Of a DNA stretch of 64,000 nt, positions 1-64,000 are shown piece after piece. Source of the DNA: a bacterium GBS-1. Its GTDB lineage: Bacteria > Synergistota > GBS-1. The notes under the pieces were generated by a model, which did not search any database, was not told the origin of the DNA, and saw nothing but the letters and a program-made list of their open reading frames with translations. A program made the translations under genes and the position numbers. Numbering within the stretch: the first letter of the stretch is position 1; each line of letters starts with the position of its first letter. The stretch spans positions 1 to 64,000 of the forward strand of contig LEKQ01000007.1 in assembly GCA_001443005.1 (NCBI GenBank). The letters run 5' to 3'.

Positions 1-120
1 TACTTTAAGCGAGCCTGCTTAAGGGGTGGACATGAGCCTCACCTCCTTGAGGAGGCCTTAAGCTGGCACGTTCGCTTCCTTACCAAGGGAAGCATGAGGG
101 CCTAGAGGGTAGATCCCTCC
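1..120. other. GC-rich, hairpin-rich non-coding edge segment
   Basis: No open reading frame covers this stretch. It is about 56% G+C, against roughly 46% nearby, and contains four consecutive inverted repeats. These pair 3-10 with 17-24, 42-46 with 51-55 (loop TTGA), 74-79 with 88-93, and 96-104 with 122-130; the last encloses a second stem, 105-109 with 115-119. The last stem overlaps the stop codon of the minus-strand gene that follows. There is no T-run on either side, so it is not a classical terminator. I compared it by eye with SRP RNA, tmRNA, 6S RNA, RNase P RNA and common riboswitch cores and found no match. It may be the end of a structured RNA cut by the window edge, on either strand. 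Confidence 0.35.
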
Positions 121-495
121 TTAGGCCCTCCTAACTTCGATTTCGTCTCCGTCCTCGAGCACTTCTAAAGTAGATAGGTCTCCCTCTATCTTTCCAACTA
201 TCGTGACTGGACTTGCAGGTATTATCTTATCTTGCGGGCTTATGGGAGTTGGTCCCCAGAAGATGCACATAGCCCTTCCCGGTGGCCAGTAACCTATATC
301 CCCCTTTTCTACTACTTCCTTTCCGTCCTCTAACTCTGTGGTGACCGGTATTTTGAAGTAGAACTCCTGCCCCCATCTGTTTCCCTTTGATTTTATGGGT
401 AAGGCTTGGTATATCTTTTGGGCTGTCGATGTATCGTTCAAGATGCCCCTCATCTCTACACCTTTAAAGCTTATGATTATAGGCTTCATCTTCAA
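121..495 (-). CDS. cyclophilin-like fold protein (TM1367/DUF369-like)
   Basis: This 124-residue protein has the length and pattern of the small cyclophilin-like beta-barrel family typified by Thermotoga TM1367. It opens with a short beta strand (IIISFKGVEMRG) and has the conserved segments GNRWGQEFYFKIP, GDIGYWPPGRAMCIFWGPTP and an SPVTIVGKIEG strand near the C-terminus. Family members are small and soluble; whether they have prolyl isomerase activity is not established. The start is a TTG at 495 with AGGAGG six bases upstream; an ATG two codons later sits too far from that site. It is the last gene of a minus-strand run with the CPBP protease, hemW, lepA and an aminotransferase. Confidence 0.75.
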   Translation of the reverse strand: MKMKPIIISFKGVEMRGILNDTSTAQKIYQALPIKSKGNRWGQEFYFKIPVTTELEDGKEVVEKGDIGYWPPGRAMCIFWGPTPISPQDKIIPASPVTIVGKIEGDLSTLEVLEDGDEIEVRRA

Positions 496-521
496 TTTTC
501 ACCTCCTTTTTGATTTTAAGT

Positions 522-1076
522 CTAAAATAGGGAGAAGAATAATATATTTGATAGGGCGTGAAATAAAATTGGTGCTAAAAGGGACCCTGTTTTCTCCCGT
601 AGATAACCGAATATGAGGGATGGCAGGAATACGCCTACATTCAAGGGCGTTATGCCCTTAAAAAGGTGAGCTATTGTGAAAAGTATGGATGTTAGGGTTA
701 TGCTCTTCCAAGGGTTTCTTGTCATCTCCTTGATCTCCGTTTGAAGATACCCCCTGAAGAATAGCTCTTCAGGTAAGGCTACTCCTAGGATTTGAATTAG
801 GATGAGTGAGAGTGGGATTTTGTGAAAGCCTTTGCTATAGGATAGCGCTATTGAAGCTATAGCGAAGGGCAGAAGGAAAAGGGCCGAGGTCAAAACCAAG
901 AGTTTCAGCGATTTAGCCCAGTTCTTTAAGGTTATTCCGTAGCTCTCCCATAGGGTTCGAGGTATCAGGAGAAGTGGTAGATAAAGCATGTAGGCCATCG
1001 CTATATCCCTTCTTATCCATAGCAAGGTTATCAGTCCTATGTAGCTAAAGGAACTTTTCAAAAACCTGGTTCCCAA
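522..1076 (-). CDS. CPBP-family intramembrane metalloprotease
   Basis: A 184-residue, very hydrophobic protein with about five membrane segments. It carries the CPBP (CAAX protease and bacteriocin-processing, PF02517) motifs: PEELFFRGYLQ (motif 1, the two catalytic glutamates and an arginine), FTIAHLF (motif 2 histidine) and HALSN (motif 3). Family members cleave near membrane-embedded segments, and some process C-terminal sorting signals. The TTG start at 1076 has GGAG upstream and overlaps the 3' end of hemW by 32 bases, so the two genes are likely translated from one message. The substrate is unknown; the C-terminally anchored surface protein at 53116-55554 is a distant, speculative candidate. 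Confidence 0.8.
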   Translation of the reverse strand: MGTRFLKSSFSYIGLITLLWIRRDIAMAYMLYLPLLLIPRTLWESYGITLKNWAKSLKLLVLTSALFLLPFAIASIALSYSKGFHKIPLSLILIQILGVALPEELFFRGYLQTEIKEMTRNPWKSITLTSILFTIAHLFKGITPLNVGVFLPSLIFGYLREKTGSLLAPILFHALSNILFFSLF

Positions 1077-2148
1077 GAAAGACTCCCCTATTCGTGAGCC
1101 TTATTCTCTCACCGGTCTCCTCAAGGAGCCCGTTTCTCTTAAGCTCATCTATAACTGTTCTGTATCTTTCCTCTACTCTTACGCCGAATCTTTTAAGGAA
1201 AGCCTCTTTATCTATTCCCTCTACTAGCAGCCTTAGGTTCATGAATATAGTTTCCTTCATTTCCTCTTCCTTGCTTATCTTTGTAACCTCGGAATATCCG
1301 AGGAACCAGTCGAAGTTTTCTTCCCTTTTGAACCTCCATCCCTCGTAAAAGGAGGAGGCACCAGGTCCTATCCCTACATAGGGTTGGTTTTTCCAATAGG
1401 TGATATTGTGTTGACAAAATTTCCCCTCTAAGGCGAAGTTGGATATCTCATAGTGAATATATCCCTTCTCTTTGAGCAGTTCTATAGCCTTAAGAAACAT
1501 CTCATAACCTTCATCCTCTGGTAGATCATAAAACCCCTTCTTTACCTCATCGTAGAGGGGCGTTCCTTCCTCAAGTATTAAGCTGTAAAGGGAGAGATGA
1601 GGTGGAAAGAAGGAGAGGACCTCTCTTAGGGTCTCTTCCCATTCCTCCATCTTCTGCGTCGGTATGGCGTAGATTAGGTCAACGTTCCAGCTTTTAAAGC
1701 CTGTTTCCTTAACCAGTTCCATTGCCTCTAAGGCTTCCTTAGCGGTATGGGCTCTTCCCAAAAGCTTAAGTATCCTGTCGCTTAAGCTTTGAACCCCAAG
1801 GCTTAGCCTATTTACTCCTTCCTCCTTTAGCTTGGACAGTTTTTCCTTGTCTACCGTTTTAGGGTTAGCTTCTATGGTTACTTCCGCGTCCTCGACCAAG
1901 TTGAAGCTCTCCTTTAGCTTTCGCAGTATCAGGGAGAGGGTCTCTTTATCGTATATGGTTGGGGTACCTCCACCTATATATATGGTTTTGACCTCGTCCT
2001 TTGCAAGTTTCTCTTTCCAGAATTCTATCTCTTTGAAGAGGTTATTGAGATATCTGGTAGATTTCTCTTGGTCGAATTGAACCGAGAAGAAGTTGCAATA
2101 TTTGCATTTTCTCAAGCAGAAGGGGATGTGAACATAAAGAGATATCAT
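1045..2148 (-). CDS. hemW: HemW-like radical SAM protein (putative heme chaperone)
   Basis: This 367-residue protein begins [15 protein letters not shown], which gives the CxxxCxxC radical-SAM cluster ligands at C11, C15 and C18. GGGTPT follows near residue 60 and NVDLIYAIP in the middle, with the C-terminal HemN-type domain present. Its length matches HemW (about 370) and is shorter than true oxygen-independent coproporphyrinogen dehydrogenase (about 450), so the heme-chaperone subgroup is preferred. It overlaps lepA by the four bases ATGA, the conserved lepA-hemW coupling seen in many Gram-positive-like genomes. Confidence 0.9.
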
Positions 2149-3935
2149 TCTCTTTCAAGCCTCATTAAAGCGAGGAATGCCTCAGTAGGGACGTTTACTC
2201 TTCCTAAAGCTTTCATCTTCTTCTTACCTTCCTTCTGTTTTTCAAGGAGTTTCTTCTTCCTCGTCACGTCGCCTCCATAACATTTGGCTAAGACGTCTTT
2301 TCTTAAGGGCTTTATATCCACCCTCGCTATCACCTTTTTCCCTATGGCTGCTTGTATAACAACTTCAAATAGCTGTCGTGGGATCATCTCCTTTAGCTTC
2401 TGAAGTAGCGCTATAGCCTTGTGGTAAGCCTTTTCTCTATGCACTATAAAGGAAAAGGCGTCTACCGGTTCGTAGTGTATCAATATATCTACCTTTACTA
2501 AATCGGATGTTCTATAGCCTATAGGTTCGTAATCCATAGATGCGTATCCCTTGCTTAGGGACTTAAGCTTGTCATGGAAGTCTATTATTATCTCAGCCAA
2601 TGGGACCTCATACACGAGCATAACCCTTTGAGGGCTCAGGTAATCCATGCTCTTGAAGGTTCCCCTTCTCTCCTGTAAGAAGGGCATGATGTTGCCTACG
2701 AACTCCGTAGGGGTGAAGATGGTCACCCTGACAAAGGGTTCCTGTATCTCCTTTATCTCTCCCAGAGGAGGGAATTTTGCAGGGTTATCAATTTCTATCA
2801 CCTCACTACTATGCTTAACAACTCTATATACCACGTTTGGAGCGGTAGCTATAAGGTCTACGTCGAATTCCCTTCTTAATCTCTCTAAGGCAACTTCCAT
2901 GTGAAGCATTCCGAGGAAGCCGCAACGGAAGCCTGCCCCAAGCGCTGCTGATGACTCGGGTTCAAAGCTTATGGAGGCATCGTTAAGCCTGAGCTTTTCT
3001 AGGGCATCCCTTAAGTTTTCGAAATCGGTTCTGTCTACGGGGTAGACTCCACAAAAGACCACTGGCTTTATCTTTTTGTATCCAGGAAGGGGTTCCTTCG
3101 CGGGGTTAAGCGCATCGGTTATCGTATCTCCGACGCGTGCCTGTCTTAGATCCTTTATCCCAGCTATTACATATCCTACCTCTCCTGTTCCTAACCCTTC
3201 TGTAGGCTTCATCTCTGGCGTGAAGACCCCCACCTCTTCCACCTCGTAAACTTGCCCTGTAGACATGATCATTATTTTCTGGCCAGGCCTTATAATGCCT
3301 TCCTTGACTCTTATATATATCACTACACCACGATAGCTGTTGTATATGGAATCGAATATGAGAGCTTTAAGTGGAGCTTTCGGGTCTCCCTTTGGTGGCG
3401 GTATCTTATTTATGACCGCTTCTAATATCTCCTCTATGCCTATTCCTTCCTTGGCGCTCGCGAGGATGGCTTGACTCGCGTTTAACCCTATGGCTTCCTC
3501 GATTTCTCTCTTTACCCTTTCTGGGTCAGCGTTTGGAAGGTCTATCTTGTTTATCACAGGGATTATCTCAAGGTCGTTTTCTATCGCTAGGAATGCGTTG
3601 GCGACAGTTTGCGCTTCCACCCCTTGGGTTGCATCTACTACTAGGATAGCTCCTTCGCATGCGGCTAGGGAGCGAGATACCTCATAGGTGAAGTCCACAT
3701 GACCCGGTGTGTCTATAAGGTTGAGGATAAACCCCTTATACTCCATCCTCACCGGTTGGGCTTTAATCGTTATTCCTCTTTCTCTTTCAATCTCCAGCAT
3801 ATCTAAATATTGCTCCATCATCTTCCTCTCAGGGATAGTTCCAGTTATCTCCAAAAATCTATCTGCAAGTGTAGATTTGCCGTGATCTATGTGAGCTATT
3901 ATGCAGAAGTTCCTGATTCTGTTTATATCTACCAT
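2145..3935 (-). CDS. lepA: Elongation factor 4 (LepA), ribosome-bound GTPase
   Basis: A full-length 596-residue EF4. The G1 loop AHIDHGKST lies at residues 14-22, DTPGHVDF is G3 and NKIDLP is G4. The EF-G-like domains and the LepA-specific C-terminal domain ([40 protein letters not shown]) are complete. It binds ribosomes and promotes back-translocation or initiation-related steps under stress. It lies nine bases downstream of the aminotransferase gene and is coupled by ATGA to hemW. Confidence 0.97.
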
Positions 3936-3944
3936 AGCCTTAGG

Positions 3945-5051
3945 TTAATCCCTCCTTAAGAATTCTTCCATTGCTTTCAACCCATCTATAAGGATATCGG
4001 TTTTAAACCCGAAGCCTATTCTGAAATGCTCTGAAAGCTCGAAGCAGCTTCCAGGAACAAGTAGGACTCCTTTTTCTCTAAGTATCGCTCTGCAGAAGCT
4101 TTCGCTATCCCTCCCATCCTTGAACCATGGGAAGGCCACGCACCCCTCCTTAGGTGGTACCCAATCCAATATGTCTTCATTTTTTAGCATCCACTCGGAA
4201 AGTATACTGAAGTTCTTCCTCAATATATCTCTGTTTCTCTTGAGTATCTTCTCTTTACATCTTAAGGCGTGATAAGCCAAGGCTTGAGTTATAGGTGATA
4301 CGGATATAGCCAGATAATCCCTTATCTTCCAGCATCTTTCTATGAAGCTTTTAGGCCCAGCTATCCAGCCTATCCTTAAACCTGGGAGCCCAAATGCCTT
4401 TGAGAGTCCGCCAGTTATTATTACATCTTCTGAGAGTTTCCTCGCAGGTGGGGTTATGGGCTCATCGATCGACAACCCTAAGTAAACTTGATCTACCAAT
4501 ATTCTCTTTCCTCTTTTGCTCGTTTCCTCTATTATATATCTCATCTCATCTTCTCCGAGAGGTGATCCTGTTGGGTTATGTGGGTGGTTTAGTATAATAG
4601 CTTCTACGCTCTCTCCTTCCTTGACGAGCCTCTCAGGATCTATCCTGAAGCCTTCTTCCCTTCTTAATCTGTAAAGATGAACTGCTCTGCCAAAGGCTTG
4701 AGGTAGTTCATAAAGCTGATTATAACCAGGGTGTTCGGCTAAGAAGGATTGATGCTCTTCTGCAAGGGCGGCGATGGCTATGAAGTTTGCTTCTATAGAG
4801 CCGTTGGTTATCAATATCTCCTCAGGTGAAGTATTTGGGTAAAGTTTAGCGACTTCTTTTCTGAGTTCAAGCGTTCCCTGAATCTCACCGTAGTCTAAGA
4901 CTATCTTTTCCAAATCTTCCCAATTGAGTTCCGTTATTTCCCTAAGCTCCCTCAGAAAAAGAGGTGCCATTGAGGTTTCTCCAAGATGAAACCTTGCCTC
5001 AGGCTCATATCTATCCAGCCAAGCTTCTACTTTAAAGACTTTGAATCGCAA
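3945..5051 (-). CDS. Class I/II PLP-dependent aminotransferase
   Basis: A 368-residue fold-type I aminotransferase. Visible signatures are NHPHNPTGSPL (substrate/cofactor binding), DQVYLGL, the PLP-lysine segment GGLSKAFGLPGLRIGW and a C-terminal FRIGFG arginine for the substrate carboxylate. The substrate cannot be read from the sequence; aspartate, aromatic or capreomycidine-synthase-like members all look similar. The start is TTG at 5051 with GGGAGGG eight bases upstream. It is the promoter-proximal gene of the minus-strand lepA operon and is transcribed from the palindromic promoter at 5090-5115. Confidence 0.85.
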   Translation of the reverse strand: MRFKVFKVEAWLDRYEPEARFHLGETSMAPLFLRELREITELNWEDLEKIVLDYGEIQGTLELRKEVAKLYPNTSPEEILITNGSIEANFIAIAALAEEHQSFLAEHPGYNQLYELPQAFGRAVHLYRLRREEGFRIDPERLVKEGESVEAIILNHPHNPTGSPLGEDEMRYIIEETSKRGKRILVDQVYLGLSIDEPITPPARKLSEDVIITGGLSKAFGLPGLRIGWIAGPKSFIERCWKIRDYLAISVSPITQALAYHALRCKEKILKRNRDILRKNFSILSEWMLKNEDILDWVPPKEGCVAFPWFKDGRDSESFCRAILREKGVLLVPGSCFELSEHFRIGFGFKTDILIDGLKAMEEFLRRD

Positions 5052-5089
5052 GGGGCATACCCTCCCTTCTGTTAGAGGAAAGCAAAATA

Positions 5090-5115
5090 TATTATAACAT
5101 AGCTATGTTATAATA
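5090..5115. promoter_or_regulatory. Perfectly palindromic divergent promoter
   Basis: These 26 bases form an exact palindrome centred between 5102 and 5103. Each half contains an extended -10 element, TGT followed by TATAAT: 5109-5114 on plus and 5096-5091 on minus. The plus copy faces nadE (start 5153) and the minus copy faces the aminotransferase/lepA operon (start 5051). Neither side has a good -35, so both would rely on the extended -10. The centre, AACATAGCTATGTT, could also be an operator for a dimeric regulator. Confidence 0.75.
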
Positions 5116-5152
5116 GTTTTTAGCTACTGAAAGCTTCAATGGGGGGATTGGC

Positions 5153-5878
5153 ATGATAGTCGCTAAGTTCGTCGAGGAGGTTACCTCTTGGATAAGGGTT
5201 CAGATCGAATCTGCTGGAGCAAGGGGTGGGGTTGTTGGTATAAGCGGTGGATTGGATTCGGCGGTGGTTTCTCTTCTTCTTAAGAGAGCGGTTGGGGATA
5301 ACATGCTTGGGCTCATAATGCCCTGTCATTCGGTTTCTTCGGATTTTGAGGATGCCGTTGATTTCGTGCAAAAGTTTCAAATTCCTCATAAAGTTTTGGA
5401 TCTCTCATCGGTTTATGATGGGTTTCTTAGGGTTCTGGGAGAAAGCGACAAGAAGGGAGATCTCGCTTTGGCTAACCTTAAGCCAAGGTTAAGGATGATG
5501 ACCCTTTATTATTTTGCAAATAGGCTCAACTACCTTGTAGTCGGGACCGGCAATAGAAGTGAGCTTGAGGTTGGCTACTTTACCAAGTACGGTGATGGTG
5601 GGGTAGATATACTTCCCATAGGATCTTTGGTTAAGTCTGAGGTTAGGGAGGTCGCTAAGTTCCTTGGGGTACCTGAGAGGATAATAACTAAGCCTCCAAC
5701 TGCTGGTTTATGGGAAGGCCAGACCGATGAGGGGGAGATGGGGATAACCTATGAGGTTCTTGATAGATATCTTCTCGAAGGTAAGGGAGATCCTGATATA
5801 ATTAAAAAGATCGAGGGGATGAAAAAGAGGAGCGAACATAAGAGAATGCCCCCTCGGGTATTTCTCTTTGAGAGATAG
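5153..5878 (+). CDS. nadE: NH3-dependent NAD+ synthetase
   Basis: A 241-residue single-domain NAD synthetase. It has the ATP-pyrophosphatase P-loop SGGLDS at residues 31-36, the [17 protein letters not shown] segment that binds the adenylate and ammonia, and [18 protein letters not shown] before the C-terminus. There is no glutaminase domain, so it must use free ammonia, as in many anaerobes. ATG at 5153 follows a GGGGGGA ribosome site. It heads a 13-gene plus-strand run that reaches livM. Confidence 0.96.
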
Positions 5879-5892
5879 GGAGGTGTTTAGAA

Positions 5893-6645
5893 ATGGCTGG
5901 TCATTCTAAGTGGGCAAATATAAGACATAGGAAGGCTCAAGTTGATGCGCAGAGGGGAAAGATTTTTGCGAAGGTTATAAGGGCTATAATTACAGCAGCT
6001 CGTGAAGGTGGTGGTGATCCTGAGAAGAACCCGCGCTTGAGGCTTGCCATTCAGTGGGCGAGGGAGGTGAACATGCCCTCGGAGAACGTTAAGAGAGCGA
6101 TTCAACGCGGAACTGGTGAGATACCTGGAGCAACCTACGAGGAGGTTAATTATGAGGGGTATGGACCGGGTGGTGTTGCAGTTTTAGTTGAGGCTATGAC
6201 CGACAACAGAAATAGGACCACTGCTGAGATAAGACATATATTTAGCAGATATGGTGGTAGCTTGGGAGAAGTTGGTTGCGTCAGTTGGGTCTTTGAGAGG
6301 AAGGGTGTGCTCACCTTCGAGGGAACTAGCGAGGATAAGGTTATGGAGATAGCACTGGATGCCGGAGCTGAGGACGTTAAGGTTAACGATGATGGTAGCA
6401 TTGAGGTTACAACTGACCCCAAGGATTTCATATCCGTTAGAGAGGCCTTTGAGAAAGCCGGTCTTAAGCCGACGAGGGCTGAAGTTACGATGGTTCCTAA
6501 AAGCACGACGCGTCTTGAGGGAGAAGACGCCGTAAGGATGCTTAAGCTGATGGAGGCTCTTGAAGATCACGACGATGTTCAGCATGTTTACGCTAACTTT
6601 GACATACCTGACGAGATAATGGAGAAGATCGGAGAAGCAGCGTGA
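5893..6645 (+). CDS. yebC: YebC/TACO1-family translational regulator
   Basis: The 250-residue protein opens with the family hallmark [23 protein letters not shown] and keeps the [14 protein letters not shown] and YEGYGPGG motifs across its three domains. YebC proteins help ribosomes through proline stretches (TACO1 in mitochondria); older work described them as transcription factors. ATG at 5893 has GGGAGGTG upstream. Its stop overlaps the GTG start of ruvC by four bases, the widespread yebC-ruvC-ruvA-ruvB arrangement. Confidence 0.96.
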
Positions 6646-7133
6646 GGGTTTTAGGGATTGACCCTGGGTTAAGAGAGCTTGGGTACGCTATACTGGAGGA
6701 AGGGGTAAACTTACTTAAAGCCAATACCATTTATACTTCTTCGAGCGTTGGAAGACCTGAGCGCTTAAGGATCATATATCAGATCTTAGATGAGGAGGTG
6801 GAGCTCTATAAGCCAGAGCTTTTATGCGTCGAGCGAGTTTTCTTTCACAGAAATGCTAAAAGCGCTATGGAAATCGGCGAGGTAAGAGGTGTTGTTCTTC
6901 TCCTTTGCGCTCAGAGGGGTATGAGAGTCCTTGAGATATCACCACTGGAGCTTAAGAGGGCCTTAACTAACTGGGGCAAGGCTTCGAAAAAGGATATAGC
7001 TGAGGTTTTAAGAAGATTTTTCGGCTTGTCTCTCTCTACCAGTCATGAGTATGACGCAGCTGCTTTGGCTTTGTGTGGTTTTACGGCGATAAAGAGGAAT
7101 CTTTATCTCGATGATAGAGTATCTCAGAGGTAA
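6642..7133 (+). CDS. ruvC: Holliday junction resolvase RuvC
   Basis: A 163-residue RuvC with the RNase H-like fold. The catalytic acids are visible as D in [13 protein letters not shown] (N-terminal), E in CVERVFFH and the C-terminal pair in EYDAAALAL. RuvC cuts Holliday junctions symmetrically after RuvAB migration. The start is GTG at 6642, overlapping the yebC stop (GTGA). Its 3' end overlaps ruvA by 23 bases, which implies coupled translation of the resolvasome subunits. Confidence 0.96.
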
Positions 7134-7674
7134 GGTAGTAAGCAAAGGGGAAAAGGAGCTCATTTTAGATGTTAGCGGAATAGGGTTTAGGGTTTTTTCT
7201 GTCTCAAGGGACCTCTCTCTCATCTCTGAGGGGGAGGAAGTAGTTCTATATGTTTATCTTAACTATAAAGGGGAGAGGTTGGAAATATTTGGTTTTCTTA
7301 ATAGGTCTGATAGGGATTTCTTCGAGAGATTATTGAGCGTGGCTAAGATAGGGACGAGAGTCTCCTTTGAGGTTTTAGAGAGGCTCTCTTGGAACGAGTT
7401 TTTGGAGGCAGTTGAAAGGGAGGACGTGGGCCTTCTTTCTTCCATACCTAAGGTTGGGGAGAAGAGAGCTAAGAGGATGATATTTGAGCTTAAGGGAGAG
7501 CTATTGAAGGGAGAGAGCGTTTACTCCGAGGTTAAGGATGCCCTTTTGAAGCTGGGCTATACTGAGAAGGAGGCCAATACCGCTATATTGAAGATAGCCA
7601 AGGAGGGTAATAAGTCTAAAGGTGTGGAAGAGCTCCTGAAAGAGGCCTTGCTCGTCCTTAGGAGGGAAAGTTAA
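7111..7674 (+). CDS. ruvA: Holliday junction branch-migration protein RuvA
   Basis: A 187-residue RuvA. The N-terminal OB fold starts [10 protein letters not shown], the central helix-hairpin-helix motifs include LLSSIPKVGEKRAKRMIFELK, and the C-terminal RuvB-binding domain contains DALLKLGYTEKEA. As a tetramer it holds the four-way junction and loads RuvB. It overlaps ruvC and ends three bases before ruvB. Confidence 0.95.
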   Translation: MIEYLRGKVVSKGEKELILDVSGIGFRVFSVSRDLSLISEGEEVVLYVYLNYKGERLEIFGFLNRSDRDFFERLLSVAKIGTRVSFEVLERLSWNEFLEAVEREDVGLLSSIPKVGEKRAKRMIFELKGELLKGESVYSEVKDALLKLGYTEKEANTAILKIAKEGNKSKGVEELLKEALLVLRRES

Positions 7675-7677
7675 AAC

Positions 7678-8649
7678 ATGGAGGCTTGGGAGAGGTCCTT
7701 AAGGCCAAAGACTCTCTCGGATTTTATAGGACAGGAGGAGATTAAAAGGAGGCTATCTCTACTTATAGAGGCTTCCAAGGCCAGAGGGGATTCACCAGAT
7801 CATATACTCTTTTATGGCCCTCCTGGTTTGGGAAAGACGACCTTAGCCAGCATAGTGGCTGCTGAGCTATCCTCTCCCTTCATTCAGATAAGCGGTCCGT
7901 CTATAACGAGGGCTGGTGATCTTGCTGCCATATTAAGTGGGCTTGATAAGGGGAGCGTCCTCTTCATAGATGAGATTCACAGGATTCCCCGACCTTGCGA
8001 GGAGATGCTTTACTCAGCCATGGAGGACTTTAGGATAGATATAGTCGTGGGAAAGGGTGTGATGGCCAAGACGATAAGGGTGGAGCTTTATCCCTTCACT
8101 CTCATCGGTGCTACAACGAGGCTGGGCTTGCTAACCGGTGCCTTAAGGAGCAGGTTTGGAGTTATAGAGAGGATTGACTTTTACCCTGTTGAGGAGTTAG
8201 AGAAGATAGTCTTTCGCTCAGCTAGTATTCTCGGAGTAGGAATCTCTGAGGGAGCCGCAAGGGAGTTAGCCCTACGGGGTAGGGGGACACCGAGGATAGT
8301 TAACAGGCTTCTTAAGAGGGTTAGAGACTACGCTCAGGTTGAGGGTAAGAATTTCATAGATGAGGAGATAACCTTTAAAGCCCTTGACTTTTATGGTGTT
8401 GATCCCTATGGCTTGGACTCTTCAGATTGGAAGATCCTTTCGGTAATCATAGAGAAGTTCTCTGGGGGCCCTGTAGGTATAGAGACGCTTGCAGCCGCAC
8501 TAAATGAGGAACCCGATACCATATCTGAGGTTTACGAGCCCTATCTCATGAGGATGGGCTTTATAGAGAGAACCAAAAGAGGTAGGGTTGCGACTCAGAG
8601 GGCCTATGACCTTTGGAGAAGGAGGGGTTGCAATGGAGTCTTTGGGTAA
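7678..8649 (+). CDS. ruvB: Holliday junction helicase RuvB
   Basis: A 323-residue AAA+ motor, slightly shorter than the usual 330-345. Walker A GPPGLGKT is at residues 47-54; Walker B is LFIDEIHR, sensor 1 is GATTRLG and the arginine finger is in RSRFG. The C-terminal winged helix is complete. RuvB hexamers pump DNA through the RuvA-bound junction. The last 17 bases overlap the start of the DUF2905 gene. Confidence 0.97.
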   Translation: MEAWERSLRPKTLSDFIGQEEIKRRLSLLIEASKARGDSPDHILFYGPPGLGKTTLASIVAAELSSPFIQISGPSITRAGDLAAILSGLDKGSVLFIDEIHRIPRPCEEMLYSAMEDFRIDIVVGKGVMAKTIRVELYPFTLIGATTRLGLLTGALRSRFGVIERIDFYPVEELEKIVFRSASILGVGISEGAARELALRGRGTPRIVNRLLKRVRDYAQVEGKNFIDEEITFKALDFYGVDPYGLDSSDWKILSVIIEKFSGGPVGIETLAAALNEEPDTISEVYEPYLMRMGFIERTKRGRVATQRAYDLWRRRGCNGVFG

Positions 8650-8848
8650 GATCTTAATTATATTTGGATTGCTGATTGCGGTTATGGGGTTGGTTTTAAC
8701 CTTCGCTCCCAAGATTCCATACATCGGAAGGCTTCCCGGAGATATATGGATAGAGAGGAAGGGTATGGTTATTTACTTCCCAATAGTTACATCCCTTATA
8801 CTTAGCTTGGTGCTAACTTTAGTTTTAAACCTGATATTCAGGAGGTGA
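8633..8848 (+). CDS. DUF2905 small membrane protein
   Basis: A 71-residue protein with two membrane helices flanking the conserved loop PKIPYIGRLPGDIWIER, which identifies DUF2905. Its function is unknown; members recur beside ruvB and queA. A longer in-frame reading starts at 8588, but the ATG at 8633 has GGAGG at the right distance and gives the usual family length. It overlaps ruvB by 17 bases. Confidence 0.85.
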   Translation: MESLGKILIIFGLLIAVMGLVLTFAPKIPYIGRLPGDIWIERKGMVIYFPIVTSLILSLVLTLVLNLIFRR

Positions 8849-8855
8849 AACCCCT

Positions 8856-9869
8856 ATTTTCGACTACGAGTTTCCCGAGGAGCTTATAGCTCAGGAGCCA
8901 GCCAGTCCGAGAGACCACTCAAGGTTAATGGTCGTAAGGAGGAGCGATGGTAGCATAGAACATGCGCGCTTTTACATGCTTCCTCAGTTCTTAAGGGAGG
9001 GGGATCTCCTCGTTTTTAACAAGAGCAGGGTTATAAGAGCTCGTCTCATAGGCTTTAAGGTGGGTGGTGGGGCTAAAGTTGAGCTCCTCCTAATAAGGAG
9101 GATAGATGATACCCTTTGGGAGGTTATGGCTAAGCCTGCCAAGAGGCTTAAGAGAGGAACTCAGCTGGTTTTTGGTGAAGGAGAGTTAAGCTGTGTGGTT
9201 GAGGAGGTTTTGGAAGAGGGGTTTAGAAGGGTTAGGTTTTCGGTTGGAGGAGACGACTTCATAGGGCTTTTGGAGAGGATAGGGGAGGTCCCTACGCCTC
9301 CCTATATAAAGAAAAAAGTCAGGGATCCTGAAAGTTATCAGACGGTTTATGCTGAGATTCCGGGTTCTGTTGCTGCTCCGACTGCAGGTTTTCACTTTAC
9401 CGAGAGCTTGCTAAGGGAGCTTGAGGGTAAAGGAGTTAGGTTTACGTTTTTAGTTCTTCACGTTGGAGCGGCTACTTTTCTTCCAGTTAGGGGTGACATA
9501 AGCAAGCACAGGGTTCCTCCGGAGTATTACGAGGTTCCTGAGGACTGCGTCAATGAGGTTAATTCAGCTTTAAGGGAAGGAAGAAGGGTTATAGCCGTTG
9601 GTACCACTACAACGAGGGTTTTAGAAAGCGTTTGTGATGAGAGCGGTTTCATCTTTCCTGGTAGGGGTTGGACTGATCTCTTCATTCTCCCTGGCTTTAA
9701 GTTTAGGGTGATAAAAGGGCTTATAACTAACTTTCATCTTCCCAGGACCACGCTTTTGGCTCTGGTTTCCGCCTTCGCTGGCATTGAACTTTTAAAGAAA
9801 GCCTATGAGATAGCCGTTAGGGAAAGGTATCGCTTGTATAGCTTTGGCGATGCCATGTTGATACTTTAA
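8856..9869 (+). CDS. queA: tRNA preQ1(34) S-adenosylmethionine ribosyltransferase-isomerase (QueA)
   Basis: QueA moves the ribosyl part of SAM to preQ1 in tRNA, making epoxyqueuosine. Conserved parts include [35 protein letters not shown] and [11 protein letters not shown]. The first ATG (8928) would remove the conserved N-terminus [23 protein letters not shown], which is clearly encoded in frame from 8859. No ATG, GTG or TTG lies upstream before an in-frame TGA. The only candidate is ATT at 8856, nine bases after GGAGGT, giving 337 residues. Alternatively, one missing C in the CCCC at 8851-8854 would join this frame to a GTG at 8845 that overlaps the DUF2905 stop and restores the usual MKxxxFDY opening. 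Confidence 0.88.
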
Positions 9870-9883
9870 AGGGGGTGTTGAAG

Positions 9884-11200
9884 ATGAGTTTGGTTTTAGG
9901 GGCGTTAACTCCTCATCCCCCTATAATTATACCTGAGGTCGGCGGCCCAGAGCTTGAGAAAGCAAAGTATACTGTGGAGGGAATGAAAAGGCTTTCAAGA
10001 AAGCTTAAGGAGATAAACCCCAAGAGGATCGTTATAGTTACTCCCCATAATATAGTTTTAGGAGATGCAGTAGGGGTGTTGATTGCCGATAACTTCAAGG
10101 GAAGCTTGGGGCAGTTTGGTGGCCCGAGGGATTTTTCCTACCCTTCAGATAGGATTTTTGCCGAGTTGATCCTTAAGAAGGGGCGAGAGAGCGGCCTTCC
10201 CATAGATTCTGTGAGAAACTCTCGCTTAGACCATGGGGTTTTAGTCCCACTTTACTATCTCTTAGGAGTTAAATCGGATATTCCCATCGTTGTGATGAGT
10301 TTCGCTTTCCTCTCCAATTATGATCTTTATGAAATAGGTTCCTTCTTGGAAGAGCTCATAGAGCTTGATCCTTTACCCACAGCGTTTATAGCGAGTGGCG
10401 ATCTCTCTCACAGATTGACCTATGATGCTCCTGCGGGTTACTCTCCCTACGGTAAGGAGTTTGATCAAAGGATAGTGGAGATAATCAAAAGCTTTGACAA
10501 GGATGCTCTTTTGAACATGGACCCTTACTTGCTTGAGGAAGCTGGGGAGTGCGGATATAGACCCATTGTTATGCTCTTTGGAGCCCTTAGCTCTTGGGAG
10601 GTTAAGACGGAAGTCCTCTCCTATGAGGGTCCCTTCGGGGTTGGTTATTGTGTGGCAGCCTTTTACCCCATTAGAAGGCTAAAAAGAGAAGAGCACCCCT
10701 TAGTTAAGTTGGCTCGAGATGCTGTTGAAAACTATGTTAAATATGGCAGGATAATATCTCCTCCATCGGATATGACTTCGGAGATGCGGGAGAGAGCGGG
10801 GGTCTTCGTCTCACTCAAGAAAAAGGGGAAGCTTAGAGGTTGTATAGGAACCTATCTACCTACTTGCAGAAATGTGGCTGAGGAGATCATTAGAAACGCT
10901 ATAGCCGCTTGTAGCGAGGACCCGAGGTTTGAACCGGTTAGAGAGGATGAGCTCCCTCTAATCGAGTACTCCGTTGATGTTTTAACTGAGCCTGAGCTGG
11001 TTGAGAGCATAGACGAGCTTGACCCTAAGGTCTACGGTGTTATAGTCGAAGCTCCCGATGGGAGAAAGGGCTTACTACTTCCTGATCTTGAGGGTGTAGA
11101 CACGGTTGAGGAGCAGATAGATATAGCTTCGAGGAAGGCAGGCATATTACCAGGAGAGCCTATAAGGATTTATAGATTTAGGGTTAGGAGGTATAAGTGA
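9884..11200 (+). CDS. AmmeMemoRadiSam fusion protein: MEMO/LigB-like domain plus AMMECR1 domain
   Basis: About 438 residues in two parts. The first 265 or so are the MEMO1/LigB-like extradiol-dioxygenase fold ([32 protein letters not shown]). The rest is an AMMECR1 domain with the signature [10 protein letters not shown]. With the radical SAM protein coded next, this forms the AmmeMemoRadiSam system, widespread in anaerobes and archaea, whose reaction is not settled to my knowledge. ATG at 9884 sits eight bases after GGGGG; GTG and TTG alternatives at 9875 and 9878 are too close to that site. Confidence 0.93.
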
Positions 11201-12186
11201 TGCTTAAGGAGGCACTTTTTTATGAGAGTTTCAGCGATGGTAAGGTTAAGTGCCTCCTTTGCCCACACGGTTGTGTGATTCCTCAGGGAGCCCTTGGTCT
11301 ATGCAGAGCAAGGGAAAACAGGGATGGTAAGCTATTCACTCACATTTACGGAGAATGCGCCGCTGTTAACATGGATCCCATTGAGAAGAAGCCCCTCTTT
11401 CACTTTTACCCGGGGAGCAGTATATTGTCGGTAGGGACCATTTACTGTAACTTTTCATGTAAGTTCTGCCAAAATTGGCATCTCGTTAGAGGAGAGGTTA
11501 TAACGGAGTACATCTCTCCGGAGAGGATAGTTGAGGCTGCTTTAGCTTATAAAAGCGTGGGGATAGCTTATACCTATAATGAACCAACGATATGGTATGA
11601 GTTTGTTTACGATAGTTCTAGGCTTGCCAAGGAAAAGGGGCTTAAGAACGTTTTAGTCACTAATGGGTTCATAGAGGAGGCCCCACTAAAGGAGCTTCTT
11701 CCCTTCATAGATGCTATGAATATAGACCTGAAGGCTCCAAGTGATGATTTTTATAAGCGCCTGTGCGGTGGCCGAGTCGATCCGGTTTTAAGGACGATAG
11801 AGATCGCTAACTCCTCTTGCCTCGTTGAGGTTACCAACCTCCTCGTTACTGGGGAGAACGATTCTGATGGGGATATTAGGCTAATAGTGGATCTCCTCTG
11901 CGATATAGATCCCTTAATCCCATTGCACTTTTCAAGATATTTCCCTCAGTATAAGATGACCAACCCTCCTACCCCCCCATCGAGGCTTTATAGGGCTTAT
12001 GAGATTGCGCGCGAGAGGATGCCTTACGTTTACTTGGGAAACCTTTGGGAGGAGAGATATGAGACCACTTACTGCTTGAAATGCGGTAAACCCTTAGTGA
12101 GGAGGAGAGGGTATTCTATATTGGAGAATAACCTCGATGGAAAGAGGTGTCGCTTTTGCGGAGCCGAGAATAGATTCGTGGTTTAG
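11197..12186 (+). CDS. amrS: AmmeMemoRadiSam system radical SAM enzyme (AmrS-like)
   Basis: A 329-residue PflA-like radical SAM protein. It has an N-terminal cysteine cluster ([14 protein letters not shown]), the core CNFSCKFC that ligates the SAM [4Fe-4S] cluster, [13 protein letters not shown] and VTNGF. The C-terminal zinc-ribbon-like extension has CLKCGKP and CRFC. The start is GTG at 11197 or ATG at 11200; both follow AGGAGG at 11186-11191 and overlap the preceding stop, showing tight coupling to the MEMO/AMMECR1 fusion. Confidence 0.92.
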
Positions 12187-12197
12187 GGGGGTTGTCT

Positions 12198-13727
12198 ATG
12201 AGAGAGATCCTTGTGGATGGGGAGAGCCTTAGGCTGGAGGATTTCATAAGGGTTGTTAAACATGGGTGGAAGGTTAAGATAGCGCCAGGCGTTAAGGAGA
12301 AGGTTAATAGATCAAGGGAGTTCATAGATAGGGCTATAGGGTCTAGGAGTGTGATTTACGGTATCACCACAGGTTTCGGTGACCTCGCTAAGGTTATGAT
12401 CCCGCCTGACAAGATAAGGGAGCTTCAGAGGAACCTGATTCGAAGCCACGCTTCGGGGGTTGGTGAACCATTCCCTCCAGAGATAGTTAAGGGGGCGATG
12501 CTCTTAAGGTTAAACACCTTAGCTAAGGGTTATTCCGGCGTTAGATATGAGCTATTGGAGTTTTTAGCTGAGATGATTAATAGAGATATATGCCCTTATG
12601 TTCCTAAGAAGGGTTCTGTCGGAGCGAGTGGAGACTTAGCCCCCTTAGCCCATATAGCTTTGGCTATGATGGGTGAAGGGGAGGTTTTTTACAAGGGTAA
12701 GCTCACTTCTGCCTCTTTGGCTCTTAAAGAAGAGCTTTTACCACCTATGGTATTTGATGCTAAGGAGGGATTGGCTTTAATAAATGGAACATCGATGATG
12801 GCATCTATAGGGGGAGTAGCCCTTCACGAGGCCTTGAGAATTCTTAAGATAGCGGATATTTCCCTTTCCCTTAGTCTGGAAGCCCTTAAGGGGATTCCAG
12901 ATGCCTTTGACCCTAGGATTCATGCTCTTCGTCCTCATCCTGGACAAATGGAGTGCGCTCGTAATGTCCTTAAGCTCATAGATGGTAGTGAGATAATATA
13001 TCTTCATCCTAGTAAAGAGAGGCCTCAGGATGCCTACTCTTTGAGGTGCGCTCCTCAGGTTCACGGTGCCTCAAGGGATGCGATCTCCTTCTTCAAGCTT
13101 CTTTTGGAGAGGGAGTTTAACTCGGTTACGGATAATCCCTTGGTCTTTCCGGATGACGGTAAGATCCTTTCCGGAGGGAACTTTCACGGTGAGCCTTTAG
13201 CTATCGGCATGGACTTGGTTACCATAGCCCTTTCCGAGGTGGCTAGTATATCTGAGCGGAGGATAGCTCGGTTAGTTGATGGACATCTAAGTGGGCTTCC
13301 TGATTTTCTGATATTTTCCAGGGGGTTGAATTCCGGGTTCATGATACCGCAGTATGTCGCTGCTGCTTTGGTTTCGGAGAATAAGATCCTTTCCTCCCCT
13401 GCGAGTGTGGATTCTATACCGACATCGGCCAATCAGGAAGACCATGTGAGCATGGGCATGAACTCAGCCTTGAAGCTACTTAACGTTATAGATAACGTTT
13501 ACAAGGTTCTTTCCATAGAAGTTCTTTTGTCTTGTCAGGGTATAGATTTTCGAAAGCCTCTTAAGCCAGGTAGAGGAACGAGCAGAGCTTATTCCTTAAT
13601 TAGGGAGGAGGTTCCATTTTTAATGGAAGACGCGCCGCTTTATGTGGAGATATCTAAGGTCGAAAAAATCTTAAGAGAAGATAGGTTCCTGTCTTTCGTT
13701 GAGGAGGCGGTTAATGGTTTACTCTGA
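12198..13727 (+). CDS. hutH: Histidine ammonia-lyase
   Basis: A 509-residue member of the aromatic amino acid lyases. The MIO cofactor forms from A143-S144-G145 in GSVGASGDLAPLAH. Residues S83-H84 (RSHASGVG) are the pair that selects histidine rather than tyrosine or phenylalanine, and NQEDHVSMG carries the HAL glutamate. One departure is NGTSMM where most HALs read NGTQ. It releases ammonia from histidine to give urocanate. ATG at 12198 lies six bases after GGGGGG. The remaining hut genes are 16 kb away (28206-32724). Confidence 0.93.
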   Translation: MREILVDGESLRLEDFIRVVKHGWKVKIAPGVKEKVNRSREFIDRAIGSRSVIYGITTGFGDLAKVMIPPDKIRELQRNLIRSHASGVGEPFPPEIVKGAMLLRLNTLAKGYSGVRYELLEFLAEMINRDICPYVPKKGSVGASGDLAPLAHIALAMMGEGEVFYKGKLTSASLALKEELLPPMVFDAKEGLALINGTSMMASIGGVALHEALRILKIADISLSLSLEALKGIPDAFDPRIHALRPHPGQMECARNVLKLIDGSEIIYLHPSKERPQDAYSLRCAPQVHGASRDAISFFKLLLEREFNSVTDNPLVFPDDGKILSGGNFHGEPLAIGMDLVTIALSEVASISERRIARLVDGHLSGLPDFLIFSRGLNSGFMIPQYVAAALVSENKILSSPASVDSIPTSANQEDHVSMGMNSALKLLNVIDNVYKVLSIEVLLSCQGIDFRKPLKPGRGTSRAYSLIREEVPFLMEDAPLYVEISKVEKILREDRFLSFVEEAVNGLL

Positions 13728-14589
13728 TACTTTGAAAGGTTATCTTTTCGTTTTTTTAGCTGCTTTCTTCTGGGCAAATGTGGCTGTTTTTGGTAAATTT
13801 TTGCTTAAGATCGGGATGTCTCCCTATGATGTGGTGTTTTGGAGAGCTTTGTTCGCTTCTCTTATCGTTGGTTTTTACCTCCTGCTTTCTAAGAGGAATT
13901 TTCTCAGAGGAATAAGGTCTGGCGATTTCCTGCTATTTATCCTTTTTGGAAGCGTTGGTATAGGTTTCAACTACTTAGGGTTTATAGCGTCTTTAAATTA
14001 TCTTAAGGTCGCAACGGCCTTGCTGATACTTTATACCTTTCCATCAATGGTAGTTATTTTGGGCAGTTTCTTTTTGGGGGAGAGGATTTCCCGAGTTAAG
14101 GTGATCTCGCTTGTTCTCTCCATGCTGGGCCTTTCTATACTCTTAGGTTGGGATATTTCTTTCTCACCAGTAGGCTACGCTTGGGCCTTTTTATCGGCCG
14201 TAGGTAATGCTACCTACGCCTTGGTGGGGAGGAAGCTCTCCGGAAGGGTCGATAGCATGAAGGCGCTCTTTTGGGGATTTTCCTTTGGTGCCTTATTTTT
14301 ACTGATAATCTTGCTTTTAACGAAAGGAGTAGTTAGGGTTCCGGAGCTCCGAGAGCTTAAATATCTACTTGGACTAAGTTTCCTTTCAACCTTTCTCCCT
14401 TACATGTTTTTTCTCTTCTCATTTAAGTATCTTGAGGCTGGTAAGGCAAGTATAGGGGCTCTATCTGAGATACCCTTGACTACCTTTCTTGCCTTTCTCT
14501 TTTTCGGTGAGAGCTTAGGTTTTAATCATATATTCGGAGGCAGCTTAGTGGTGCTATCTATAATCCTTCTGATGAAGGGAGGGGGTTGA
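13714..14589 (+). CDS. EamA/DMT-family transporter
   Basis: This 291-residue protein has ten predicted membrane helices arranged as two EamA repeats (PF00892). The first starts GYLFVFLAAFFWANVAVFGKF and the second GYAWAFLSAVGNATYALVG. Members usually export amino acids or metabolites; the substrate is not readable here. ATG at 13714 has AGGAGG six bases upstream and overlaps the hutH stop; a longer reading from 13699 lacks that support. Its place between hutH and livHM suggests amino acid handling. Confidence 0.88.
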   Translation: MVYSDTLKGYLFVFLAAFFWANVAVFGKFLLKIGMSPYDVVFWRALFASLIVGFYLLLSKRNFLRGIRSGDFLLFILFGSVGIGFNYLGFIASLNYLKVATALLILYTFPSMVVILGSFFLGERISRVKVISLVLSMLGLSILLGWDISFSPVGYAWAFLSAVGNATYALVGRKLSGRVDSMKALFWGFSFGALFLLIILLLTKGVVRVPELRELKYLLGLSFLSTFLPYMFFLFSFKYLEAGKASIGALSEIPLTTFLAFLFFGESLGFNHIFGGSLVVLSIILLMKGGG

Positions 14590-14591
14590 TT

Positions 14592-15452
14592 TTGCTCTGG
14601 CAGCAGATAGTTAATGGTATATCTATAGGAAGCATCTATGCACTCATAAGCATGGGTTTAGCTATGGTATATGGGATAATGAGGATCCTCCATGTTGCTC
14701 ATGCGGGAATATATACCATAGGGGCTTATCTTGGGCTCTACTTCTTTAGGTTAACTGGCGACCTTTTCCTTTCAACGCTCCTTTCTATGTTTATATGTGC
14801 GCTTATAGGCGTAATCGTTCAGAGGTTCGTTTACTACCCCCTTCTTAGATTTCCCCCATTCGTTCCCTTGATAGCAGGTATAGCTATGTTTCTCTCCATT
14901 GGAGAGCTCTGTCGTCTTATAGCTGGTCCTTATCCCCTGTCCTTTCCCGCGCGCGTTCCTCTTCCTTCCTTCAACTTGGCGGGCGTTTCTATATCTCCTG
15001 TTCAGGGTATGATATTTCTCTCAACAGGGGTCATACTTTTGCTTCAATGGTTTATAACCTCTAAGACTAGCTTTGGTCTGATGATGAAGGCATCAAGTCA
15101 GGACATGGAAATGGCGGAGTCCAGTGGGATAAACCTGAAGATGGTTGTAGCTATGACTTTCGCCTTAGGGTCTGCCTTCGCTGCAATAGCGGGGATACTT
15201 GTGGGGATAAATTATAATCAGGTTTATCCAACTATGGGAGATATGCCTGCTTATAAATCTCTGGCCTTGATCGTCGTCGGCGGGTTAAGCAGCGTCTCGG
15301 GTGCTGTAGTAGCATCTTTATTGCTTGGCATTGCTGAAACTCTCTTGATAGGCTACGCTAAGATTCCCCTTCCAAGAGATGCTCTCGCCTTTATAGCTAT
15401 GATAGCGGTTCTTCTTCTTAGGCCCCAGGGAATCTTTGGGAGGAGGAGATGA
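14592..15452 (+). CDS. livH: Branched-chain amino acid ABC transporter permease LivH
   Basis: About 286 residues and eight membrane helices, opening LWQQIVNGISIGSIYALISMGLAMVYGI, the classic LivH N-terminus. GINLKMVVAMTFALGSAFAAIAGI and GGLSSVSGAVVASLLLGI are the conserved cytoplasmic and transmembrane motifs. The start is TTG at 14592, six bases after GGGAGGGGG (TTG at 14586 is an alternative). It is coupled to livM by a four-base overlap. The matching ATPases and binding protein are encoded 10 kb away at 25525-28184. Confidence 0.93.
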   Translation: MLWQQIVNGISIGSIYALISMGLAMVYGIMRILHVAHAGIYTIGAYLGLYFFRLTGDLFLSTLLSMFICALIGVIVQRFVYYPLLRFPPFVPLIAGIAMFLSIGELCRLIAGPYPLSFPARVPLPSFNLAGVSISPVQGMIFLSTGVILLLQWFITSKTSFGLMMKASSQDMEMAESSGINLKMVVAMTFALGSAFAAIAGILVGINYNQVYPTMGDMPAYKSLALIVVGGLSSVSGAVVASLLLGIAETLLIGYAKIPLPRDALAFIAMIAVLLLRPQGIFGRRR

Positions 15453-16300
15453 CGTTGGGTTATCTTTTTACTGTTTTAACTACCATTCTCATAAACGTGA
15501 TAGCCGTTCTGGGTTTAAATATCATTTTGGGTTATGCTGGTCAGATATCCTTGGGACATGCTGCCTTCATGGGGATAGGGGCTTATGCTTCGGCTATCCT
15601 ATCTACCAAGGTTGGTTTACCTTTCTGGATAGCTTTCCCCCTTGCGATTTTAATCTCAGGCTTTATAGGCTTCCTCCTGGGGATGCCGAGCTTAAGGGTT
15701 AAGGATGACTTTCTCGCTATAACGACTATAGGTATAAACTTCATAGTTCAAGCCATATTCCTCTATGTGCCCTTTTTCGGTGGTGCCCTTGGGATAGGTG
15801 GAATCCCTAAGCCTAAGATTGGAGATTTTACCTTCAGGGGAGGTTACTATTTGGTGATAGTTTCGGCCATATTTATTTTAGGCTTAATTTTTTCCATTAA
15901 GTTTCACAGATCTTGGGCTGGTCTTGCCTCAGAGTCTATAAGGGAAGATGAGCTTGCTGCTAATGTCGTTGGTGTAAACCCTACAAGATTCAAGCTCATG
16001 TCTTTCGTTTTAGGTAGCGCTTATGCTGGTGCGGCAGGCTCTCTTTACGCTCACTTTATGGGTTTCATTAGCTCCGATGACTTCGGTTTTCCCTTATCCG
16101 TTACCTTTCTGTCGATGTTAGTTTTCGGAGGAGTGGGGACCGTCAGGGGAAGCGTTTTAGGGGCCTTTATCCTTGGGGTCTTGCCAGAGCTCTTAAGGCC
16201 CCTCGCTCAATATAGGCTGCTCTTTTACGGTGTTCTTTTGCTTCTGATGCTGAGGTTTTGCCCGGGTGGGATTGCAAGCCTGATTCGTATCAGGAGATAA
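15449..16300 (+). CDS. livM: Branched-chain amino acid ABC transporter permease LivM
   Basis: A 283-residue permease of the LivM type. It has GLNIILGYAGQISLGHAAF near the N-terminus, the EAA-like loop SIREDELAANVVGVNPTRFKL and GGVGTVRGSVLGAF near the C-terminus. It pairs with LivH to form the membrane channel. The gene overlaps livH by ATGA and ends the 13-gene plus-strand run just before the terminator at 16306-16341. Confidence 0.93.
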   Translation: MTLGYLFTVLTTILINVIAVLGLNIILGYAGQISLGHAAFMGIGAYASAILSTKVGLPFWIAFPLAILISGFIGFLLGMPSLRVKDDFLAITTIGINFIVQAIFLYVPFFGGALGIGGIPKPKIGDFTFRGGYYLVIVSAIFILGLIFSIKFHRSWAGLASESIREDELAANVVGVNPTRFKLMSFVLGSAYAGAAGSLYAHFMGFISSDDFGFPLSVTFLSMLVFGGVGTVRGSVLGAFILGVLPELLRPLAQYRLLFYGVLLLLMLRFCPGGIASLIRIRR

Positions 16301-16305
16301 TTATT

Positions 16306-16341
16306 GGGCTCGAAGGAGGAAGTTCTTCCTCCTTCGAGCCC
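16306..16341. terminator. Bidirectional stem-loop between convergent livM and E2 genes
   Basis: A 17-base-pair perfect stem (16306-16322 with 16325-16341) with a two-base TT centre lies between the livM stop and the stop of the minus-strand E2 gene. Flanks are AT-rich (ATTATT on one side, TAATTAAAG on the other) but lack a long T-run. It probably stops transcription from both sides. Confidence 0.7.
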
Positions 16342-16351
16342 CAAGCGCTAA

Positions 16352-17509
16352 TTAAAGCTTAGGCTCCCTACAGAGCTCAGCTAGCCTCTTTAGGAACCTT
16401 GCAGCAGGAGCTCCGTCTATAACCCTATGATCGAAGGTTAAGGAGAACCAGATCTTGTCCTTGAAGCTTATGCCCTCTTGAGTAATCTCTGGTACCTTTC
16501 TAGCTCTTCCGATTCCTAGTATAGCAACCTCGGGTGGATTTATAACAGGTGTGAATATATCTACGTCTAGCATACCAAGGTTAGTTATGGTAAAAGTGGA
16601 GCCGGTTATGTCATCCAAGGTGTATTTCCTGCTTTCTACCTTCTCAGCTATTTCAAGGAGCTCCTTGGCGATCTCCTCTAAGCTCTTTTTGTTAGCGTTC
16701 TTGATTACGGGGACTAGGAGCCCATCGGGAGTATCAAAGGCAACCCCCATGTTGACATTTTCAAAGACCTTTATTTTTTCTCCATCGAAGTGAGCGTTAA
16801 AGTTTGGGAACTCTGAGAGTAGGTTTGAGATCAGTTTGACAAACACAGCGGTCAAGCTTATCTTAACGCTGGAGCTTTCCCTAATCCTCTTAAAGGCCTT
16901 CATCAGTTCACTCACGTCTATCTCCATGGTTTCTGTTACAGGAACAGTAGTGTGGGAGGACTTCGAGAGCCTTTCTGCTATAGTTCTCCTGATCGTGGTT
17001 AGGGGTATTTCCTTGAAAGCGGGAGCTTCAACCTTTTTCTCCATGGACTCTATATACCTAAGCACATCCTCTTTTGTGATCCTTCCTCCCTCTCCCGTTC
17101 CTTTGACCAATCTTAAGTCTATGCCCCTTTCTCGCGCAATTTTCTTCGCTAGCGGTGAGGCGTTTATCTCTTCTTCGCGTATTTCTAACGGTTTTTCCTC
17201 TTTAGGTGCCTCTTTCTCTTCGGGAGTTATTTGGGGAGCCTCCACTTTGGTGGCGATCCTCTCATACTCCTCTTTAGAAAGAGCTATTATCGCTATAGGG
17301 GTTCCCACCTTGGCAGTTTCTCCCTCTTTAACCAGTATCCTCGCTAAAATTCCATCTACGGGGCTTTCCACAGTATTGGTTATCTTTTCCGATGATATTT
17401 CAACTATGGCATCTCCCCTTTTAACCTCTTCTCCCTCTTTCTTTAGCCACCTTTCTACTTTCCCTTCTTCCATTGTCAAGCCGAACTTTGGCATAAGGAG
17501 TTCGTACAT
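16352..17509 (-). CDS. pdhC: 2-oxo-acid dehydrogenase E2 (dihydrolipoyl acyltransferase)
   Basis: A 385-residue E2 with three parts in order: one lipoyl domain with the attachment lysine K42 (SSEKIT), a subunit-binding domain (ASPLAKKIARERGIDL through RITKEDVL, about residues 117-150), and the catalytic domain ending DHRVIDGAPAARFL, with the active-site histidine in DHRVIDG. It accepts the acyl group from E1 and passes it to CoA. It follows E1beta by 17 bases in the order E1alpha-E1beta-E2. No E3 gene is adjacent. Substrate could be pyruvate, acetoin or branched-chain 2-oxo acids. Confidence 0.92.
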   Translation of the reverse strand: MYELLMPKFGLTMEEGKVERWLKKEGEEVKRGDAIVEISSEKITNTVESPVDGILARILVKEGETAKVGTPIAIIALSKEEYERIATKVEAPQITPEEKEAPKEEKPLEIREEEINASPLAKKIARERGIDLRLVKGTGEGGRITKEDVLRYIESMEKKVEAPAFKEIPLTTIRRTIAERLSKSSHTTVPVTETMEIDVSELMKAFKRIRESSSVKISLTAVFVKLISNLLSEFPNFNAHFDGEKIKVFENVNMGVAFDTPDGLLVPVIKNANKKSLEEIAKELLEIAEKVESRKYTLDDITGSTFTITNLGMLDVDIFTPVINPPEVAILGIGRARKVPEITQEGISFKDKIWFSLTFDHRVIDGAPAARFLKRLAELCREPKL

Positions 17510-17526
17510 CTTTTAATCCTCCCTCT

Positions 17527-18501
17527 TTAGAGAGATAAAATTTCTTTTGCCGCCTTTATGACATCTTCTTTGTGAGGGATAACCGCATCCTCTAAGGGGG
17601 GTGAGAATGGATGGGGCACATTCCTCGCTCCTATTCTCTTTATAGGAGCGTCTAGGTATTCAAAGGCCTCCTCATATATAGTGGCTGCTATCTCCGCTCC
17701 CCAACCGGCTCTTCTCCAGGTTTCATGAGCGATTATAACTTTATGGGTTTTCTTGACAGAGTTAATTACAGTTTCCTTATCCCAGGGTACTAAGGTTCTA
17801 AGGTCTATAACCTCTGCGCTTATCCCCTCATTTTCGAGCTCCTTTGCCGCTTCTAAAGATTCCAACACCATTCTCGATGTGGCTATTATTGTGATATCTT
17901 TTCCTTCTTTCTTTACATCTGCCTTACCGAAGGGAATGAAGTATTCTTCCTCAGGAACGGGTCCCTTAGTCTTGTAAAGTCTCTTATGCTCGAAGAATAT
18001 GACTGGATCATCGCTTCTTAGGGCGGTTTTCATCAATCCTTTAGCATCATAGGGCGTTGATGGGATAACCACCTTTATGCCAGGTACATGCATGAATATC
18101 GTCTCTATGGATTGGGAGTGATGCGCCGCCGCTGCCCTTGCTATTCCGTCGGGTCCTCGTAGTATTATCGGAAGCTTCTTTTGTCCACCGGACATATACC
18201 TTATCTTCATGATCTGATTAACTACGGAGCACATTCCAGTGAATATGAAGTCTGCGAAGTGAAACTCTACCACGGGTCTTGCTCCAGCCAGGGCTGCGCC
18301 TACAGCTGAGCCGTATATGACCTCCTCGGAGATTGGGGTGTCTATTATCCTATCCTTAAACTTTCCGAGTATGCACTTGTAGGTTCCAAAGATTCCGCCT
18401 TGCTTAGCTATATCTTCGCCATAGGTAAATATTGTAGAGTCCCTTTCCATCTCTTCCAACAAGGCTTCACATATGGCTTCGGCAAAAGTTATCTCTCTCA
18501 C
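17527..18501 (-). CDS. pdhB: 2-oxo-acid (pyruvate/acetoin-type) dehydrogenase E1 beta subunit
   Basis: This 324-residue transketolase-like beta subunit shows YGEDIAKQGGIFGTYKC, TPISEEVIYGSAVGAALAGARPVVE and the C-terminal transketolase domain (AAKELENEGISAEVIDLRTLVPWD). It forms the alpha2-beta2 E1 that decarboxylates the 2-oxo acid with thiamine diphosphate. It is coded 15 bases after E1alpha. Sequence alone does not separate pyruvate from acetoin dehydrogenase. Confidence 0.92.
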   Translation of the reverse strand: MREITFAEAICEALLEEMERDSTIFTYGEDIAKQGGIFGTYKCILGKFKDRIIDTPISEEVIYGSAVGAALAGARPVVEFHFADFIFTGMCSVVNQIMKIRYMSGGQKKLPIILRGPDGIARAAAAHHSQSIETIFMHVPGIKVVIPSTPYDAKGLMKTALRSDDPVIFFEHKRLYKTKGPVPEEEYFIPFGKADVKKEGKDITIIATSRMVLESLEAAKELENEGISAEVIDLRTLVPWDKETVINSVKKTHKVIIAHETWRRAGWGAEIAATIYEEAFEYLDAPIKRIGARNVPHPFSPPLEDAVIPHKEDVIKAAKEILSL

Positions 18502-18516
18502 GTTCTTTCTCCCTCC

Positions 18517-19491
18517 TTAGTAGTCATACCCTCTATCATCGACAAATAGGTCGGTTAAAGCATCCTCAGGTGGTGGGAAGTCACTCTCTTCAGCAAAACG
18601 AATAGCCTCTTCGATCTCTTTCTCCACCTTTTCCCATATTTCCCTCTTCTTCCCTTCCGTTAGTATTCCCTCTTCGAAGAGCTTCTTCTCGAACCTTCCT
18701 ATTGGTTCCTTTTCCCAGAACCTCTTAACTTCGTCCTTGGTTCTGTAGAGCTCCGGGTCTCCGACGAAGTGCCCCTTAAGCCTGTAGGTTTTAGCTTCTA
18801 TGAGCGTCGGTCCCTCTCCCCGTCTCGCTCTTTCTATAGCTTCCTTAGCTGCCTCGTATACCGCTAAGACATCATTTCCATCGACGCTTATCCCAGGCAT
18901 GTTGTAGCCAACTGCTCTGGCTGATATGTCCAATACCGATGTGGTTTCCGGCATATAGGCTGTTGAAGCATACATGTTGTTCTCACAAACGAATATTACA
19001 GGAAGCTTGTAAATCGATGCCCAGTTAAGCCCCTCATGGAATGTTCCTCTGTTTGAGGCTCCATCTCCGAAGTAGCATACAACGACCTGATCGCTCTTTC
19101 TTACTAGTTTGATCGCCATTCCGGCTCCTACCGCTATGGGTATTCCTCCTCCAACCACACCGTTGGCGCCTAGGACTCCAAGAGAGAAATCCATTATGTG
19201 CATTGACCCGCCTTTGCCCTTGCAATATCCGGTCTTCTTTCCATATAGCTCTGCCATCATTAGCTTCAGGTCAGCTCCTTTGGCTATCATGTGCCCATGC
19301 CCTCTGTGCGTGCTCGTTATGTAATCGTCTGGACGTAGATTAGCTGATACGCCTGTGGCTACCGCTTCCTCTCCCACGTAGGAGTGGATAAAACCGGGGA
19401 TCTTGCCCTGTAGGAATAGCTCCTCAGCCTTCGTGTCAAAGAGCCTTATCCTTACCATAGTTTCATAAAGATCGAGCAGATTGACCCCCAT
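18517..19491 (-). CDS. pdhA: 2-oxo-acid (pyruvate/acetoin-type) dehydrogenase E1 alpha subunit
   Basis: A 324-residue E1alpha. The thiamine-diphosphate motif starts at GDGASNRGTFHEGLN and ends near CENNMYA; STHRGHGHMIAKG carries the conserved histidines. GKGGSMHIMD and the phosphorylation-loop-like YRLKGHFVGD are also present. ATG at 19491 follows AGGAGGTG. The promoter upstream is TTGCAA-17-TAAAAT on the minus strand. Together with E1beta and E2 it forms an oxidative decarboxylase complex lacking a local E3. Confidence 0.92.
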   Translation of the reverse strand: MGVNLLDLYETMVRIRLFDTKAEELFLQGKIPGFIHSYVGEEAVATGVSANLRPDDYITSTHRGHGHMIAKGADLKLMMAELYGKKTGYCKGKGGSMHIMDFSLGVLGANGVVGGGIPIAVGAGMAIKLVRKSDQVVVCYFGDGASNRGTFHEGLNWASIYKLPVIFVCENNMYASTAYMPETTSVLDISARAVGYNMPGISVDGNDVLAVYEAAKEAIERARRGEGPTLIEAKTYRLKGHFVGDPELYRTKDEVKRFWEKEPIGRFEKKLFEEGILTEGKKREIWEKVEKEIEEAIRFAEESDFPPPEDALTDLFVDDRGYDY

Positions 19492-19532
19492 TCTCGTAAG
19501 TTCACCTCCTATTTTGATGATCTGTTATTAAA

Positions 19533-19561
19533 ATTTTATCCTAAAATTTTTGGTGTTGCAA
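19533..19561 (-). promoter_or_regulatory. Promoter of the E1alpha-E1beta-E2 operon
   Basis: On the minus strand, TTGCAA (19561-19556) and TAAAAT (19538-19533) are separated by exactly 17 bases, upstream of the AGGAGGTG site and ATG of E1alpha. The box quality is moderate and the spacing ideal. Confidence 0.55.
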
Positions 19562-19577
19562 CCATACTATATGTTTC

Positions 19578-19618
19578 TTGTCAAATTATTGACAATGTCG
19601 AGGAGGTTAATATATACT
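19578..19618 (+). promoter_or_regulatory. dctP promoter with overlapping inverted repeat
   Basis: TTGACA at 19589-19594 and TATACT at 19613-19618 with an 18-base spacer make a good promoter for the TRAP operon. The -35 lies inside an inverted repeat, TTGTCAA (19578-19584) then ATTA then TTGACAA (19589-19595), which could be an operator. The start codon of dctP follows at 19678. Confidence 0.6.
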
Positions 19619-19677
19619 TTTATTGTATCATTAGTCTGCTAGTGGTGTTTTATTAAATCCAGGGAGGTGAAGTTAAG

Positions 19678-20727
19678 ATGAGAGGTAAGGCGGCGGTTTT
19701 GAAGGTTACCTTAGGCATCGCGCTTGTCGTAGCTCTTTTCGTGGGCTTAGCTTTCGCTCAGACGAAGACCCTCATTGGGGCAAGCTGCTTCCCCCTTAAG
19801 TCTCCCTTGGGTAAGTACGGAATAGTTTCCTGGGCTGAGAAGGTTGAGGCTATGAGCGGGGGGCGCTTGAAGATCAGGCTTCATGAGCCGGGAGAGATTG
19901 TGCCAGCTACCGAAGTTCTTGATGCTGTCAGGAAGGGAGTAGTCGATGTGGGAATGAATACACCTGCGTGGCAGAAGGGAGAGTTTCCCGCGGGTGACCT
20001 CTTTTACACCCTTCCAGGTGGTGTCTTTGACTTCCATGACCTCTTCGTCTGGATGTATAGCGGTGAGGGTATAAAGCTTCAGCAAGAGATGTATAAGGGA
20101 GCGGTGGTTGCTTTTCCATTGGGCTTAACGCCTCCTGAGGAGATCTGGTCAACCAAGCCCGTCAAAACCTTAGAAGATATCAAGGGGTTGAAGATAAGGG
20201 CGGCTGGTTTGAGCATGGAGCTTTGGAAGGCCTTAGGAGCTTCCGTCGTTCTTCTTCCCGCTGGTGAAGTTATACCTGCTCTAAGGAGAGGTTTAATAGA
20301 TGCAGCTGAATTCGCCTATCCTTCTATGGATTACGCTTTAGGGCTGCATGAGGTTGCTAAGTATCTCTTTAACCCACCGATTCACATGGGTTCCAATATG
20401 TTCCAGCTCCTTATAAACCCTAAGGTTTGGGATGGCTTAGCTCCTGACCTTAAGGAGATAATTAAGAACGCGGCCATTGCCGCTACGATTGAGGGGTACT
20501 GTCAGGCCTGGGTGGATTCGATGGAAGCCTTCGAGAAGATAAAGCAGGCTGGCGTTCAGATGACCAAGCTCTCGCCTGAGGATCAGAAGAAAGCGAAGGA
20601 GATAGCCTTTAAGATACTTGAGGAAAAGGCAAAAGAGGACGAGTACTTCAAGAAGGTCTGGGAGTCTCAGAAGAGGTTCCTCGAGAAGATAAGACCGTTC
20701 TACGAGTTCAGTAAGTTCGATATATAA
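19678..20727 (+). CDS. dctP: TRAP transporter solute-binding protein DctP
   Basis: A 349-residue periplasmic DctP-family protein. The signal peptide has a basic start (MRGK), a hydrophobic core and a likely cut after GLAFA. The conserved carboxylate-binding region includes EIWSTKPVKTLEDIKGLKIRAAG with its arginine, then LPAGEVIPALRRGLIDAAEF. It captures a carboxylate, possibly a 2-oxo acid or other organic acid, for the DctQM membrane pair. ATG at 19678 follows GGGAGGTG. A strong stem-loop separates it from dctQ. Confidence 0.93.
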   Translation: MRGKAAVLKVTLGIALVVALFVGLAFAQTKTLIGASCFPLKSPLGKYGIVSWAEKVEAMSGGRLKIRLHEPGEIVPATEVLDAVRKGVVDVGMNTPAWQKGEFPAGDLFYTLPGGVFDFHDLFVWMYSGEGIKLQQEMYKGAVVAFPLGLTPPEEIWSTKPVKTLEDIKGLKIRAAGLSMELWKALGASVVLLPAGEVIPALRRGLIDAAEFAYPSMDYALGLHEVAKYLFNPPIHMGSNMFQLLINPKVWDGLAPDLKEIIKNAAIAATIEGYCQAWVDSMEAFEKIKQAGVQMTKLSPEDQKKAKEIAFKILEEKAKEDEYFKKVWESQKRFLEKIRPFYEFSKFDI

Positions 20728-20731
20728 GTCC

Positions 20732-20770
20732 ATTTTAAGGGGAGGTGAGAAAAACACCTCCCCTTAAAAT
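20732..20770. terminator. Stem-loop between dctP and dctQ (partial terminator or mRNA stabiliser)
   Basis: A 16-base-pair perfect stem (20732-20747 with 20755-20770) has a seven-base A-rich loop and lies 4 bases after the dctP stop. No T-run follows, so I read it as a partial terminator or a 3' stabiliser of the dctP message. It lets the binding protein be made in excess over the membrane subunits. Confidence 0.65.
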
Positions 20771-20801
20771 AATATTGAGTTCTGATGGAGGAGGTCTCCG
20801 G

Positions 20802-21296
20802 ATGATGGCCTTTGTAGAAAGGATCGTCAGGATGCTTGGCAAGGGTGGAGCGTGGCTGGTGATTCCGCTAAATCTCGTAGTTTTGTATGAGGTGTTCATA
20901 AGATATGTCTTAAATAGACCGACGGATTGGGTTTATGATACAGCATGGATGTTATTTAGTGCACTTTTCCTTCTCGGTGGGGGTTGGACCCTTCAGGAGG
21001 GGAGGCACGTTAGGATAGATATAATTCTTAACGCCTTGCCTGGGAGGGTGAGGCTTGTCTGGGAGATATTCTTCTATGTGGTTATGCTTATACCCATAAT
21101 GGCTATCCTCTCTTGGAAGGGGGTTGAGTATGCGTCCTACGCGTGGAGGATGGGGGAGAGGCTTTCAACCACCACCTGGGGATTCCCCTCTGCTCCCGTG
21201 AAGACTATGATACCTCTGGGGTTTTCTTTGGTTCTCGTTCAGGGGATAGTTGAGCTTATTAAGAACTTAAGGAAGCTAAAGCAAGGGAGGGTTTAA
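20802..21296 (+). CDS. dctQ: TRAP transporter small permease DctQ
   Basis: A 164-residue protein with four membrane helices and the DctQ-typical segment YVLNRPTDWVYDTAWMLFSA followed by LLGGGWTLQEGRHVRIDI. It is the small membrane subunit bridging the binding protein and DctM. ATG at 20802 has GGAGGAGG upstream; a longer reading from 20745 would start inside the intergenic stem-loop and is rejected. Confidence 0.9.
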   Translation: MMAFVERIVRMLGKGGAWLVIPLNLVVLYEVFIRYVLNRPTDWVYDTAWMLFSALFLLGGGWTLQEGRHVRIDIILNALPGRVRLVWEIFFYVVMLIPIMAILSWKGVEYASYAWRMGERLSTTTWGFPSAPVKTMIPLGFSLVLVQGIVELIKNLRKLKQGRV

Positions 21297-21299
21297 GCT

Positions 21300-22619
21300 A
21301 TGTCGCCTGAGGTAATGGCCTTGATCGCGATGATACTCGTTATATGTTTGGTTTTAGCAGGTGTGCGTCTTGCCTTCGCTTTCATGTTTTTGGCGGTTCT
21401 TTTCGGTTATCTCTATAGAGGGCCTACTATATTGGACCTATTTATACAGAAGACTTATGAAGTGATGCAAAATGAAGTGTTGATAGCAGTTCCTCTGTTC
21501 GTTTTTATGGGTTTAATTTTGGAGAGGAGCGAGGCGGCGGAAAGGCTATTTAGTACGATGTTTCAGCTTTTTGGTCCCATCCGTGGGGGGCTCGCGATAA
21601 CCACGATAATCATAAGTACTCTGTTTGCTGCTTGCACTGGTATAATAGCTGCTTCTGTAACCATGATGGCCTTGATAGCTTTTCCTGCAATGCTTAAGAG
21701 GAAATACGATAAGGGGCTTGCATCTGGTGTGGTTTGTGCGGGTGGGACCTTGGGTATACTGATTCCCCCAAGCGTCATGTTGGTTATGATGGGACCAATG
21801 TGTAACCTCTCTGTAGCTAAGCTTTTCGCTGGAGCCATGTTTCCAGGGTTATTGCTTTCAGCGTTGTATATCGCTTATATTCTTCTGGTCTCCTGGTTAA
21901 AGCCTGAGGTTGCTCCCGCTGTTAGCGTGGCTGAAAGAACAGCTGAGAAGAAGACGCTAATAATTCAGACCCTCATATATATGATACCAGTTTTTGGTTT
22001 GCTTGTAGGAGTGCTCGGTTCCATTCTCTTAGGAATGGCTACCCCTACGGAAGCCTCGGCAGTCGGGGCCCTTGGGGCCATCATAATAGCCTTGGTTTAC
22101 AGGAGACTGACCTTGGAGACCCTTAAGTTAGCTGTTTATGAGACGCTTAAGATAACCTCCATGGTTTTCTTCGTCATAGTGGGAGCAGGTATGTTCACCT
22201 CTGTTTTCTTGTTTATGAGGGGTGGAGCTATGGTAGAGGCCTTACTAATGGCTACAGGGTTTGGCAAGTGGGGGATTTTGGCCTTGATGATGTTCGTGGT
22301 TTTTATTTTAGGGATGTTCATAGACTGGATAGGCATACTATATATAGTCCTTCCGGTATTTTTGCCTGTGGCCGTTAATCTCGGTTTTGATCCTCTTTAC
22401 TTCGTTGAGCTTATAGCGATAAACCTTCAAATGTCCTTCCTGACTCCACCTTTTGCCTATGCTATATTCTTCCTGAAAGGGGTAGCTCCGCCTGAGGTGA
22501 AGACCACCGATATATATAGAGGGGTTGTTCCCTTTGTAGCCTTACAGGCTGTGGGTCTTGCCCTTTGCATAGCCTTTCCTGAAATCATCATGTGGCTGCC
22601 TACGGTTACCCTTAAGTGA
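21300..22619 (+). CDS. dctM: TRAP transporter large permease DctM
   Basis: A 439-residue, twelve-helix DctM subunit, the ion-coupled transport channel. Conserved motifs are AVPLFVFMGLILERS, GGLAITTIIISTLFAACTGI, GTLGILIPPSVMLVMMG and ATPTEASAVGALGA. It lies three bases after dctQ and is followed ten bases on by the PPC-domain gene, suggesting one transcript. Confidence 0.95.
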   Translation: MSPEVMALIAMILVICLVLAGVRLAFAFMFLAVLFGYLYRGPTILDLFIQKTYEVMQNEVLIAVPLFVFMGLILERSEAAERLFSTMFQLFGPIRGGLAITTIIISTLFAACTGIIAASVTMMALIAFPAMLKRKYDKGLASGVVCAGGTLGILIPPSVMLVMMGPMCNLSVAKLFAGAMFPGLLLSALYIAYILLVSWLKPEVAPAVSVAERTAEKKTLIIQTLIYMIPVFGLLVGVLGSILLGMATPTEASAVGALGAIIIALVYRRLTLETLKLAVYETLKITSMVFFVIVGAGMFTSVFLFMRGGAMVEALLMATGFGKWGILALMMFVVFILGMFIDWIGILYIVLPVFLPVAVNLGFDPLYFVELIAINLQMSFLTPPFAYAIFFLKGVAPPEVKTTDIYRGVVPFVALQAVGLALCIAFPEIIMWLPTVTLK

Positions 22620-22629
22620 GGTGGTATGG

Positions 22630-23118
22630 TTGGATAACGTAGTAAGGGTCTCTTCATGTGAGTCTAAAGCTGGGAGAGTCATTGTAGGAAGGATCTTGCC
22701 TGAAACGGATCTTATCGACGGTATATTGGAGATATGCGATAGGCATGGCATTAAGAGTGGGAGCATAGATGTGGTTTTGGGGAGTTTAAGGAGATTTACC
22801 TTCGTTTACCCTGTTAAGGATGAATCTCAGAAGCTTGGGGTTAAATATTGCGATCCTGTTGTGATTGAGGGGCCAATTGAGCTTCTCTCGGCTAACGGCA
22901 TTGTTGGATTAAATCAGAATGGGGTAAAAGCGATTCATCTTCACGCTGTGGTTTCTGATGAGATGGCGAATCTTCACGGGGGGCACGTGGTTAAGGGTAA
23001 TCCAGTTTTGGTAACCGTAGAGGTTGTTATAAGGGAGTTGCCTGACGTGAATATAGTGAGGGAGATGGATGAGGAGACTGGTTTTCCTCTGTTTAAGTTC
23101 CTCACTAAGGGGGGTTAA
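22630..23118 (+). CDS. PPC/DUF296-domain protein
   Basis: About 162 residues covering one PPC (plants and prokaryotes conserved, PF03479) domain. Features include ILPETDLIDGILEICDRHGIKSG, the core IHLHAVVSDEMANLHGGHVVKGNPV with three histidines, and VEVVIREL. In plants the domain follows AT-hooks; stand-alone bacterial forms have unknown function and may bind metal or a small ligand. TTG at 22630 is five bases after GAGGTGG and preferred over GTG at 22621. Its place after dctM suggests a link to the imported carboxylate. Confidence 0.82.
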   Translation: MDNVVRVSSCESKAGRVIVGRILPETDLIDGILEICDRHGIKSGSIDVVLGSLRRFTFVYPVKDESQKLGVKYCDPVVIEGPIELLSANGIVGLNQNGVKAIHLHAVVSDEMANLHGGHVVKGNPVLVTVEVVIRELPDVNIVREMDEETGFPLFKFLTKGG

Positions 23119-23124
23119 ACTGTG

Positions 23125-23880
23125 ATGGAGTTTGATTTCTCGGATAAGGTTGCCTTAATTACGGGGGGAGGAAGAGGGATAGGGCGAGCAATAGCCCTAT
23201 CCCTTTCAGCTAAGGGTGCTTCAGTCATAGTTTTCGATCTTCTTGAGAAGGAGGGTAGGGAGTTAATCGAGGAAATAGAAAGAGGCGGATGTAGGGGAGA
23301 TTTCTTTAAGGTCGATGTCTCTAACTTCGATGAGGTTAAGGAGGTCACGAGCGAAGTTTTGCGAAAGTATGGCAAGGTGGACATATTGGTTAATAACGCA
23401 GGTATAGTTTATACTAAACCCTTCATTGAGTGCGAGCCTCAGGAGTGGAACAAAGTTATAGCCGTTAACCTTATCGGTGTCTTTAACATGTGTTATGCTG
23501 TATTTCCCCATATGATTGAAAGAAGAAAAGGGAAGATAATAAACATAGCTTCTGTAGCTGGGAAGCGTGGGGGAGGTATCTTTGGGAACTCGATATACGC
23601 TGCTTCTAAGGGAGGGGTTATAGCCTTTACTAAGGCTTTAGCTCGTGAGGGTGGTCCCTACGGAGTTCACGTTAACGCCATATGTCCTGGTCCAACTGAA
23701 ACGCGAATGTTAAACGGTTTTCCTGAAGATAAAAAGAAAGCATTTATGGAGACTATTCCTCTTCGTCGTTTTGGAAGGCCTGAAGATATAGCTTATGCGG
23801 TTTTGTTTTTAGCTTCTGACTATTCGGATTTTATAACGGGTGAGATAATGGATGTAGATGGTGGAATAATGATGGATTAG
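23125..23880 (+). CDS. SDR-family NAD(P)-dependent oxidoreductase
   Basis: A 251-residue classical short-chain dehydrogenase. It has the cofactor loop TGGGRGIG, NNAG, the catalytic serine in IASVAG and YAASKGG (YxxxK), and a C-terminal ITGEIMDVDGG. It resembles FabG-type 3-oxoacyl reductases, but as the last gene of the TRAP cluster it more likely acts on the imported hydroxy- or oxo-acid. GTG at 23122 is an alternative start. Its stop overlaps the convergent DUF2148 gene by four bases. Confidence 0.88.
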   Translation: MEFDFSDKVALITGGGRGIGRAIALSLSAKGASVIVFDLLEKEGRELIEEIERGGCRGDFFKVDVSNFDEVKEVTSEVLRKYGKVDILVNNAGIVYTKPFIECEPQEWNKVIAVNLIGVFNMCYAVFPHMIERRKGKIINIASVAGKRGGGIFGNSIYAASKGGVIAFTKALAREGGPYGVHVNAICPGPTETRMLNGFPEDKKKAFMETIPLRRFGRPEDIAYAVLFLASDYSDFITGEIMDVDGGIMMD

Positions 23881-24389
23881 GTCTTCTTAACTCTGTCGAA
23901 GAAGGGATTCTTTCCTGATACGCTAAGAGGAATACCATAAGCTACTTTTACATCCTCTCCTAGGATCCCAAGGTTTATGCAAGCCCTTCCTATTGAATAC
24001 ATTACTCTGTTGTCTACGCATAACTCCTTTGCTACGGATACCGCTGACCCTATTGCTATACCTAAATCTACTAGTGAGCTTGCTTTGCGCGCCATCTCTT
24101 CATCCTCTATTTCCTCAAATGGTTCACTGGTTTTTTTCCATTTAGTACCTATTATTACAACCACCCTATCTTCGATGTTCTCAGCATCCCTTATGAAGAA
24201 GGGGATGTTTTCTCTTTGCCCGATTCTTACCATCTCTTCTTGGATTTTCTTTAATTCCTCTCCGTAGATTATAGCGGTGACTATAAAGTCCTGCCCTCTC
24301 GCTTTAGGCGCCGTTCGGGCGGCTATGCACATCTTCGTGGCTACATCTATCAAGGCATTTAACTCGGTTTCTGGATTTATCTTAAGCAT
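23877..24389 (-). CDS. DUF2148 (ferredoxin-domain-like) protein lacking the cysteine cluster
   Basis: A 170-residue protein whose start (ATKMCIAARTAPKARGQDFI) and end (DLGIAIGSAVSVAKEL, VDNRVMYSIGRA, YGIPLSVSGKNPFFDR) match DUF2148. In most relatives the middle holds a run of cysteines that would bind an iron-sulphur cluster. Here that part reads IGTKWKKTSEPFEEIED with no cysteine; only scattered C21, one in ELCVDN and one in GRACIN remain. Function is unknown. It is coded 13 bases downstream of tdh. Confidence 0.78.
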   Translation of the reverse strand: MLKINPETELNALIDVATKMCIAARTAPKARGQDFIVTAIIYGEELKKIQEEMVRIGQRENIPFFIRDAENIEDRVVVIIGTKWKKTSEPFEEIEDEEMARKASSLVDLGIAIGSAVSVAKELCVDNRVMYSIGRACINLGILGEDVKVAYGIPLSVSGKNPFFDRVKKT

Positions 24390-24402
24390 TTTTTATCCCT
24401 CC

Positions 24403-25440
24403 TTAGGGTTTAATGAGTATCTTTCCACAGGTTCCATCCTCCACAAGGTGCATTGCCTTTTCGAATTCCTCGAGAGGTAGCTCATGGGTTATTATCGGGT
24501 CTATGTTTAGCTTTCTCTTCTCAAGGAGCTCTCTTACCTTCCACCAGGTTGAGAATATCTTTCTTCCACTTATCCCGTAAACTCTGGCTGCTTTAAACAC
24601 CAAGAGGGAATTAGGTTCAAGGTTTATCTCCTGTCCGAATAATCCTACCAAGCTAACCCTTCCCCCTTTTGTTAGAGCTTCTAAACCGCTTCTTAGGGCT
24701 TTGGGGGATCCTGAGCATTCGATTAGAACATCAACCCCATCTCCGTGAGTGTATTCCAGAGTCGCTTCTGCAAGGTTGGTTTCCTTGGGATTTATAACCT
24801 TATCCGCTCCGACCTCTTTGGCTAAGGATAGTCTATACTCCTTAACGTCACTTGCGTATATTTCGCTGGCACCAGAGGCCCTTGCTACCGCTATGGCAAA
24901 CAGCCCTATGGGGCCACAACCTGTTACAAGAACGCTTTTTCCTGAGATATCCTCAGCTAATACTCCCTCTAATGCGACCCCCAAGGGTTCTTGAACGGCG
25001 CAGTGTTTTAGAGGTATATCCTTCGGGTTTCTCCAAAGGACCTTCTCGGGCACGGTTATATATTCTGCGAAGGACCCAGGAGTATGTATGCCTAAGAGCT
25101 TCATAGACTTGCATATTCCTTGATTTCCCGTTAAGCACTGTTTACAGATCCCACAGAATATGTGAGTCTCAGCTGACACTATATCTCCAACCTTAACTTG
25201 GCTTATGCTTCTGCCAATTTCAACCACCTCTCCTACGAACTCGTGTCCTAATATGTGGGGTAGCTTGACGTTGCTTTGAGCCCATGGGTTCCAGCTATAT
25301 ATGTGGTGATCAGTTCCGCAGACCGCGCTATATATAACCCTGATTAATGCTTCATCCTCTTTGGGCTTCGGGATATCCACCTCTTTTAGGATCGCTCCTA
25401 TGCCTTCTTTCTCTTTCACTATTGCTTTCATCTTTTTCAA
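24403..25440 (-). CDS. tdh: Zinc-dependent alcohol dehydrogenase, L-threonine 3-dehydrogenase type
   Basis: A 345-residue medium-chain dehydrogenase. VCGTDHHIYSWNPWAQ followed by LPHILGHEFVGEVVEIG is characteristic of threonine 3-dehydrogenase. Structural zinc cysteines are in CGICKQCLTGNQGIC, and the NAD loop is VTGCGPIG. TDH oxidises threonine to 2-amino-3-ketobutyrate. Possible starts are TTG 25446, TTG 25440 and ATG 25431; TTG 25440 has the best distance to GGAGGG. The 2-amino-3-ketobutyrate CoA-ligase partner is not in the window. Confidence 0.85.
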   Translation of the reverse strand: MKKMKAIVKEKEGIGAILKEVDIPKPKEDEALIRVIYSAVCGTDHHIYSWNPWAQSNVKLPHILGHEFVGEVVEIGRSISQVKVGDIVSAETHIFCGICKQCLTGNQGICKSMKLLGIHTPGSFAEYITVPEKVLWRNPKDIPLKHCAVQEPLGVALEGVLAEDISGKSVLVTGCGPIGLFAIAVARASGASEIYASDVKEYRLSLAKEVGADKVINPKETNLAEATLEYTHGDGVDVLIECSGSPKALRSGLEALTKGGRVSLVGLFGQEINLEPNSLLVFKAARVYGISGRKIFSTWWKVRELLEKRKLNIDPIITHELPLEEFEKAMHLVEDGTCGKILIKP

Positions 25441-25462
25441 TTTCAATCCCTCCTTTTTAGGT

Positions 25463-25471
25463 ATTATAGCA
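25463..25471 (-). promoter_or_regulatory. Extended -10 promoter for tdh
   Basis: On the minus strand the sequence reads TGC then TATAAT (25468-25463), about 23 bases upstream of the tdh start. No clear -35 is seen. It lies back to back with the livG promoter. Confidence 0.5.
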
Positions 25472-25481
25472 CTTAGTTGAT

Positions 25482-25510
25482 TTGCCTTATCTTAGAATTT
25501 GAGTTATAAT
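25482..25510 (+). promoter_or_regulatory. livG promoter
   Basis: TTGCCT (25482-25487) and TATAAT (25505-25510) are separated by exactly 17 bases. The expected transcript start is only a few bases before the livG ATG at 25525, so the leader would be very short and the ribosome site weak. Confidence 0.65.
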
Positions 25511-25524
25511 GATTGTGAAAGCCT

Positions 25525-26301
25525 ATGGGTAGAGATATAATTCTTGAGGTTAAGGGATTAACTAAAAGATTTGGTGGTTTGGAAGCGTTAAAGGATGTTT
25601 CCTTTTTCGTGGGTGAAGGGGAGATATTAGGGCTCGTTGGCCCTAACGGTGCGGGGAAGACTACCTGCTTTAACCTCATAAGCGGTGTCCTAAAACCTAC
25701 AAGCGGTGAAGTTTTCTTCATGGGTAGAAAGATAACCGGTTTACCTCCTCATAGGATTGCTAAGCTGGGCATCGCAAGAACCTTTCAAATTGTTCGTCCC
25801 TTTAAGGGATTAACTTCCTTACAAAACGTGATCTCAGGTTGTGGTGGTGTTCGCTATGATAGGCTGTTTGAGAGCCTTGCACCCTACGACATGCATCCCT
25901 TTAGGGATAAGGCCTTAGGTTTGCTTGAAGATGTTGGGCTTAAAGGCTTTGAGAATAATCTGGCAGGAGTCCTTCCCTTAGGCTGTTTAAGGAGGCTTGA
26001 GATAGCAAGAGCTCTCGCCCTTAACCCGAAGCTTCTGCTCTTAGATGAATCCTTTTCTGGATTAAGCCATGAAGAGATCGAACCATTAATGGATCTAATA
26101 AGGAGGATAAGGGATCGAGGGGTTTCTGTTCTTCTCATAGAGCATAATATGAGAGTAGCTATGGAGCTTTGCGAGAGGATAGTTGTCCTAGATCACGGGC
26201 AGAAGATAGCGGAAGGGCCACCAGAGGAGATAAGGAACGACCCTAAGGTTATAGAGGCATATCTCGGTAGGGGTGGGAGTGAGGAGATTGGCTCTGCTTG
26301 A
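25525..26301 (+). CDS. livG: Branched-chain amino acid ABC transporter ATPase LivG
   Basis: A 258-residue ATPase with Walker A GPNGAGKTT, KLGIARTFQIVRPFKGLT and an H-loop in LLIEHNMRVAM. The ABC signature is altered: LPLGCLRRLEIARAL where LivG proteins normally read LSYGQQRRLEIARAL. The residue after Walker B is also changed (LLLDESFSGL instead of DEPxxGL). With LivF it powers the LivHM permease coded at 14592-16300. It overlaps livF by 14 bases. Confidence 0.92.
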   Translation: MGRDIILEVKGLTKRFGGLEALKDVSFFVGEGEILGLVGPNGAGKTTCFNLISGVLKPTSGEVFFMGRKITGLPPHRIAKLGIARTFQIVRPFKGLTSLQNVISGCGGVRYDRLFESLAPYDMHPFRDKALGLLEDVGLKGFENNLAGVLPLGCLRRLEIARALALNPKLLLLDESFSGLSHEEIEPLMDLIRRIRDRGVSVLLIEHNMRVAMELCERIVVLDHGQKIAEGPPEEIRNDPKVIEAYLGRGGSEEIGSA

Positions 26302-26998
26302 GGTTATCGATCTTCACTTAAGCTACGGTAAGATAAGGGCCCTTAGAGGGATTTCGCTGAGGGTTGAGGAGGGCGAGCTGGTTACGGTAATAGGGGCTAA
26401 TGGAGCAGGCAAAACGAGCATCCTTCGCTCCATAATGGGGTTGGAGAGAGTAGAGAGTGGTGATATATACTTTGATGGGGTCAGGATAAATAAACTTGAG
26501 CCCTATTTGAGGGCTCGAAGCGGCATTAGGATGGTTCCGGAAGGGGCTCGTGTCTTTCCTGATCTGACGGTTGAGGAAAACCTGAGGGTGGGTGCTTTCC
26601 CTGTCAAGGATAGGAAGGAGCTTGTGGAGAGGATGAGCTGGATTTTCGAGATATTTCCGGTTCTTAAAGAAAGAAAAGATCAGCTTGCTGGAACGATGAG
26701 CGGCGGAGAGAGGCAGATGCTTTCCTTAGGAAGGGCATTGATGTCTAAGCCGAGGCTTCTCATGATAGATGAGGCCTCCTTGGGGCTGATGCCTATCTTG
26801 GTCGATAAGATCTACGAAGCCATAAGGGAGCTTAAGAGGAGAGGTGTGACTATACTTCTTGTGGAACAGAACGCTCGTCAGGCTTTAAAGGTTGCGGATA
26901 GAGGTTATGTTCTTGAGACCGGGAGGGTAGTCCTTGAGGGAAGCGTTAAGGATCTACTTGAGAGTCCTCTGGTTAAGCGAGCTTATCTTGGTGGGTGA
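26288..26998 (+). CDS. livF: Branched-chain amino acid ABC transporter ATPase LivF
   Basis: A 236-residue ATPase opening LLEVIDLHLSYGKIRALRG. It has Walker A GANGAGKTS, an intact signature MSGGERQML, Walker B LLMIDEASLG and the H-loop LLVEQNARQAL. The start is chosen at TTG 26288 because LivF proteins begin at this point; GTG codons at 26273 and 26279 are in frame. Because the partner LivG has an altered signature, LivF may carry the active composite site. Confidence 0.92.
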   Translation: MALLEVIDLHLSYGKIRALRGISLRVEEGELVTVIGANGAGKTSILRSIMGLERVESGDIYFDGVRINKLEPYLRARSGIRMVPEGARVFPDLTVEENLRVGAFPVKDRKELVERMSWIFEIFPVLKERKDQLAGTMSGGERQMLSLGRALMSKPRLLMIDEASLGLMPILVDKIYEAIRELKRRGVTILLVEQNARQALKVADRGYVLETGRVVLEGSVKDLLESPLVKRAYLGG

Positions 26999-27044
26999 GA
27001 TCGCTCCCTTGAGGGGGGCATAAAGCAAGGGGAGGTGGGTATTC

Positions 27045-28184
27045 ATGAAGAAGCTTTTTCTATTAGCGCTTTTGCTTTTGTGTGTGGGAGGAGTGGCGTT
27101 AGCTCAGGATACGGTTAAGATAGGTTTCTTCGCTCCCTTAACTGGTCCTGCTGCAGCTGATGGCGCAAGTGCTCTTAACTCAGCTCAACTTGCCGTGGAG
27201 TACATTAACGAACGGGGTGGCGTTTTGGGTAAGAAGATCGAGCTTGTGGTTTATGACGATGGGCTTAAGCCCAGTGAAGCTGTCGCTATAGCTCGCAAGC
27301 TCATAGAAAAGGATAAGGTTGTAGCTGTAGTAAGCGGTTCTTACAGTGGTCCAACGAGGGCAGTTGCTCCGATATTCCAAGAGGCGGGTATTCCAATGGT
27401 TGCGGCCTATGCCATTCATCCAGACATAACTAAGGCTGGGGATTACATCTTCAGAAATGGATTTCTCGGCGAGGTTGAAGGAGCTGCGGCAGCTGAGGTA
27501 GTGGGAAGGCTTCTTAAGGCTAAGACAGCTTGTCTATTGACAGTTGACATCGATTACGGCAGGGCTCTTTCCGCGGGCTTTAAGAGCAGGGCTGAGAAGA
27601 TAGGCCTTAAGATACTGGATGAGAAGTTCTTCCCCATGGGAGAGAAAGACTTCACACCTTACCTTACGGAGCTTAAAAAGCACAATCCGGAAGCGATATT
27701 CATAAGTGGTTATTACTTCCACGGTTCCGCTGTAGTTCAGGCGCGCAATCTTGGTATCACATGTCACATCGTGGGAGAGGAAGGGTTTGACTCTCCCAAG
27801 TTCATAGAGATCGCTGGGAAGGCAGCGGAAGGAGTTATAATAACCACGAACTTCGATAGAGACGATCCAAGACCCCTGGTGAAGTGGTTTATTAGCAGGT
27901 ATAAGGAGAAGCATGGGATTGATCCCGATATGGTTGGAGCTTCCGCTTTCGATGGGGTCTATATATTAGCTGAGGCTATGAAGAGAGCTGGATCTTTAGA
28001 GCCAGCGAAGATAAGGGATGCGATAGCTTCACTTAGGGATTTTGATGTCTTGACGGGTAGAATAAAGGAGTTTACGAAGATAGGTGAGGTTGTGAAAGCA
28101 GTTCAGGTTCAGATAGTTAAAGATGGGGCTTTCCATCACTATGGGGTCATAGATGACCCTGAGATAATAGTTCCGAAGGAGTGA
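27045..28184 (+). CDS. ABC transporter substrate-binding protein, LivK/J-like
   Basis: A 379-residue periplasmic binding protein of the type I (ANF-receptor-like) fold. It has a clear signal peptide (MKKLFLLALLLLCVGGVALA, cut before QDT), then VKIGFFAPLTGPAA, GGVLGKKIELVVYDDG and VVSGSYSGPTRAVAPIF. It delivers a branched-chain or related amino acid to LivHMGF. Lying directly before hutU, it could instead serve histidine or another amino acid; the ligand cannot be read from sequence. Confidence 0.9.
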   Translation: MKKLFLLALLLLCVGGVALAQDTVKIGFFAPLTGPAAADGASALNSAQLAVEYINERGGVLGKKIELVVYDDGLKPSEAVAIARKLIEKDKVVAVVSGSYSGPTRAVAPIFQEAGIPMVAAYAIHPDITKAGDYIFRNGFLGEVEGAAAAEVVGRLLKAKTACLLTVDIDYGRALSAGFKSRAEKIGLKILDEKFFPMGEKDFTPYLTELKKHNPEAIFISGYYFHGSAVVQARNLGITCHIVGEEGFDSPKFIEIAGKAAEGVIITTNFDRDDPRPLVKWFISRYKEKHGIDPDMVGASAFDGVYILAEAMKRAGSLEPAKIRDAIASLRDFDVLTGRIKEFTKIGEVVKAVQVQIVKDGAFHHYGVIDDPEIIVPKE

Positions 28185-28205
28185 TCGCTTAAAGGAGTGG
28201 TTTTA

Positions 28206-29855
28206 ATGGGAAGAGTTGTTAAGGCTCCCAGGGGTAGGGAGCTGAGCTGTAAGGGGTGGGTTCAGGAAGCCGCCCTTAGAATGCTAATGAATAACTTGGA
28301 TCCTGAGGTTGCGGAGAAGCCCGATGAGCTCATCGTTTACGGTGGAACTGGTAAGGCTGCGAGAAACTGGGAGTGCTTCGATGCGATAGTCAGTTGCTTA
28401 AAGGAGCTTGAGAACGATGAAACCCTTTTGGTGCAGTCGGGCAAGCCTGTTGCTATATTTAAGACGCATCCTTGGGCTCCCAGAGTTTTGATAGCTAACG
28501 CTAACCTCGTTCCTAAGTGGGCTGATTGGGACTACTTTAGAGATCTTGAGGCTCGAGGGCTAATAATGTATGGCCAGATGACTGCGGGAAGCTGGATATA
28601 CATAGGGACGCAAGGGATACTTCAAGGGACCTATGAGACGCTGGCTGCTGTAGCTAATAGGCATTTCAACGGTACATTGAAGGGAAGGCTGGTTTTAACC
28701 GCTGGTTTAGGTGGCATGGGGGGAGCTCAGCCTCTTGCCATAACGATGAACGAGGGGGTCGGAATAATAGTTGAGGTAGATCGTCAGAGGATAAAGAGGA
28801 GGCTTGAAACAGGTTATCTCGATGTTATGGTTGAGAACTTAGATGAGGCTTTGAACATCGCGCTGAAAGCTAAGGACGAGGGAAGGGCGATCTCCATCGG
28901 GTTACTTGGTAATGCAGCTCAAGTTTTTCCGGAGTTCGTAAGGAGAGGTATCGTTCCCGATGTGGTTACCGATCAAACCTCGGCCCATGATGAGCTTGGC
29001 GGTTATGTTCCAGCTGGTATTCCTTACGAGGAGGCGCTTGAGCTCAGGAAGACTAACCCAGACAAATATAAGGAAATGGCCTTAGACTCCATAGCTAAGC
29101 ACGTTAGGGCCATGCTCGACCTTAAGAGGATGGGTGCGGTGGTTTTTGATTATGGCAATAACATAAGGACGCAGGCTTACAAGCGCGGGGTTAAGGATGC
29201 TTATGACTTTCCTGGCTTCGTCGTTGAGTACATAAGGCCGCTTTTCTGTGAGGGGCAAGGGCCCTTTAGATGGGTCGCTTTGTCTGGGGATCCCGAGGAT
29301 ATCTATAGGACGGATCAGGCTGTCATAGATACCTTCCCCGAGAAGAAACATCTGGTTAGATGGATACAGATGGCGCAAAAAAAGGTTAAGTTCCAGGGAC
29401 TTCCTGCGAGGATATGCTGGCTTGGCTATGGAGAGAGGGATAGGATGGGGCTTATCTTCAACGATCTTGTCAGGAAAGGAGAGATTAAAGCTCCTATAGT
29501 TATAGGGAGAGACCATCTTGATACAGGTTCCGTTGCTTCACCCTATAGGGAGACGGAGGGTATGAAGGATGGTAGCGATGCTATTGCCGATTGGCCGATT
29601 CTTAACGCTCTCCTTAACACGGCAAGTGGAGCTAGCTGGGTATCCTTCCATCACGGTGGCGGGGTTGGCATAGGGTATTCGCTCCATGCAGGACAGGTCA
29701 CAGTTGTTGATGGGAGCGACGAGGCGGCTGAGAAGGCTAGGAGAGTCCTCAGGAATGATCCAGGTATAGGTGTTGTTAGACATGCTGATGCTGGGTATGA
29801 GAGGGCCATAGAGTGGGCTAAAAAGTATGGTATAAAGATTCCTATGCTGAGGTAA
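28206..29855 (+). CDS. hutU: Urocanate hydratase
   Basis: A 549-residue urocanase. It contains [29 protein letters not shown], the NAD-binding [14 protein letters not shown] and the catalytic cysteine segment [32 protein letters not shown] lies near the C-terminus. It hydrates urocanate to imidazolone propionate with tightly bound NAD+ acting as electrophile. ATG at 28206 is eight bases after AAAGGAG, better than the GTG at 28197. The gene is followed by a terminator-like hairpin before ftcD. Confidence 0.96.
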
Positions 29856-29898
29856 GGGAAACTCCCTCACGAGAGCTTGAGGGTCTTGTAATTCAATG

Positions 29899-29931
29899 GT
29901 GGGACTCCTTAAGGAGTCCCACTAACTTTTT
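29899..29931 (+). terminator. Rho-independent-like terminator inside the hut cluster
   Basis: A perfect 24-base palindrome (29899-29922) is followed by TAACTTTTT. It lies 43 bases after hutU and just before the AGGAGGTGA ribosome site of ftcD. A small CCCTC/GAGGG stem precedes it. It should cut or attenuate read-through from hutU into ftcD-hutI-fchA, or be the target of regulated antitermination. Confidence 0.72.
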
Positions 29932-29946
29932 AGGAGGTGATTTCCA

Positions 29947-30861
29947 TTGTTGCCTAAGAAGCTGGTTGAATGTGTTCCTAACTACAGTGAGGGAAGAAGA
30001 GGGGAGATTATAGAGAAGATAGCGGATTGCTTCAGGGGAAGAAAGGGAGTTTGGCTTCTTGATGTTTCTTCTGACAAAGACCATAATAGGACGGTTATAA
30101 CAGCGGTGGGTGAACCGAGCGAGCTCTTCAACGCCGTATTTGAGTCCGTTAGGGTAGCATCGGAGCTCATAAATATGGAGGAGCATAGGGGAGAACACCC
30201 GAGGATAGGGGCGACCGACGTTATACCTTTCGTCCCCTTAAGGGGGGTTACCATGGAGGAGTGCGTTACTCTTGCGAGGGAGCTTGGCAAGAAAATCGCC
30301 GATGAGCTTGGCATACCTGTCTATCTATATGAGGAGGCAGCCTTGCGACCAGAAAGGCGCAAGCTCGAGGTTATAAGGAAAGGGCAATACGAAGGGTTGA
30401 AGGAGGAGATATCTAAGCCTGAGCGCCATCCAGATTACGGTCCTCCTAAGCTTCATCCTACAGCTGGAGCTACGGTAGTCGGGGCTAGGAAGCCTCTGAT
30501 AGCCTTTAACATTAACCTTGGAACGACTGATATTGATATAGCTAAAAAAATTGCTCAGTTCGTTAGAGCGTCAAGCGGCGGGCTCGCTTACGTTAAGGCC
30601 ATAGGAGTTGATCTTAAAGATAAGGGGTTGGTTCAAGTTTCCATGAACTTAACCGATTACACGAAGAACTCTATATACAGGGTCTTTGAGCTCGTGAAGA
30701 TGGAGGCAGAAAGATGGGGGGTCCCGATCGTTGAGAGCGAGATAATCGGTCTTCTTCCAGCGGAAGCTCTCTTCGACTCCATATCTTACTACCTTAAACT
30801 TCATAATTTCGATCCATCGAAACAGGTTATAGAGATGCGTCTGCTTGAGTTGGAGGAGTAG
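29947..30861 (+). CDS. ftcD: Glutamate formiminotransferase
   Basis: A 304-residue protein equal to the N-terminal (formiminotransferase) half of the animal bifunctional enzyme. It opens KLVECVPNYSEGR and has MEEHRGEHPRIGATDVIPF, which carries the catalytic histidine, LHPTAGATVVGARKPLIAFN and a C-terminal ESEIIGLLPAEAL. It moves the formimino group from formiminoglutamate to tetrahydrofolate, releasing glutamate. The partner cyclodeaminase is a separate gene, fchA, two genes on. The start is TTG at 29947. Confidence 0.94.
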   Translation: MLPKKLVECVPNYSEGRRGEIIEKIADCFRGRKGVWLLDVSSDKDHNRTVITAVGEPSELFNAVFESVRVASELINMEEHRGEHPRIGATDVIPFVPLRGVTMEECVTLARELGKKIADELGIPVYLYEEAALRPERRKLEVIRKGQYEGLKEEISKPERHPDYGPPKLHPTAGATVVGARKPLIAFNINLGTTDIDIAKKIAQFVRASSGGLAYVKAIGVDLKDKGLVQVSMNLTDYTKNSIYRVFELVKMEAERWGVPIVESEIIGLLPAEALFDSISYYLKLHNFDPSKQVIEMRLLELEE

Positions 30862-30863
30862 AT

Positions 30864-32129
30864 ATGCTGGATCTCTTGATCTATAACGCTTCGCAGGTTG
30901 TAACCGTTAGGGATGACGCTAAAGGACCCAAGGTTGCCTCTGAAATGTTGGATTTGGGGGTGATTGAGGGCGGAGCGATAGCTATAGAAGGGGGTAAAAT
31001 AGTTGACGTTGGGAAAAGCGACGAGCTTCTTGAAAGATATAAGGATGCTTATAAAAGAATAGATGCTTCGGGTTGTACAGTTCTCCCTGGTTTCGTAGAT
31101 GCCCATACCCATCTTCCCTTCGTAGGGACGAGGGAGGATGAGTTTTTGCTTCGCCTTAAGGGTGTCGAATATATTGAGATTCTTAAGGCTGGTGGAGGTA
31201 TACTCAACACGGTAAAAAAGGTTAGAGAAGCGACCAAGGATGAGCTTTTTAAGTCGACGAAAATCAACGCCTTAAAACTCCTTTCTTCAGGAGTTACCAC
31301 AGCAGAGGCTAAAAGCGGCTATGGACTGAATCTTGAGGATGAGATAAAGCAGCTTGAGGTGCTAAGGGAGTTAGCCTTAGAAGGTTCCTTGGAGATAGTT
31401 CCCACCTTCCTCGGCGCTCACGTCATTCCTCCGGAGTATAGATCTAATAGGAGAGCCTATATAGATCTCCTGAAGGAAGTTATCTTGCCTGAGGTGGCCA
31501 AAGGAAAGTTGGCCAAGTTCTGCGACGTTTTCTGTGATGAAGGAGCCTTTTCCCTGGAGGAGTCTAGGGAGATACTTCTTAGAGCTAAGGAGCTCGGCTT
31601 CGGACTTAGGATACATGCTGATGAGATTGCCCCTTTAGGTGGGGCTATTCTCGCATGTCAAGTTGGAGCTAAGAGCGCTGAACATCTAATAAGGGTGAGC
31701 GATGAAGGTATAAGGATGATGGCTGAGAAAAAGGTTTTCGCTGTTCTCCTTCCGGGAACATCCTTTTCCCTTAGGAAGCCCTATGCTCCGGCAAGGAAGA
31801 TAATATCCGCTGGGGTCCCAGTGGCTCTGGGAACCGACTTTAACCCCGGTAGCTGTTATTGTAGCTCTATGGAGATGGTCCTGCAGTTAGCTGTCCTGGG
31901 TATGGGTATGCTTCCGGAGGAAGCTATAGTTGCATCTACTCTGAACTCCGCTTATTCCCTTGATATTGGGGACAGGGTTGGAAGCATAGATGTGGGAAAG
32001 CAAGCGGATATTGTAATAATGAGCGTTCCCAAGTATTCCTTCCTTTTTTATGAGATAGGCAGGAGTCATGTCAGAAGCGTTATCAAGAGGGGGAGGGTTG
32101 TTTATGAGTTTGATAAACCTATCTGTTAA
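30864..32129 (+). CDS. hutI: Imidazolonepropionase
   Basis: A 421-residue amidohydrolase-superfamily enzyme. VDAHTHLPFVGTREDEF gives the metal-binding HxH, followed by KAGGGILNTVKKVREA, the metal histidine in RIHADEIAPLGGA, and the catalytic aspartate in LGTDFNPGSC. It hydrolyses imidazolone propionate to N-formimino-glutamate. It follows ftcD by two bases and overlaps fchA. Confidence 0.96.
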   Translation: MLDLLIYNASQVVTVRDDAKGPKVASEMLDLGVIEGGAIAIEGGKIVDVGKSDELLERYKDAYKRIDASGCTVLPGFVDAHTHLPFVGTREDEFLLRLKGVEYIEILKAGGGILNTVKKVREATKDELFKSTKINALKLLSSGVTTAEAKSGYGLNLEDEIKQLEVLRELALEGSLEIVPTFLGAHVIPPEYRSNRRAYIDLLKEVILPEVAKGKLAKFCDVFCDEGAFSLEESREILLRAKELGFGLRIHADEIAPLGGAILACQVGAKSAEHLIRVSDEGIRMMAEKKVFAVLLPGTSFSLRKPYAPARKIISAGVPVALGTDFNPGSCYCSSMEMVLQLAVLGMGMLPEEAIVASTLNSAYSLDIGDRVGSIDVGKQADIVIMSVPKYSFLFYEIGRSHVRSVIKRGRVVYEFDKPIC

Positions 32130-32724
32130 GGATTTCTTAAAGGAGCTTGCCTCATCCTCACCAGCGCCGGGTGGGGGAAGTTCTGCTGCTCTTGTAGGGG
32201 CAATGGGTTCCGCTTTGGCTTCCATGGTTTCCAATCTAACGCTTGGAAAGAAGGGATATGAGAGCGTTCAGGACGATGTTAAGGTTTTACTTGAGAGGGC
32301 AAGAACCCTTATGGAGAAGCTTCTTATGAAGGTTGATGAGGATTCCGAGGCCTTTAACTCCTTCATGAGCGCTCTTAAGCTTCCGAAAGGTAGCGGCGAG
32401 AGGGAAAAGGCTCTTGATGAGGCCTTAAGGAGGGCTACGCTATTGCCCCTTTCGGTTATGGAACTTTCCCTCGAGGTCTTAAAGCTCGCTGAAGAGCTTC
32501 TTGAGAAGGGGAATAAGAATGCTCTGAGTGATACGGCTGTTTCAGCAGTTTTAGCTTACGGGGCCATGGAGTCAGCTTACTTTAATGTTTTGATAAACTG
32601 TCTCTCTATCAAGGACTTGGTCTTTAAAGAAGCTTCGATTTCTAAAGCCAAGGGTTATCTTGAAACTGGTAAGCTAATTTACGAAAGGTTGAGAAATGAG
32701 GTGAAGGGGAGGCTTGAACGTTAA
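32104..32724 (+). CDS. fchA: Formimidoyltetrahydrofolate cyclodeaminase (FchA)
   Basis: A 206-residue helical protein with the signature SSSPAPGGGSSAALVGAMGSALASMVSNLTLGKK split across its N-terminal third, the cyclodeaminase nucleotide loop. It converts formimino-THF to methenyl-THF and ammonia, feeding C1 units to folate metabolism. The ATG at 32104 has GGGGAGGG upstream and matches the family start; a reading from 32068 is too long. It overlaps hutI by 26 bases and ends on the stop of the convergent dehydrogenase gene. Confidence 0.92.
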   Translation: MSLINLSVKDFLKELASSSPAPGGGSSAALVGAMGSALASMVSNLTLGKKGYESVQDDVKVLLERARTLMEKLLMKVDEDSEAFNSFMSALKLPKGSGEREKALDEALRRATLLPLSVMELSLEVLKLAEELLEKGNKNALSDTAVSAVLAYGAMESAYFNVLINCLSIKDLVFKEASISKAKGYLETGKLIYERLRNEVKGRLER

Positions 32725-33833
32725 CCTCCCCTTTCTATAATAACCTTTTCCTTTATCTTTAACCCTTTACTTCTTAACTCTCTGATCACCTTTTCATATG
32801 TCTCCTCATTCATCCCTAACATCTCAGGGGGAATAACGCCCTTTTCTCTTATCTCTCCGTAAGCTATCATCTTGGCTACAGTTACACAGGGGAATGCAGT
32901 TACCCTCGCCATGGAATGAGTCCAGCTTTCCTCATCGAATCTGTCGAACACCTCCCAGACTAGGTTCACCCTTTCCTCTTCTCTCTTTCCAGACATCTTA
33001 ACTATCATCACGGTTATATCTCTATCTCCCTTATCAGGGTTCAACTCCCATAGGGGGAAGAGAAGCTTAGCCGTAAACGCGCGATACTCTTCTTTAAACA
33101 AGCCCATCTCTCTTAGGGCTCTCATTATCATTGTGTGCCCAGGATATCTTAAGGTTTTTTCCTCCATATCCTTGGCTCTTATGGTAAATAGAAGGGATCT
33201 TAAACCATCGGTGTAAAAGGCCTCTAACCTCCCTATTGGCGGAATTTCTATCTCCTCTAATCCATCTAAGGCTTCAGCAATAACCTCTTTACCATTCTTG
33301 ACGATTCTCGCTGGCCTAGTATATTCCTCTAAGACGTCATAGGGAGAGAACACAGCTTTATAGAAGAAAGGCGGTTCTGGATTTTCAGGTAAGCCCCCAA
33401 CGAGTATCTTGGCCTCATTAATCTCTTCGAGCATGGAAGCTCCTCTCCCAACGAGCAGATTTGAAATCCCGGGAGCTATGCCCATATCGAATACCGCAGT
33501 TACGCCTCTTTCCTTAGCGAGCTCACCCAGATCTAAAAAGTTTTCTGGCATGAAGGATATATCACAGTAGTTCTTTCCCATGCTTAGTATGTTCTGAGCT
33601 ACATTAAAACCTATCGCTCCGGGGAGAGCCCCACAGACGATATCAGCATCCTTGGAAAGCTCCTTGAGGAGATCAGTATCTAAGGCTGAGCCTTTTATCT
33701 TTCTTAAATTCCCCTTAAGCTTGTTTAGGTTTTCCTCACTTGAGTCTAAGACGGTAACGCTAAACTCTTTGGACAGCTCTAAAGCGATCGTTTTTCCAAC
33801 CAACCCACACCCCAGTACTAAAGCCTTTTTCAT
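32721..33833 (-). CDS. Saccharopine dehydrogenase-like / lysine 6-dehydrogenase-like enzyme
   Basis: A 370-residue protein with an N-terminal Rossmann fold (MKKALVLGCGLVGKTIALEL), a saccharopine-dehydrogenase NADP domain (CGALPGAIGFNVAQ, DMGIAPGISNLL) and the C-terminal catalytic domain segment TLRYPGHTMIMRALREMGLF. The short length fits lysine 6-dehydrogenase or single-subunit relatives better than full saccharopine reductase. The ATG at 33833 has GGGAGGTG upstream. It would act on lysine or its semialdehyde; the lysine aminotransferase at 42710 produces the same class of product. Confidence 0.8.
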   Translation of the reverse strand: MKKALVLGCGLVGKTIALELSKEFSVTVLDSSEENLNKLKGNLRKIKGSALDTDLLKELSKDADIVCGALPGAIGFNVAQNILSMGKNYCDISFMPENFLDLGELAKERGVTAVFDMGIAPGISNLLVGRGASMLEEINEAKILVGGLPENPEPPFFYKAVFSPYDVLEEYTRPARIVKNGKEVIAEALDGLEEIEIPPIGRLEAFYTDGLRSLLFTIRAKDMEEKTLRYPGHTMIMRALREMGLFKEEYRAFTAKLLFPLWELNPDKGDRDITVMIVKMSGKREEERVNLVWEVFDRFDEESWTHSMARVTAFPCVTVAKMIAYGEIREKGVIPPEMLGMNEETYEKVIRELRSKGLKIKEKVIIERGG

Positions 33834-33857
33834 CCTTTCACCTCCCTTAATTAAGGT

Positions 33858-33893
33858 TATAATAAGTTCTTTTCCTGTGCAATATGTTATAAT
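33858..33893. promoter_or_regulatory. Divergent promoter region between dehydrogenase and M20 genes
   Basis: The plus strand has TGT followed by TATAAT at 33888-33893 (extended -10), facing the M20 gene. A second TATAAT lies at 33858-33863. On the minus strand TTGCAC is followed after about 15 bases by TATAAC, facing the dehydrogenase gene. A 12-base palindrome, CCTTAATTAAGG, lies at 33845-33856. Confidence 0.5.
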
Positions 33894-33928
33894 CTTTGAG
33901 GATATCATAGGAGGGGGTGTTGATTAAA

Positions 33929-35122
33929 ATGCGTGAGAAAATTAAGAAGCTTGTGGAAAGCTGTAAAGGAGAGCTGATCGAACTTAGGCGTCATTTTCAT
34001 GCTCATCCTGAACCTTCCTTTGAGGAGTATGAAACCACGAAGCTTATAGCTCAGAAGCTAAAGGAGTATGGGGTTGATGAGATAAAGGTGGGGTGTGGGG
34101 GTAAAGCATCTGGTGTGATCGCTACCATAAGGGGGCTATTCGATAGGCCGATGATAGCGTTGAGGGCGGATATAGATGCTTTAAAGATGAAAGAGGAAAA
34201 CCAATCTATACCCTATCGCTCTCAGAATGAGGGGGTTATGCATGCCTGCGGGCATGATGCCCATATAGCGGTTCTCCTGATAACTGCTAAGGTTTTAGCC
34301 CAGCTTAAGGGTGAGCTTCCAGGGAGTGTCAGGCTGATATTCCAACCTGCGGAGGAAACGGCCGCAGGGGCTAAGGAGATAATCAAGGCTGGAGGATTAG
34401 ACGGCGTTGACGCTATAGCGGGGCTTCACGTTTGGGCTTATCTTCCTTCTGGTGTTTTGGGCTTCAGAAAGGGGCCTTTCTTTGCAGCAGTTGATAGGAT
34501 AGAGATCAATGTGAAAGGAAAAGGAGGGCATGGTGCTGCACCCCAGTTTGCTGTTGATCCCATCGTGATGGCTTCAAACATAGTTTTGGCTCTTCAAACG
34601 ATCGTATCTAGGGAGGTTGATCCTATAGAACCTGCTGTTGTTTCTATATGCAAGATAGAAGGCGGAACCGCTTTTAACATAATACCTGAGGAGGTTAAGA
34701 TGGTTGGTACCATAAGGACCTTCTCCCCCCAAACCAGGGAGAGAGTGGTTAAGAGGGTTGAGGAGATATCGACTAACGTGGCTAAAGCCATGCGCGGTTC
34801 GGTTGAGTTCATAGACTACTATTCGACTCCAGCTTTGATAAACGATCCCAATTTCACAGAGTTTGCTGCAAGCGTAGCTAGGGATCTCTTTGGAGAGAGA
34901 AGCGTTGTTGAGGCTGATATCAACATGGGAGGAGAGGATTTTTCCCTTTACGTTGAAAAGGTTCCCGGCACCTTTTTCCTCTTAGGGACTGGAAATAAGG
35001 ATAAGGGGACCGATAAGGCCCATCACAATCCATACTTTGACGTCGATGATGATGCTCTTCCCATCGGCGTTGAGCTTTTCGCTAACATAGTTTTCGAGTT
35101 CTTGAGAGGAGGGAAAAGATGA
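33929..35122 (+). CDS. M20-family amidohydrolase (N-acyl-amino acid / hippurate-type)
   Basis: A 397-residue zinc peptidase-like enzyme. It has HFHAHPEPSFEEYET, the metal ligands in HACGHDAHIA, QPAEETAAGAKEII with the catalytic glutamates, GLHVW, and GGEDFSLY near the end. Members remove acyl groups from amino acids or split short peptides. Starts at TTG 33920 (best Shine-Dalgarno distance) or ATG 33929 (best match to relatives) are both possible. It is coupled by ATGA to the HIT gene. Confidence 0.9.
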   Translation: MREKIKKLVESCKGELIELRRHFHAHPEPSFEEYETTKLIAQKLKEYGVDEIKVGCGGKASGVIATIRGLFDRPMIALRADIDALKMKEENQSIPYRSQNEGVMHACGHDAHIAVLLITAKVLAQLKGELPGSVRLIFQPAEETAAGAKEIIKAGGLDGVDAIAGLHVWAYLPSGVLGFRKGPFFAAVDRIEINVKGKGGHGAAPQFAVDPIVMASNIVLALQTIVSREVDPIEPAVVSICKIEGGTAFNIIPEEVKMVGTIRTFSPQTRERVVKRVEEISTNVAKAMRGSVEFIDYYSTPALINDPNFTEFAASVARDLFGERSVVEADINMGGEDFSLYVEKVPGTFFLLGTGNKDKGTDKAHHNPYFDVDDDALPIGVELFANIVFEFLRGGKR

Positions 35123-35604
35123 ACTTTCTATTCGCTCCCTGGAGAATAGAGTATATTCGGGCTCCTAAGGTAGAGGGATGCTTTCTGTGTGATCTACCCA
35201 AGGAGAATAGGGATGATGACAATCTAATCCTTTATAAAGGTGGTAAGTGTTTCGTTATAATGAATAACTATCCCTACAATCCTGGGCATCTCATGGTTTC
35301 TCCTTATAGGCATGTTGGTGAGCTTGAGGAGCTCTCGGAGGAGGAGCTACTTGAGCTGATGCTTGTGGCTAAGAAGATGGTCCTGCTCCTTAAGAAAGTT
35401 ATGAAGCCAGATGGTTTTAACTTGGGCTTTAATCTAGGTAGAGTAGCGGGAGCGGGAGTCGAGGGGCACATTCATCTTCACATAGTTCCTCGCTGGAACG
35501 GTGATACTAACTTCATGCCTGTTATAGCTGATACTAAGGTTGTCCCTCAGGCGGTTAGGGATACCTATCAGGCTTTAAAAAGGGCCCTTTCGTCTTGTGA
35601 TTAG
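35119..35604 (+). CDS. HIT-family hydrolase (Ap4A phosphorylase-like)
   Basis: A 161-residue histidine-triad protein. The triad is HIHLHIVPRW, with nucleotide-binding ILYKGGKCFVIMNNYPYNPGHLMV earlier. An N-terminal CFLC pair suggests a zinc site seen in some members. These proteins split dinucleoside polyphosphates or nucleoside phosphoramidates. The start overlaps the M20 gene by ATGA. Confidence 0.9.
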   Translation: MNFLFAPWRIEYIRAPKVEGCFLCDLPKENRDDDNLILYKGGKCFVIMNNYPYNPGHLMVSPYRHVGELEELSEEELLELMLVAKKMVLLLKKVMKPDGFNLGFNLGRVAGAGVEGHIHLHIVPRWNGDTNFMPVIADTKVVPQAVRDTYQALKRALSSCD

Positions 35605-35623
35605 CGCTGGGCTGTGTTAGAAT
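35595..35623 (+). promoter_or_regulatory. yajC promoter
   Basis: TTGTGA (35595-35600) and TAGAAT (35618-35623) are separated by exactly 17 bases, overlapping the 3' end of the HIT gene and 38 bases before the yajC start. Confidence 0.6.
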
Positions 35624-35660
35624 AGAAACCGTAAATTTTCTTAAAAAGGAGGTTTTAAGA

Positions 35661-35987
35661 ATGCAACAACAGCCAAGCGTATTGGGTGGTTTGCTTCCAT
35701 TAATACTTATCTTCGTAGTCTTTTACTTTTTGCTTATCTGGCCTCAGAGAAAGCAAAGAGAGAGACATAGGAAGATGGTAGAGAGCTTAAGGCGGGGTGA
35801 CAGGGTGATAACGGTCGGAGGGATATACGGGATAGTCCGTGATATAAAGGACGACAGCTTCATAATAGAGATCGATCGTCTGGAAGAAGATAAGCCCGTT
35901 AAAATACGCGTTACAAAAAGCGCTATAGCAGCTAAGAGAGAGGGAGCGGAGGAGACAACGAGCGAGTCGAAAGAGCAACAGGGTTAA
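35661..35987 (+). CDS. yajC: Preprotein translocase accessory subunit YajC
   Basis: A 108-residue protein with one membrane helix (LLPLILIFVVFYFLLIWPQ) followed by RKQRERHRKMVESLRRGD and VITVGGIYGIVRDI, the YajC signature. It is part of the SecDF-YajC complex that helps protein export. It has its own promoter and lies upstream of secD and secF, with an HD-hydrolase gene between. Confidence 0.93.
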   Translation: MQQQPSVLGGLLPLILIFVVFYFLLIWPQRKQRERHRKMVESLRRGDRVITVGGIYGIVRDIKDDSFIIEIDRLEEDKPVKIRVTKSAIAAKREGAEETTSESKEQQG

Positions 35988-36090
35988 GGGGTTTAAAGTC
36001 CCTTTGAGGTTAAAAGGGAATAGGATGCCTTTAAGCCTTTCAGGAGAGGCACACTTTCTTCCCTATAGCCTTGGATAAGAGGTGATCGCC

Positions 36091-36759
36091 TTGGCAGGGG
36101 TTATAACTTTAAGCGATGTCGAGAAAAACCCTAAGGTGAGATCTTATATACAGTCAGCCGATGATCTTTTGGCGACGCTGGGTTATACCGAGCACGGTTT
36201 TAGACACGCGGGGTTTGTAGCTAAGGTGGCGAGGAATGTTCTTTTAAAGCTTGGCTATTCGGATCGAATGGCCGAGCTTGCGGCAATTGCGGGTTACCTT
36301 CATGATGTGGGTAATATATGTGGTAGGGAGATGCACGGACCTGCGGGTGCTTTAATAGCCTTTAGGCTTCTCGAGGATATGGGTATGGATTCGTCGGAGA
36401 TCGGTAAGATAATGATAGCTATAAGCAATCATGAGGAAGAGAGAGGAATACCAATGGATCCTGTAACGGCTGCGCTGATCCTAGCGGATAAGTCTGACGT
36501 TCACTATAGCAGGGTTAGAAATCCTGATATAATAAGCTTTGATATCCATGACAGGGTTAACTACGCTGTTAGAAGGTCATTCTTAAACGTGGATAGGGAT
36601 AGGAAAAGAATAGCCTTGGAGATAGAAATAGATACGGAGATATCTCAAGTTATGGAGTATTTCGAGATATTTTTGACGCGAATGCTTATATCTCGCAAGG
36701 CGACTCATGTGTTAGGTTGCGAGTTTGGTCTAATGATAAATGGGGTTAAGCTTCTATAG
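36091..36759 (+). CDS. HD-domain phosphohydrolase
   Basis: A 222-residue HD-superfamily protein. Metal ligands are visible in FRHAGFVAKVA, the HD pair in YLHDVGN and the histidine in ISNHEEERG, with DKSDVHYSR after it. The substrate (nucleotide, cyclic nucleotide or other phosphate ester) is unknown. TTG at 36091 has GAGGTG at good distance; GTG at 36082 overlaps that site. It is placed between yajC and secD. Confidence 0.8.
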   Translation: MAGVITLSDVEKNPKVRSYIQSADDLLATLGYTEHGFRHAGFVAKVARNVLLKLGYSDRMAELAAIAGYLHDVGNICGREMHGPAGALIAFRLLEDMGMDSSEIGKIMIAISNHEEERGIPMDPVTAALILADKSDVHYSRVRNPDIISFDIHDRVNYAVRRSFLNVDRDRKRIALEIEIDTEISQVMEYFEIFLTRMLISRKATHVLGCEFGLMINGVKLL

Positions 36760-36772
36760 GGAGGTGTCTAAC

Positions 36773-38188
36773 TTGAAGCGTAAAGACCTCGTTCGCTTAG
36801 CTATTATATTTGGTATTATAGTAGCTGCTGCTATATACCTCTTCCCGCTTGAGAGGAAGATAAGGTTAGGCCTCGATCTTAAAGGTGGATCCCATATCAT
36901 TCTTCAGTGCGTTTCTACGCCTAATGCCCCTATAACGGAAGATTCTGTTAGCAGGGTATTGGAGATCTTGAGGAACAGAGTGGACCAGTTTGGTGTAACT
37001 GAGCCAGTGATTCAGAGGGCTGGGAGCGATAGAATATTAGTTCAGCTACCGGGGGTTAAGGATCCTCAGGCGGCTATTGAGCTTTTAGGAAAGACAGCCC
37101 TTCTTGAGTTTAGGGAGGTTGAGGATATTGGTCCTCAAAGACCTATAGAGCCTCAAAGAAAGAACTACGCTTCAGAGGAGGAATATAAGAACGCTTTAGA
37201 GAGATATAAAGAGGCTTTAAAGATCTATGAGGAAGCTGTGAAGGAGTTTGAGAAGAGAGTGAAGGAGAAAGAAGGGTTAAGCGTAAACTTTGAGAGAGAT
37301 ACTGGGAGGGTCTATCTTCTTGGCAAGACCTGGCTAACAGGTGGTTATCTCAAGGATGCTCGAACGAGTTTTGATAGATTTGGTGCTCCTGCTGTGAGCC
37401 TTGAGTTCAACAGCGAAGGGGCGAAGATCTTCGAAGAAGCGACGCGCAAGAACGTCGGACGCCATTTGGCCATCGTTCTTGATGATAATGTAATCTCTGC
37501 TCCTGTGGTCCAAGAGGCGATTCCTGAGGGAAAGGCTCAGATAACTGGTAGGTTTACCCTTGAGGAGGCGCAAAGGCTTGCTATACTACTTAGGGCTGGT
37601 GCTTTACCGGTTAAAATTGAGATAGCTGAGAACAGATCTATAGGTCCTACGTTAGGTCAGGATTCGGTTAGGAGAGGAATAAGGGCTGGTCTGTTCGGTG
37701 CGGTCTTGGTCTTCGCTTTCATGCTCCTTTACTATGGTTTAATGGGACTTGTAGCTGACCTTGCTCTCATTGCTAATGTGGTGTTACTTTTTGCCTCTTT
37801 AGCCGCTCTTGAGGCGACTCTCACTCTTCCTGGAATAGCTGGTATAGTTCTAAATATAGGAATGGCCGTCGATGGAAATATATTGATATTTGAAAGGATA
37901 AAGGAGGAGCTTAGGGAGGGGAAGACGATAAGGGCAGCTATAGATGCTGGGTTTAGAAAGGCTTTTAGGACTATATTTGATGCAAATATAACTACACTAA
38001 TAGCTGCAACCGTTTTGTTTTACTTTGGCAGCGGTCCTATAAAGGGTTTTGCCGTTACCTTGAGCCTTGGAGTGATAATAAGCATGTTCACGGCTATAGT
38101 GGTTACAAGAAGCGTTCTTGATGTGCTTGTATCTATGAAGGTTAGAGCTATAAAATCTCTTATGGTTCCTAAGATGAAGGAGGGGTAA
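36773..38188 (+). CDS. secD: Protein translocase subunit SecD
   Basis: A 471-residue SecD. It has helix 1, the LGLDLKGGSHI motif, a large periplasmic domain with a charged insert (about residues 120-180), and the C-terminal RND helices with GIVLNIGMAVDGNILIFERIKEE. It uses the proton or sodium gradient to pull proteins through SecYEG. TTG at 36773 has GGGAGGTG upstream; a longer reading from 36740 overlaps the HD gene and is not supported. Confidence 0.95.
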   Translation: MKRKDLVRLAIIFGIIVAAAIYLFPLERKIRLGLDLKGGSHIILQCVSTPNAPITEDSVSRVLEILRNRVDQFGVTEPVIQRAGSDRILVQLPGVKDPQAAIELLGKTALLEFREVEDIGPQRPIEPQRKNYASEEEYKNALERYKEALKIYEEAVKEFEKRVKEKEGLSVNFERDTGRVYLLGKTWLTGGYLKDARTSFDRFGAPAVSLEFNSEGAKIFEEATRKNVGRHLAIVLDDNVISAPVVQEAIPEGKAQITGRFTLEEAQRLAILLRAGALPVKIEIAENRSIGPTLGQDSVRRGIRAGLFGAVLVFAFMLLYYGLMGLVADLALIANVVLLFASLAALEATLTLPGIAGIVLNIGMAVDGNILIFERIKEELREGKTIRAAIDAGFRKAFRTIFDANITTLIAATVLFYFGSGPIKGFAVTLSLGVIISMFTAIVVTRSVLDVLVSMKVRAIKSLMVPKMKEG

Positions 38189-38190
38189 AG

Positions 38191-39102
38191 ATGTTCTTCT
38201 TAAGAGGCGTTCCTAACATAAACTTTATGGATAGAAGGATCATCGCTTATATAATCTCTGGTACCTTAATAGCCTTGAGCTTGTTTTCCTTGATGATCAG
38301 AGGTTTAAACTTGGGGATAGACTTTCAGGGGGGAACGGTGTTTCAGTTTACCCTTCCCAAGGATGCCGATGTGGCTGATATAAGAGTGCTTCTCTCCCAA
38401 TTTGGTCTTGGAAACAGCGTTATTCAGAAGTCCGATGACGGAAGCTTTATAGTGAAGAGTAGGAACTTAAGTAGGGAGGAGCAAGAAGCGGTGTTTGATT
38501 CTCTTAAGAGGATCTTTGGCGGGTTGAATGTCGTTAGGATAGAGAGCGTAGGGCCTATCATAGGTAAGGAGCTCCGGGAGCAGGCTTTTATCGCTCTAAC
38601 TGTGGCCCTTTTGGGTATACTGATTTATATAACCTTGCGTTTTAAGTTCGATTTTGCCGTCGTTTCAGTTTTAGCCTTAATGCATGATAGTTTGATAGTC
38701 CTTGGTCTTTACTCGCTTCTTTGGAAGGAGATAAATCTTCCATTTGTGGCCGCGATCTTGACCATAGTTGGGTACTCTCTCAACGATACCATAGTGGTAC
38801 TGGATAGGGTTAGGGAGAACTTAAGGCTATCCTCGAGGAAGTTTGATTTTAAAACATTAATCAATATGAGTGTAAATCAGACGCTTTCAAGAACGATAAA
38901 CACATCTTTGACTACGCTCTTACCGGTTTTAACCCTTTATCTATTTGGTGGGGAGGTTCTTTCAAACTTTGCTTTAGCTCTCTTATTAGGTATAATAGTA
39001 GGTACGTACTCCTCTATATATGTGGCTGGTGCCATTCTGGTGGACTGGGATTTAAGAAGGAAAAGAAGGAGGACGACGGCTCTTAAGGTCATGCGAGCTT
39101 AA
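38191..39102 (+). CDS. secF: Protein translocase subunit SecF
   Basis: A 303-residue SecF with LNLGIDFQGGTVFQF at the N-terminus and GYSLNDTIVVLDRVREN and QTLSRTINTSLTTLLPVL in the membrane domain. It pairs with SecD. It starts two bases after secD and is followed 20 bases later by a coiled-coil gene in the same direction. Confidence 0.95.
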   Translation: MFFLRGVPNINFMDRRIIAYIISGTLIALSLFSLMIRGLNLGIDFQGGTVFQFTLPKDADVADIRVLLSQFGLGNSVIQKSDDGSFIVKSRNLSREEQEAVFDSLKRIFGGLNVVRIESVGPIIGKELREQAFIALTVALLGILIYITLRFKFDFAVVSVLALMHDSLIVLGLYSLLWKEINLPFVAAILTIVGYSLNDTIVVLDRVRENLRLSSRKFDFKTLINMSVNQTLSRTINTSLTTLLPVLTLYLFGGEVLSNFALALLLGIIVGTYSSIYVAGAILVDWDLRRKRRRTTALKVMRA

Positions 39103-39122
39103 AAAGAGGAGGTGAGAATCGG

Positions 39123-39458
39123 GTGCTTGAGGCCATAAGGAAGCTCTTACTTAGCGGATTGGGGGTGCTGGCCTTTACGCGGGACCAGTTTGAGGCACTA
39201 ATAAAGGAGCTCATCTCTAAGGGGGAGCTTAGGGAGGAAGAAGGTAAGAAGCTGATTGAAGAGTTCGTTAAAAGGATGGAGATAAAGAAAGAGGAGATGT
39301 ACGATAAGATAAAGCAAGAGATAGTTCGATTTCTGGATATCATAGATTTGGCTCGCAAGAGCGAGCTGGAGGAGTTGAGGAAAAAGCTTAAGTCCTTTGA
39401 AACACGAATAGAGCTTCTTGAGGAGATAGTTAAGGACCTCAAGAGGGGTGATGCATGA
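39123..39458 (+). CDS. Small coiled-coil, phasin-like protein
   Basis: A 111-residue, highly charged and helical protein. The N-terminal half (GVLAFTRDQFEALIKELISKGELREEEG) resembles phasin-like/PhaF-type proteins and the C-terminal half (about residues 75-107) is a heptad coiled coil. No enzymatic motif is seen. The start is GTG at 39123 after GAGGTGAG. It overlaps the radical SAM gene by four bases, so it may act with it as a scaffold. Confidence 0.65.
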   Translation: MLEAIRKLLLSGLGVLAFTRDQFEALIKELISKGELREEEGKKLIEEFVKRMEIKKEEMYDKIKQEIVRFLDIIDLARKSELEELRKKLKSFETRIELLEEIVKDLKRGDA

Positions 39459-41002
39459 TGAAGGTTGGAATTCTGACGAAGATCAAGGGATATGTCTCCG
39501 GAAAGGTTCTTGAGGGGATAGCAGGCGTACTGGCCTCTGATGATCCTGCAGCTGATGATAAGATAAAGAGAATCTTTCAGCTTCTTTCCACTCTCTCTTT
39601 AACTAAGTTTCACAAGGAGTCATTTAAAGAGATCGCTAGGATGGCGGATACGGGTCACCCCTTTTTCGTTCTCTGGAAACGCGTGTTTAGGGAGCTCTCC
39701 CCTAAAGCTAGGGAGAAGCTCATATGGAACCTTCTCGTTAATGCTATGACATTGGGTAGGATTATAAGGGACAAGAAGGAAGAAGAGCTGGGCATTCACT
39801 TGCCCTTCTTCTTGGTAATAAGTCCCACCATGAAGTGCAATCTCAGATGCAAGGGGTGTTATGCTGGAGACTATGATACCTCTAATGATCTAACCTTTGA
39901 GGAGATAGACAGGATAATAAGCGAGGCTAAGGAGCTGGGGATGTATTTCTTCACCATATCTGGCGGTGAGGTCTTTACGAGGAAAGATATTTTCGATATC
40001 TGGGAGAAGCACGATGATGCATACTTTAACGTCTATACCAACGGAACCCTCATAACTAAGGAAGTTGCCCAGAGGTTAGCTGAGCTCGGTAACGTTGCTC
40101 CCATGATAAGCATAGAGGGGTCTAAGGAGACCACAGATACGAGGAGGGGCACTGGGGTACATGAAAAGGCTTTAAAGGCTATGGATAACCTCAGGGAAGC
40201 TGGGGTTCTCTTTGGCTTTTCCGCTACGCTCACCAGGGTAAGCGCTGATTCCCTCACGAGGGACGAGTTCATAGATGAGATGATCGAGAGGGGTTGCAAA
40301 GTTGGATGGTTCTTCCAGTACATACCTACTGGGGAAAACCCTGACCTTTCCTATATGGCTACTCCTGAACAGAGGGCTAAGCTTCATGAGAAAGTAGAGC
40401 ACTGGCGTTCAACGAGGCCCATTTTCCTTGGTGATTTTTGGAATGATGGGAGATATGTTGATGGCTGTATGGCTGGCGGGGAAAGGTATCTTCACATTAT
40501 ATCCAACGGAGATGTAGAGCCTTGCGTTTTCGTTCACTTCGCTGTTGACAACATAAGGGGAAAGAGCCTAGTTGATGTTCTTAAATCCCCATTCTTCCAA
40601 GCCATAAGGGAGGCTCAGCCCTATTGCGATGACAACCTCCTTGCTCCTTGTATCATTATCGATAAGCCGCATGTCTTAAGGGAGATCGTGAAGAAATATG
40701 GTGCCCATCCAACTCATCCTGGTGCTCAAAAGCTTCTTGATGAGCTTGCACCCGGCCTTGATGAGTATTCTAAGAATATAAATGAGATATATAGGAAGCG
40801 TTGGGAAAATTATGAGAGGTGGCTTTACGTTAGGAGCATTCTCTTTAAAGAGGATAAAGAGTATTACAGGAAGAGGATGGAGAAGCGTTGGAGAGATATG
40901 GGGCTTGACCCTGAGGAGATATATAGGAAGGCTAAGGAGTGGAGTGACAAGATCGAGGACTGGCGAGGTAAGGCTGCTACCGGTGCGAGTGAAGGTGATT
41001 GA
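39455..41002 (+). CDS. Radical SAM protein of unknown function with SPASM-like C-terminal cysteines
   Basis: A 515-residue radical SAM enzyme. The first 110 residues form a helical extension. Then come VISPTMKCNLRCKGCYAG with the CxxxCxxC ligands, FFTISGGEVFTRKDI and VYTNGTLITKE. Later cysteines (GRYVDGCMAG, GDVEPCVF, PYCDDN, APCIIID) are spaced like a SPASM auxiliary-cluster domain. About 110 charged residues follow. The reaction is unknown; relatives modify peptides or cofactors. It lies between a coiled-coil gene and a flavodoxin gene with overlaps on both sides. Confidence 0.82.
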   Translation: MMKVGILTKIKGYVSGKVLEGIAGVLASDDPAADDKIKRIFQLLSTLSLTKFHKESFKEIARMADTGHPFFVLWKRVFRELSPKAREKLIWNLLVNAMTLGRIIRDKKEEELGIHLPFFLVISPTMKCNLRCKGCYAGDYDTSNDLTFEEIDRIISEAKELGMYFFTISGGEVFTRKDIFDIWEKHDDAYFNVYTNGTLITKEVAQRLAELGNVAPMISIEGSKETTDTRRGTGVHEKALKAMDNLREAGVLFGFSATLTRVSADSLTRDEFIDEMIERGCKVGWFFQYIPTGENPDLSYMATPEQRAKLHEKVEHWRSTRPIFLGDFWNDGRYVDGCMAGGERYLHIISNGDVEPCVFVHFAVDNIRGKSLVDVLKSPFFQAIREAQPYCDDNLLAPCIIIDKPHVLREIVKKYGAHPTHPGAQKLLDELAPGLDEYSKNINEIYRKRWENYERWLYVRSILFKEDKEYYRKRMEKRWRDMGLDPEEIYRKAKEWSDKIEDWRGKAATGASEGD

Positions 41003-41004
41003 CC

Positions 41005-41478
41005 ATGCCAAAGGTTCTTATCTCTTATTACTCCCGGGGTGGTAATACTAAAGCGATGGCCGAGGCGGTCGCTCAAGGAGTTAGAGAGGAAGGGGTAGAG
41101 TTTACCCTTAAGAGCGTACCTGAAACCACACCGGAAGATATGAGACTTTACGAAGGTATAATAATCGGCACGCCAACCTACTTTGGCGCTCCAGCTGCGC
41201 CGGTTAAGAAGCTTATAGATGATAGCGTTAAGTATTATGGCGATCTTGAGGGTAAAGTAGGAGCGGCTTTTGCATCCTGTGGGATTTTAGGCGGTGGGGC
41301 TGAGACCGCAGTTTTAGACATAATAAAGGCCTTTCTTATACATGGTATGATAGTCCAAGGGATAGTTAACGGAGGTCACTATGGGCCGATTTCCGTTGGA
41401 AAGCCTGACGCGAAAGCTTTGGGGGAGTGTAGGGAGCTAGGGAGAAAGGTCGCTCAGCTTGTGAAGAGGCTCTTTTGA
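41005..41478 (+). CDS. Flavodoxin-family protein (WrbA-like)
   Basis: A 157-residue flavodoxin fold protein. ISYYSRGGNTKAMAEAV is the FMN phosphate loop, IIGTPTYFGAPAAPVKKLID is the isoalloxazine loop, and ASCGILGGGAETAV follows. It is a likely electron donor or quinone reductase. ATG at 41005 is preferred over TTG at 40999. Its coupling to a radical SAM gene suggests it reduces that enzyme's [4Fe-4S] cluster. Confidence 0.85.
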   Translation: MPKVLISYYSRGGNTKAMAEAVAQGVREEGVEFTLKSVPETTPEDMRLYEGIIIGTPTYFGAPAAPVKKLIDDSVKYYGDLEGKVGAAFASCGILGGGAETAVLDIIKAFLIHGMIVQGIVNGGHYGPISVGKPDAKALGECRELGRKVAQLVKRLF

Positions 41479-41499
41479 TGGTGATTTGCTGATGAAGTG

Positions 41500-41537
41500 G
41501 GGTTGCAAGCTTGAGCTTGCAACCCATTATTTTTATT
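41500..41537 (+). terminator. Rho-independent terminator
   Basis: An 11-base-pair stem (41500-41510 with 41515-41525, loop TTGA) is followed by ATTATTTTTATT. It ends the run from yajC to the flavodoxin gene. Confidence 0.88.
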
Positions 41538-41541
41538 AAGA

Positions 41542-42630
41542 ATGGGTGAGCTTAGGGTGAGAGTTTATGTAGCTGGTCACAGGGGGCTTGTTGGGTCTGC
41601 TATAGTTAGAAGGTTAAGTAGGAAGGTCCACCTCGAAATATTAACTAAGACCAGCAAGGAGCTAGACCTAAGGAGGCAGGCTGAAACGGAAAGCTTTTTC
41701 GAGGAAGCTAAACCTGATCAAGTTTATCTTTGTGCTGCTAAAGTTGGTGGCATCCTTGCGAATAGCACCTTTAAGGCGGATTTTATATATGACAACCTCA
41801 CTATAGCTTTAAACGTAATCCATGCTTCTTATAAATACGGTGTTAAGAAGCTACTAAACCTTGGGTCTTCCTGCATATATCCAAAGGACTCTCCCCAACC
41901 CATGAGGGAGGAGTACCTCCTTTCGGGGTATCTTGAGCCCACCAATGAGGCTTACGCTATAGCTAAGATATCTGCTATAAAACTCTGCAGGTATTATAAC
42001 GAACAGTATGGGACCAACTTCATATCTGTGATGCCAACGAATCTATATGGTCCTAATGATAACTTTGACTTATATACGTCTCACGTTTTGCCTGCCTTAA
42101 TAAGGAAGTTTCATTTAGGAAAAGCTCTCGAAAATGGCGATTGGGAGGCAATCATGAGGGATTTGAACGCCCGCCCTATAGATGGAGTAAGAGGGGATAG
42201 CTCTAGGGAGGATATCTTGAAGGTTCTATCTAAGCATGGGATTCGCTTAAGCAAGGCTTCGCTTAAAGTCGAGGTCTCCATATGGGGGAGTGGTGAGGTT
42301 TACAGGGAGTTCTTGTTTGTTGATGATCTAGCTGATGCTTGCGTCTTTCTCATGGAGAACATAGATGCTTCTGAGCTTAAGAAGCTTTGCCCCGATTACT
42401 TCTTGAACGTTGGCTTTGGAGAAGAGATAAAGATAAAGGATCTAGCTAAGCTGGTCAAAGAGATCGTGGGTTTTGGAGGCAAGATAGAACATGATCTCTC
42501 TAAACCGGATGGTGTATATAGGAAGCTCTTGGATATATCGAGGATAAAATCTCTTGGTTGGGAGCCCAAGGTGGGACTTGAAGAGGGAATAAGAAGAACC
42601 TATGAGTGGTATCTGAGCAGTTTACCCTGA
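41542..42630 (+). CDS. fcl: GDP-L-fucose synthase-like NAD-dependent epimerase/reductase
   Basis: A 362-residue extended SDR. It has YVAGHRGLVGSAIVR (cofactor loop), NLGSSCIYPK, YAIAKISAIKLC (YxxxK) and GSGEVYREFLFVDDLADA, all typical of GDP-4-keto-6-deoxymannose epimerase-reductase. It is about 45 residues longer than E. coli Fcl because of an insert near residues 185-245, a variant seen in other bacteria. The usual partner, GDP-mannose dehydratase, is not in the window. The ATG at 41542 has no clear ribosome site; GTG at 41557 is an alternative. Confidence 0.87.
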   Translation: MGELRVRVYVAGHRGLVGSAIVRRLSRKVHLEILTKTSKELDLRRQAETESFFEEAKPDQVYLCAAKVGGILANSTFKADFIYDNLTIALNVIHASYKYGVKKLLNLGSSCIYPKDSPQPMREEYLLSGYLEPTNEAYAIAKISAIKLCRYYNEQYGTNFISVMPTNLYGPNDNFDLYTSHVLPALIRKFHLGKALENGDWEAIMRDLNARPIDGVRGDSSREDILKVLSKHGIRLSKASLKVEVSIWGSGEVYREFLFVDDLADACVFLMENIDASELKKLCPDYFLNVGFGEEIKIKDLAKLVKEIVGFGGKIEHDLSKPDGVYRKLLDISRIKSLGWEPKVGLEEGIRRTYEWYLSSLP

Positions 42631-42652
42631 GCCTAGTTTAAGCTTTGGCACA

Positions 42653-42661
42653 TGGTATAAT
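42653..42661 (+). promoter_or_regulatory. Extended -10 promoter for lysine aminotransferase gene
   Basis: TGG followed by TATAAT (42656-42661) lies 49 bases before the ATG at 42710, in the short gap after fcl. No convincing -35 is seen. Confidence 0.55.
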
Positions 42662-42709
42662 AGAGTTTAGGATAAAAAAGCATTAAATAAGAGGTGGGAG
42701 GGATGGATT

Positions 42710-44047
42710 ATGGCTTACAGTGATCGGAGCGTTAAGCCAGATGAGGTTCTTACTTTGCTTTCTAAGTATATGTTAGTTGATGGTTTCCCCGTGGTTCTTG
42801 ACCTTGAGAAGAGTCAAGGGAGTTGGATAGTTGACGCTCGCGATGGTAGGAGGTTTCTTGACCTTTACTCCTTCTTCGCATCCTCCCCTTTGGGGTGTAA
42901 TCATCCCAAGCTCGCTAACGATGAGTTTAAGGAGAGAGTTTTTAGGGCTGCGGTTAACAAGGTTGCAAACTCCGATATATACACCGTTGAGATGGCTGAG
43001 TTCGTGAAAACTTTTATGAGAGTAGCTGCTCCTCCTATCTATACTCACCTGTTCTTGATAGATGGTGGTGCTTTAGCTGTTGAGAACGCTCTTAAGGTTG
43101 CCTTTGACTGGAAGGTGAGGAAGAACTTCAAGAAGGGGTATAAGGAAGAGAGAGGACATAAGGTTATACACTTTAAGGATGCTTTTCATGGTAGAACAGG
43201 ATATACTCTTAGCATGACAAATACGGCGGATCCGAGGAAACATATGTACTTTCCGAAGTTTGATTGGCCTCGCGTCCTTAATCCCAAGATAGTTTGGCCC
43301 TTAGAAAAGCATCTTGAGGAAGTCGAAAAAGCTGAGGAGGAGAGTATAAAGCAGATCAAGCAAGCTATTCACGATAACCCTGATGATATAGCAGCTATAA
43401 TAATAGAGACGATCCAGGGCGAGGGTGGAGATAACCACTTCAGAGGTGAGTTTTTGAAAAAGCTTAGGGAGATAGCGGATGAGGAAGATGTAATGCTTAT
43501 ATTCGATGAGGTTCAGTGCGGCATGGGTATAACCGGGAAGATGTGGGCTTTTCAGCACTTCGATGTATATCCGGATATCATAGCCTTTGGTAAGAAGAGC
43601 CAAGTTTGTGGCATTTTGGTTACAAATAGGATAGACGAGGTTGAGAATAATTGCTTTGTAGAATCAAGCAGGATAAACTCTACCTGGGGTGGAAACATAG
43701 TAGATATGGTTAGGGCAACAAGAATACTCGAGATCTATGAGGAGGATAGGATTATAGATCACGTTAATGAAGTGGCTCCTGTTCTTCATAGGGGCTTGCA
43801 CGAACTTGAGGAGGAGTTTCCCAATCTAATTTCCAACGTTAGATATAGGGGACTGATGGCTGCGATGGATTTTCCAACGCCGGCATTAAGGGATGAGTTC
43901 AGAAAGAGGATATTCGATAAGGGAATCTTGATCTTGGGGTGTGGGTCTAAGGGAGTTAGATTTAGACCAGCTTTGACCATAAGTAAAAGCGATATAGAGG
44001 AAGGAATAAGGTTAGTAAGGGAAGCTTTAAGGGAGATGAAGGTTTAA
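42710..44047 (+). CDS. lat: L-lysine 6-aminotransferase
   Basis: A 445-residue class III PLP aminotransferase. LYSFFASSPLGCNHPKL, LIDGGALAVENALK, FHGRTGYTLSMTNT and the PLP lysine in AFGKKSQVCGILV are characteristic of the Lat family, as distinct from acetylornithine or GABA aminotransferases. It moves the epsilon-amino group of lysine to 2-oxoglutarate, giving aminoadipate semialdehyde (piperideine-6-carboxylate). ATG at 42710 follows GGGAGGG. It has its own promoter and ends at a bidirectional terminator. Confidence 0.9.
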   Translation: MAYSDRSVKPDEVLTLLSKYMLVDGFPVVLDLEKSQGSWIVDARDGRRFLDLYSFFASSPLGCNHPKLANDEFKERVFRAAVNKVANSDIYTVEMAEFVKTFMRVAAPPIYTHLFLIDGGALAVENALKVAFDWKVRKNFKKGYKEERGHKVIHFKDAFHGRTGYTLSMTNTADPRKHMYFPKFDWPRVLNPKIVWPLEKHLEEVEKAEEESIKQIKQAIHDNPDDIAAIIIETIQGEGGDNHFRGEFLKKLREIADEEDVMLIFDEVQCGMGITGKMWAFQHFDVYPDIIAFGKKSQVCGILVTNRIDEVENNCFVESSRINSTWGGNIVDMVRATRILEIYEEDRIIDHVNEVAPVLHRGLHELEEEFPNLISNVRYRGLMAAMDFPTPALRDEFRKRIFDKGILILGCGSKGVRFRPALTISKSDIEEGIRLVREALREMKV

Positions 44048-44050
44048 AGA

Positions 44051-44091
44051 AAAAGGGGGTAGTCTCTGAAAGCTCGAGGCTACCCCCTTTT
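44051..44091. terminator. Bidirectional terminator between lat and epmA
   Basis: A 12-base-pair stem, AAAAGGGGGTAG (44051-44062) with CTACCCCCTTTT (44080-44091), has A-rich and T-rich ends so it works in both directions. The epmA stop codon lies within the right arm. Extra CTC/GAG pairs extend the stem inward. Confidence 0.85.
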
Positions 44092-44982
44092 AGTAAGCGG
44101 GCTGAAAGGAAGAATCTCGTGTATACTGCTTTTCCTGCATTTAAGCATCAAGAGCCTTTCAAGGCCTAGGGCGATTCCGGAAGAAGGGGGTAAACCTTTA
44201 CTTTCGAGGAGCTCTAAGTATTCCCAATCTATCTCACTTTCTCTTCCGCGTGATATCCACCTTTTCTTTTGCTCTTCTGGATCATCGAGCTCAACGTATC
44301 CGTTAGCGAGCTCAACCCCTTCTACATAAGCTTCGCACCTTGTGCTCCAGAAGCCGTCACACTTAGATGAGGCGGCTAAGGGATAAGGATAATCTACCAG
44401 CCAAAAAGCTCTATCTTTAGGAAGATAGGGGTCTATCTCGTTTAAGAACGCTGCTTCAAAGAGCTCTTCCCAAGAATAGCTATCCTTTACTTTTAAACCA
44501 GCTTTTTTAATCTTCCGCAATAGGGTTTCCTTATCTTTCGCTTCCTCCAGGTTTATGTCTAATCTCTCCTTAAATAGCTCTCTTAAGCTTATGCTATCCC
44601 ATGGGGGAGGGTATCTTCCGAGGACTTCTGAAACCAGATCTTCCACATCTCTCTTTATAGCTCTTATGTCTTCTCCTACCCTATACCATTCGAGTATGAG
44701 AAACTCCTTGGTATGTAGGTCATCTACAGGGTCATCTCTAAAAGCATGAGCTATCTGAAATATCCTCTTTGCTCCAAAGATCAGGAGCTTCTTCATGAAG
44801 AATTCGGGCGAGGCTTGAAGATAAAGCCCGTTCTCCACCTTTATAGGTTTTATGTTTGGATCAAGGTTGTGCCATGGAGCGAGGACAGGGGTTACGACCT
44901 CTGTGAAGCCCCTCTTTAAGAAGAAGCTCCTTACCTGAGAGAGAAGCTCGCTCCAGAGCTTAGTTCTTTCCCAAGGGTTCAT
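44080..44982 (-). CDS. epmA: EF-P lysine ligase (EpmA/PoxA/GenX-like)
   Basis: A 300-residue class II lysyl-tRNA-synthetase-like protein without the tRNA-binding domain. Motif 2 is FRDDPVDDLHTKEFLILEWYR, CEAYVEGVELANGY binds the lysine, and motif 3 is GIALGLERLLML. EpmA attaches (R)-beta-lysine to a lysine of EF-P. It directly follows efp with an ATGA overlap, which strongly supports the assignment. The beta-lysine-making aminomutase EpmB is not in the window. Confidence 0.92.
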   Translation of the reverse strand: MNPWERTKLWSELLSQVRSFFLKRGFTEVVTPVLAPWHNLDPNIKPIKVENGLYLQASPEFFMKKLLIFGAKRIFQIAHAFRDDPVDDLHTKEFLILEWYRVGEDIRAIKRDVEDLVSEVLGRYPPPWDSISLRELFKERLDINLEEAKDKETLLRKIKKAGLKVKDSYSWEELFEAAFLNEIDPYLPKDRAFWLVDYPYPLAASSKCDGFWSTRCEAYVEGVELANGYVELDDPEEQKKRWISRGRESEIDWEYLELLESKGLPPSSGIALGLERLLMLKCRKSSIHEILPFSPLTKRG

Positions 44983-45551
44983 TTGTTAACTCTCTCTATG
45001 TATTCACCCGTTTCCGTATCGACCCTAACTATGTCTCCTTCTTCTATGAAAAGTGGAACCATTATCTTTAGGCCTGTTTCAAGTTCTGCTTCCTTCATCG
45101 CTCCTGAGACGGTATCCCCTTTAACTCCAGGCTCTGTTCTTGCAACCGCTAAATCAACATGCTTGGGCGGATTTACTCCTATCGGTTTGCCCTGATAGAA
45201 TATCACATAAACGCTAGTCCCCTCCTTTATGAAGTATTGTGCTCTCCCAACCACGCTCTGTGGTATCTCTATCTGTTCATAGGTTTGTGGGTCCATGAAA
45301 ACCAAGGAGTCCTTTTGTGAGTAAAGGAATTCCATCTCCTTTTCGCTACAATCTGCAAGCGTTAGGGTATCGCTTGATTTGAAGCTCATCCTTTCAACGT
45401 TTCCGGTAAAAAGGTTTAGCATCTTAACCCTCACGAAGGCCTGTCCCTTTCCCGGCTTAACGTGTTCGTACTCGATCACCTCGTAAGGGACGCCATCGAT
45501 CTCTATTTTTGCTCCTTTGTAAATCTGGTTTATTCCTATACTTTGTGCCAA
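44979..45551 (-). CDS. efp: Translation elongation factor P
   Basis: A 190-residue EF-P with three beta-barrel domains. The tip loop reads EHVKPGKGQAFVRV, so K35 is the likely beta-lysylation site (E. coli K34). GDTVSGAMKEAELETGL and VPLFIEEGDIVRVDTETGEY close the protein. It rescues ribosomes at proline runs. The start is TTG at 45551 with AAGGAGGGG upstream. A minus-strand extended -10 (TGA TACAAT, 45602-45597) is a plausible promoter. Confidence 0.96.
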   Translation of the reverse strand: MAQSIGINQIYKGAKIEIDGVPYEVIEYEHVKPGKGQAFVRVKMLNLFTGNVERMSFKSSDTLTLADCSEKEMEFLYSQKDSLVFMDPQTYEQIEIPQSVVGRAQYFIKEGTSVYVIFYQGKPIGVNPPKHVDLAVARTEPGVKGDTVSGAMKEAELETGLKIMVPLFIEEGDIVRVDTETGEYIERVNK

Positions 45552-45596
45552 GGCTACCCCTCCTTTTAAACTCCCGATATTTCTAAAGCATACATA

Positions 45597-45629
45597 ATTG
45601 TATCAAAAGGATTCGTTCTGTGCTATAAT
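45597..45629. promoter_or_regulatory. Divergent promoters for efp and the ATPase-glycosyltransferase operon
   Basis: On plus, TGC then TATAAT (45624-45629) is an extended -10 facing the ATPase gene, with TTGTAT at 45598-45603 as a weak, wide-spaced -35. On minus, TGA then TACAAT (45602-45597) faces efp. Because the plus transcript would start near 45636, an upstream reading of the ATPase from 45598 is ruled out. Confidence 0.6.
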
Positions 45630-45675
45630 CCTTGGTAGGTTTTTCATATCGAGAGATTGGAGGTGCTCTTCTAAA

Positions 45676-46671
45676 TTGAAGTTCTGGGATAGGAAAGGCG
45701 AGATTAAGTTTTTAAGGGCCTATCTCAGAAGCTTTCCTAATTCCATTCTCTTTATATATGGTCCTAAGTCCTCTGGTAAAAGCACATTGATCATGGAAGT
45801 AATAAGAAGGTTGAGATCAAATGAGAGAGTGATATATTTCGATTTTAGAAGCAAGCTTTTAAGGGCTTCCCAGAGCTTCATAGATCTATTCTTCAAGATA
45901 GGGGGTTCGGAAAGAGAAGGGCTTAAGAGCGCATTTGATATTGACGAAAAAAGTAAAAAGGGGATGAGTCACGGCGAAATAAACCCCTTCGAAATCATGG
46001 AGGAGCAGCTTAAGCGCGGGTCTGGAGGAAATGTGATTATAGTCGATGAGGTGCAGAAGCTTAAGGGCTTATATTCTGACCCTCGCTTCAAAGATGGTGG
46101 GCTTATGGATGAGCTTTTAAACTTCTTCGTTAGGATAACAAAGGTCGAGCATATATCTCACGTTATCTTGATGACATCTGACACCTTTTTTATAGAGGAG
46201 CTTTCCTCAAGATCCCTTTTAGCCAATTGCGCTGAGTATTATTTGGTTGATTTTTTCTCCGATGATATTGCTAAGGAGATACTTCTCTCGGAGCACTTGA
46301 ACGATGTCGAAGCTTCTTACGTTGTTTCATGGTGTGGTGGTGTTCCTTGGTTTTTGGAGAGAGTCCTTTCTAAAAGAAAGATCTTGGGAGTTAAGGAAGC
46401 TGTAAAGTCACTATACGATATGGTTAAGGGGGAGGTTCTTAAGAGCCTTGGCAGGCTTTGGAGAGGGAAAGAGGATCTGGCGAAGAAAGATGGAGAGGTT
46501 CTCGTTAAGGTGGTTATGGGGGGAAGGGTAGACATGCTCTTGAGGGATAGGGATAGCGTTGAGAGACTCGCTTCAGAGGAGGTAGTTTTCTATGATCCTA
46601 TCAAAGGCTTGGTTCGCCCCCAGACTCGGCTTCATGATAGGGCAATAAGGGAGATATTGGGGCTTCAGTGA
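45676..46671 (+). CDS. Archaeal-type/STAND-like AAA ATPase
   Basis: A 331-residue P-loop ATPase beginning KFWDRKGEIKFLRAYL, the usual opening of the ATPase_2 (PF01637, archaeal ATPase) family. Walker A is YGPKSSGKST (residues 28-37) and Walker B NVIIVDEVQKL (D124, E125), with ILMTSDTFF as sensor 1. SWCGGVPWFLERVL matches the GG-P-x-hydrophobic motif of this group, followed by a small C-terminal winged-helix-like region. Such proteins act as regulatory switches. TTG at 45676 follows GGAGGTG and lies after the promoter. It is the first gene of an eight-gene operon. Confidence 0.82.
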   Translation: MKFWDRKGEIKFLRAYLRSFPNSILFIYGPKSSGKSTLIMEVIRRLRSNERVIYFDFRSKLLRASQSFIDLFFKIGGSEREGLKSAFDIDEKSKKGMSHGEINPFEIMEEQLKRGSGGNVIIVDEVQKLKGLYSDPRFKDGGLMDELLNFFVRITKVEHISHVILMTSDTFFIEELSSRSLLANCAEYYLVDFFSDDIAKEILLSEHLNDVEASYVVSWCGGVPWFLERVLSKRKILGVKEAVKSLYDMVKGEVLKSLGRLWRGKEDLAKKDGEVLVKVVMGGRVDMLLRDRDSVERLASEEVVFYDPIKGLVRPQTRLHDRAIREILGLQ

Positions 46672-46693
46672 GAAGGATAAGGGAGGGAATGGT

Positions 46694-48889
46694 TTGCTCG
46701 TATACGATAGTATCTACCATGAGGGGGGCTTTTGGGTCAGCTCATATTTAGAGGGAAAGATCTATAGGCTTGACTTAAGTGGTAGGGTTAATAAGGTATA
46801 CGAGGGGTTTAGGAATCCTCTGTCACTGACCTTATCTCCTAAGGGGGTTTATCTCCTTGACGTGGGGACCTTAAAGCTTTATAGGTACTCGGAGAGTGAA
46901 GATAGATGGGTTGAGGAGGTCTTTCCCATCGAGGTCTCTCACCCATATTGGATTTCCTTCAGGGGCGATGAGCTTATAGTCGTCGATAAGGATAAAAGAG
47001 CCGTCTCGGGGCTTAAGGGGCTGGTAGGGTCTTCGGATTTTTTACCCCGCCCACTTTACCTTTTTGATATGCCTTCATCGGTGAAGCCTTTCGATGAGGG
47101 TGTTTTCATTTTGGCCGATGGTGAGAGGCTCCTCCTTAAGCTTTCGTGGGATGGGAAAGTCCTTGCCCTTTGGGAACTACCTCAGTCTCCTGTTTCATGG
47201 GGGGTTTTTAATGGTGAAGCTTACCTTCTATGTAAGGGGATTCTTTTTATAGCTCGTGGCGAAGAGCTTTTAGCTAAAAGCGTAGCCTCCAATTTCATAG
47301 CTCTTCTTTTAGCTGATTCTCCTATTTTATGGGATGGGAAGTCAACCGTTTATTTCGATAACGATGGGTGGTATGGGGTCAAGAGCTTAGCTGATCCGTG
47401 CAAGCTGATCCTGGTAAATGGGGGTGTAGATACCGGCCTTGATGCCTTTAGATCCCTCATTGATTCATTGGATTTGGAGGGTTTAGGACTTGGTATAGAT
47501 TCTCAAACCCTTATCGAGAGCTTCCTATTAAGCCCGACGCTTGAAAGGATCCTTGAGCTTCAATCTAAGGTCTTACCCCTAGAGCTCAAGCTTAAGCGCA
47601 TCTACCCTAACTTGCTTCGCTTCTTGGATGGGTTATCGAATAAACCTTCTAAGAGGCTTTTTAACCCACTCCTTAAGTTGTTTAAGTTATCCTTACCCTT
47701 TAACGCTTTTTGGTATCTACCATGGGAGGTCTACTGGAGGATACCGCGTGAAGAGAGGTCTGAGTTTAAGAGCAAGCTTTACGACCTTCCTTCCATAAAG
47801 GCTAATCCTATCCTTGAGACCTTAGATATAACCTTAAATGGGTTTAAAAGAGGCCTTGAGCGCGGCTTGGATGATAGGGTCGTTGATGATGCTTTAAGAG
47901 AGATAGGCTTTTTCAGCTGGATGAATAGGCTTTGCCAAAGGGCCTTGTTGCTCTTTGGCGAGGAGGATGAAATTATCGGTTGGTTTAAGCGATTCATAGA
48001 GTGGAGGGATAGCTTAGATCTCTTAAGGCTCATTGATAGGCCTAAGCTCAGGTCAGCATTGTGGGAGATCCTCTGGAATTCATGGAACTTTAACAGCTTT
48101 TATCTATCCTTAGCGGAGGAGAGGACCGGGGTTATCGGAAAATGTATATCGTCGATGAGCGGCGGTGAGGTTAGGAAGCTCTGCCAATCCTTTTATGCGG
48201 TTTACGCTTCTAAGGTTAACGATAGGTTCTTAGTTTCCGATTGGGGGGAAGGTTTTCTTTACAGCGTTTCATTAAAGGGTGACCTCCTATGGGAGAGGAG
48301 GGCAAAGGGGCCCACTTTCACCCTGGTTAAGGGGGATAGGGTCTACGTATCAGAGGGGCTTTCCAACTCTATCTTGATCTTTCGTTTGGATAGCGGTGAT
48401 CTTGAGGGGAAGATAACCTTGCCTGAGGGTGCTAAGGCGGAAAAGCTTTTTGAGACCAGCGATGGGAGGATCTTATGCTCCTATAGCCTTAAGGGGAGGG
48501 TCTTTTTAAGAAGCCTATCTGATGGCAAGGATATTCTGTCGTCGGAAGGCTCCTTCACTTACTTTACTCCTAATGACGCTATTTCGCTTTTCCTTCCTGG
48601 GTCTGTGCGCTCCTACGTTCCCTCTGAGCTTAAGATTTTCTTTGATCCAAGGCTCATAACGTTAGGGGATTGGCTTTATATCGATGGGTTTTACGTGGGA
48701 AATCAGGTATTGTGCGGGAAGATTAGCGCCTTTCATCTTGAGGGAAAAGACGTTAAGGATGTCAAAGGGATCCGAGGCGGTTACGTTTTTCCCGTCGTTC
48801 CCCTCTCGGTGGAGGGCTACATCCTCTCGCTTTTCCATCGCTGGGGTTATCTTGAGGATGTGCCTTTAGATCTACCCTCTAAGGGTTAA
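46694..48889 (+). CDS. Unknown protein with N- and C-terminal propeller-like repeats
   Basis: I do not recognise this 731-residue protein as a family. Residues 1-230 contain NHL/SMP-30-like strands (EGGFWVSSYLEGKIYRLDLSGRV, NPLSLTLSPKGVYLLDVGTLKLYRY). Residues 240-500 are mostly helical, rich in Leu, Arg and Trp. Residues 510-731 return to propeller-like strands (DRFLVSDWGEGFLYSVSLKGDLLWE, RVYVSEGLSNSILIFRLDSGDL). There is no signal peptide or membrane helix, so it is likely cytoplasmic. TTG at 46694 is six bases after GGGAGGG. It is the second gene of the operon. Confidence 0.75.
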   Translation: MLVYDSIYHEGGFWVSSYLEGKIYRLDLSGRVNKVYEGFRNPLSLTLSPKGVYLLDVGTLKLYRYSESEDRWVEEVFPIEVSHPYWISFRGDELIVVDKDKRAVSGLKGLVGSSDFLPRPLYLFDMPSSVKPFDEGVFILADGERLLLKLSWDGKVLALWELPQSPVSWGVFNGEAYLLCKGILFIARGEELLAKSVASNFIALLLADSPILWDGKSTVYFDNDGWYGVKSLADPCKLILVNGGVDTGLDAFRSLIDSLDLEGLGLGIDSQTLIESFLLSPTLERILELQSKVLPLELKLKRIYPNLLRFLDGLSNKPSKRLFNPLLKLFKLSLPFNAFWYLPWEVYWRIPREERSEFKSKLYDLPSIKANPILETLDITLNGFKRGLERGLDDRVVDDALREIGFFSWMNRLCQRALLLFGEEDEIIGWFKRFIEWRDSLDLLRLIDRPKLRSALWEILWNSWNFNSFYLSLAEERTGVIGKCISSMSGGEVRKLCQSFYAVYASKVNDRFLVSDWGEGFLYSVSLKGDLLWERRAKGPTFTLVKGDRVYVSEGLSNSILIFRLDSGDLEGKITLPEGAKAEKLFETSDGRILCSYSLKGRVFLRSLSDGKDILSSEGSFTYFTPNDAISLFLPGSVRSYVPSELKIFFDPRLITLGDWLYIDGFYVGNQVLCGKISAFHLEGKDVKDVKGIRGGYVFPVVPLSVEGYILSLFHRWGYLEDVPLDLPSKG

Positions 48890-48930
48890 AGGGCTCTATC
48901 ACTTCGGCGATAAATAAGGGGGGAGGAATC

Positions 48931-50352
48931 ATGAGGCTGATTAGGCTTAAAAACTTCAACCTTGATGATAGAGGATGCATCTTCGAGTTTGACGGTAGAA
49001 TATTTAGAGGGATATACGAACATAGGAAGGATCTAATCTTAGAGATTTTAAACGGCGGCCTTTTAGAGGAACTTGTGAAAAGGGGGCTTTTCGTTCCCAC
49101 GAGGGTTAGTGACCTCAAATTGGATGATTACGCTTTGGTTCTAGAACATGAGAGGGTTGACCCTATAATCTACCCTTATGAGTGGACCTTCTCCATGCTT
49201 AAGAGCGCTGCTTTGATGGTTCTTGATATATTTGAGGTGGCGAAAAAGTACGGCTTTTATCCGTTAGATTGTCATGCCTATAACGTCGGCTTTAAAGGGG
49301 GAAAGCCTGTTTTTCTCGATCTGGGCTCTTTCTTTAAAACCAATGCAAAGGAGGATGACTGTCTCCTTTCAAATTTCATAAGAAACTTTTCCCGAAGCTA
49401 CTACTTCCCCCTCTTTCTGTGGAGTAGAGGGATAGTTGACCTCGTTAGGTTCAACTTTTACCGTGGCTTTTACCATTCCTATAGGGAGTATCTTCTCCTT
49501 AGGGAGGGGTTATCCTCGGGATTTAGGATCGATGAGGCCCTAAGTCGCCTCATGTTTAAGGGCTTGAAGGAGATTGCTCTTTTCATTGCGAACCTTGGCT
49601 ATGACGAAAGTCCAATTGGTGACTTTAACGTTAAGAAAGGTTATGCACCTTTAATAAGCGGCCTTAAGATTCTTTTTAAGCATTCTGGGCTTAATCTGGT
49701 TTGCCTAAAGGGGTTGCGTGAAGAAATAGAGAACCTAAAGGTGAACTTCAAAACCAGGTGGGAGGATTACTATGGTCCTGCTCCCAAGCTAACCCCAAGG
49801 TTTAGTAGGATTCTTTCTCTTGTGAAAGATCTTTGCAGGGATGCTGAAACAGCTATAAGCTTCGGTGCCAACGCCTGCTTTTTCGAGAACGCTCTTCTTG
49901 ATATGACCCACATAAAGAGGGTTATCTGTCAGGATGCTGACTTTAACGCTTTGGACGCTGGCTTCAACAGGTACGGCCATAGGAACGATGGAAAAGAGAT
50001 CTTTTTCGCCTGCTATGATTTTTTAAAGCCCCTATTACCTATTACCAGGGTCAAGTCTCCTTACAAGAGATTTAAGTCTGATCTAGTTATTGCTTTGGCC
50101 TTAACTCACCATTTGATCTTACGGGAAGGGTGCTCCATGGATTTTATACTGAAGGAGTTCAGGAAATATACCAATAAGTTTGCTTTTATCGAGTTCATGC
50201 CCCTGGGGCTATGGTCACCGGGATCTGAAGTGAGAGTCCCTCCATGGTATACGAGAGATAACTTCAGAAACTCCTTTTGTAAATACTTTGATTTCCTTCT
50301 TGAGGAACAGCTTGAGGAAAACAGGATTTTATTCATAGGTAAAGTTAAGTGA
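48931..50352 (+). CDS. Kinase-like / class I methyltransferase two-part protein
   Basis: A 473-residue protein. The N-terminal half carries LDCHAYNVGFKGGKPVFLD (D113, H115, N118, D130), a degenerate phosphotransferase-like motif also found in NoeA-like methyltransferase proteins (usually D-A-S-A-Y-N...FID). From about residue 270 a Rossmann methyltransferase region follows, with AETAISFGANACFFENALLDM, VICQDADFNALD and LVIALALTHHLILREG in the family's usual order. It probably methylates a glycan or lipid-linked sugar; the substrate is unknown. It is 41 bases downstream of the propeller gene. Confidence 0.7.
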   Translation: MRLIRLKNFNLDDRGCIFEFDGRIFRGIYEHRKDLILEILNGGLLEELVKRGLFVPTRVSDLKLDDYALVLEHERVDPIIYPYEWTFSMLKSAALMVLDIFEVAKKYGFYPLDCHAYNVGFKGGKPVFLDLGSFFKTNAKEDDCLLSNFIRNFSRSYYFPLFLWSRGIVDLVRFNFYRGFYHSYREYLLLREGLSSGFRIDEALSRLMFKGLKEIALFIANLGYDESPIGDFNVKKGYAPLISGLKILFKHSGLNLVCLKGLREEIENLKVNFKTRWEDYYGPAPKLTPRFSRILSLVKDLCRDAETAISFGANACFFENALLDMTHIKRVICQDADFNALDAGFNRYGHRNDGKEIFFACYDFLKPLLPITRVKSPYKRFKSDLVIALALTHHLILREGCSMDFILKEFRKYTNKFAFIEFMPLGLWSPGSEVRVPPWYTRDNFRNSFCKYFDFLLEEQLEENRILFIGKVK

Positions 50353-50374
50353 TAGAATGTAAGGAGGTAGAACT

Positions 50375-52396
50375 TTGAAAGTTGCTTTGGCTTTTATGGA
50401 TTTTTATATCTACGGGCATTCTAGAAGAGTGATAGAGGAGTCTTTGAGGGTCTTTAATGGGCGGAAGTTTTGTTTTTACCTTGATTTTAGAGTTTTACCT
50501 TTCATCTCTAAGGATCTACTTGTGGGGAAAGAGATCAACCTCTTCTCAAGCGTTAGGGAGTGCTTTGACGAACTTGCTCGAAGAAGGGACATCGATGTCA
50601 TCGTCTTTTTCGATCTTTATCGACACAACATGGAAGGAATCAGAGAGGCTGATTTAAGCCATAGGCGGCTTATCATCTATAATGCCTCAGTTAATCTTCT
50701 TTTCTTCGATGAAGAAATGGAGCTTGTCTTGTCTAAGGGTTTCGTTTTCCTTCTGGAAAACGAAGTTGCGTGCCACATTGCTAAAAAGTATGCTTCCAAT
50801 TTTAACCGTTTTGGTTTCCTTCCCTTTCCTATCAGTGTGAGTGAGGATTTTAGAAAACCATCCTTTGATCTCGTTTTTCCGGGGAGCTTTGAGGAGAGGA
50901 AGGGGGCTTCGGTCTTTCTATCAGTCCTTCCCATGCTTTTAAAAAGGGGTTTCAGGTTGAGAGCGACTCTCTTTGGTAATGAGCGGTTTTTGGGTGAGCT
51001 CGCTCGATACAGGGACTCTATCTCCCTTAGAGAAGAACCCGATAGATCTCAGGAAGATTTCGTGAAGGAGCTTACCTCTGCCAAAGTCTGTCCACTCTTT
51101 TACGACCCCTATGAGTACTCTTTAGCCGGTTCTGGAATATTGAGAGAGTGTATGTTCTATGGCATACCGGTTGTGGCAACCGAAGGAAGCTGGTTATCCT
51201 ATTACCTTGAAAGGAACGGTGGAGCATGGGTCCCCTTGGACAATCGCATAGATAGTCATAGGGTCTTTGAGGTGATCGTGGAAGCACTTTCCAGATACAA
51301 TGAGCTTAAGGATAGAGCTTTAAGGGCTAGAGAGAGAGTTCAGGCTGAGTGCTCTTCGCGCGTCTTTAGGGATAAGCTGCTTAAGCTAATTGAGGGGGAC
51401 AATTTTACTTCTGAGAAGCTCGATCTTCCTGAGAGGGTTGTTAAAAGGGCTGAGTCCTATCTCTGGTTTATGAAGGCGAATATTGCTTATAGAAGGGGAA
51501 AGAAAAGCGAGGCTCAGGAACATATAGATAAAGCTCTAAGTATAGATCCAAACTATTGGCGAACCCTTTTTCTGAAATCTGAGCTACTCTTGGAACAAGG
51601 GGATTACAGGGGGGCCCTTGAGCTTATAGAGGTAGCCGAAACCAACCCTCTTATCTCTCCTACCAATAAGGCTTTCGCCTTAGTTGAAAAGGCCAAGATA
51701 TTTGAAAGGATGGGTAGATACTCGCTTTGCATTGATTCCCTCGAAGAGCTTAGGAGGTGGCGGGCCTATCTTTCATCAAGGAATGTTGAAGAACTCATCA
51801 AGCTATCTTCTCTTAGGGAAACCAAACTTTTAGATGACATTCTTCGTGATTCTCTTAACTATGTTGCTCTCTTAAGCCGTAAGGCTCATAAAATAAGGTT
51901 TATGCTTGAAGCCCTTTATGTTCGGATTTTGAAGGGTGAACCGCTTGAAGACTATCTAGACGTTTTGCTTGAGGAGATAGAAACGGTATCAAGAGAGGAT
52001 CCTTCTTCGGCAGAGTTTGAGTCTCTTAGAGTGCGGGAGACCTTCTATGAGCTCTGCTGTTCTTTCCTAAGTATGGATAGGCAGATTTCGGCGAAGCGTT
52101 TGTTATCAATCTTTGAGCTGCTTTGTCAAAGGCTTGGCGAAACAAACTCTCTTTACGTGTACAGCTTAGCTTCACTATATGAACGCTTGGGGGAGCTTGA
52201 TAAAGCTTATGAGCTCTTTAAAAGCTTGCTTGATAGGGGCTTTCATGTTAGGTCTGGTGTTTACTTTCACTTAGGGGAGATAGCTTTTAAGAAAGGTAAT
52301 AAAGACGAAGCTATCAAATTTTACCACCTATGCTTGAAGTGTGAGCCTAATCATAGTTTGGCGAAAGAAAGGCTTTATCTATTAGGAGGTGCATAA
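50375..52396 (+). CDS. Glycosyltransferase (GT4-like) fused to TPR repeats
   Basis: A 673-residue protein. Residues 1-350 form a GT-B glycosyltransferase: FDLVFPGSFEERKGASVFLSVLP starts the nucleotide-sugar domain and SGILRECMFYGIPVVAT holds the acidic donor-binding motif. Residues 365-673 are TPR-like repeats (KANIAYRRGKKSEAQEHIDKALSIDP, LGEIAFKKGNKDEAIKFYHLCLKCEP). GT-TPR fusions are common in protein glycosylation, where the repeats hold the acceptor. The start is TTG at 50375 with AAGGAGG seven bases upstream. It is four bases from the next gene. Confidence 0.82.
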   Translation: MKVALAFMDFYIYGHSRRVIEESLRVFNGRKFCFYLDFRVLPFISKDLLVGKEINLFSSVRECFDELARRRDIDVIVFFDLYRHNMEGIREADLSHRRLIIYNASVNLLFFDEEMELVLSKGFVFLLENEVACHIAKKYASNFNRFGFLPFPISVSEDFRKPSFDLVFPGSFEERKGASVFLSVLPMLLKRGFRLRATLFGNERFLGELARYRDSISLREEPDRSQEDFVKELTSAKVCPLFYDPYEYSLAGSGILRECMFYGIPVVATEGSWLSYYLERNGGAWVPLDNRIDSHRVFEVIVEALSRYNELKDRALRARERVQAECSSRVFRDKLLKLIEGDNFTSEKLDLPERVVKRAESYLWFMKANIAYRRGKKSEAQEHIDKALSIDPNYWRTLFLKSELLLEQGDYRGALELIEVAETNPLISPTNKAFALVEKAKIFERMGRYSLCIDSLEELRRWRAYLSSRNVEELIKLSSLRETKLLDDILRDSLNYVALLSRKAHKIRFMLEALYVRILKGEPLEDYLDVLLEEIETVSREDPSSAEFESLRVRETFYELCCSFLSMDRQISAKRLLSIFELLCQRLGETNSLYVYSLASLYERLGELDKAYELFKSLLDRGFHVRSGVYFHLGEIAFKKGNKDEAIKFYHLCLKCEPNHSLAKERLYLLGGA

Positions 52397-52399
52397 AGG

Positions 52400-52786
52400 A
52401 TGAATAGTTTTATGGAATCCTTGAGAGACGTTGAGAGAAAAGTGGACCATTTGCTTAAGGCTCAAAGGATCGTGATCTTTGGCGCTTCATCTGGTGGGCT
52501 TCAGGCCTTGGAGATGTTAAACAATTTAAACAAGAGTCCCTCCTTTTTCACTGACAATGACCAGGGAAAGTGGGAAAAGTACGTCAATGGGATAAGGGTT
52601 GTCCCTCCAACCGAGCTTAAAGTTATTGATCCTGATGTCATCATCATCGGTTCTAAAGTCTATGAGGATGAGATGATGGAACAGCTTTCAAGCTATGGCC
52701 TTAGAGATAGAGCCTATTCGCTTGATTTCTTGGAGCTTCTTTTAATGGGAAAGTTTCTTTCAAGACTGTTTGAGAAGCTTCGCTGA
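52400..52786 (+). CDS. Stand-alone Rossmann-fold nucleotide-sugar-binding-like domain
   Basis: A 128-residue protein with an N-terminal helix, then RIVIFGASSGGLQALEML (glycine-rich loop), PSFFTDNDQGKWEKYVNGIRVVPP and PDVIIIGSKVYEDEMMEQL. This matches the small Rossmann module found in PglD, CapD-like and C-methyltransferase C-terminal regions, where it binds a nucleotide sugar or NAD. Here it stands alone. It begins three bases after the GT-TPR gene, so the products may act together. Confidence 0.72.
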   Translation: MNSFMESLRDVERKVDHLLKAQRIVIFGASSGGLQALEMLNNLNKSPSFFTDNDQGKWEKYVNGIRVVPPTELKVIDPDVIIIGSKVYEDEMMEQLSSYGLRDRAYSLDFLELLLMGKFLSRLFEKLR

Positions 52787-52817
52787 TCTTTAAGGGATAG
52801 CGATAGGAGGCATAAGG

Positions 52818-53144
52818 TTGAGAGGAGCTTTCACTTTAATAGAGGTTTTAATAGCTACGTTGATCTTAGCCTTGGTTGGCGTTGGGGTCTTAAGCCTCGT
52901 TACCCAAAGCATATCGCTTGTCAGAGAGGCCCGCGATATACTCTCTTTAACGCTTGTGACCGAAGATCTGGTTACAAGAGACATCCTCGGTATGCTTCCT
53001 GATTGGGAGGTAAGAGGAGAAGTAGAGGGGTTTAAGTGGTCAAAAGAAGCGATCCCCACTCAGCTATCCGTTTTTGAACTTCGCAGGTATAAGGTGAGCA
53101 AGGAGGGAAGAGAGGTTGACTTCATCATCATTAAGAGGAAGTAA
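52818..53144 (+). CDS. Type IV prepilin-like protein (minor pseudopilin-like)
   Basis: A 108-residue protein starting MRGAFTLIEVLIATLILALVG, a class III signal. Counting F as mature residue 1 puts the conserved glutamate at +5, and the residue before the cut is Ala rather than the usual Gly. The rest is a short soluble domain with no pilin disulphide. It resembles GspI/PulI-type minor pseudopilins. No pilin assembly, secretion ATPase or prepilin peptidase gene is in the window. TTG at 52818 follows AGGAGG. It overlaps the next gene by 29 bases. Confidence 0.8.
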   Translation: MRGAFTLIEVLIATLILALVGVGVLSLVTQSISLVREARDILSLTLVTEDLVTRDILGMLPDWEVRGEVEGFKWSKEAIPTQLSVFELRRYKVSKEGREVDFIIIKRK

Positions 53145-55554
53145 GAGGTGGACGATTTTTCTCTTCCTTATCTTGCTCTTTGATTCAGTGGCCTTAGGGA
53201 AGGTGTTTGAGGTTCCAACCGCTAACTATCCTACCTTGAGTTCTGCCTTAGAGGAGGCTTTGTCAAACGATGAGGAGGATATCATCTATCTTATCGATAA
53301 TATTTGTGAAAACGTGCTTATCAGTTTAAAGAGCGGTAGCGAAGTCATAACCATAGAGGGTAAGGGTGGAGTTTTCGATATAAGTGGAGACGGAAAAGGA
53401 AGATGCTTAAGCGTTTTAGTTGAGGGAGGGAGTTTAAGGTTAGTTTTAAGTAAAATCAGGCTCACGCATGGGCTTAGTGGAGATAAGGGGGGTGCCTTTT
53501 TCTGCGAGGTCTTGCTAGGGGCTAGACTCTCCCTCGAAGCTTACGACCTATGGGTTGAAAGCTCCACGGCGAGTAGCCATGGTGGAGGCGTAGCCTTTGT
53601 CAATTATGGATTAACTGAGCTTAGCTTTAAGAGAGCTATCCTTAGGGGTAATAGGAGTGAGAGGATAGGAGGGGCTGTCTTCCTTGACGGTTGCTATGCT
53701 CTTTTTGAAAACTCCCTTGTGGTTGAGAACAGGGCCGATTACGGTGGAGGCGGTCTTTACATAGCTAATAGCTCTCATGTGGTTTTAGGAAGCTCCACGG
53801 TTGCCAATAACGTAGCCAGATATGATGTATATAAAAAGGATGGTGGAGGCATATACATCTCGGGTTCATCTACCTTGGAGCTTAAGAACTCTATAGTTTG
53901 GGGGAATGAGGGAAGCGCAAGTTCTAAGGATATATATCTTAGCTCTAACTCTAGTATTCAATGCAGATATAGCCTCTTGGAAGGATTTTCAGGGGAGGGT
54001 TGTATAGGTGGGAACCCTTTGTTTAATCAGGATTATTCTCTTTCCTCCTTGAGCCCTTGCGTAGATGCTGGTGATCCAGAGAGCTTCCCGAGGGATGATC
54101 TCTATGGCAATCTCAGACCAGCCGATGGCAACAATGATGGTAGAGCTCTTCCTGACATAGGGGCCATAGAGGCTCAGCTTGATATTACCCCTCCAGCGGA
54201 GCTGTCTAACGTTGAGGCCCTTACCTCTACTCATTCCGTTTATCTACTATGGCTTAACCCCTCAGACCTGGACTTCAGCTTCGTGAGGATTTACCTCAAT
54301 TCGCAAGGTTCGTGGGAGAAGATAGTGGAGATTTTTTCAGAGGAGTTTCTAGTTCAAGGTCTTTTGGCCGATACCGAGTATAGCTTTAAGCTATCAGCGG
54401 TAGATATATTTGGAAATGAGAGCGAAGGCGTTGTGATCAGCGTTAAGACCCTTGAAGAAACCCCGACTAATCCTGACCCAATGCCCCAGCCGGATACTAC
54501 ACCACCCCAGGATGTTCTTAATCTTTCTGCATCGCCTTCGACCCTCTCCGTGACCCTTCTATGGGATAACCCCCAGGACCCCGATCTTAAGGGGTGCAGG
54601 GTCTATAGGGAGAGCTTGTTTTTAGGGAGCCTTGAGGTTTCTCCATCGAGCTCAAGCTTCTATGAGGTTAAGGGCCTTGAGCCCGATACCCTTTACTCCT
54701 TTAAGGTTACAACGCTTGATAGGTCTGGAAACGAAAGCTCTGGAAAGTCCATTACCGTTAAAACATTGCCTCATAATAATCCTCCGGTGATAGAAAGGCT
54801 CGGGGTTATCCCTTCCATTGGCTCTAAGGGGACCCTGTTTAAGATCTTCTCTGTGGCCAAAGACTCCGATGGTGATAGCCTTTCCTACAGCTGGGAGCTA
54901 AGCGATGAGAGTGCGGGGTTATTCATGCCTTACGAATCGGAGGCTTACCTTGTGGCTTATGCATTGCCTGAGCCTGTTTCAGTTCACGTTAGGCTTAGGG
55001 TAACTGACTCTAAAGGTGGGTTCGATGAGAGGTCCGTATCTCTTAAGATAGATGCTTGGAGGGAAGAGGATAGCGACGGTGATGGGGTTGAGGATAGCGT
55101 CGAGGGGGATTGGAGATCAAATCCTAAGGTTGCTTTCTTTTACGAGAGCGGTATCATGTTAAAGGTAGATCAGGGTAAGCTGAGGAATCTGTCCCTTAAG
55201 GGTGAGAACCCTTACGATCTCTTCCTTGAAGTGATTGACTTAAATCCTGGTGATAGGGTTGAGCTTGAATTCCTCTTTCCCAATCTTATCGATATATCCC
55301 TATACGCATGGGAAAGGGGTGATAGCTTTAAGGCTTTGCCTTTCGTTGGGGCATCCTTAATCTTGAAGGATGGAGTAGATCCTGATCTCGATGGGGAAGC
55401 CAACGGTAGGGTTGGGGTGTTCTTGAGATTTAGCGGGAAGCCCGTTGAGCTTAAAGGAGGGTGCGAGCTTTCTCAAAGCTCGACGTTATTAGGTCTCGGA
55501 AACGTCCTCATCATCTTTGGGGCGGTTATACATCTTTTAAGGAGGGTTTTATAG
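53116..55554 (+). CDS. Secreted beta-helix/FN3 surface protein with C-terminal Cys-TM-Arg sorting-like signal
   Basis: An 812-residue exported protein. A signal peptide occupies residues 1-28 (cut after SVALG or nearby). Residues 30-300 are a right-handed beta-helix (repeated GGGVAF, GGAVFL, GGGLYIA, GGGIYIS). About 298-355 is a choice-of-anchor-Q-like end (NPLFNQDYSL, PDIGAIE). Two FN3 domains span about 358-551, then a PKD/cadherin-like domain and DSDGDGVEDS, a calcium-type motif near 655. A choice-of-anchor-U-like region follows (DGVDPDLDGEANG). The end has C783, one membrane helix and RR, like Cys-type CTERM sorting signals. The start is TTG at 53116, eight bases after AGGAGGG. Confidence 0.8.
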   Translation: MTSSSLRGSKRWTIFLFLILLFDSVALGKVFEVPTANYPTLSSALEEALSNDEEDIIYLIDNICENVLISLKSGSEVITIEGKGGVFDISGDGKGRCLSVLVEGGSLRLVLSKIRLTHGLSGDKGGAFFCEVLLGARLSLEAYDLWVESSTASSHGGGVAFVNYGLTELSFKRAILRGNRSERIGGAVFLDGCYALFENSLVVENRADYGGGGLYIANSSHVVLGSSTVANNVARYDVYKKDGGGIYISGSSTLELKNSIVWGNEGSASSKDIYLSSNSSIQCRYSLLEGFSGEGCIGGNPLFNQDYSLSSLSPCVDAGDPESFPRDDLYGNLRPADGNNDGRALPDIGAIEAQLDITPPAELSNVEALTSTHSVYLLWLNPSDLDFSFVRIYLNSQGSWEKIVEIFSEEFLVQGLLADTEYSFKLSAVDIFGNESEGVVISVKTLEETPTNPDPMPQPDTTPPQDVLNLSASPSTLSVTLLWDNPQDPDLKGCRVYRESLFLGSLEVSPSSSSFYEVKGLEPDTLYSFKVTTLDRSGNESSGKSITVKTLPHNNPPVIERLGVIPSIGSKGTLFKIFSVAKDSDGDSLSYSWELSDESAGLFMPYESEAYLVAYALPEPVSVHVRLRVTDSKGGFDERSVSLKIDAWREEDSDGDGVEDSVEGDWRSNPKVAFFYESGIMLKVDQGKLRNLSLKGENPYDLFLEVIDLNPGDRVELEFLFPNLIDISLYAWERGDSFKALPFVGASLILKDGVDPDLDGEANGRVGVFLRFSGKPVELKGGCELSQSSTLLGLGNVLIIFGAVIHLLRRVL

Positions 55555-55555
55555 C

Positions 55556-56752
55556 TTGAGAGCTTTATGGATAGCTCCTTATCTTTTCTACCCTCTGAGG
55601 GCGGGTGGGCAGTTTTCAATATACCCCTGGCTTAAGGAGCTGGCCTCAAGGGGATGGGATATTTTTCTGATACAATATAACTCTCCTCCAGGTTTATTGA
55701 GAGAGAGCTTAGAGGGGTTATCTTGGGCTCGGGGAGTCCTAACCGTTGAGCCAAGAAGATTCCGGGATAGGAAAAGCTACATTAGGGAGCTCGTGCTCTC
55801 TCAGGTGAGCTTCTTTAGATTAAGGAACGATGTTCCAGAGATATATGGTGCCCTAGGTAGCGTGAGGGACTTTGACCCTCAGCTGATAGTTCTTTCTCAC
55901 TCCTATATGGGCTTCCTGATCCCCGTTCTAAGAGAACTTTTCCCTCGCTCTAAAGTTTTGATAGATCTTCACAATCTTGAGTGGCGAGCCTATGCTAACT
56001 TTCTAAACATAGATTCCCCATTTTTGGATAGAGCTGATGCCCTTTTGAACTTCATCAGATTAAAGGAGGAGGAGAAAAGAGCTTTGATGGATTGCGATGG
56101 GGTAACATTTCTCTCTCCCTTAGAGGGTAAGTATGTTAAGCTTTTTGGAAAGCCCATGTTGTGGAGACCAGCTCGATTCCCTGAAAGTAGGATTATCTCT
56201 GAGGAGGAGCTTGTGAGGAACAAAGATATCATCATAACCTCAAGCCTCAACCTAAACTTAACTTGCATTGAGATCCTGAGCTTCATTAAGGATGTTTGGG
56301 TTAAATACAGGGAGCTTTTTAAGGGGGCTAATTTCTGGATATTAGGTAGGGAACCCTTAGATTGGTTTGTTAAGGAGGCGTCTAAGTCCGCGGGAGTTAA
56401 AGTGCTTGGATGGGTAGAAGACCCTTCACCCTATATAAGGATGGCTAGGGTTTTTGTCGCTCCATTTAAGAAGACGATGGGTAGCCTTACTAAGATAGTA
56501 AGCGCTTGGTCTTGGGGTGTTCCCGTCGTCACGACATCGCTCGTGGCTAAGGGACTTAGAGCGGAGCCTGGGAGACACCTTCTAGTCGGTGATAATTCAG
56601 AGGAGATTTTGTCCTCCTGCTTGAAAGTGGCTATGGACGATGATCTGGCTTTAAGGTTGTCTTCAGATAGTTATTCTTTCGTTATGAGGGAATATTCTCT
56701 TGAATCCTTCGTCAATAACTTTGAAAGATGGATCAGGGAGGGCTTACTATGA
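55556..56752 (+). CDS. Glycosyltransferase family 4-like
   Basis: A 398-residue GT-B glycosyltransferase. The N-terminal domain has APYLFYPLRAGGQFSIYPWLKEL and VLIDLHNLEWRAYANFL. The C-terminal domain has LGWVEDPSPYIRMARVFVAPFKKTMGSLTKIVSAWSWG split over its donor-site region, where the acidic residue common in GT4 is replaced by a T-K segment, then VVTTSLVAKGL. It probably adds a sugar to a surface glycan or protein. TTG at 55556 follows GGAGGG. It is the last gene of the operon, one base after the surface-protein gene. Confidence 0.85.
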   Translation: MRALWIAPYLFYPLRAGGQFSIYPWLKELASRGWDIFLIQYNSPPGLLRESLEGLSWARGVLTVEPRRFRDRKSYIRELVLSQVSFFRLRNDVPEIYGALGSVRDFDPQLIVLSHSYMGFLIPVLRELFPRSKVLIDLHNLEWRAYANFLNIDSPFLDRADALLNFIRLKEEEKRALMDCDGVTFLSPLEGKYVKLFGKPMLWRPARFPESRIISEEELVRNKDIIITSSLNLNLTCIEILSFIKDVWVKYRELFKGANFWILGREPLDWFVKEASKSAGVKVLGWVEDPSPYIRMARVFVAPFKKTMGSLTKIVSAWSWGVPVVTTSLVAKGLRAEPGRHLLVGDNSEEILSSCLKVAMDDDLALRLSSDSYSFVMREYSLESFVNNFERWIREGLL

Positions 56753-56762
56753 GCCAATGTTG

Positions 56763-56844
56763 TGGTATAATTAGCCCTGATGAGCAGTTGATGGTTTTGA
56801 ATTATCCCTGCTCCTCTTAAGTAGGGGAGCCATTAAGTTATAAT
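56763..56844 (+). promoter_or_regulatory. Two promoters and a leader hairpin upstream of rpsF
   Basis: TGG then TATAAT (56766-56771) is an extended -10 just after the last glycosyltransferase gene. A seven-base-pair stem (56810-56816 with 56824-56830) follows, then a second TATAAT at 56839-56844. The hairpin lacks a T-run and does not show the CCG/CACCUA features of the known S6:S18-binding leader. rpsF starts at 56871. Confidence 0.5.
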
Positions 56845-56870
56845 GTCCAGAGGGAGGTGTTTTAGAAGCC

Positions 56871-57158
56871 GTGAGGAAGTATGAGATGATGGTGTTGTTT
56901 GATCCTACGCTTGAGGATGAGACCTTGAAGGAGGAGGTCTCAAAGGTAGAGGACCTGATTAAAAGAGAAGAAGGGGCTTTGGAGAAGGTGGATCTTTGGG
57001 GAAGGAGGAGATTAGCCTATCCGGTGAACAAAAAGAGGGAGGGAATCTATGCTGTGTTTTACTTTCAGGCGGGACCTGAGAGGCTAAAGGAGATCGATAG
57101 GGTGATGAAGATAAATCAAAAGGTTATGAGGTTTATGATAGTCAAAAGGGAGGATTAA
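56871..57158 (+). CDS. rpsF: 30S ribosomal protein S6
   Basis: A 95-residue S6: RKYEMMVLFDPTLEDETLKEEV, DLWGRRRLAYPVNKKREGIYAVFYF and a C-terminal VMKINQKVMRFMIVKRED. It pairs with S18 in the small subunit platform. The start is GTG at 56871, with GGAGGTG 11 bases upstream. It heads the conserved rpsF-ssb-rpsR order. Confidence 0.96.
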   Translation: MRKYEMMVLFDPTLEDETLKEEVSKVEDLIKREEGALEKVDLWGRRRLAYPVNKKREGIYAVFYFQAGPERLKEIDRVMKINQKVMRFMIVKRED

Positions 57159-57163
57159 CCTTA

Positions 57164-57592
57164 ATGGCGAGGGGTTTTAATAAGGTTATCCTTCTTGGTA
57201 ATATCACAAGGGACCCCGAGCTTCGCCACACTATTGAGGGGCGACCCGTAGCTACTTTCACCGTTGCCGTTAACAGAAGTTATCTGAACAAAGAGGGAGC
57301 GCAGGTAGATGAGGTTGATTTCATACCTGTAGTTGTTTGGGGAAGGCAAGCCGAAAACTGCTACAACTATCTAAAGAAGGGTAGAACTGTTTTAGTGGAA
57401 GGGCGGCTTAGGGTAAGAAGCTATGAGGATAAGAGGGATGGGAGGAGGAAGAGGGCCTTCGATGTTGTGGCTTTGAGGGTTCAGTTTTTAGGTGGTCCTA
57501 CTAAACCTGGTGAAGAGGAAGAAGTAGTATCTCTTAGGGAAGAGGAAGATTTCCCCTTTGCCGAGGAGGAGGAAGAGGACGTCCCATTTTAG
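57164..57592 (+). CDS. ssb: Single-stranded DNA-binding protein
   Basis: A 142-residue SSB. The OB-fold covers residues 1-110 (FNKVILLGNITRDPELRHT, EVDFIPVVVWGRQAENC), followed by a short acidic tail ending DVPF, the conserved partner-binding tip. The tail is unusually short and glutamate-rich, as in some thermophiles. It starts five bases after rpsF. Confidence 0.96.
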   Translation: MARGFNKVILLGNITRDPELRHTIEGRPVATFTVAVNRSYLNKEGAQVDEVDFIPVVVWGRQAENCYNYLKKGRTVLVEGRLRVRSYEDKRDGRRKRAFDVVALRVQFLGGPTKPGEEEEVVSLREEEDFPFAEEEEEDVPF

Positions 57593-57621
57593 CCCTTATA
57601 TGGGAGAAAGGAGGATAGGTT

Positions 57622-57846
57622 ATGGCAAAGCAGACTCGTCAGAGGAAAAAGGTTTGTGCTTTCTGCGTTGATAATATAAAGGATATAGATTATAAAGAGG
57701 TGGATAAGCTAAGAAAATTTCTATCCGAGAGAGGCAAGATACTTCCTCGGAGAATCACAGGAAACTGCGCTAAGCATCAGCGTCAGCTTACACGAGCTAT
57801 AAAGAGAGCGCGTATAATGGCGTTATTACCCTTCGTTGTAGAATAG
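57622..57846 (+). CDS. rpsR: 30S ribosomal protein S18
   Basis: A 74-residue S18 containing [21 protein letters not shown] and [16 protein letters not shown]. It keeps three cysteines (CAFC and NCAKH), the zinc-binding C+ form. ATG at 57622 follows AGGAGG. Confidence 0.96.
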
Positions 57847-57869
57847 TTTGAGAGAACAAGCCAAGTTTA

Positions 57870-58814
57870 ATGCGTGCCAAACCGATAATTGAGGGAGCTC
57901 TATTAATCACGTTAGCGGTAGTGCTTTTCGCTGGAGGCGTTTATATCCCTTTAGTTGGTGTGATTTTGGCCCTCTTTTCACCTGTTCCTCTTGTAATTTT
58001 GGGAATGCGTTATGGCCTGAAACGGGGTGTGATTAGTGGTTTAACATCTTCCTTTCTGCTCCTTCTAATCACAGGTCCCTTTCAGGCTTTTATCTTTCTC
58101 TTCAACTCTGCGGTTGTGGCAATAGCTGTGGGGTATCTGGTTGGCAAAGGTTTGAAGGCAAATGAGGTAATATTATACTCCGCACTGGTTTCGCTGATGT
58201 CGAAGATAGTCTTTTTTGCCCTTTCGGCTTTAATCGTTGGTGTGAACCCTCTTGAAGTTAACCTGAAGCTGATTCAAGATTCCTTGAGGAGTTCCGCGGA
58301 GATCTATGAGAAGTTCGGTTTGGCAGGAAGGGATTCCTATCTTTTGGGGAGGAACTTGGAAAACTTTTTAGGCTATTTGCGTATGGTTTTCCCAGCGGTT
58401 ATCATAGTGGCTTCTGCTTTGGATGCCTTTTTGACATTTGTGGTTTCGGGGTGGATTCTGAAGAAGATAGGAGAACCTTTTCCTGAATTACCATCCTTTA
58501 GTGAGTGGAGGTTTCCACGCTCCCTGCTCTGGGGTATGGGTTTAGGGGTTATCTTCTCCATCTTGGGAGAGGAAATGACTAACTTTTACCTTGTTAGCGC
58601 TGGGGCGAACCTCCAATTGGTGTTTGGTTTTCTGTTCATACTTCAGGGGATTTCTTTAGCGGATTACTTTATGAAAAGGTTTAGATTTCACAAGTGGGTT
58701 CGTTATCTTCTGATTTTTTTGCTTTTCTTTCAGCCTCTATTATCAAAGATAGCTATGTTTGTTGGGATGATAGATGTTCTCGTTGACTTTAGGAGAAGGA
58801 GGGAGAATCTATGA
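57870..58814 (+). CDS. DUF2232 membrane protein (YybS-like)
   Basis: A 314-residue protein with about eight membrane helices. GALLITLAVVLFAGGVYIPLVG and PLVILGMRYGLKRGVISG near the start match DUF2232/YybS, usually found between rpsR and rplI. Its function is unknown; the fold is related to energy-coupling-factor S components. The ribosome site is weak. It overlaps rplI by ATGA. Confidence 0.85.
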   Translation: MRAKPIIEGALLITLAVVLFAGGVYIPLVGVILALFSPVPLVILGMRYGLKRGVISGLTSSFLLLLITGPFQAFIFLFNSAVVAIAVGYLVGKGLKANEVILYSALVSLMSKIVFFALSALIVGVNPLEVNLKLIQDSLRSSAEIYEKFGLAGRDSYLLGRNLENFLGYLRMVFPAVIIVASALDAFLTFVVSGWILKKIGEPFPELPSFSEWRFPRSLLWGMGLGVIFSILGEEMTNFYLVSAGANLQLVFGFLFILQGISLADYFMKRFRFHKWVRYLLIFLLFFQPLLSKIAMFVGMIDVLVDFRRRRENL

Positions 58815-59260
58815 GAGTTATACTGCTTGAAGATGTTCCCAAGCTTGGAAAGAAGGGAGACGTGGTCAACGTAAAGGATGGATATGCGAGAAATTATCTG
58901 ATACCGAGAAAGTTGGCTGTTACGGCGACTGACGAAGAGGTGGAGAGACTCAAGGAAGAAGCATTGAAGATGAAGGAGAAGGAGGAGAGGAAAAAGAAGG
59001 CATTACTTGAGCTTAAGGAGCGTCTAATTGGTAAGGAGTTGGTTTTGAAAGCAAGGGCTGGAGAAAAGGGGAAACTATTTGGTTCTATAACGGCGAGTGA
59101 AATTGCGGAAGCCATGGTAAAAAGCTTTGGGGTAAGTGTTGACAAAAAGAGCATTGAGCTAGATGCTCCTATAAAGGAGGTTGGGGAGCATTTGGTTAGG
59201 TTTAAGCTTGGCATGGGTGTAGATGTGGAGGTGAAGGTTAGGGTAGAACCTGAAGGATGA
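58811..59260 (+). CDS. rplI: 50S ribosomal protein L9
   Basis: A 149-residue L9: N-terminal domain MRVILLEDVPKLGKKGDVVNVKDGYARNYLIP split across the signature, a long central helix (about residues 45-75) and a C-terminal domain with GKLFGSITASEIAEAM. It overlaps DUF2232 and dnaB by four bases each. Confidence 0.97.
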   Translation: MRVILLEDVPKLGKKGDVVNVKDGYARNYLIPRKLAVTATDEEVERLKEEALKMKEKEERKKKALLELKERLIGKELVLKARAGEKGKLFGSITASEIAEAMVKSFGVSVDKKSIELDAPIKEVGEHLVRFKLGMGVDVEVKVRVEPEG

Positions 59261-60591
59261 TCGAGGATAGGGTTCCTCCCCAGAGTATAGAGGCTGAGCA
59301 GTCTGTATTGGGTTCCATTCTCATAGATGGTGATGCCCTCGCTAGAGTTATTGAGATCCTCAAACCTGAAGATTTTTATGAGCCCGCTCATAAACTCATT
59401 TATGATGTTATCCTAGAGCTCTTCGATAAAGGTAAGGCTATAGACCTCATAACCGTATCCGAGACCCTAAAGAAGAGGGGTAAGCTTGATGAAGTGGGTG
59501 GCATAGATTACCTCACGGAGTTAATACACATAGTTCCCACTGCTGTAAATGCTGATTACTATGCTCAGATCGTGAGGGAAAAGGCCATCTTGCGAGGGTT
59601 GATAAGAGCAGGGACTGAAATAGCACGCTTGGGATATGAGGAGGATAGACCCCCTGAGGAGCTAGTTGACGAGGCTGAGCGCTTGCTCTTTGAGATAATA
59701 AGAAGGGGTGAGGAAACGGGATTTAAACATATAAGTGGAGTGGTTTCTCCCTTAATAGATGAGATAGAAAGAAGATATAGTGAGGGCAGAGAAGTTACAG
59801 GAGTTCCTTCTGGATTTAAGGATCTTGATAAGCTCACGTCAGGATTTCAGCCCTCTTCCCTGAATATCATAGCTGCTCGTCCATCCATGGGTAAGACCGC
59901 TTTTGCTATAAACATCGCCCTTTTCGCCGCTTGTAGGGAGAGGATTCCGGTTGCGATATTCAGCCTCGAGATGTCCAGGGAGCAGCTTGCACAGAGGATG
60001 TTGAGCTCTGAGGCCAGAATCGATGCGCAGAGGATTAGGACAGGGTTTCTAAGCGATAGGGAGTGGAGAAGGCTTGCTGAGGTTGCAGCTAGATTAAGCG
60101 AGGCTCCTATTTATATAGACGACACTCCTAATATAAGCGTTGCTGAGATAAGGGCTCGCTCAAGGAGGCTAAAGGCGGAGGTTAACCTAGGATTGATCAT
60201 TGTGGATTATCTTCAGCTTGTTCAGCTTAGGAAGAAGGTGGAAAGTAGACAACAAGAGGTTACAGAGGTCTCACGTTCCTTGAAAGCCTTGGCGCGAGAG
60301 CTTAACGTTCCGATAGTAGCTCTTTCTCAGCTTTCGAGAGCTGTGGAGCAGAGGCAAGATAAAAGGCCTCAGCTTTCTGATCTCAGAGATTCAGGGGCCA
60401 TAGAGCAGGACGCCGATCTTGTAGCCTTCATTTACAGGGAAGAGGTTTACAGAAACGATGCAGAGCCTGGCATAGCCGAGGTAATAGTTGGTAAGCATAG
60501 AAATGGGCCTGTGGGGGCAGTTAAGCTTAAGTTTTTCAAAGAGTATACTCGTTTTGAGAATTTAATCTCCGAAGATATGATAGATGCTTGA
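59257..60591 (+). CDS. dnaB: Replicative DNA helicase DnaB
   Basis: A 444-residue DnaB. The N-terminal primase-binding domain opens PPQSIEAEQSVLGSIL. The RecA-like domain has Walker A AARPSMGKTAFA, Walker B in LGLIIVDYLQL and LSQLSRAVEQRQDKRPQLSDLRDSGAIEQDAD split over the conserved helicase motifs. It is the ring helicase at the replication fork. Its stop codon overlaps the -35 box of the ctsR promoter. Confidence 0.97.
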   Translation: MIEDRVPPQSIEAEQSVLGSILIDGDALARVIEILKPEDFYEPAHKLIYDVILELFDKGKAIDLITVSETLKKRGKLDEVGGIDYLTELIHIVPTAVNADYYAQIVREKAILRGLIRAGTEIARLGYEEDRPPEELVDEAERLLFEIIRRGEETGFKHISGVVSPLIDEIERRYSEGREVTGVPSGFKDLDKLTSGFQPSSLNIIAARPSMGKTAFAINIALFAACRERIPVAIFSLEMSREQLAQRMLSSEARIDAQRIRTGFLSDREWRRLAEVAARLSEAPIYIDDTPNISVAEIRARSRRLKAEVNLGLIIVDYLQLVQLRKKVESRQQEVTEVSRSLKALARELNVPIVALSQLSRAVEQRQDKRPQLSDLRDSGAIEQDADLVAFIYREEVYRNDAEPGIAEVIVGKHRNGPVGAVKLKFFKEYTRFENLISEDMIDA

Positions 60592-60636
60592 CACAAGGTT
60601 AAAATAGGTTTATAATGAAAGTCAAGAAAGGTCAAA
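60588..60636 (+). promoter_or_regulatory. ctsR operon promoter with CtsR operator
   Basis: TTGACA (60588-60593) and TATAAT (60611-60616) are separated by exactly 17 bases, a consensus sigma-A promoter. Downstream lies AGTCAAG-AAA-GGTCAAA (60620-60636), matching the CtsR heptad repeat (A/GGTCAAA-NAN-A/GGTCAAA) at all but one position. It overlaps the transcription start, so CtsR should repress its own operon. Confidence 0.92.
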
Positions 60637-60648
60637 GAGGTGGTTAAG

Positions 60649-61158
60649 ATGGCAAGCCTTGCGAGCCACATAGAAGCTTATATTAAGAAACTTCTTAGTG
60701 AAGCTTCTAATGAAGTTATAAGGCTTCAGAGGAGGGAGTTGGCTCGTAGGTTTGGGTGTGTTCCGTCTCAGATAAACTACGTTATAAGAACGCGCTTCAC
60801 CCCTGAGAGGGGTTACATAGTTGAGAGTCAGCGTGGGGGTGGAGGGTATATAAGGATAATAAAGGTCAACCTTCCATTGCAGGAGAGCTTGAGTGAAAGA
60901 TTAAGCTATGAGATAGGAGAGGCTATAGATAGGGCCAGGGCACGAACCTTGGTATCCCGCTTAACTTCGGACGGTTGCTTTTCTACTAGGGAGAGGCTCC
61001 TTATAGAAGCAGCGTTAAACGCTTTAGATGATATTATCGATGAGCTTGGCGATTTTCCGGAATATAAATATAACATCTTGAGAGCTTTTATGCTGAAGAA
61101 ACTCTTAGGAGCTCTTTTGGGAGGAGAGTGTGAAGGTAATGCTATGTCAGAATTGTAA
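60649..61158 (+). CDS. ctsR: Transcriptional repressor CtsR
   Basis: A 169-residue CtsR. The winged-helix domain includes LQRRELARRFGCVPSQINYVIRTRF, and the glycine-rich wing ESQRGGGGYIRI is the heat-sensing tip. The C-terminal dimer domain follows. It represses clp genes and is inactivated by heat and released through McsB. ATG at 60649 follows GAGGTGG; GTG at 60640 is less likely. The operator is at 60620-60636. Confidence 0.95.
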   Translation: MASLASHIEAYIKKLLSEASNEVIRLQRRELARRFGCVPSQINYVIRTRFTPERGYIVESQRGGGGYIRIIKVNLPLQESLSERLSYEIGEAIDRARARTLVSRLTSDGCFSTRERLLIEAALNALDDIIDELGDFPEYKYNILRAFMLKKLLGALLGGECEGNAMSEL

Positions 61159-61648
61159 GCTTAAGGAAGCTACCGTTTCCATCACAAGGTTTATAGGAGG
61201 GAAGAAGGAGGAGCTTCATCTTTGTAAAGATTGCGCTGAAGAGCTATTAGGAGGAGGAGACTTCTTGAACTTTGATTTTTCCCTTCCTGATCTCCTTGGG
61301 ACTCTTCTTAAGCAGGCGTCTTTACCTCGTTGGGAGGAGATCAAACATCCTACGGTGAAGTGTCCTAAGTGTGGTTTAAGCTATGAGGGTTTTCAGGAGA
61401 TTGGAAAGCTGGGTTGTTCTGAGTGTTATAAGACCTTTAGGAGCAAGCTAACGCCGCTTATAAAAAGAATACATGGTAATATGAAGCACAGTGGTAAGGT
61501 TCCACACAGAGCGGGTGAAGAGTTAAATCGTTTAAGAGAAATCGAGAAGTTAAGACGTGAGCTTGAGGAAGCTATTAGAAAAGAGGAGTATGAAAAAGCG
61601 GCGGAACTTAGGGATAAGATAAGGGAGCTAGAAGGTAGGAGGGTTTAA
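61130..61648 (+). CDS. mcsA: McsA, activator of protein arginine kinase
   Basis: A 172-residue protein with four CxxC pairs (CQNC, CKDC, CPKC, CSEC) forming zinc sites, and a C-terminal UVR domain (RRELEEAIRKEEYEKAAELRDKI). McsA activates McsB and links it to CtsR and ClpC. GTG at 61130 has GGAGGA upstream; the ATG at 61139 matches the start of Bacillus McsA. It overlaps ctsR. Confidence 0.94.
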   Translation: MKVMLCQNCKLKEATVSITRFIGGKKEELHLCKDCAEELLGGGDFLNFDFSLPDLLGTLLKQASLPRWEEIKHPTVKCPKCGLSYEGFQEIGKLGCSECYKTFRSKLTPLIKRIHGNMKHSGKVPHRAGEELNRLREIEKLRRELEEAIRKEEYEKAAELRDKIRELEGRRV

Positions 61649-62692
61649 ATGAACGTGGACGAAGTGAAGCTAGAATGGATCAAGGGAATAGGACCTAACT
61701 CCACTATAGCTTTATCAAGCAGGATAAGGTTAGCGCGCAACTTGCGGGATTATCCATTTCCATCAGTTGCCAAAAAGAGGGATTTGGAAGGGGTTGTTCA
61801 AAGGATAAAAGATGTTCTAGCTCAGGACCCTTACTTTAAACCCTTCACCCTTATAATGCTTAGTGATCTTAACGATCTTGAAAGGGAGGCATTGGTTGAA
61901 AAGCATATGATAAGCCCTGATCACGCTAAAAGTGGGAACAAGAGAGAGGGGGCTTTGTTATTAGAGAACGAGGGTGTTTTAAGCATGATGATAAATGAAG
62001 AAGACCACTTGCGGATTCAGTGCTTTTTGGGAGGCTTACAACTCAGTGAGGCTTGGAGGATTATAGACCGGTTCGATTCTATTTTAGAAAAGCATATAGA
62101 CTACGCTTTTGATGAGGAGTTTGGTTATCTAACTGCTTGCCCCACGAACGTGGGTACTGGAATGCGGGCTTCGGTCATGCTTCACCTACCGGGACTCGTT
62201 CTCAGTAAGAAGATAGGCAGGGTTATAGAGGAGGTTTCTAAGATAGGTCTTACGGTCAGGGGAATTTACGGGGAAGGAAGCGAGGCTATGGGAAATCTAT
62301 TTCAGCTTTCAAACCAGATTACTTTAGGCCTCTCTGAGGAGGAAATCATAGATAAGCTTGAGAAGATAGCCCTAAGGGTTATAGAGGAAGAGGAGTTGAC
62401 ACGTAAGCATCTTTTTAAGACTAAGGGGATTGAGCTTGAGGACTCATTGTGGAGAGCCTATGGGATCCTGAAAAATGCTCGTTTGATATCCTCGAAGGAG
62501 GCAATGGAGCTTCTCTCCAAGGTCAGAATGGGTGTGGATATAGGGCTTTTACCCTCCATAGATAAATATAAGTTCAACGAGCTCCTTATAAAAATCAGAC
62601 CTGCTCATCTTCAGCTTTCGGTGGGTAGGGAGCTTTCGCCAGAAGAGCGAGATAAGATAAGAGCGGATTTGATAAGGGAAAGCCTAAATTAA
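61649..62692 (+). CDS. mcsB: Protein arginine kinase McsB
   Basis: A 347-residue phosphagen-kinase-fold enzyme. SSRIRLARNLRDYPFP binds nucleotide, CPTNVGTGMRASVMLHLP is the signature loop, and GIYGEGSEAMGNLFQLSNQ is conserved in McsB. It phosphorylates arginines on damaged proteins, marking them for ClpC-ClpP. It follows mcsA directly. Confidence 0.96.
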   Translation: MNVDEVKLEWIKGIGPNSTIALSSRIRLARNLRDYPFPSVAKKRDLEGVVQRIKDVLAQDPYFKPFTLIMLSDLNDLEREALVEKHMISPDHAKSGNKREGALLLENEGVLSMMINEEDHLRIQCFLGGLQLSEAWRIIDRFDSILEKHIDYAFDEEFGYLTACPTNVGTGMRASVMLHLPGLVLSKKIGRVIEEVSKIGLTVRGIYGEGSEAMGNLFQLSNQITLGLSEEEIIDKLEKIALRVIEEEELTRKHLFKTKGIELEDSLWRAYGILKNARLISSKEAMELLSKVRMGVDIGLLPSIDKYKFNELLIKIRPAHLQLSVGRELSPEERDKIRADLIRESLN

Positions 62693-62706
62693 GGAGGTGA
62701 AATAGG

Positions 62707-64000
62707 ATGTTTTATAATTACTTTACCGAAAGGGCTCGCAGAGTTATAAGTAGCGCTGCTCAAGAAGCAAAAAGTTTAAATCACGATTACATAGGGACTG
62801 AGCACCTCTTGTTGGGTTTAACGCGGGAAAAGGATAGCGTAGCGGCTAAGGTTTTGGAGAGCTTGGGTATAAGCTTGGATAAGGTGCGACAGGAGATAGA
62901 AAGGATAATAGGAAAGGGTAAGGAAGAAGTAAAAAGTGAGCAGCTTCCTCTTACTCCGAGGGCGAAGCGCGTTTTGGAGCTGGCTTGGGCCGAGGCTCAA
63001 GCCATGGGGCATAACTATGTGGGGACGGAACATTTGCTTCTCGCTTTGATAAGGGAAGGAGAGGGGGTAGCGGCTCAGATTCTCATAAATCTGGGAGCCG
63101 ATTTAGAGAGCGTTAGAGATAAGATAATGGAGATATTAGGGGAGGAAGGCGAAAGGGTTAACCCATCTTTCTTGAAGAAAGGGGGATTTAAGAAGAGGGA
63201 TAGAAGTGCGACCCCGACCTTAGACGAGTTTGGGGTGGATTTAACCAAGCTCGCTGCTGAGGGTAAGTTAGACCCTGTCATAGGTAGGGAGAAAGAGATA
63301 GAGAGGGTCATAGAGATATTAAGCAGAAGGACGAAAAATAACCCTGTTCTGATAGGTGATCCGGGCGTTGGTAAAACCGCTATAGTTGAGGGGTTAGCGC
63401 AGAAGATAGTGGCGGGAGAGGTCCCGGAGGTCTTGAAGAATAAGAGGATCGTTCAGCTTAACATGGCTAACATAGTTGCAGGAACCAAGTATAGGGGTGA
63501 GTTTGAGGAGAGGATGAGGAGGATATTGAAAGAGCTTGAGAACGCTAAAGATGTGATTCTCTTCATAGATGAGCTTCACACTATAGTTGGGGCTGGAGCT
63601 GCTGAAGGAGCAATAGATGCGGGTAACATATTAAAGCCCGCGCTGGCGAGGGGAGATATTCAGGTAATAGGTGCTACCACTCTGGATGAGTATAGAAAGC
63701 ATATAGAGAAGGATGCTGCTCTTGAGAGAAGGTTCCAGCCGGTCATGGTTTCTGAACCTTCTGAGGAGGAGACCAAGGCAATCCTTTATGGTTTGAGGGA
63801 TAGATACGAGGCTCATCATAGGGTTAAGATAAGCGATGAGGCGATAGATGCTGCTGCAAAGCTCTCCTCTCGGTATATAAAGGATAGGTTTCTCCCTGAT
63901 AAAGCTATAGATCTTATGGATGAAGCTTCTGCTAAGGTTAGATTGAGGTCTACCTTCGAACCCGAGGATGTTAAGAAGCTGGAGAAGGATCTTGAGGAGG
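62707..64000 (+). CDS. clpC: ATP-dependent Clp protease ATPase subunit ClpC (3' end outside window)
   Basis: The first 431 codons of ClpC. Two Clp-N repeats ([30 protein letters not shown]) lie in residues 1-150. The first AAA module has Walker [10 protein letters not shown], Walker [10 protein letters not shown] and the arginine-finger region [11 protein letters not shown]. The coiled-coil M domain begins as the window ends. ClpC unfolds proteins for ClpP. ATG at 62707 follows AAGGAGGTGA. It is incomplete only because the window stops at 64000. Confidence 0.97.

Follow-up and report, generated by a model that had tools for sequence, protein, structure and literature searches.

The eight plus-strand genes between positions 45,676 and 56,752 of the window, the whole 64,000-nucleotide stretch analysed here (C7:1-64000 of genome G000, a 1.81 Mb assembly of 15 contigs that is 98.5% complete), appear to form a locus for surface glycan and surface protein that is linked to a split type II secretion system (T2SS), and not a pilus operon. 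Under this explanation, to which we give a probability of about 0.6, the protein cargo encoded by the operon would be exported, processed and passed on by the T2SS. The prepilin encoded directly before it is predicted to be the displaced T2SS minor pseudopilin GspI, a component of the pseudopilus tip, moved beside the gene for the secreted protein.

An ORF check of the window found all eight genes on one strand at the positions given by the first-pass annotation, which had described them as tightly packed. The successive intergenic gaps are 22, 41, 22, 3, 31, -29 and 1 bp, and rpsF follows 118 bp further on. The single extended -10 promoter that the annotation placed before the operon, TGCTATAAT, also stands: the ATPase genes of G002 and LGFB01000118.1 (bacterium 42_11) are preceded by an exact copy, and that of G001 by the form TGTTATAAT. 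Generic promoter and terminator scans gave matches no more frequent than in shuffles, and the window yielded no Rfam or tRNA match. The features discussed below are collected in Table 1.

Table 1. Features of the operon and of associated loci; positions are those of the window unless another locus is named.
Feature	Position	Strand	Evidence or remarks
Extended -10 promoter element TGCTATAAT	45621..45629	+	Read directly; upstream of ATPase gene
ATPase_2 family P-loop ATPase (TTG start)	45676..46671	+	PF01637, 117.5 bits, E 1e-33
Beta-propeller/helical/beta-propeller protein, cytoplasmic-looking	46694..48889	+	AlphaFold2, Foldseek
NoeA-type kinase-like and SAM methyltransferase, accessory gene	48931..50352	+	tblastn; literature (PMC9758233)
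GT4-like glycosyltransferase (weak GT4) with C-terminal TPRs	50375..52396	+	Domain search, conservation
Small Rossmann domain, Methyltransf_14/NeuD N-terminal-like	52400..52786	+	PF08484, 25.6 bits against cut-off 23.5
Predicted GspI-type minor pseudopilin (relocated gspI)	52818..53144	+	N_methyl, profile orthology
Secreted surface protein	53116..55554	+	Signal peptide, beta-helix, choice-of-anchor Q, two fn3, PKD-like, TSP3-like
C-terminal sorting tail (GGC-TM-RR) of the surface protein	55456..55551	+	GGC invariant in eight cargo tails
GT4 glycosyltransferase, TIGR03087-like C-terminus	55556..56752	+	Domain search
CPBP glutamic intramembrane protease, myxosortase family	522..1076	-	Probable tail-processing enzyme; PF02517, NF040914
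Second prepilin and clostripain-like protein with GGC-TM tail	L047:4502-7171 (G000 contig C9)	-	Same pair in G001, G002 and G003

The arrangement was compared with two genomes of the same family, G002 and G003, and with G001 from another genus, which together with G000 make four genomes and three genera of one family. Seven of the eight genes (ATPase, propeller, GT-TPR, Rossmann, prepilin, surface protein and GT) are collinear and on one strand in both G002 and G003, with the ATPase gene of G003 interrupted by a contig end; thus the arrangement is not due to chance. An outcome in which no relative kept the gene order, named beforehand as fatal to the grouping, did not arise. The expectation that all eight genes stay together was borne out for these seven and failed for the 48931 gene, which is not present in G001-G003, and the set in its exact form is known only from the window genome. 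The conserved seven-gene block is bordered by rpsF-ssb on one side and, as G002 shows, by an EF-P/EpmA pair on the other. In the window itself, positions 39455-45551 hold a radical SAM/SPASM protein, a flavodoxin-like gene and an L-lysine 6-transaminase (TIGR03251, 671 bits) adjoining EpmA and EF-P; G001, G002 and bacterium 42_11 share the transaminase-EpmA-EF-P order.

Only the left end (ATPase-propeller) and the right end (prepilin-surface protein-GT) of the operon recur in G001, whose middle is a polysaccharide cluster of ∼20 kb with glycosyltransferase, sulfotransferase-TPR, dTDP-sugar and nucleotide-sugar genes. The locus is therefore a surface-glycan slot whose ends are fixed and whose middle can be exchanged. 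A mannose-1-phosphate guanylyltransferase-like gene of G001 is split over two reading frames (L043:6698-7308, +), through either a sequencing error or pseudogene formation.

The most constant left-hand part of the locus is the ATPase-propeller pair, adjacent in all four genomes. By its Pfam match the ATPase is an ATPase_2 (archaeal-type) protein, 66-69% identical to the copies in G001 and G002; its matches to RecA fusions cover the P-loop only, and a scan of genomes with the ATPase alignment found one contig, LGFB01000118.1. The propeller protein matched no Pfam family. Structure prediction, which the first-pass annotation had recommended for the 46694 and 48931 products, was informative for the former: AlphaFold2 (mean pLDDT 71) placed a beta-propeller on either side of a helical domain, and Foldseek matched the model to NHL/WD propellers. 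The single-sequence model of the 48931 protein reached a pLDDT of 36 and was discarded. Orthologues of the propeller protein were found only within the family, at 38-43% identity; a genome scan with it gave no relative and a PDB sequence search was uninformative. A STAND-like ATPase beside a propeller sensor, as the most constant pair of the locus, could also suggest an anti-phage defence island with accessory enzymes, and the ATPase does have weak PADLOC matches (mad8, E 1.3e-8; PDC-S01, E 1.8e-5). These matches, however, span part of the ATPase domain only, the other proteins have no defence match in PADLOC bar a generic TPR one, and the locus shows vertical conservation at a single chromosomal position, where it is linked to genes for glycan and surface functions. 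The defence reading was rejected on the PADLOC test, and we regard it as very improbable.

For the accessory 48931 product, tblastn returned rhizobial plasmid SAM-methyltransferases, one of them encoded between nodL and a sulfatase-like gene. The identity to that methyltransferase is 27.7% over residues 68-390, spanning both the kinase and the methyltransferase parts, and homology to NoeA was accepted on this basis; the nodL-noeA-noeB arrangement and the kinase-methyltransferase architecture of NoeA have been described (PMC9758233). A domain homologous to the small Rossmann protein is fused to a GT2 in G001.

The 108 aa prepilin has a class III N-terminus, scoring 21.4 against 21.2 for N_methyl (PF07963) and 19.2 against 16.3 for TIGR02532. 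A profile made from the four family prepilins was run against 121 genomes of the phylum, taking matches at E <= 1e-4, and 33 non-family genomes matched. At all 26 of the non-family Synergistota loci inspected among the matches listed, the best match was a prepilin of ∼110 aa encoded between gspC, of PDZ type, and gspD, the secretin gene. The reciprocal profile, made from 19 GspI sequences outside the family, gave 37.3-52.1 bits on the four family prepilins and at most 17.7 on the other family prepilins tested; without the shared N-terminal helix the scores were 10.7, 2.9, 18.0 and 15.4 bits against at most 2.4 for the others. The prepilin scores 24.9 against a cut-off of 44.35 for TIGR01707, which is no disproof of GspI because four gsp-operon GspI controls from other Synergistota likewise fall below it (20.2-34.8).

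Among the full operons from eight other genomes, seven read J-K-L-M-N-C-I-D-E-F-G-H, with G/H missing from the fetched stretch or separated in L198 and L200; the eighth, from G082, ends before J. The G002 operon reads K-L-M-N-C-D-E-F-G-H, with gspC and gspD overlapping and no prepilin between them, and G003 has the same overlapping junction, again with no prepilin. Nothing gspJ-like precedes gspK in G002, where GspK is confirmed by PF03934 and a divergent gene for a tailed protein lies upstream. Both gspI and gspJ have thus been lost from the gsp operon in this family, as is best seen in G002. Best profile matches in both directions, together with the empty gspC-gspD slot, identify the operon prepilin, as far as sequence can do so, as GspI.

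In three other Synergistota loci (L196, L197 and L198) the gsp operon adjoins rplI-dnaB or rplI, and the window operon with its gspI lies upstream of rpsF-ssb-...-rplI-dnaB. The gsp operon and the GspI operon may have been ancestral neighbours.

The identity of the prepilin bears on the proposal of the first-pass annotation that an orphan prepilin, with the ATPase as control or assembly switch, serves a pilus-like fibre. A prepilin and an ATPase do share the operon, as a dedicated fibre or display device with its own prepilin and motor would have it. However, the orthology of the prepilin to GspI of gsp operons largely refutes this reading; the ATPase belongs to ATPase_2 (PF01637) and not to T2SSE; and pilus machinery (PilB, PilT, PilMNOPQ, PilD and minor pilins) is encoded on contig C1, away from the operon. 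The T2SS of G001-G003, moreover, has its own GspE outside the operon. A pilus-like device is highly unlikely, and the role of assembly switch is not supported.

Whilst a T2SS is present in G001-G003, neither GspD nor GspG was seen in the G000 assembly, nor any GspE apart from PilB/PilT, a point against the T2SS explanation. A convergent porin gene follows the gsp operon in G002, and the SLH-type porin homologue of G000 ends at the end of contig C2 (59889-61286 of 61289). Because this homologue runs into the contig end, the T2SS of the window genome probably lies in an assembly gap; the idea that it had been lost was withdrawn on the same ground.

Turning to the cargo, the annotated role of decorating and displaying a surface protein is consistent with a signal peptide, surface domains, a Cys-TM-Arg tail and a glycosyltransferase gene directly 3′ of the surface-protein gene in all four genomes; the pilus-like fibre part of that proposal is not supported. 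Counts of N- and O-glycosylation motifs were unremarkable. Choice-of-anchor U passed the E threshold in the G002 surface protein, below its cut-off, and the same protein (L009:4543-7185, -) has a Pro/Glu/Gly linker of ∼60 residues between its fn3 domains that is not present in G000 or G003.

A GGC motif, a hydrophobic TM helix and a basic end were found in all eight cargo proteins, namely the surface protein and the clostripain-like protein (PF03415, 201 bits) from each of the four genomes. All eight tails are of the general Cys-containing CTERM kind, which is defined by a signal peptide together with a C-terminal Cys motif, TM helix and basic residues. The Synergist_CTERM model (TIGR04564) exceeds its cut-off in 67 of 101 phylum genomes and 0 of 14 controls, with one such match in G002 and none in G000, where the tail of the window protein scores below it. 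Sorting-tail genes flank the gsp operon in three of nine loci examined (G002, G012 and G082); this would support T2SS export of tailed proteins in Synergistota.

Further tailed proteins are encoded apart from any prepilin: at least one of 157 aa in the window genome (L161), and two beside the gsp operon of G002. The tail-profile search is biased and gives no full count of such proteins. The pairing of cargo and prepilin is therefore not obligatory, and the idea that every tailed protein has a prepilin neighbour was dropped. A rescan with a prepilin profile around 20 Synerg-CTERM genes found prepilins beside one of them, in G082, where the tailed gene follows gspG-gspH.

A candidate enzyme for processing the tail is encoded at the start of the window. 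The CPBP protease is the only PF02517 match found in G000; it scores 101.5 against a cut-off of 100 for Mrt_core (NF040914), with no equivalog match, and carries the motifs EExxxR (residue 103), FxxxH and HxxxN (residue 173). Three genomes have one CPBP protease each, with the catalytic motifs in all three. The gene adjoins hemW and a small conserved gene (1045-2148, - and 121-495, -), and the CPBP-hemW pair is found in three family genomes. In Myxococcus, MYXO-CTERM proteins are cut by a CPBP protease at the conserved Cys motif, and their predicted route to the surface is the T2SS (PMC11980579).

The clostripain-like protein brings in a second prepilin, whose gene lies 3-13 bp upstream of it in all four genomes. 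The C-terminal half of this prepilin scores 19.2-21.3 bits for T2SSJ (PF11612), under the cut-off of 28, and a Synergistota GspJ profile fails to tell it apart from other prepilins. By elimination it might possibly be the missing GspJ, a suggestion for which the evidence is weak.

How much meaning should be attached to these positions? Plain operon fragmentation would have gspI and the GspJ-like gene drift away while serving the T2SS generally, their places beside tailed proteins having no functional meaning. T2SS genes are indeed split over several loci elsewhere, for example five in Legionella (PMC6617341); several family tailed proteins lack a neighbouring prepilin; gspI may simply have stayed behind near rplI-dnaB when the gsp operon left; and moved genes could keep their linkage by chance in one small family. 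Against this, two prepilins precede two tailed proteins, each in four of four genomes from three genera: the first overlaps the surface-protein gene by 29-44 bp (29 bp in the window), and the second keeps its short gap. G001 also keeps the GspI-cargo-GT triplet whole, despite replacement of everything between it and the propeller gene. We consider drift without function unlikely, though a serious contender.

At the other extreme, GspI and the GspJ-like prepilin could be two interchangeable tip adaptors, each dedicated to the adjacent tailed protein, so that substrates would be chosen at the pseudopilus tip. This is a speculative proposal that we hold doubtful; the conserved gene arrangement covers four genomes of one family. 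A link between tip and cargo is plausible because the GspI/J/K/H tip complex of Pseudomonas has been described as critical for substrate binding (PMC6211770), and because a type IVb minor pilin can bind the secreted protein encoded in its own operon, as in TcpB-TcpF (PMC9565799). Under the preferred explanation GspI would be coupled to its neighbouring cargo for a reason.

The preferred explanation, a surface locus wired to a split T2SS, can be set out as a pathway. The 53116 product, probably a T2SS substrate, would be exported by Sec and stay anchored in the inner membrane through its C-terminal helix. The myxosortase-family protease would then cut the Gly-Gly-Cys tail at Cys783, by analogy after lipidation of the Cys, and the T2SS, with GspI of its pseudopilus tip encoded directly upstream, would carry the protein across the outer membrane. 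The flanking glycosyltransferases and, in the window genome, the NoeA-type kinase-methyltransferase would make or modify a glycan on or around it.

Substrate recognition by the T2SS is poorly defined (PMC6617341). A gsp operon without gspI and gspJ, and a GspI gene (with a possible GspJ) placed against two putative substrate genes, offer a hint from genetics, and pairs with which tip recognition could be tested. Identification of GspI would also correct annotations of an "orphan prepilin" and would extend the link between Cys tails, a myxosortase-type protease and the T2SS to an early-branching Synergistota family, at a locus that shows a glycan cassette swapped between fixed ends.

Several known systems resemble parts of this locus. 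The 48931 product shares the NoeA-type kinase-methyltransferase with Sinorhizobium nodL-noeA-noeB, but is here a lone accessory gene in a bacterial surface locus, with no nodL or noeB neighbour. MYXO-CTERM and Synerg-CTERM proteins with their CPBP myxosortases (MrtX, MrtS) share the Cys motif, TM helix and basic end, one Mrt-family protease per genome and a T2SS in the family; the window differs in a tail below the Synergist_CTERM cut-off, a protease over Mrt_core only, and a GspI gene adjoining the cargo. In TcpB-TcpF and CofB-CofJ of type IVb pili, a minor pilin and a secreted protein are likewise encoded in one operon, and there the minor pilin binds its cargo (PMC9565799), whereas the window pairs a predicted T2SS pseudopilin with a large tailed surface cargo. 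A further likeness is to GspI of Synergistota gsp operons, the reciprocal best profile match, whose gspC-gspD slot is the one left empty in this family; in contrast to those genes, the window gene lies in a glycan and surface-protein operon, overlapping the gene for its putative substrate.
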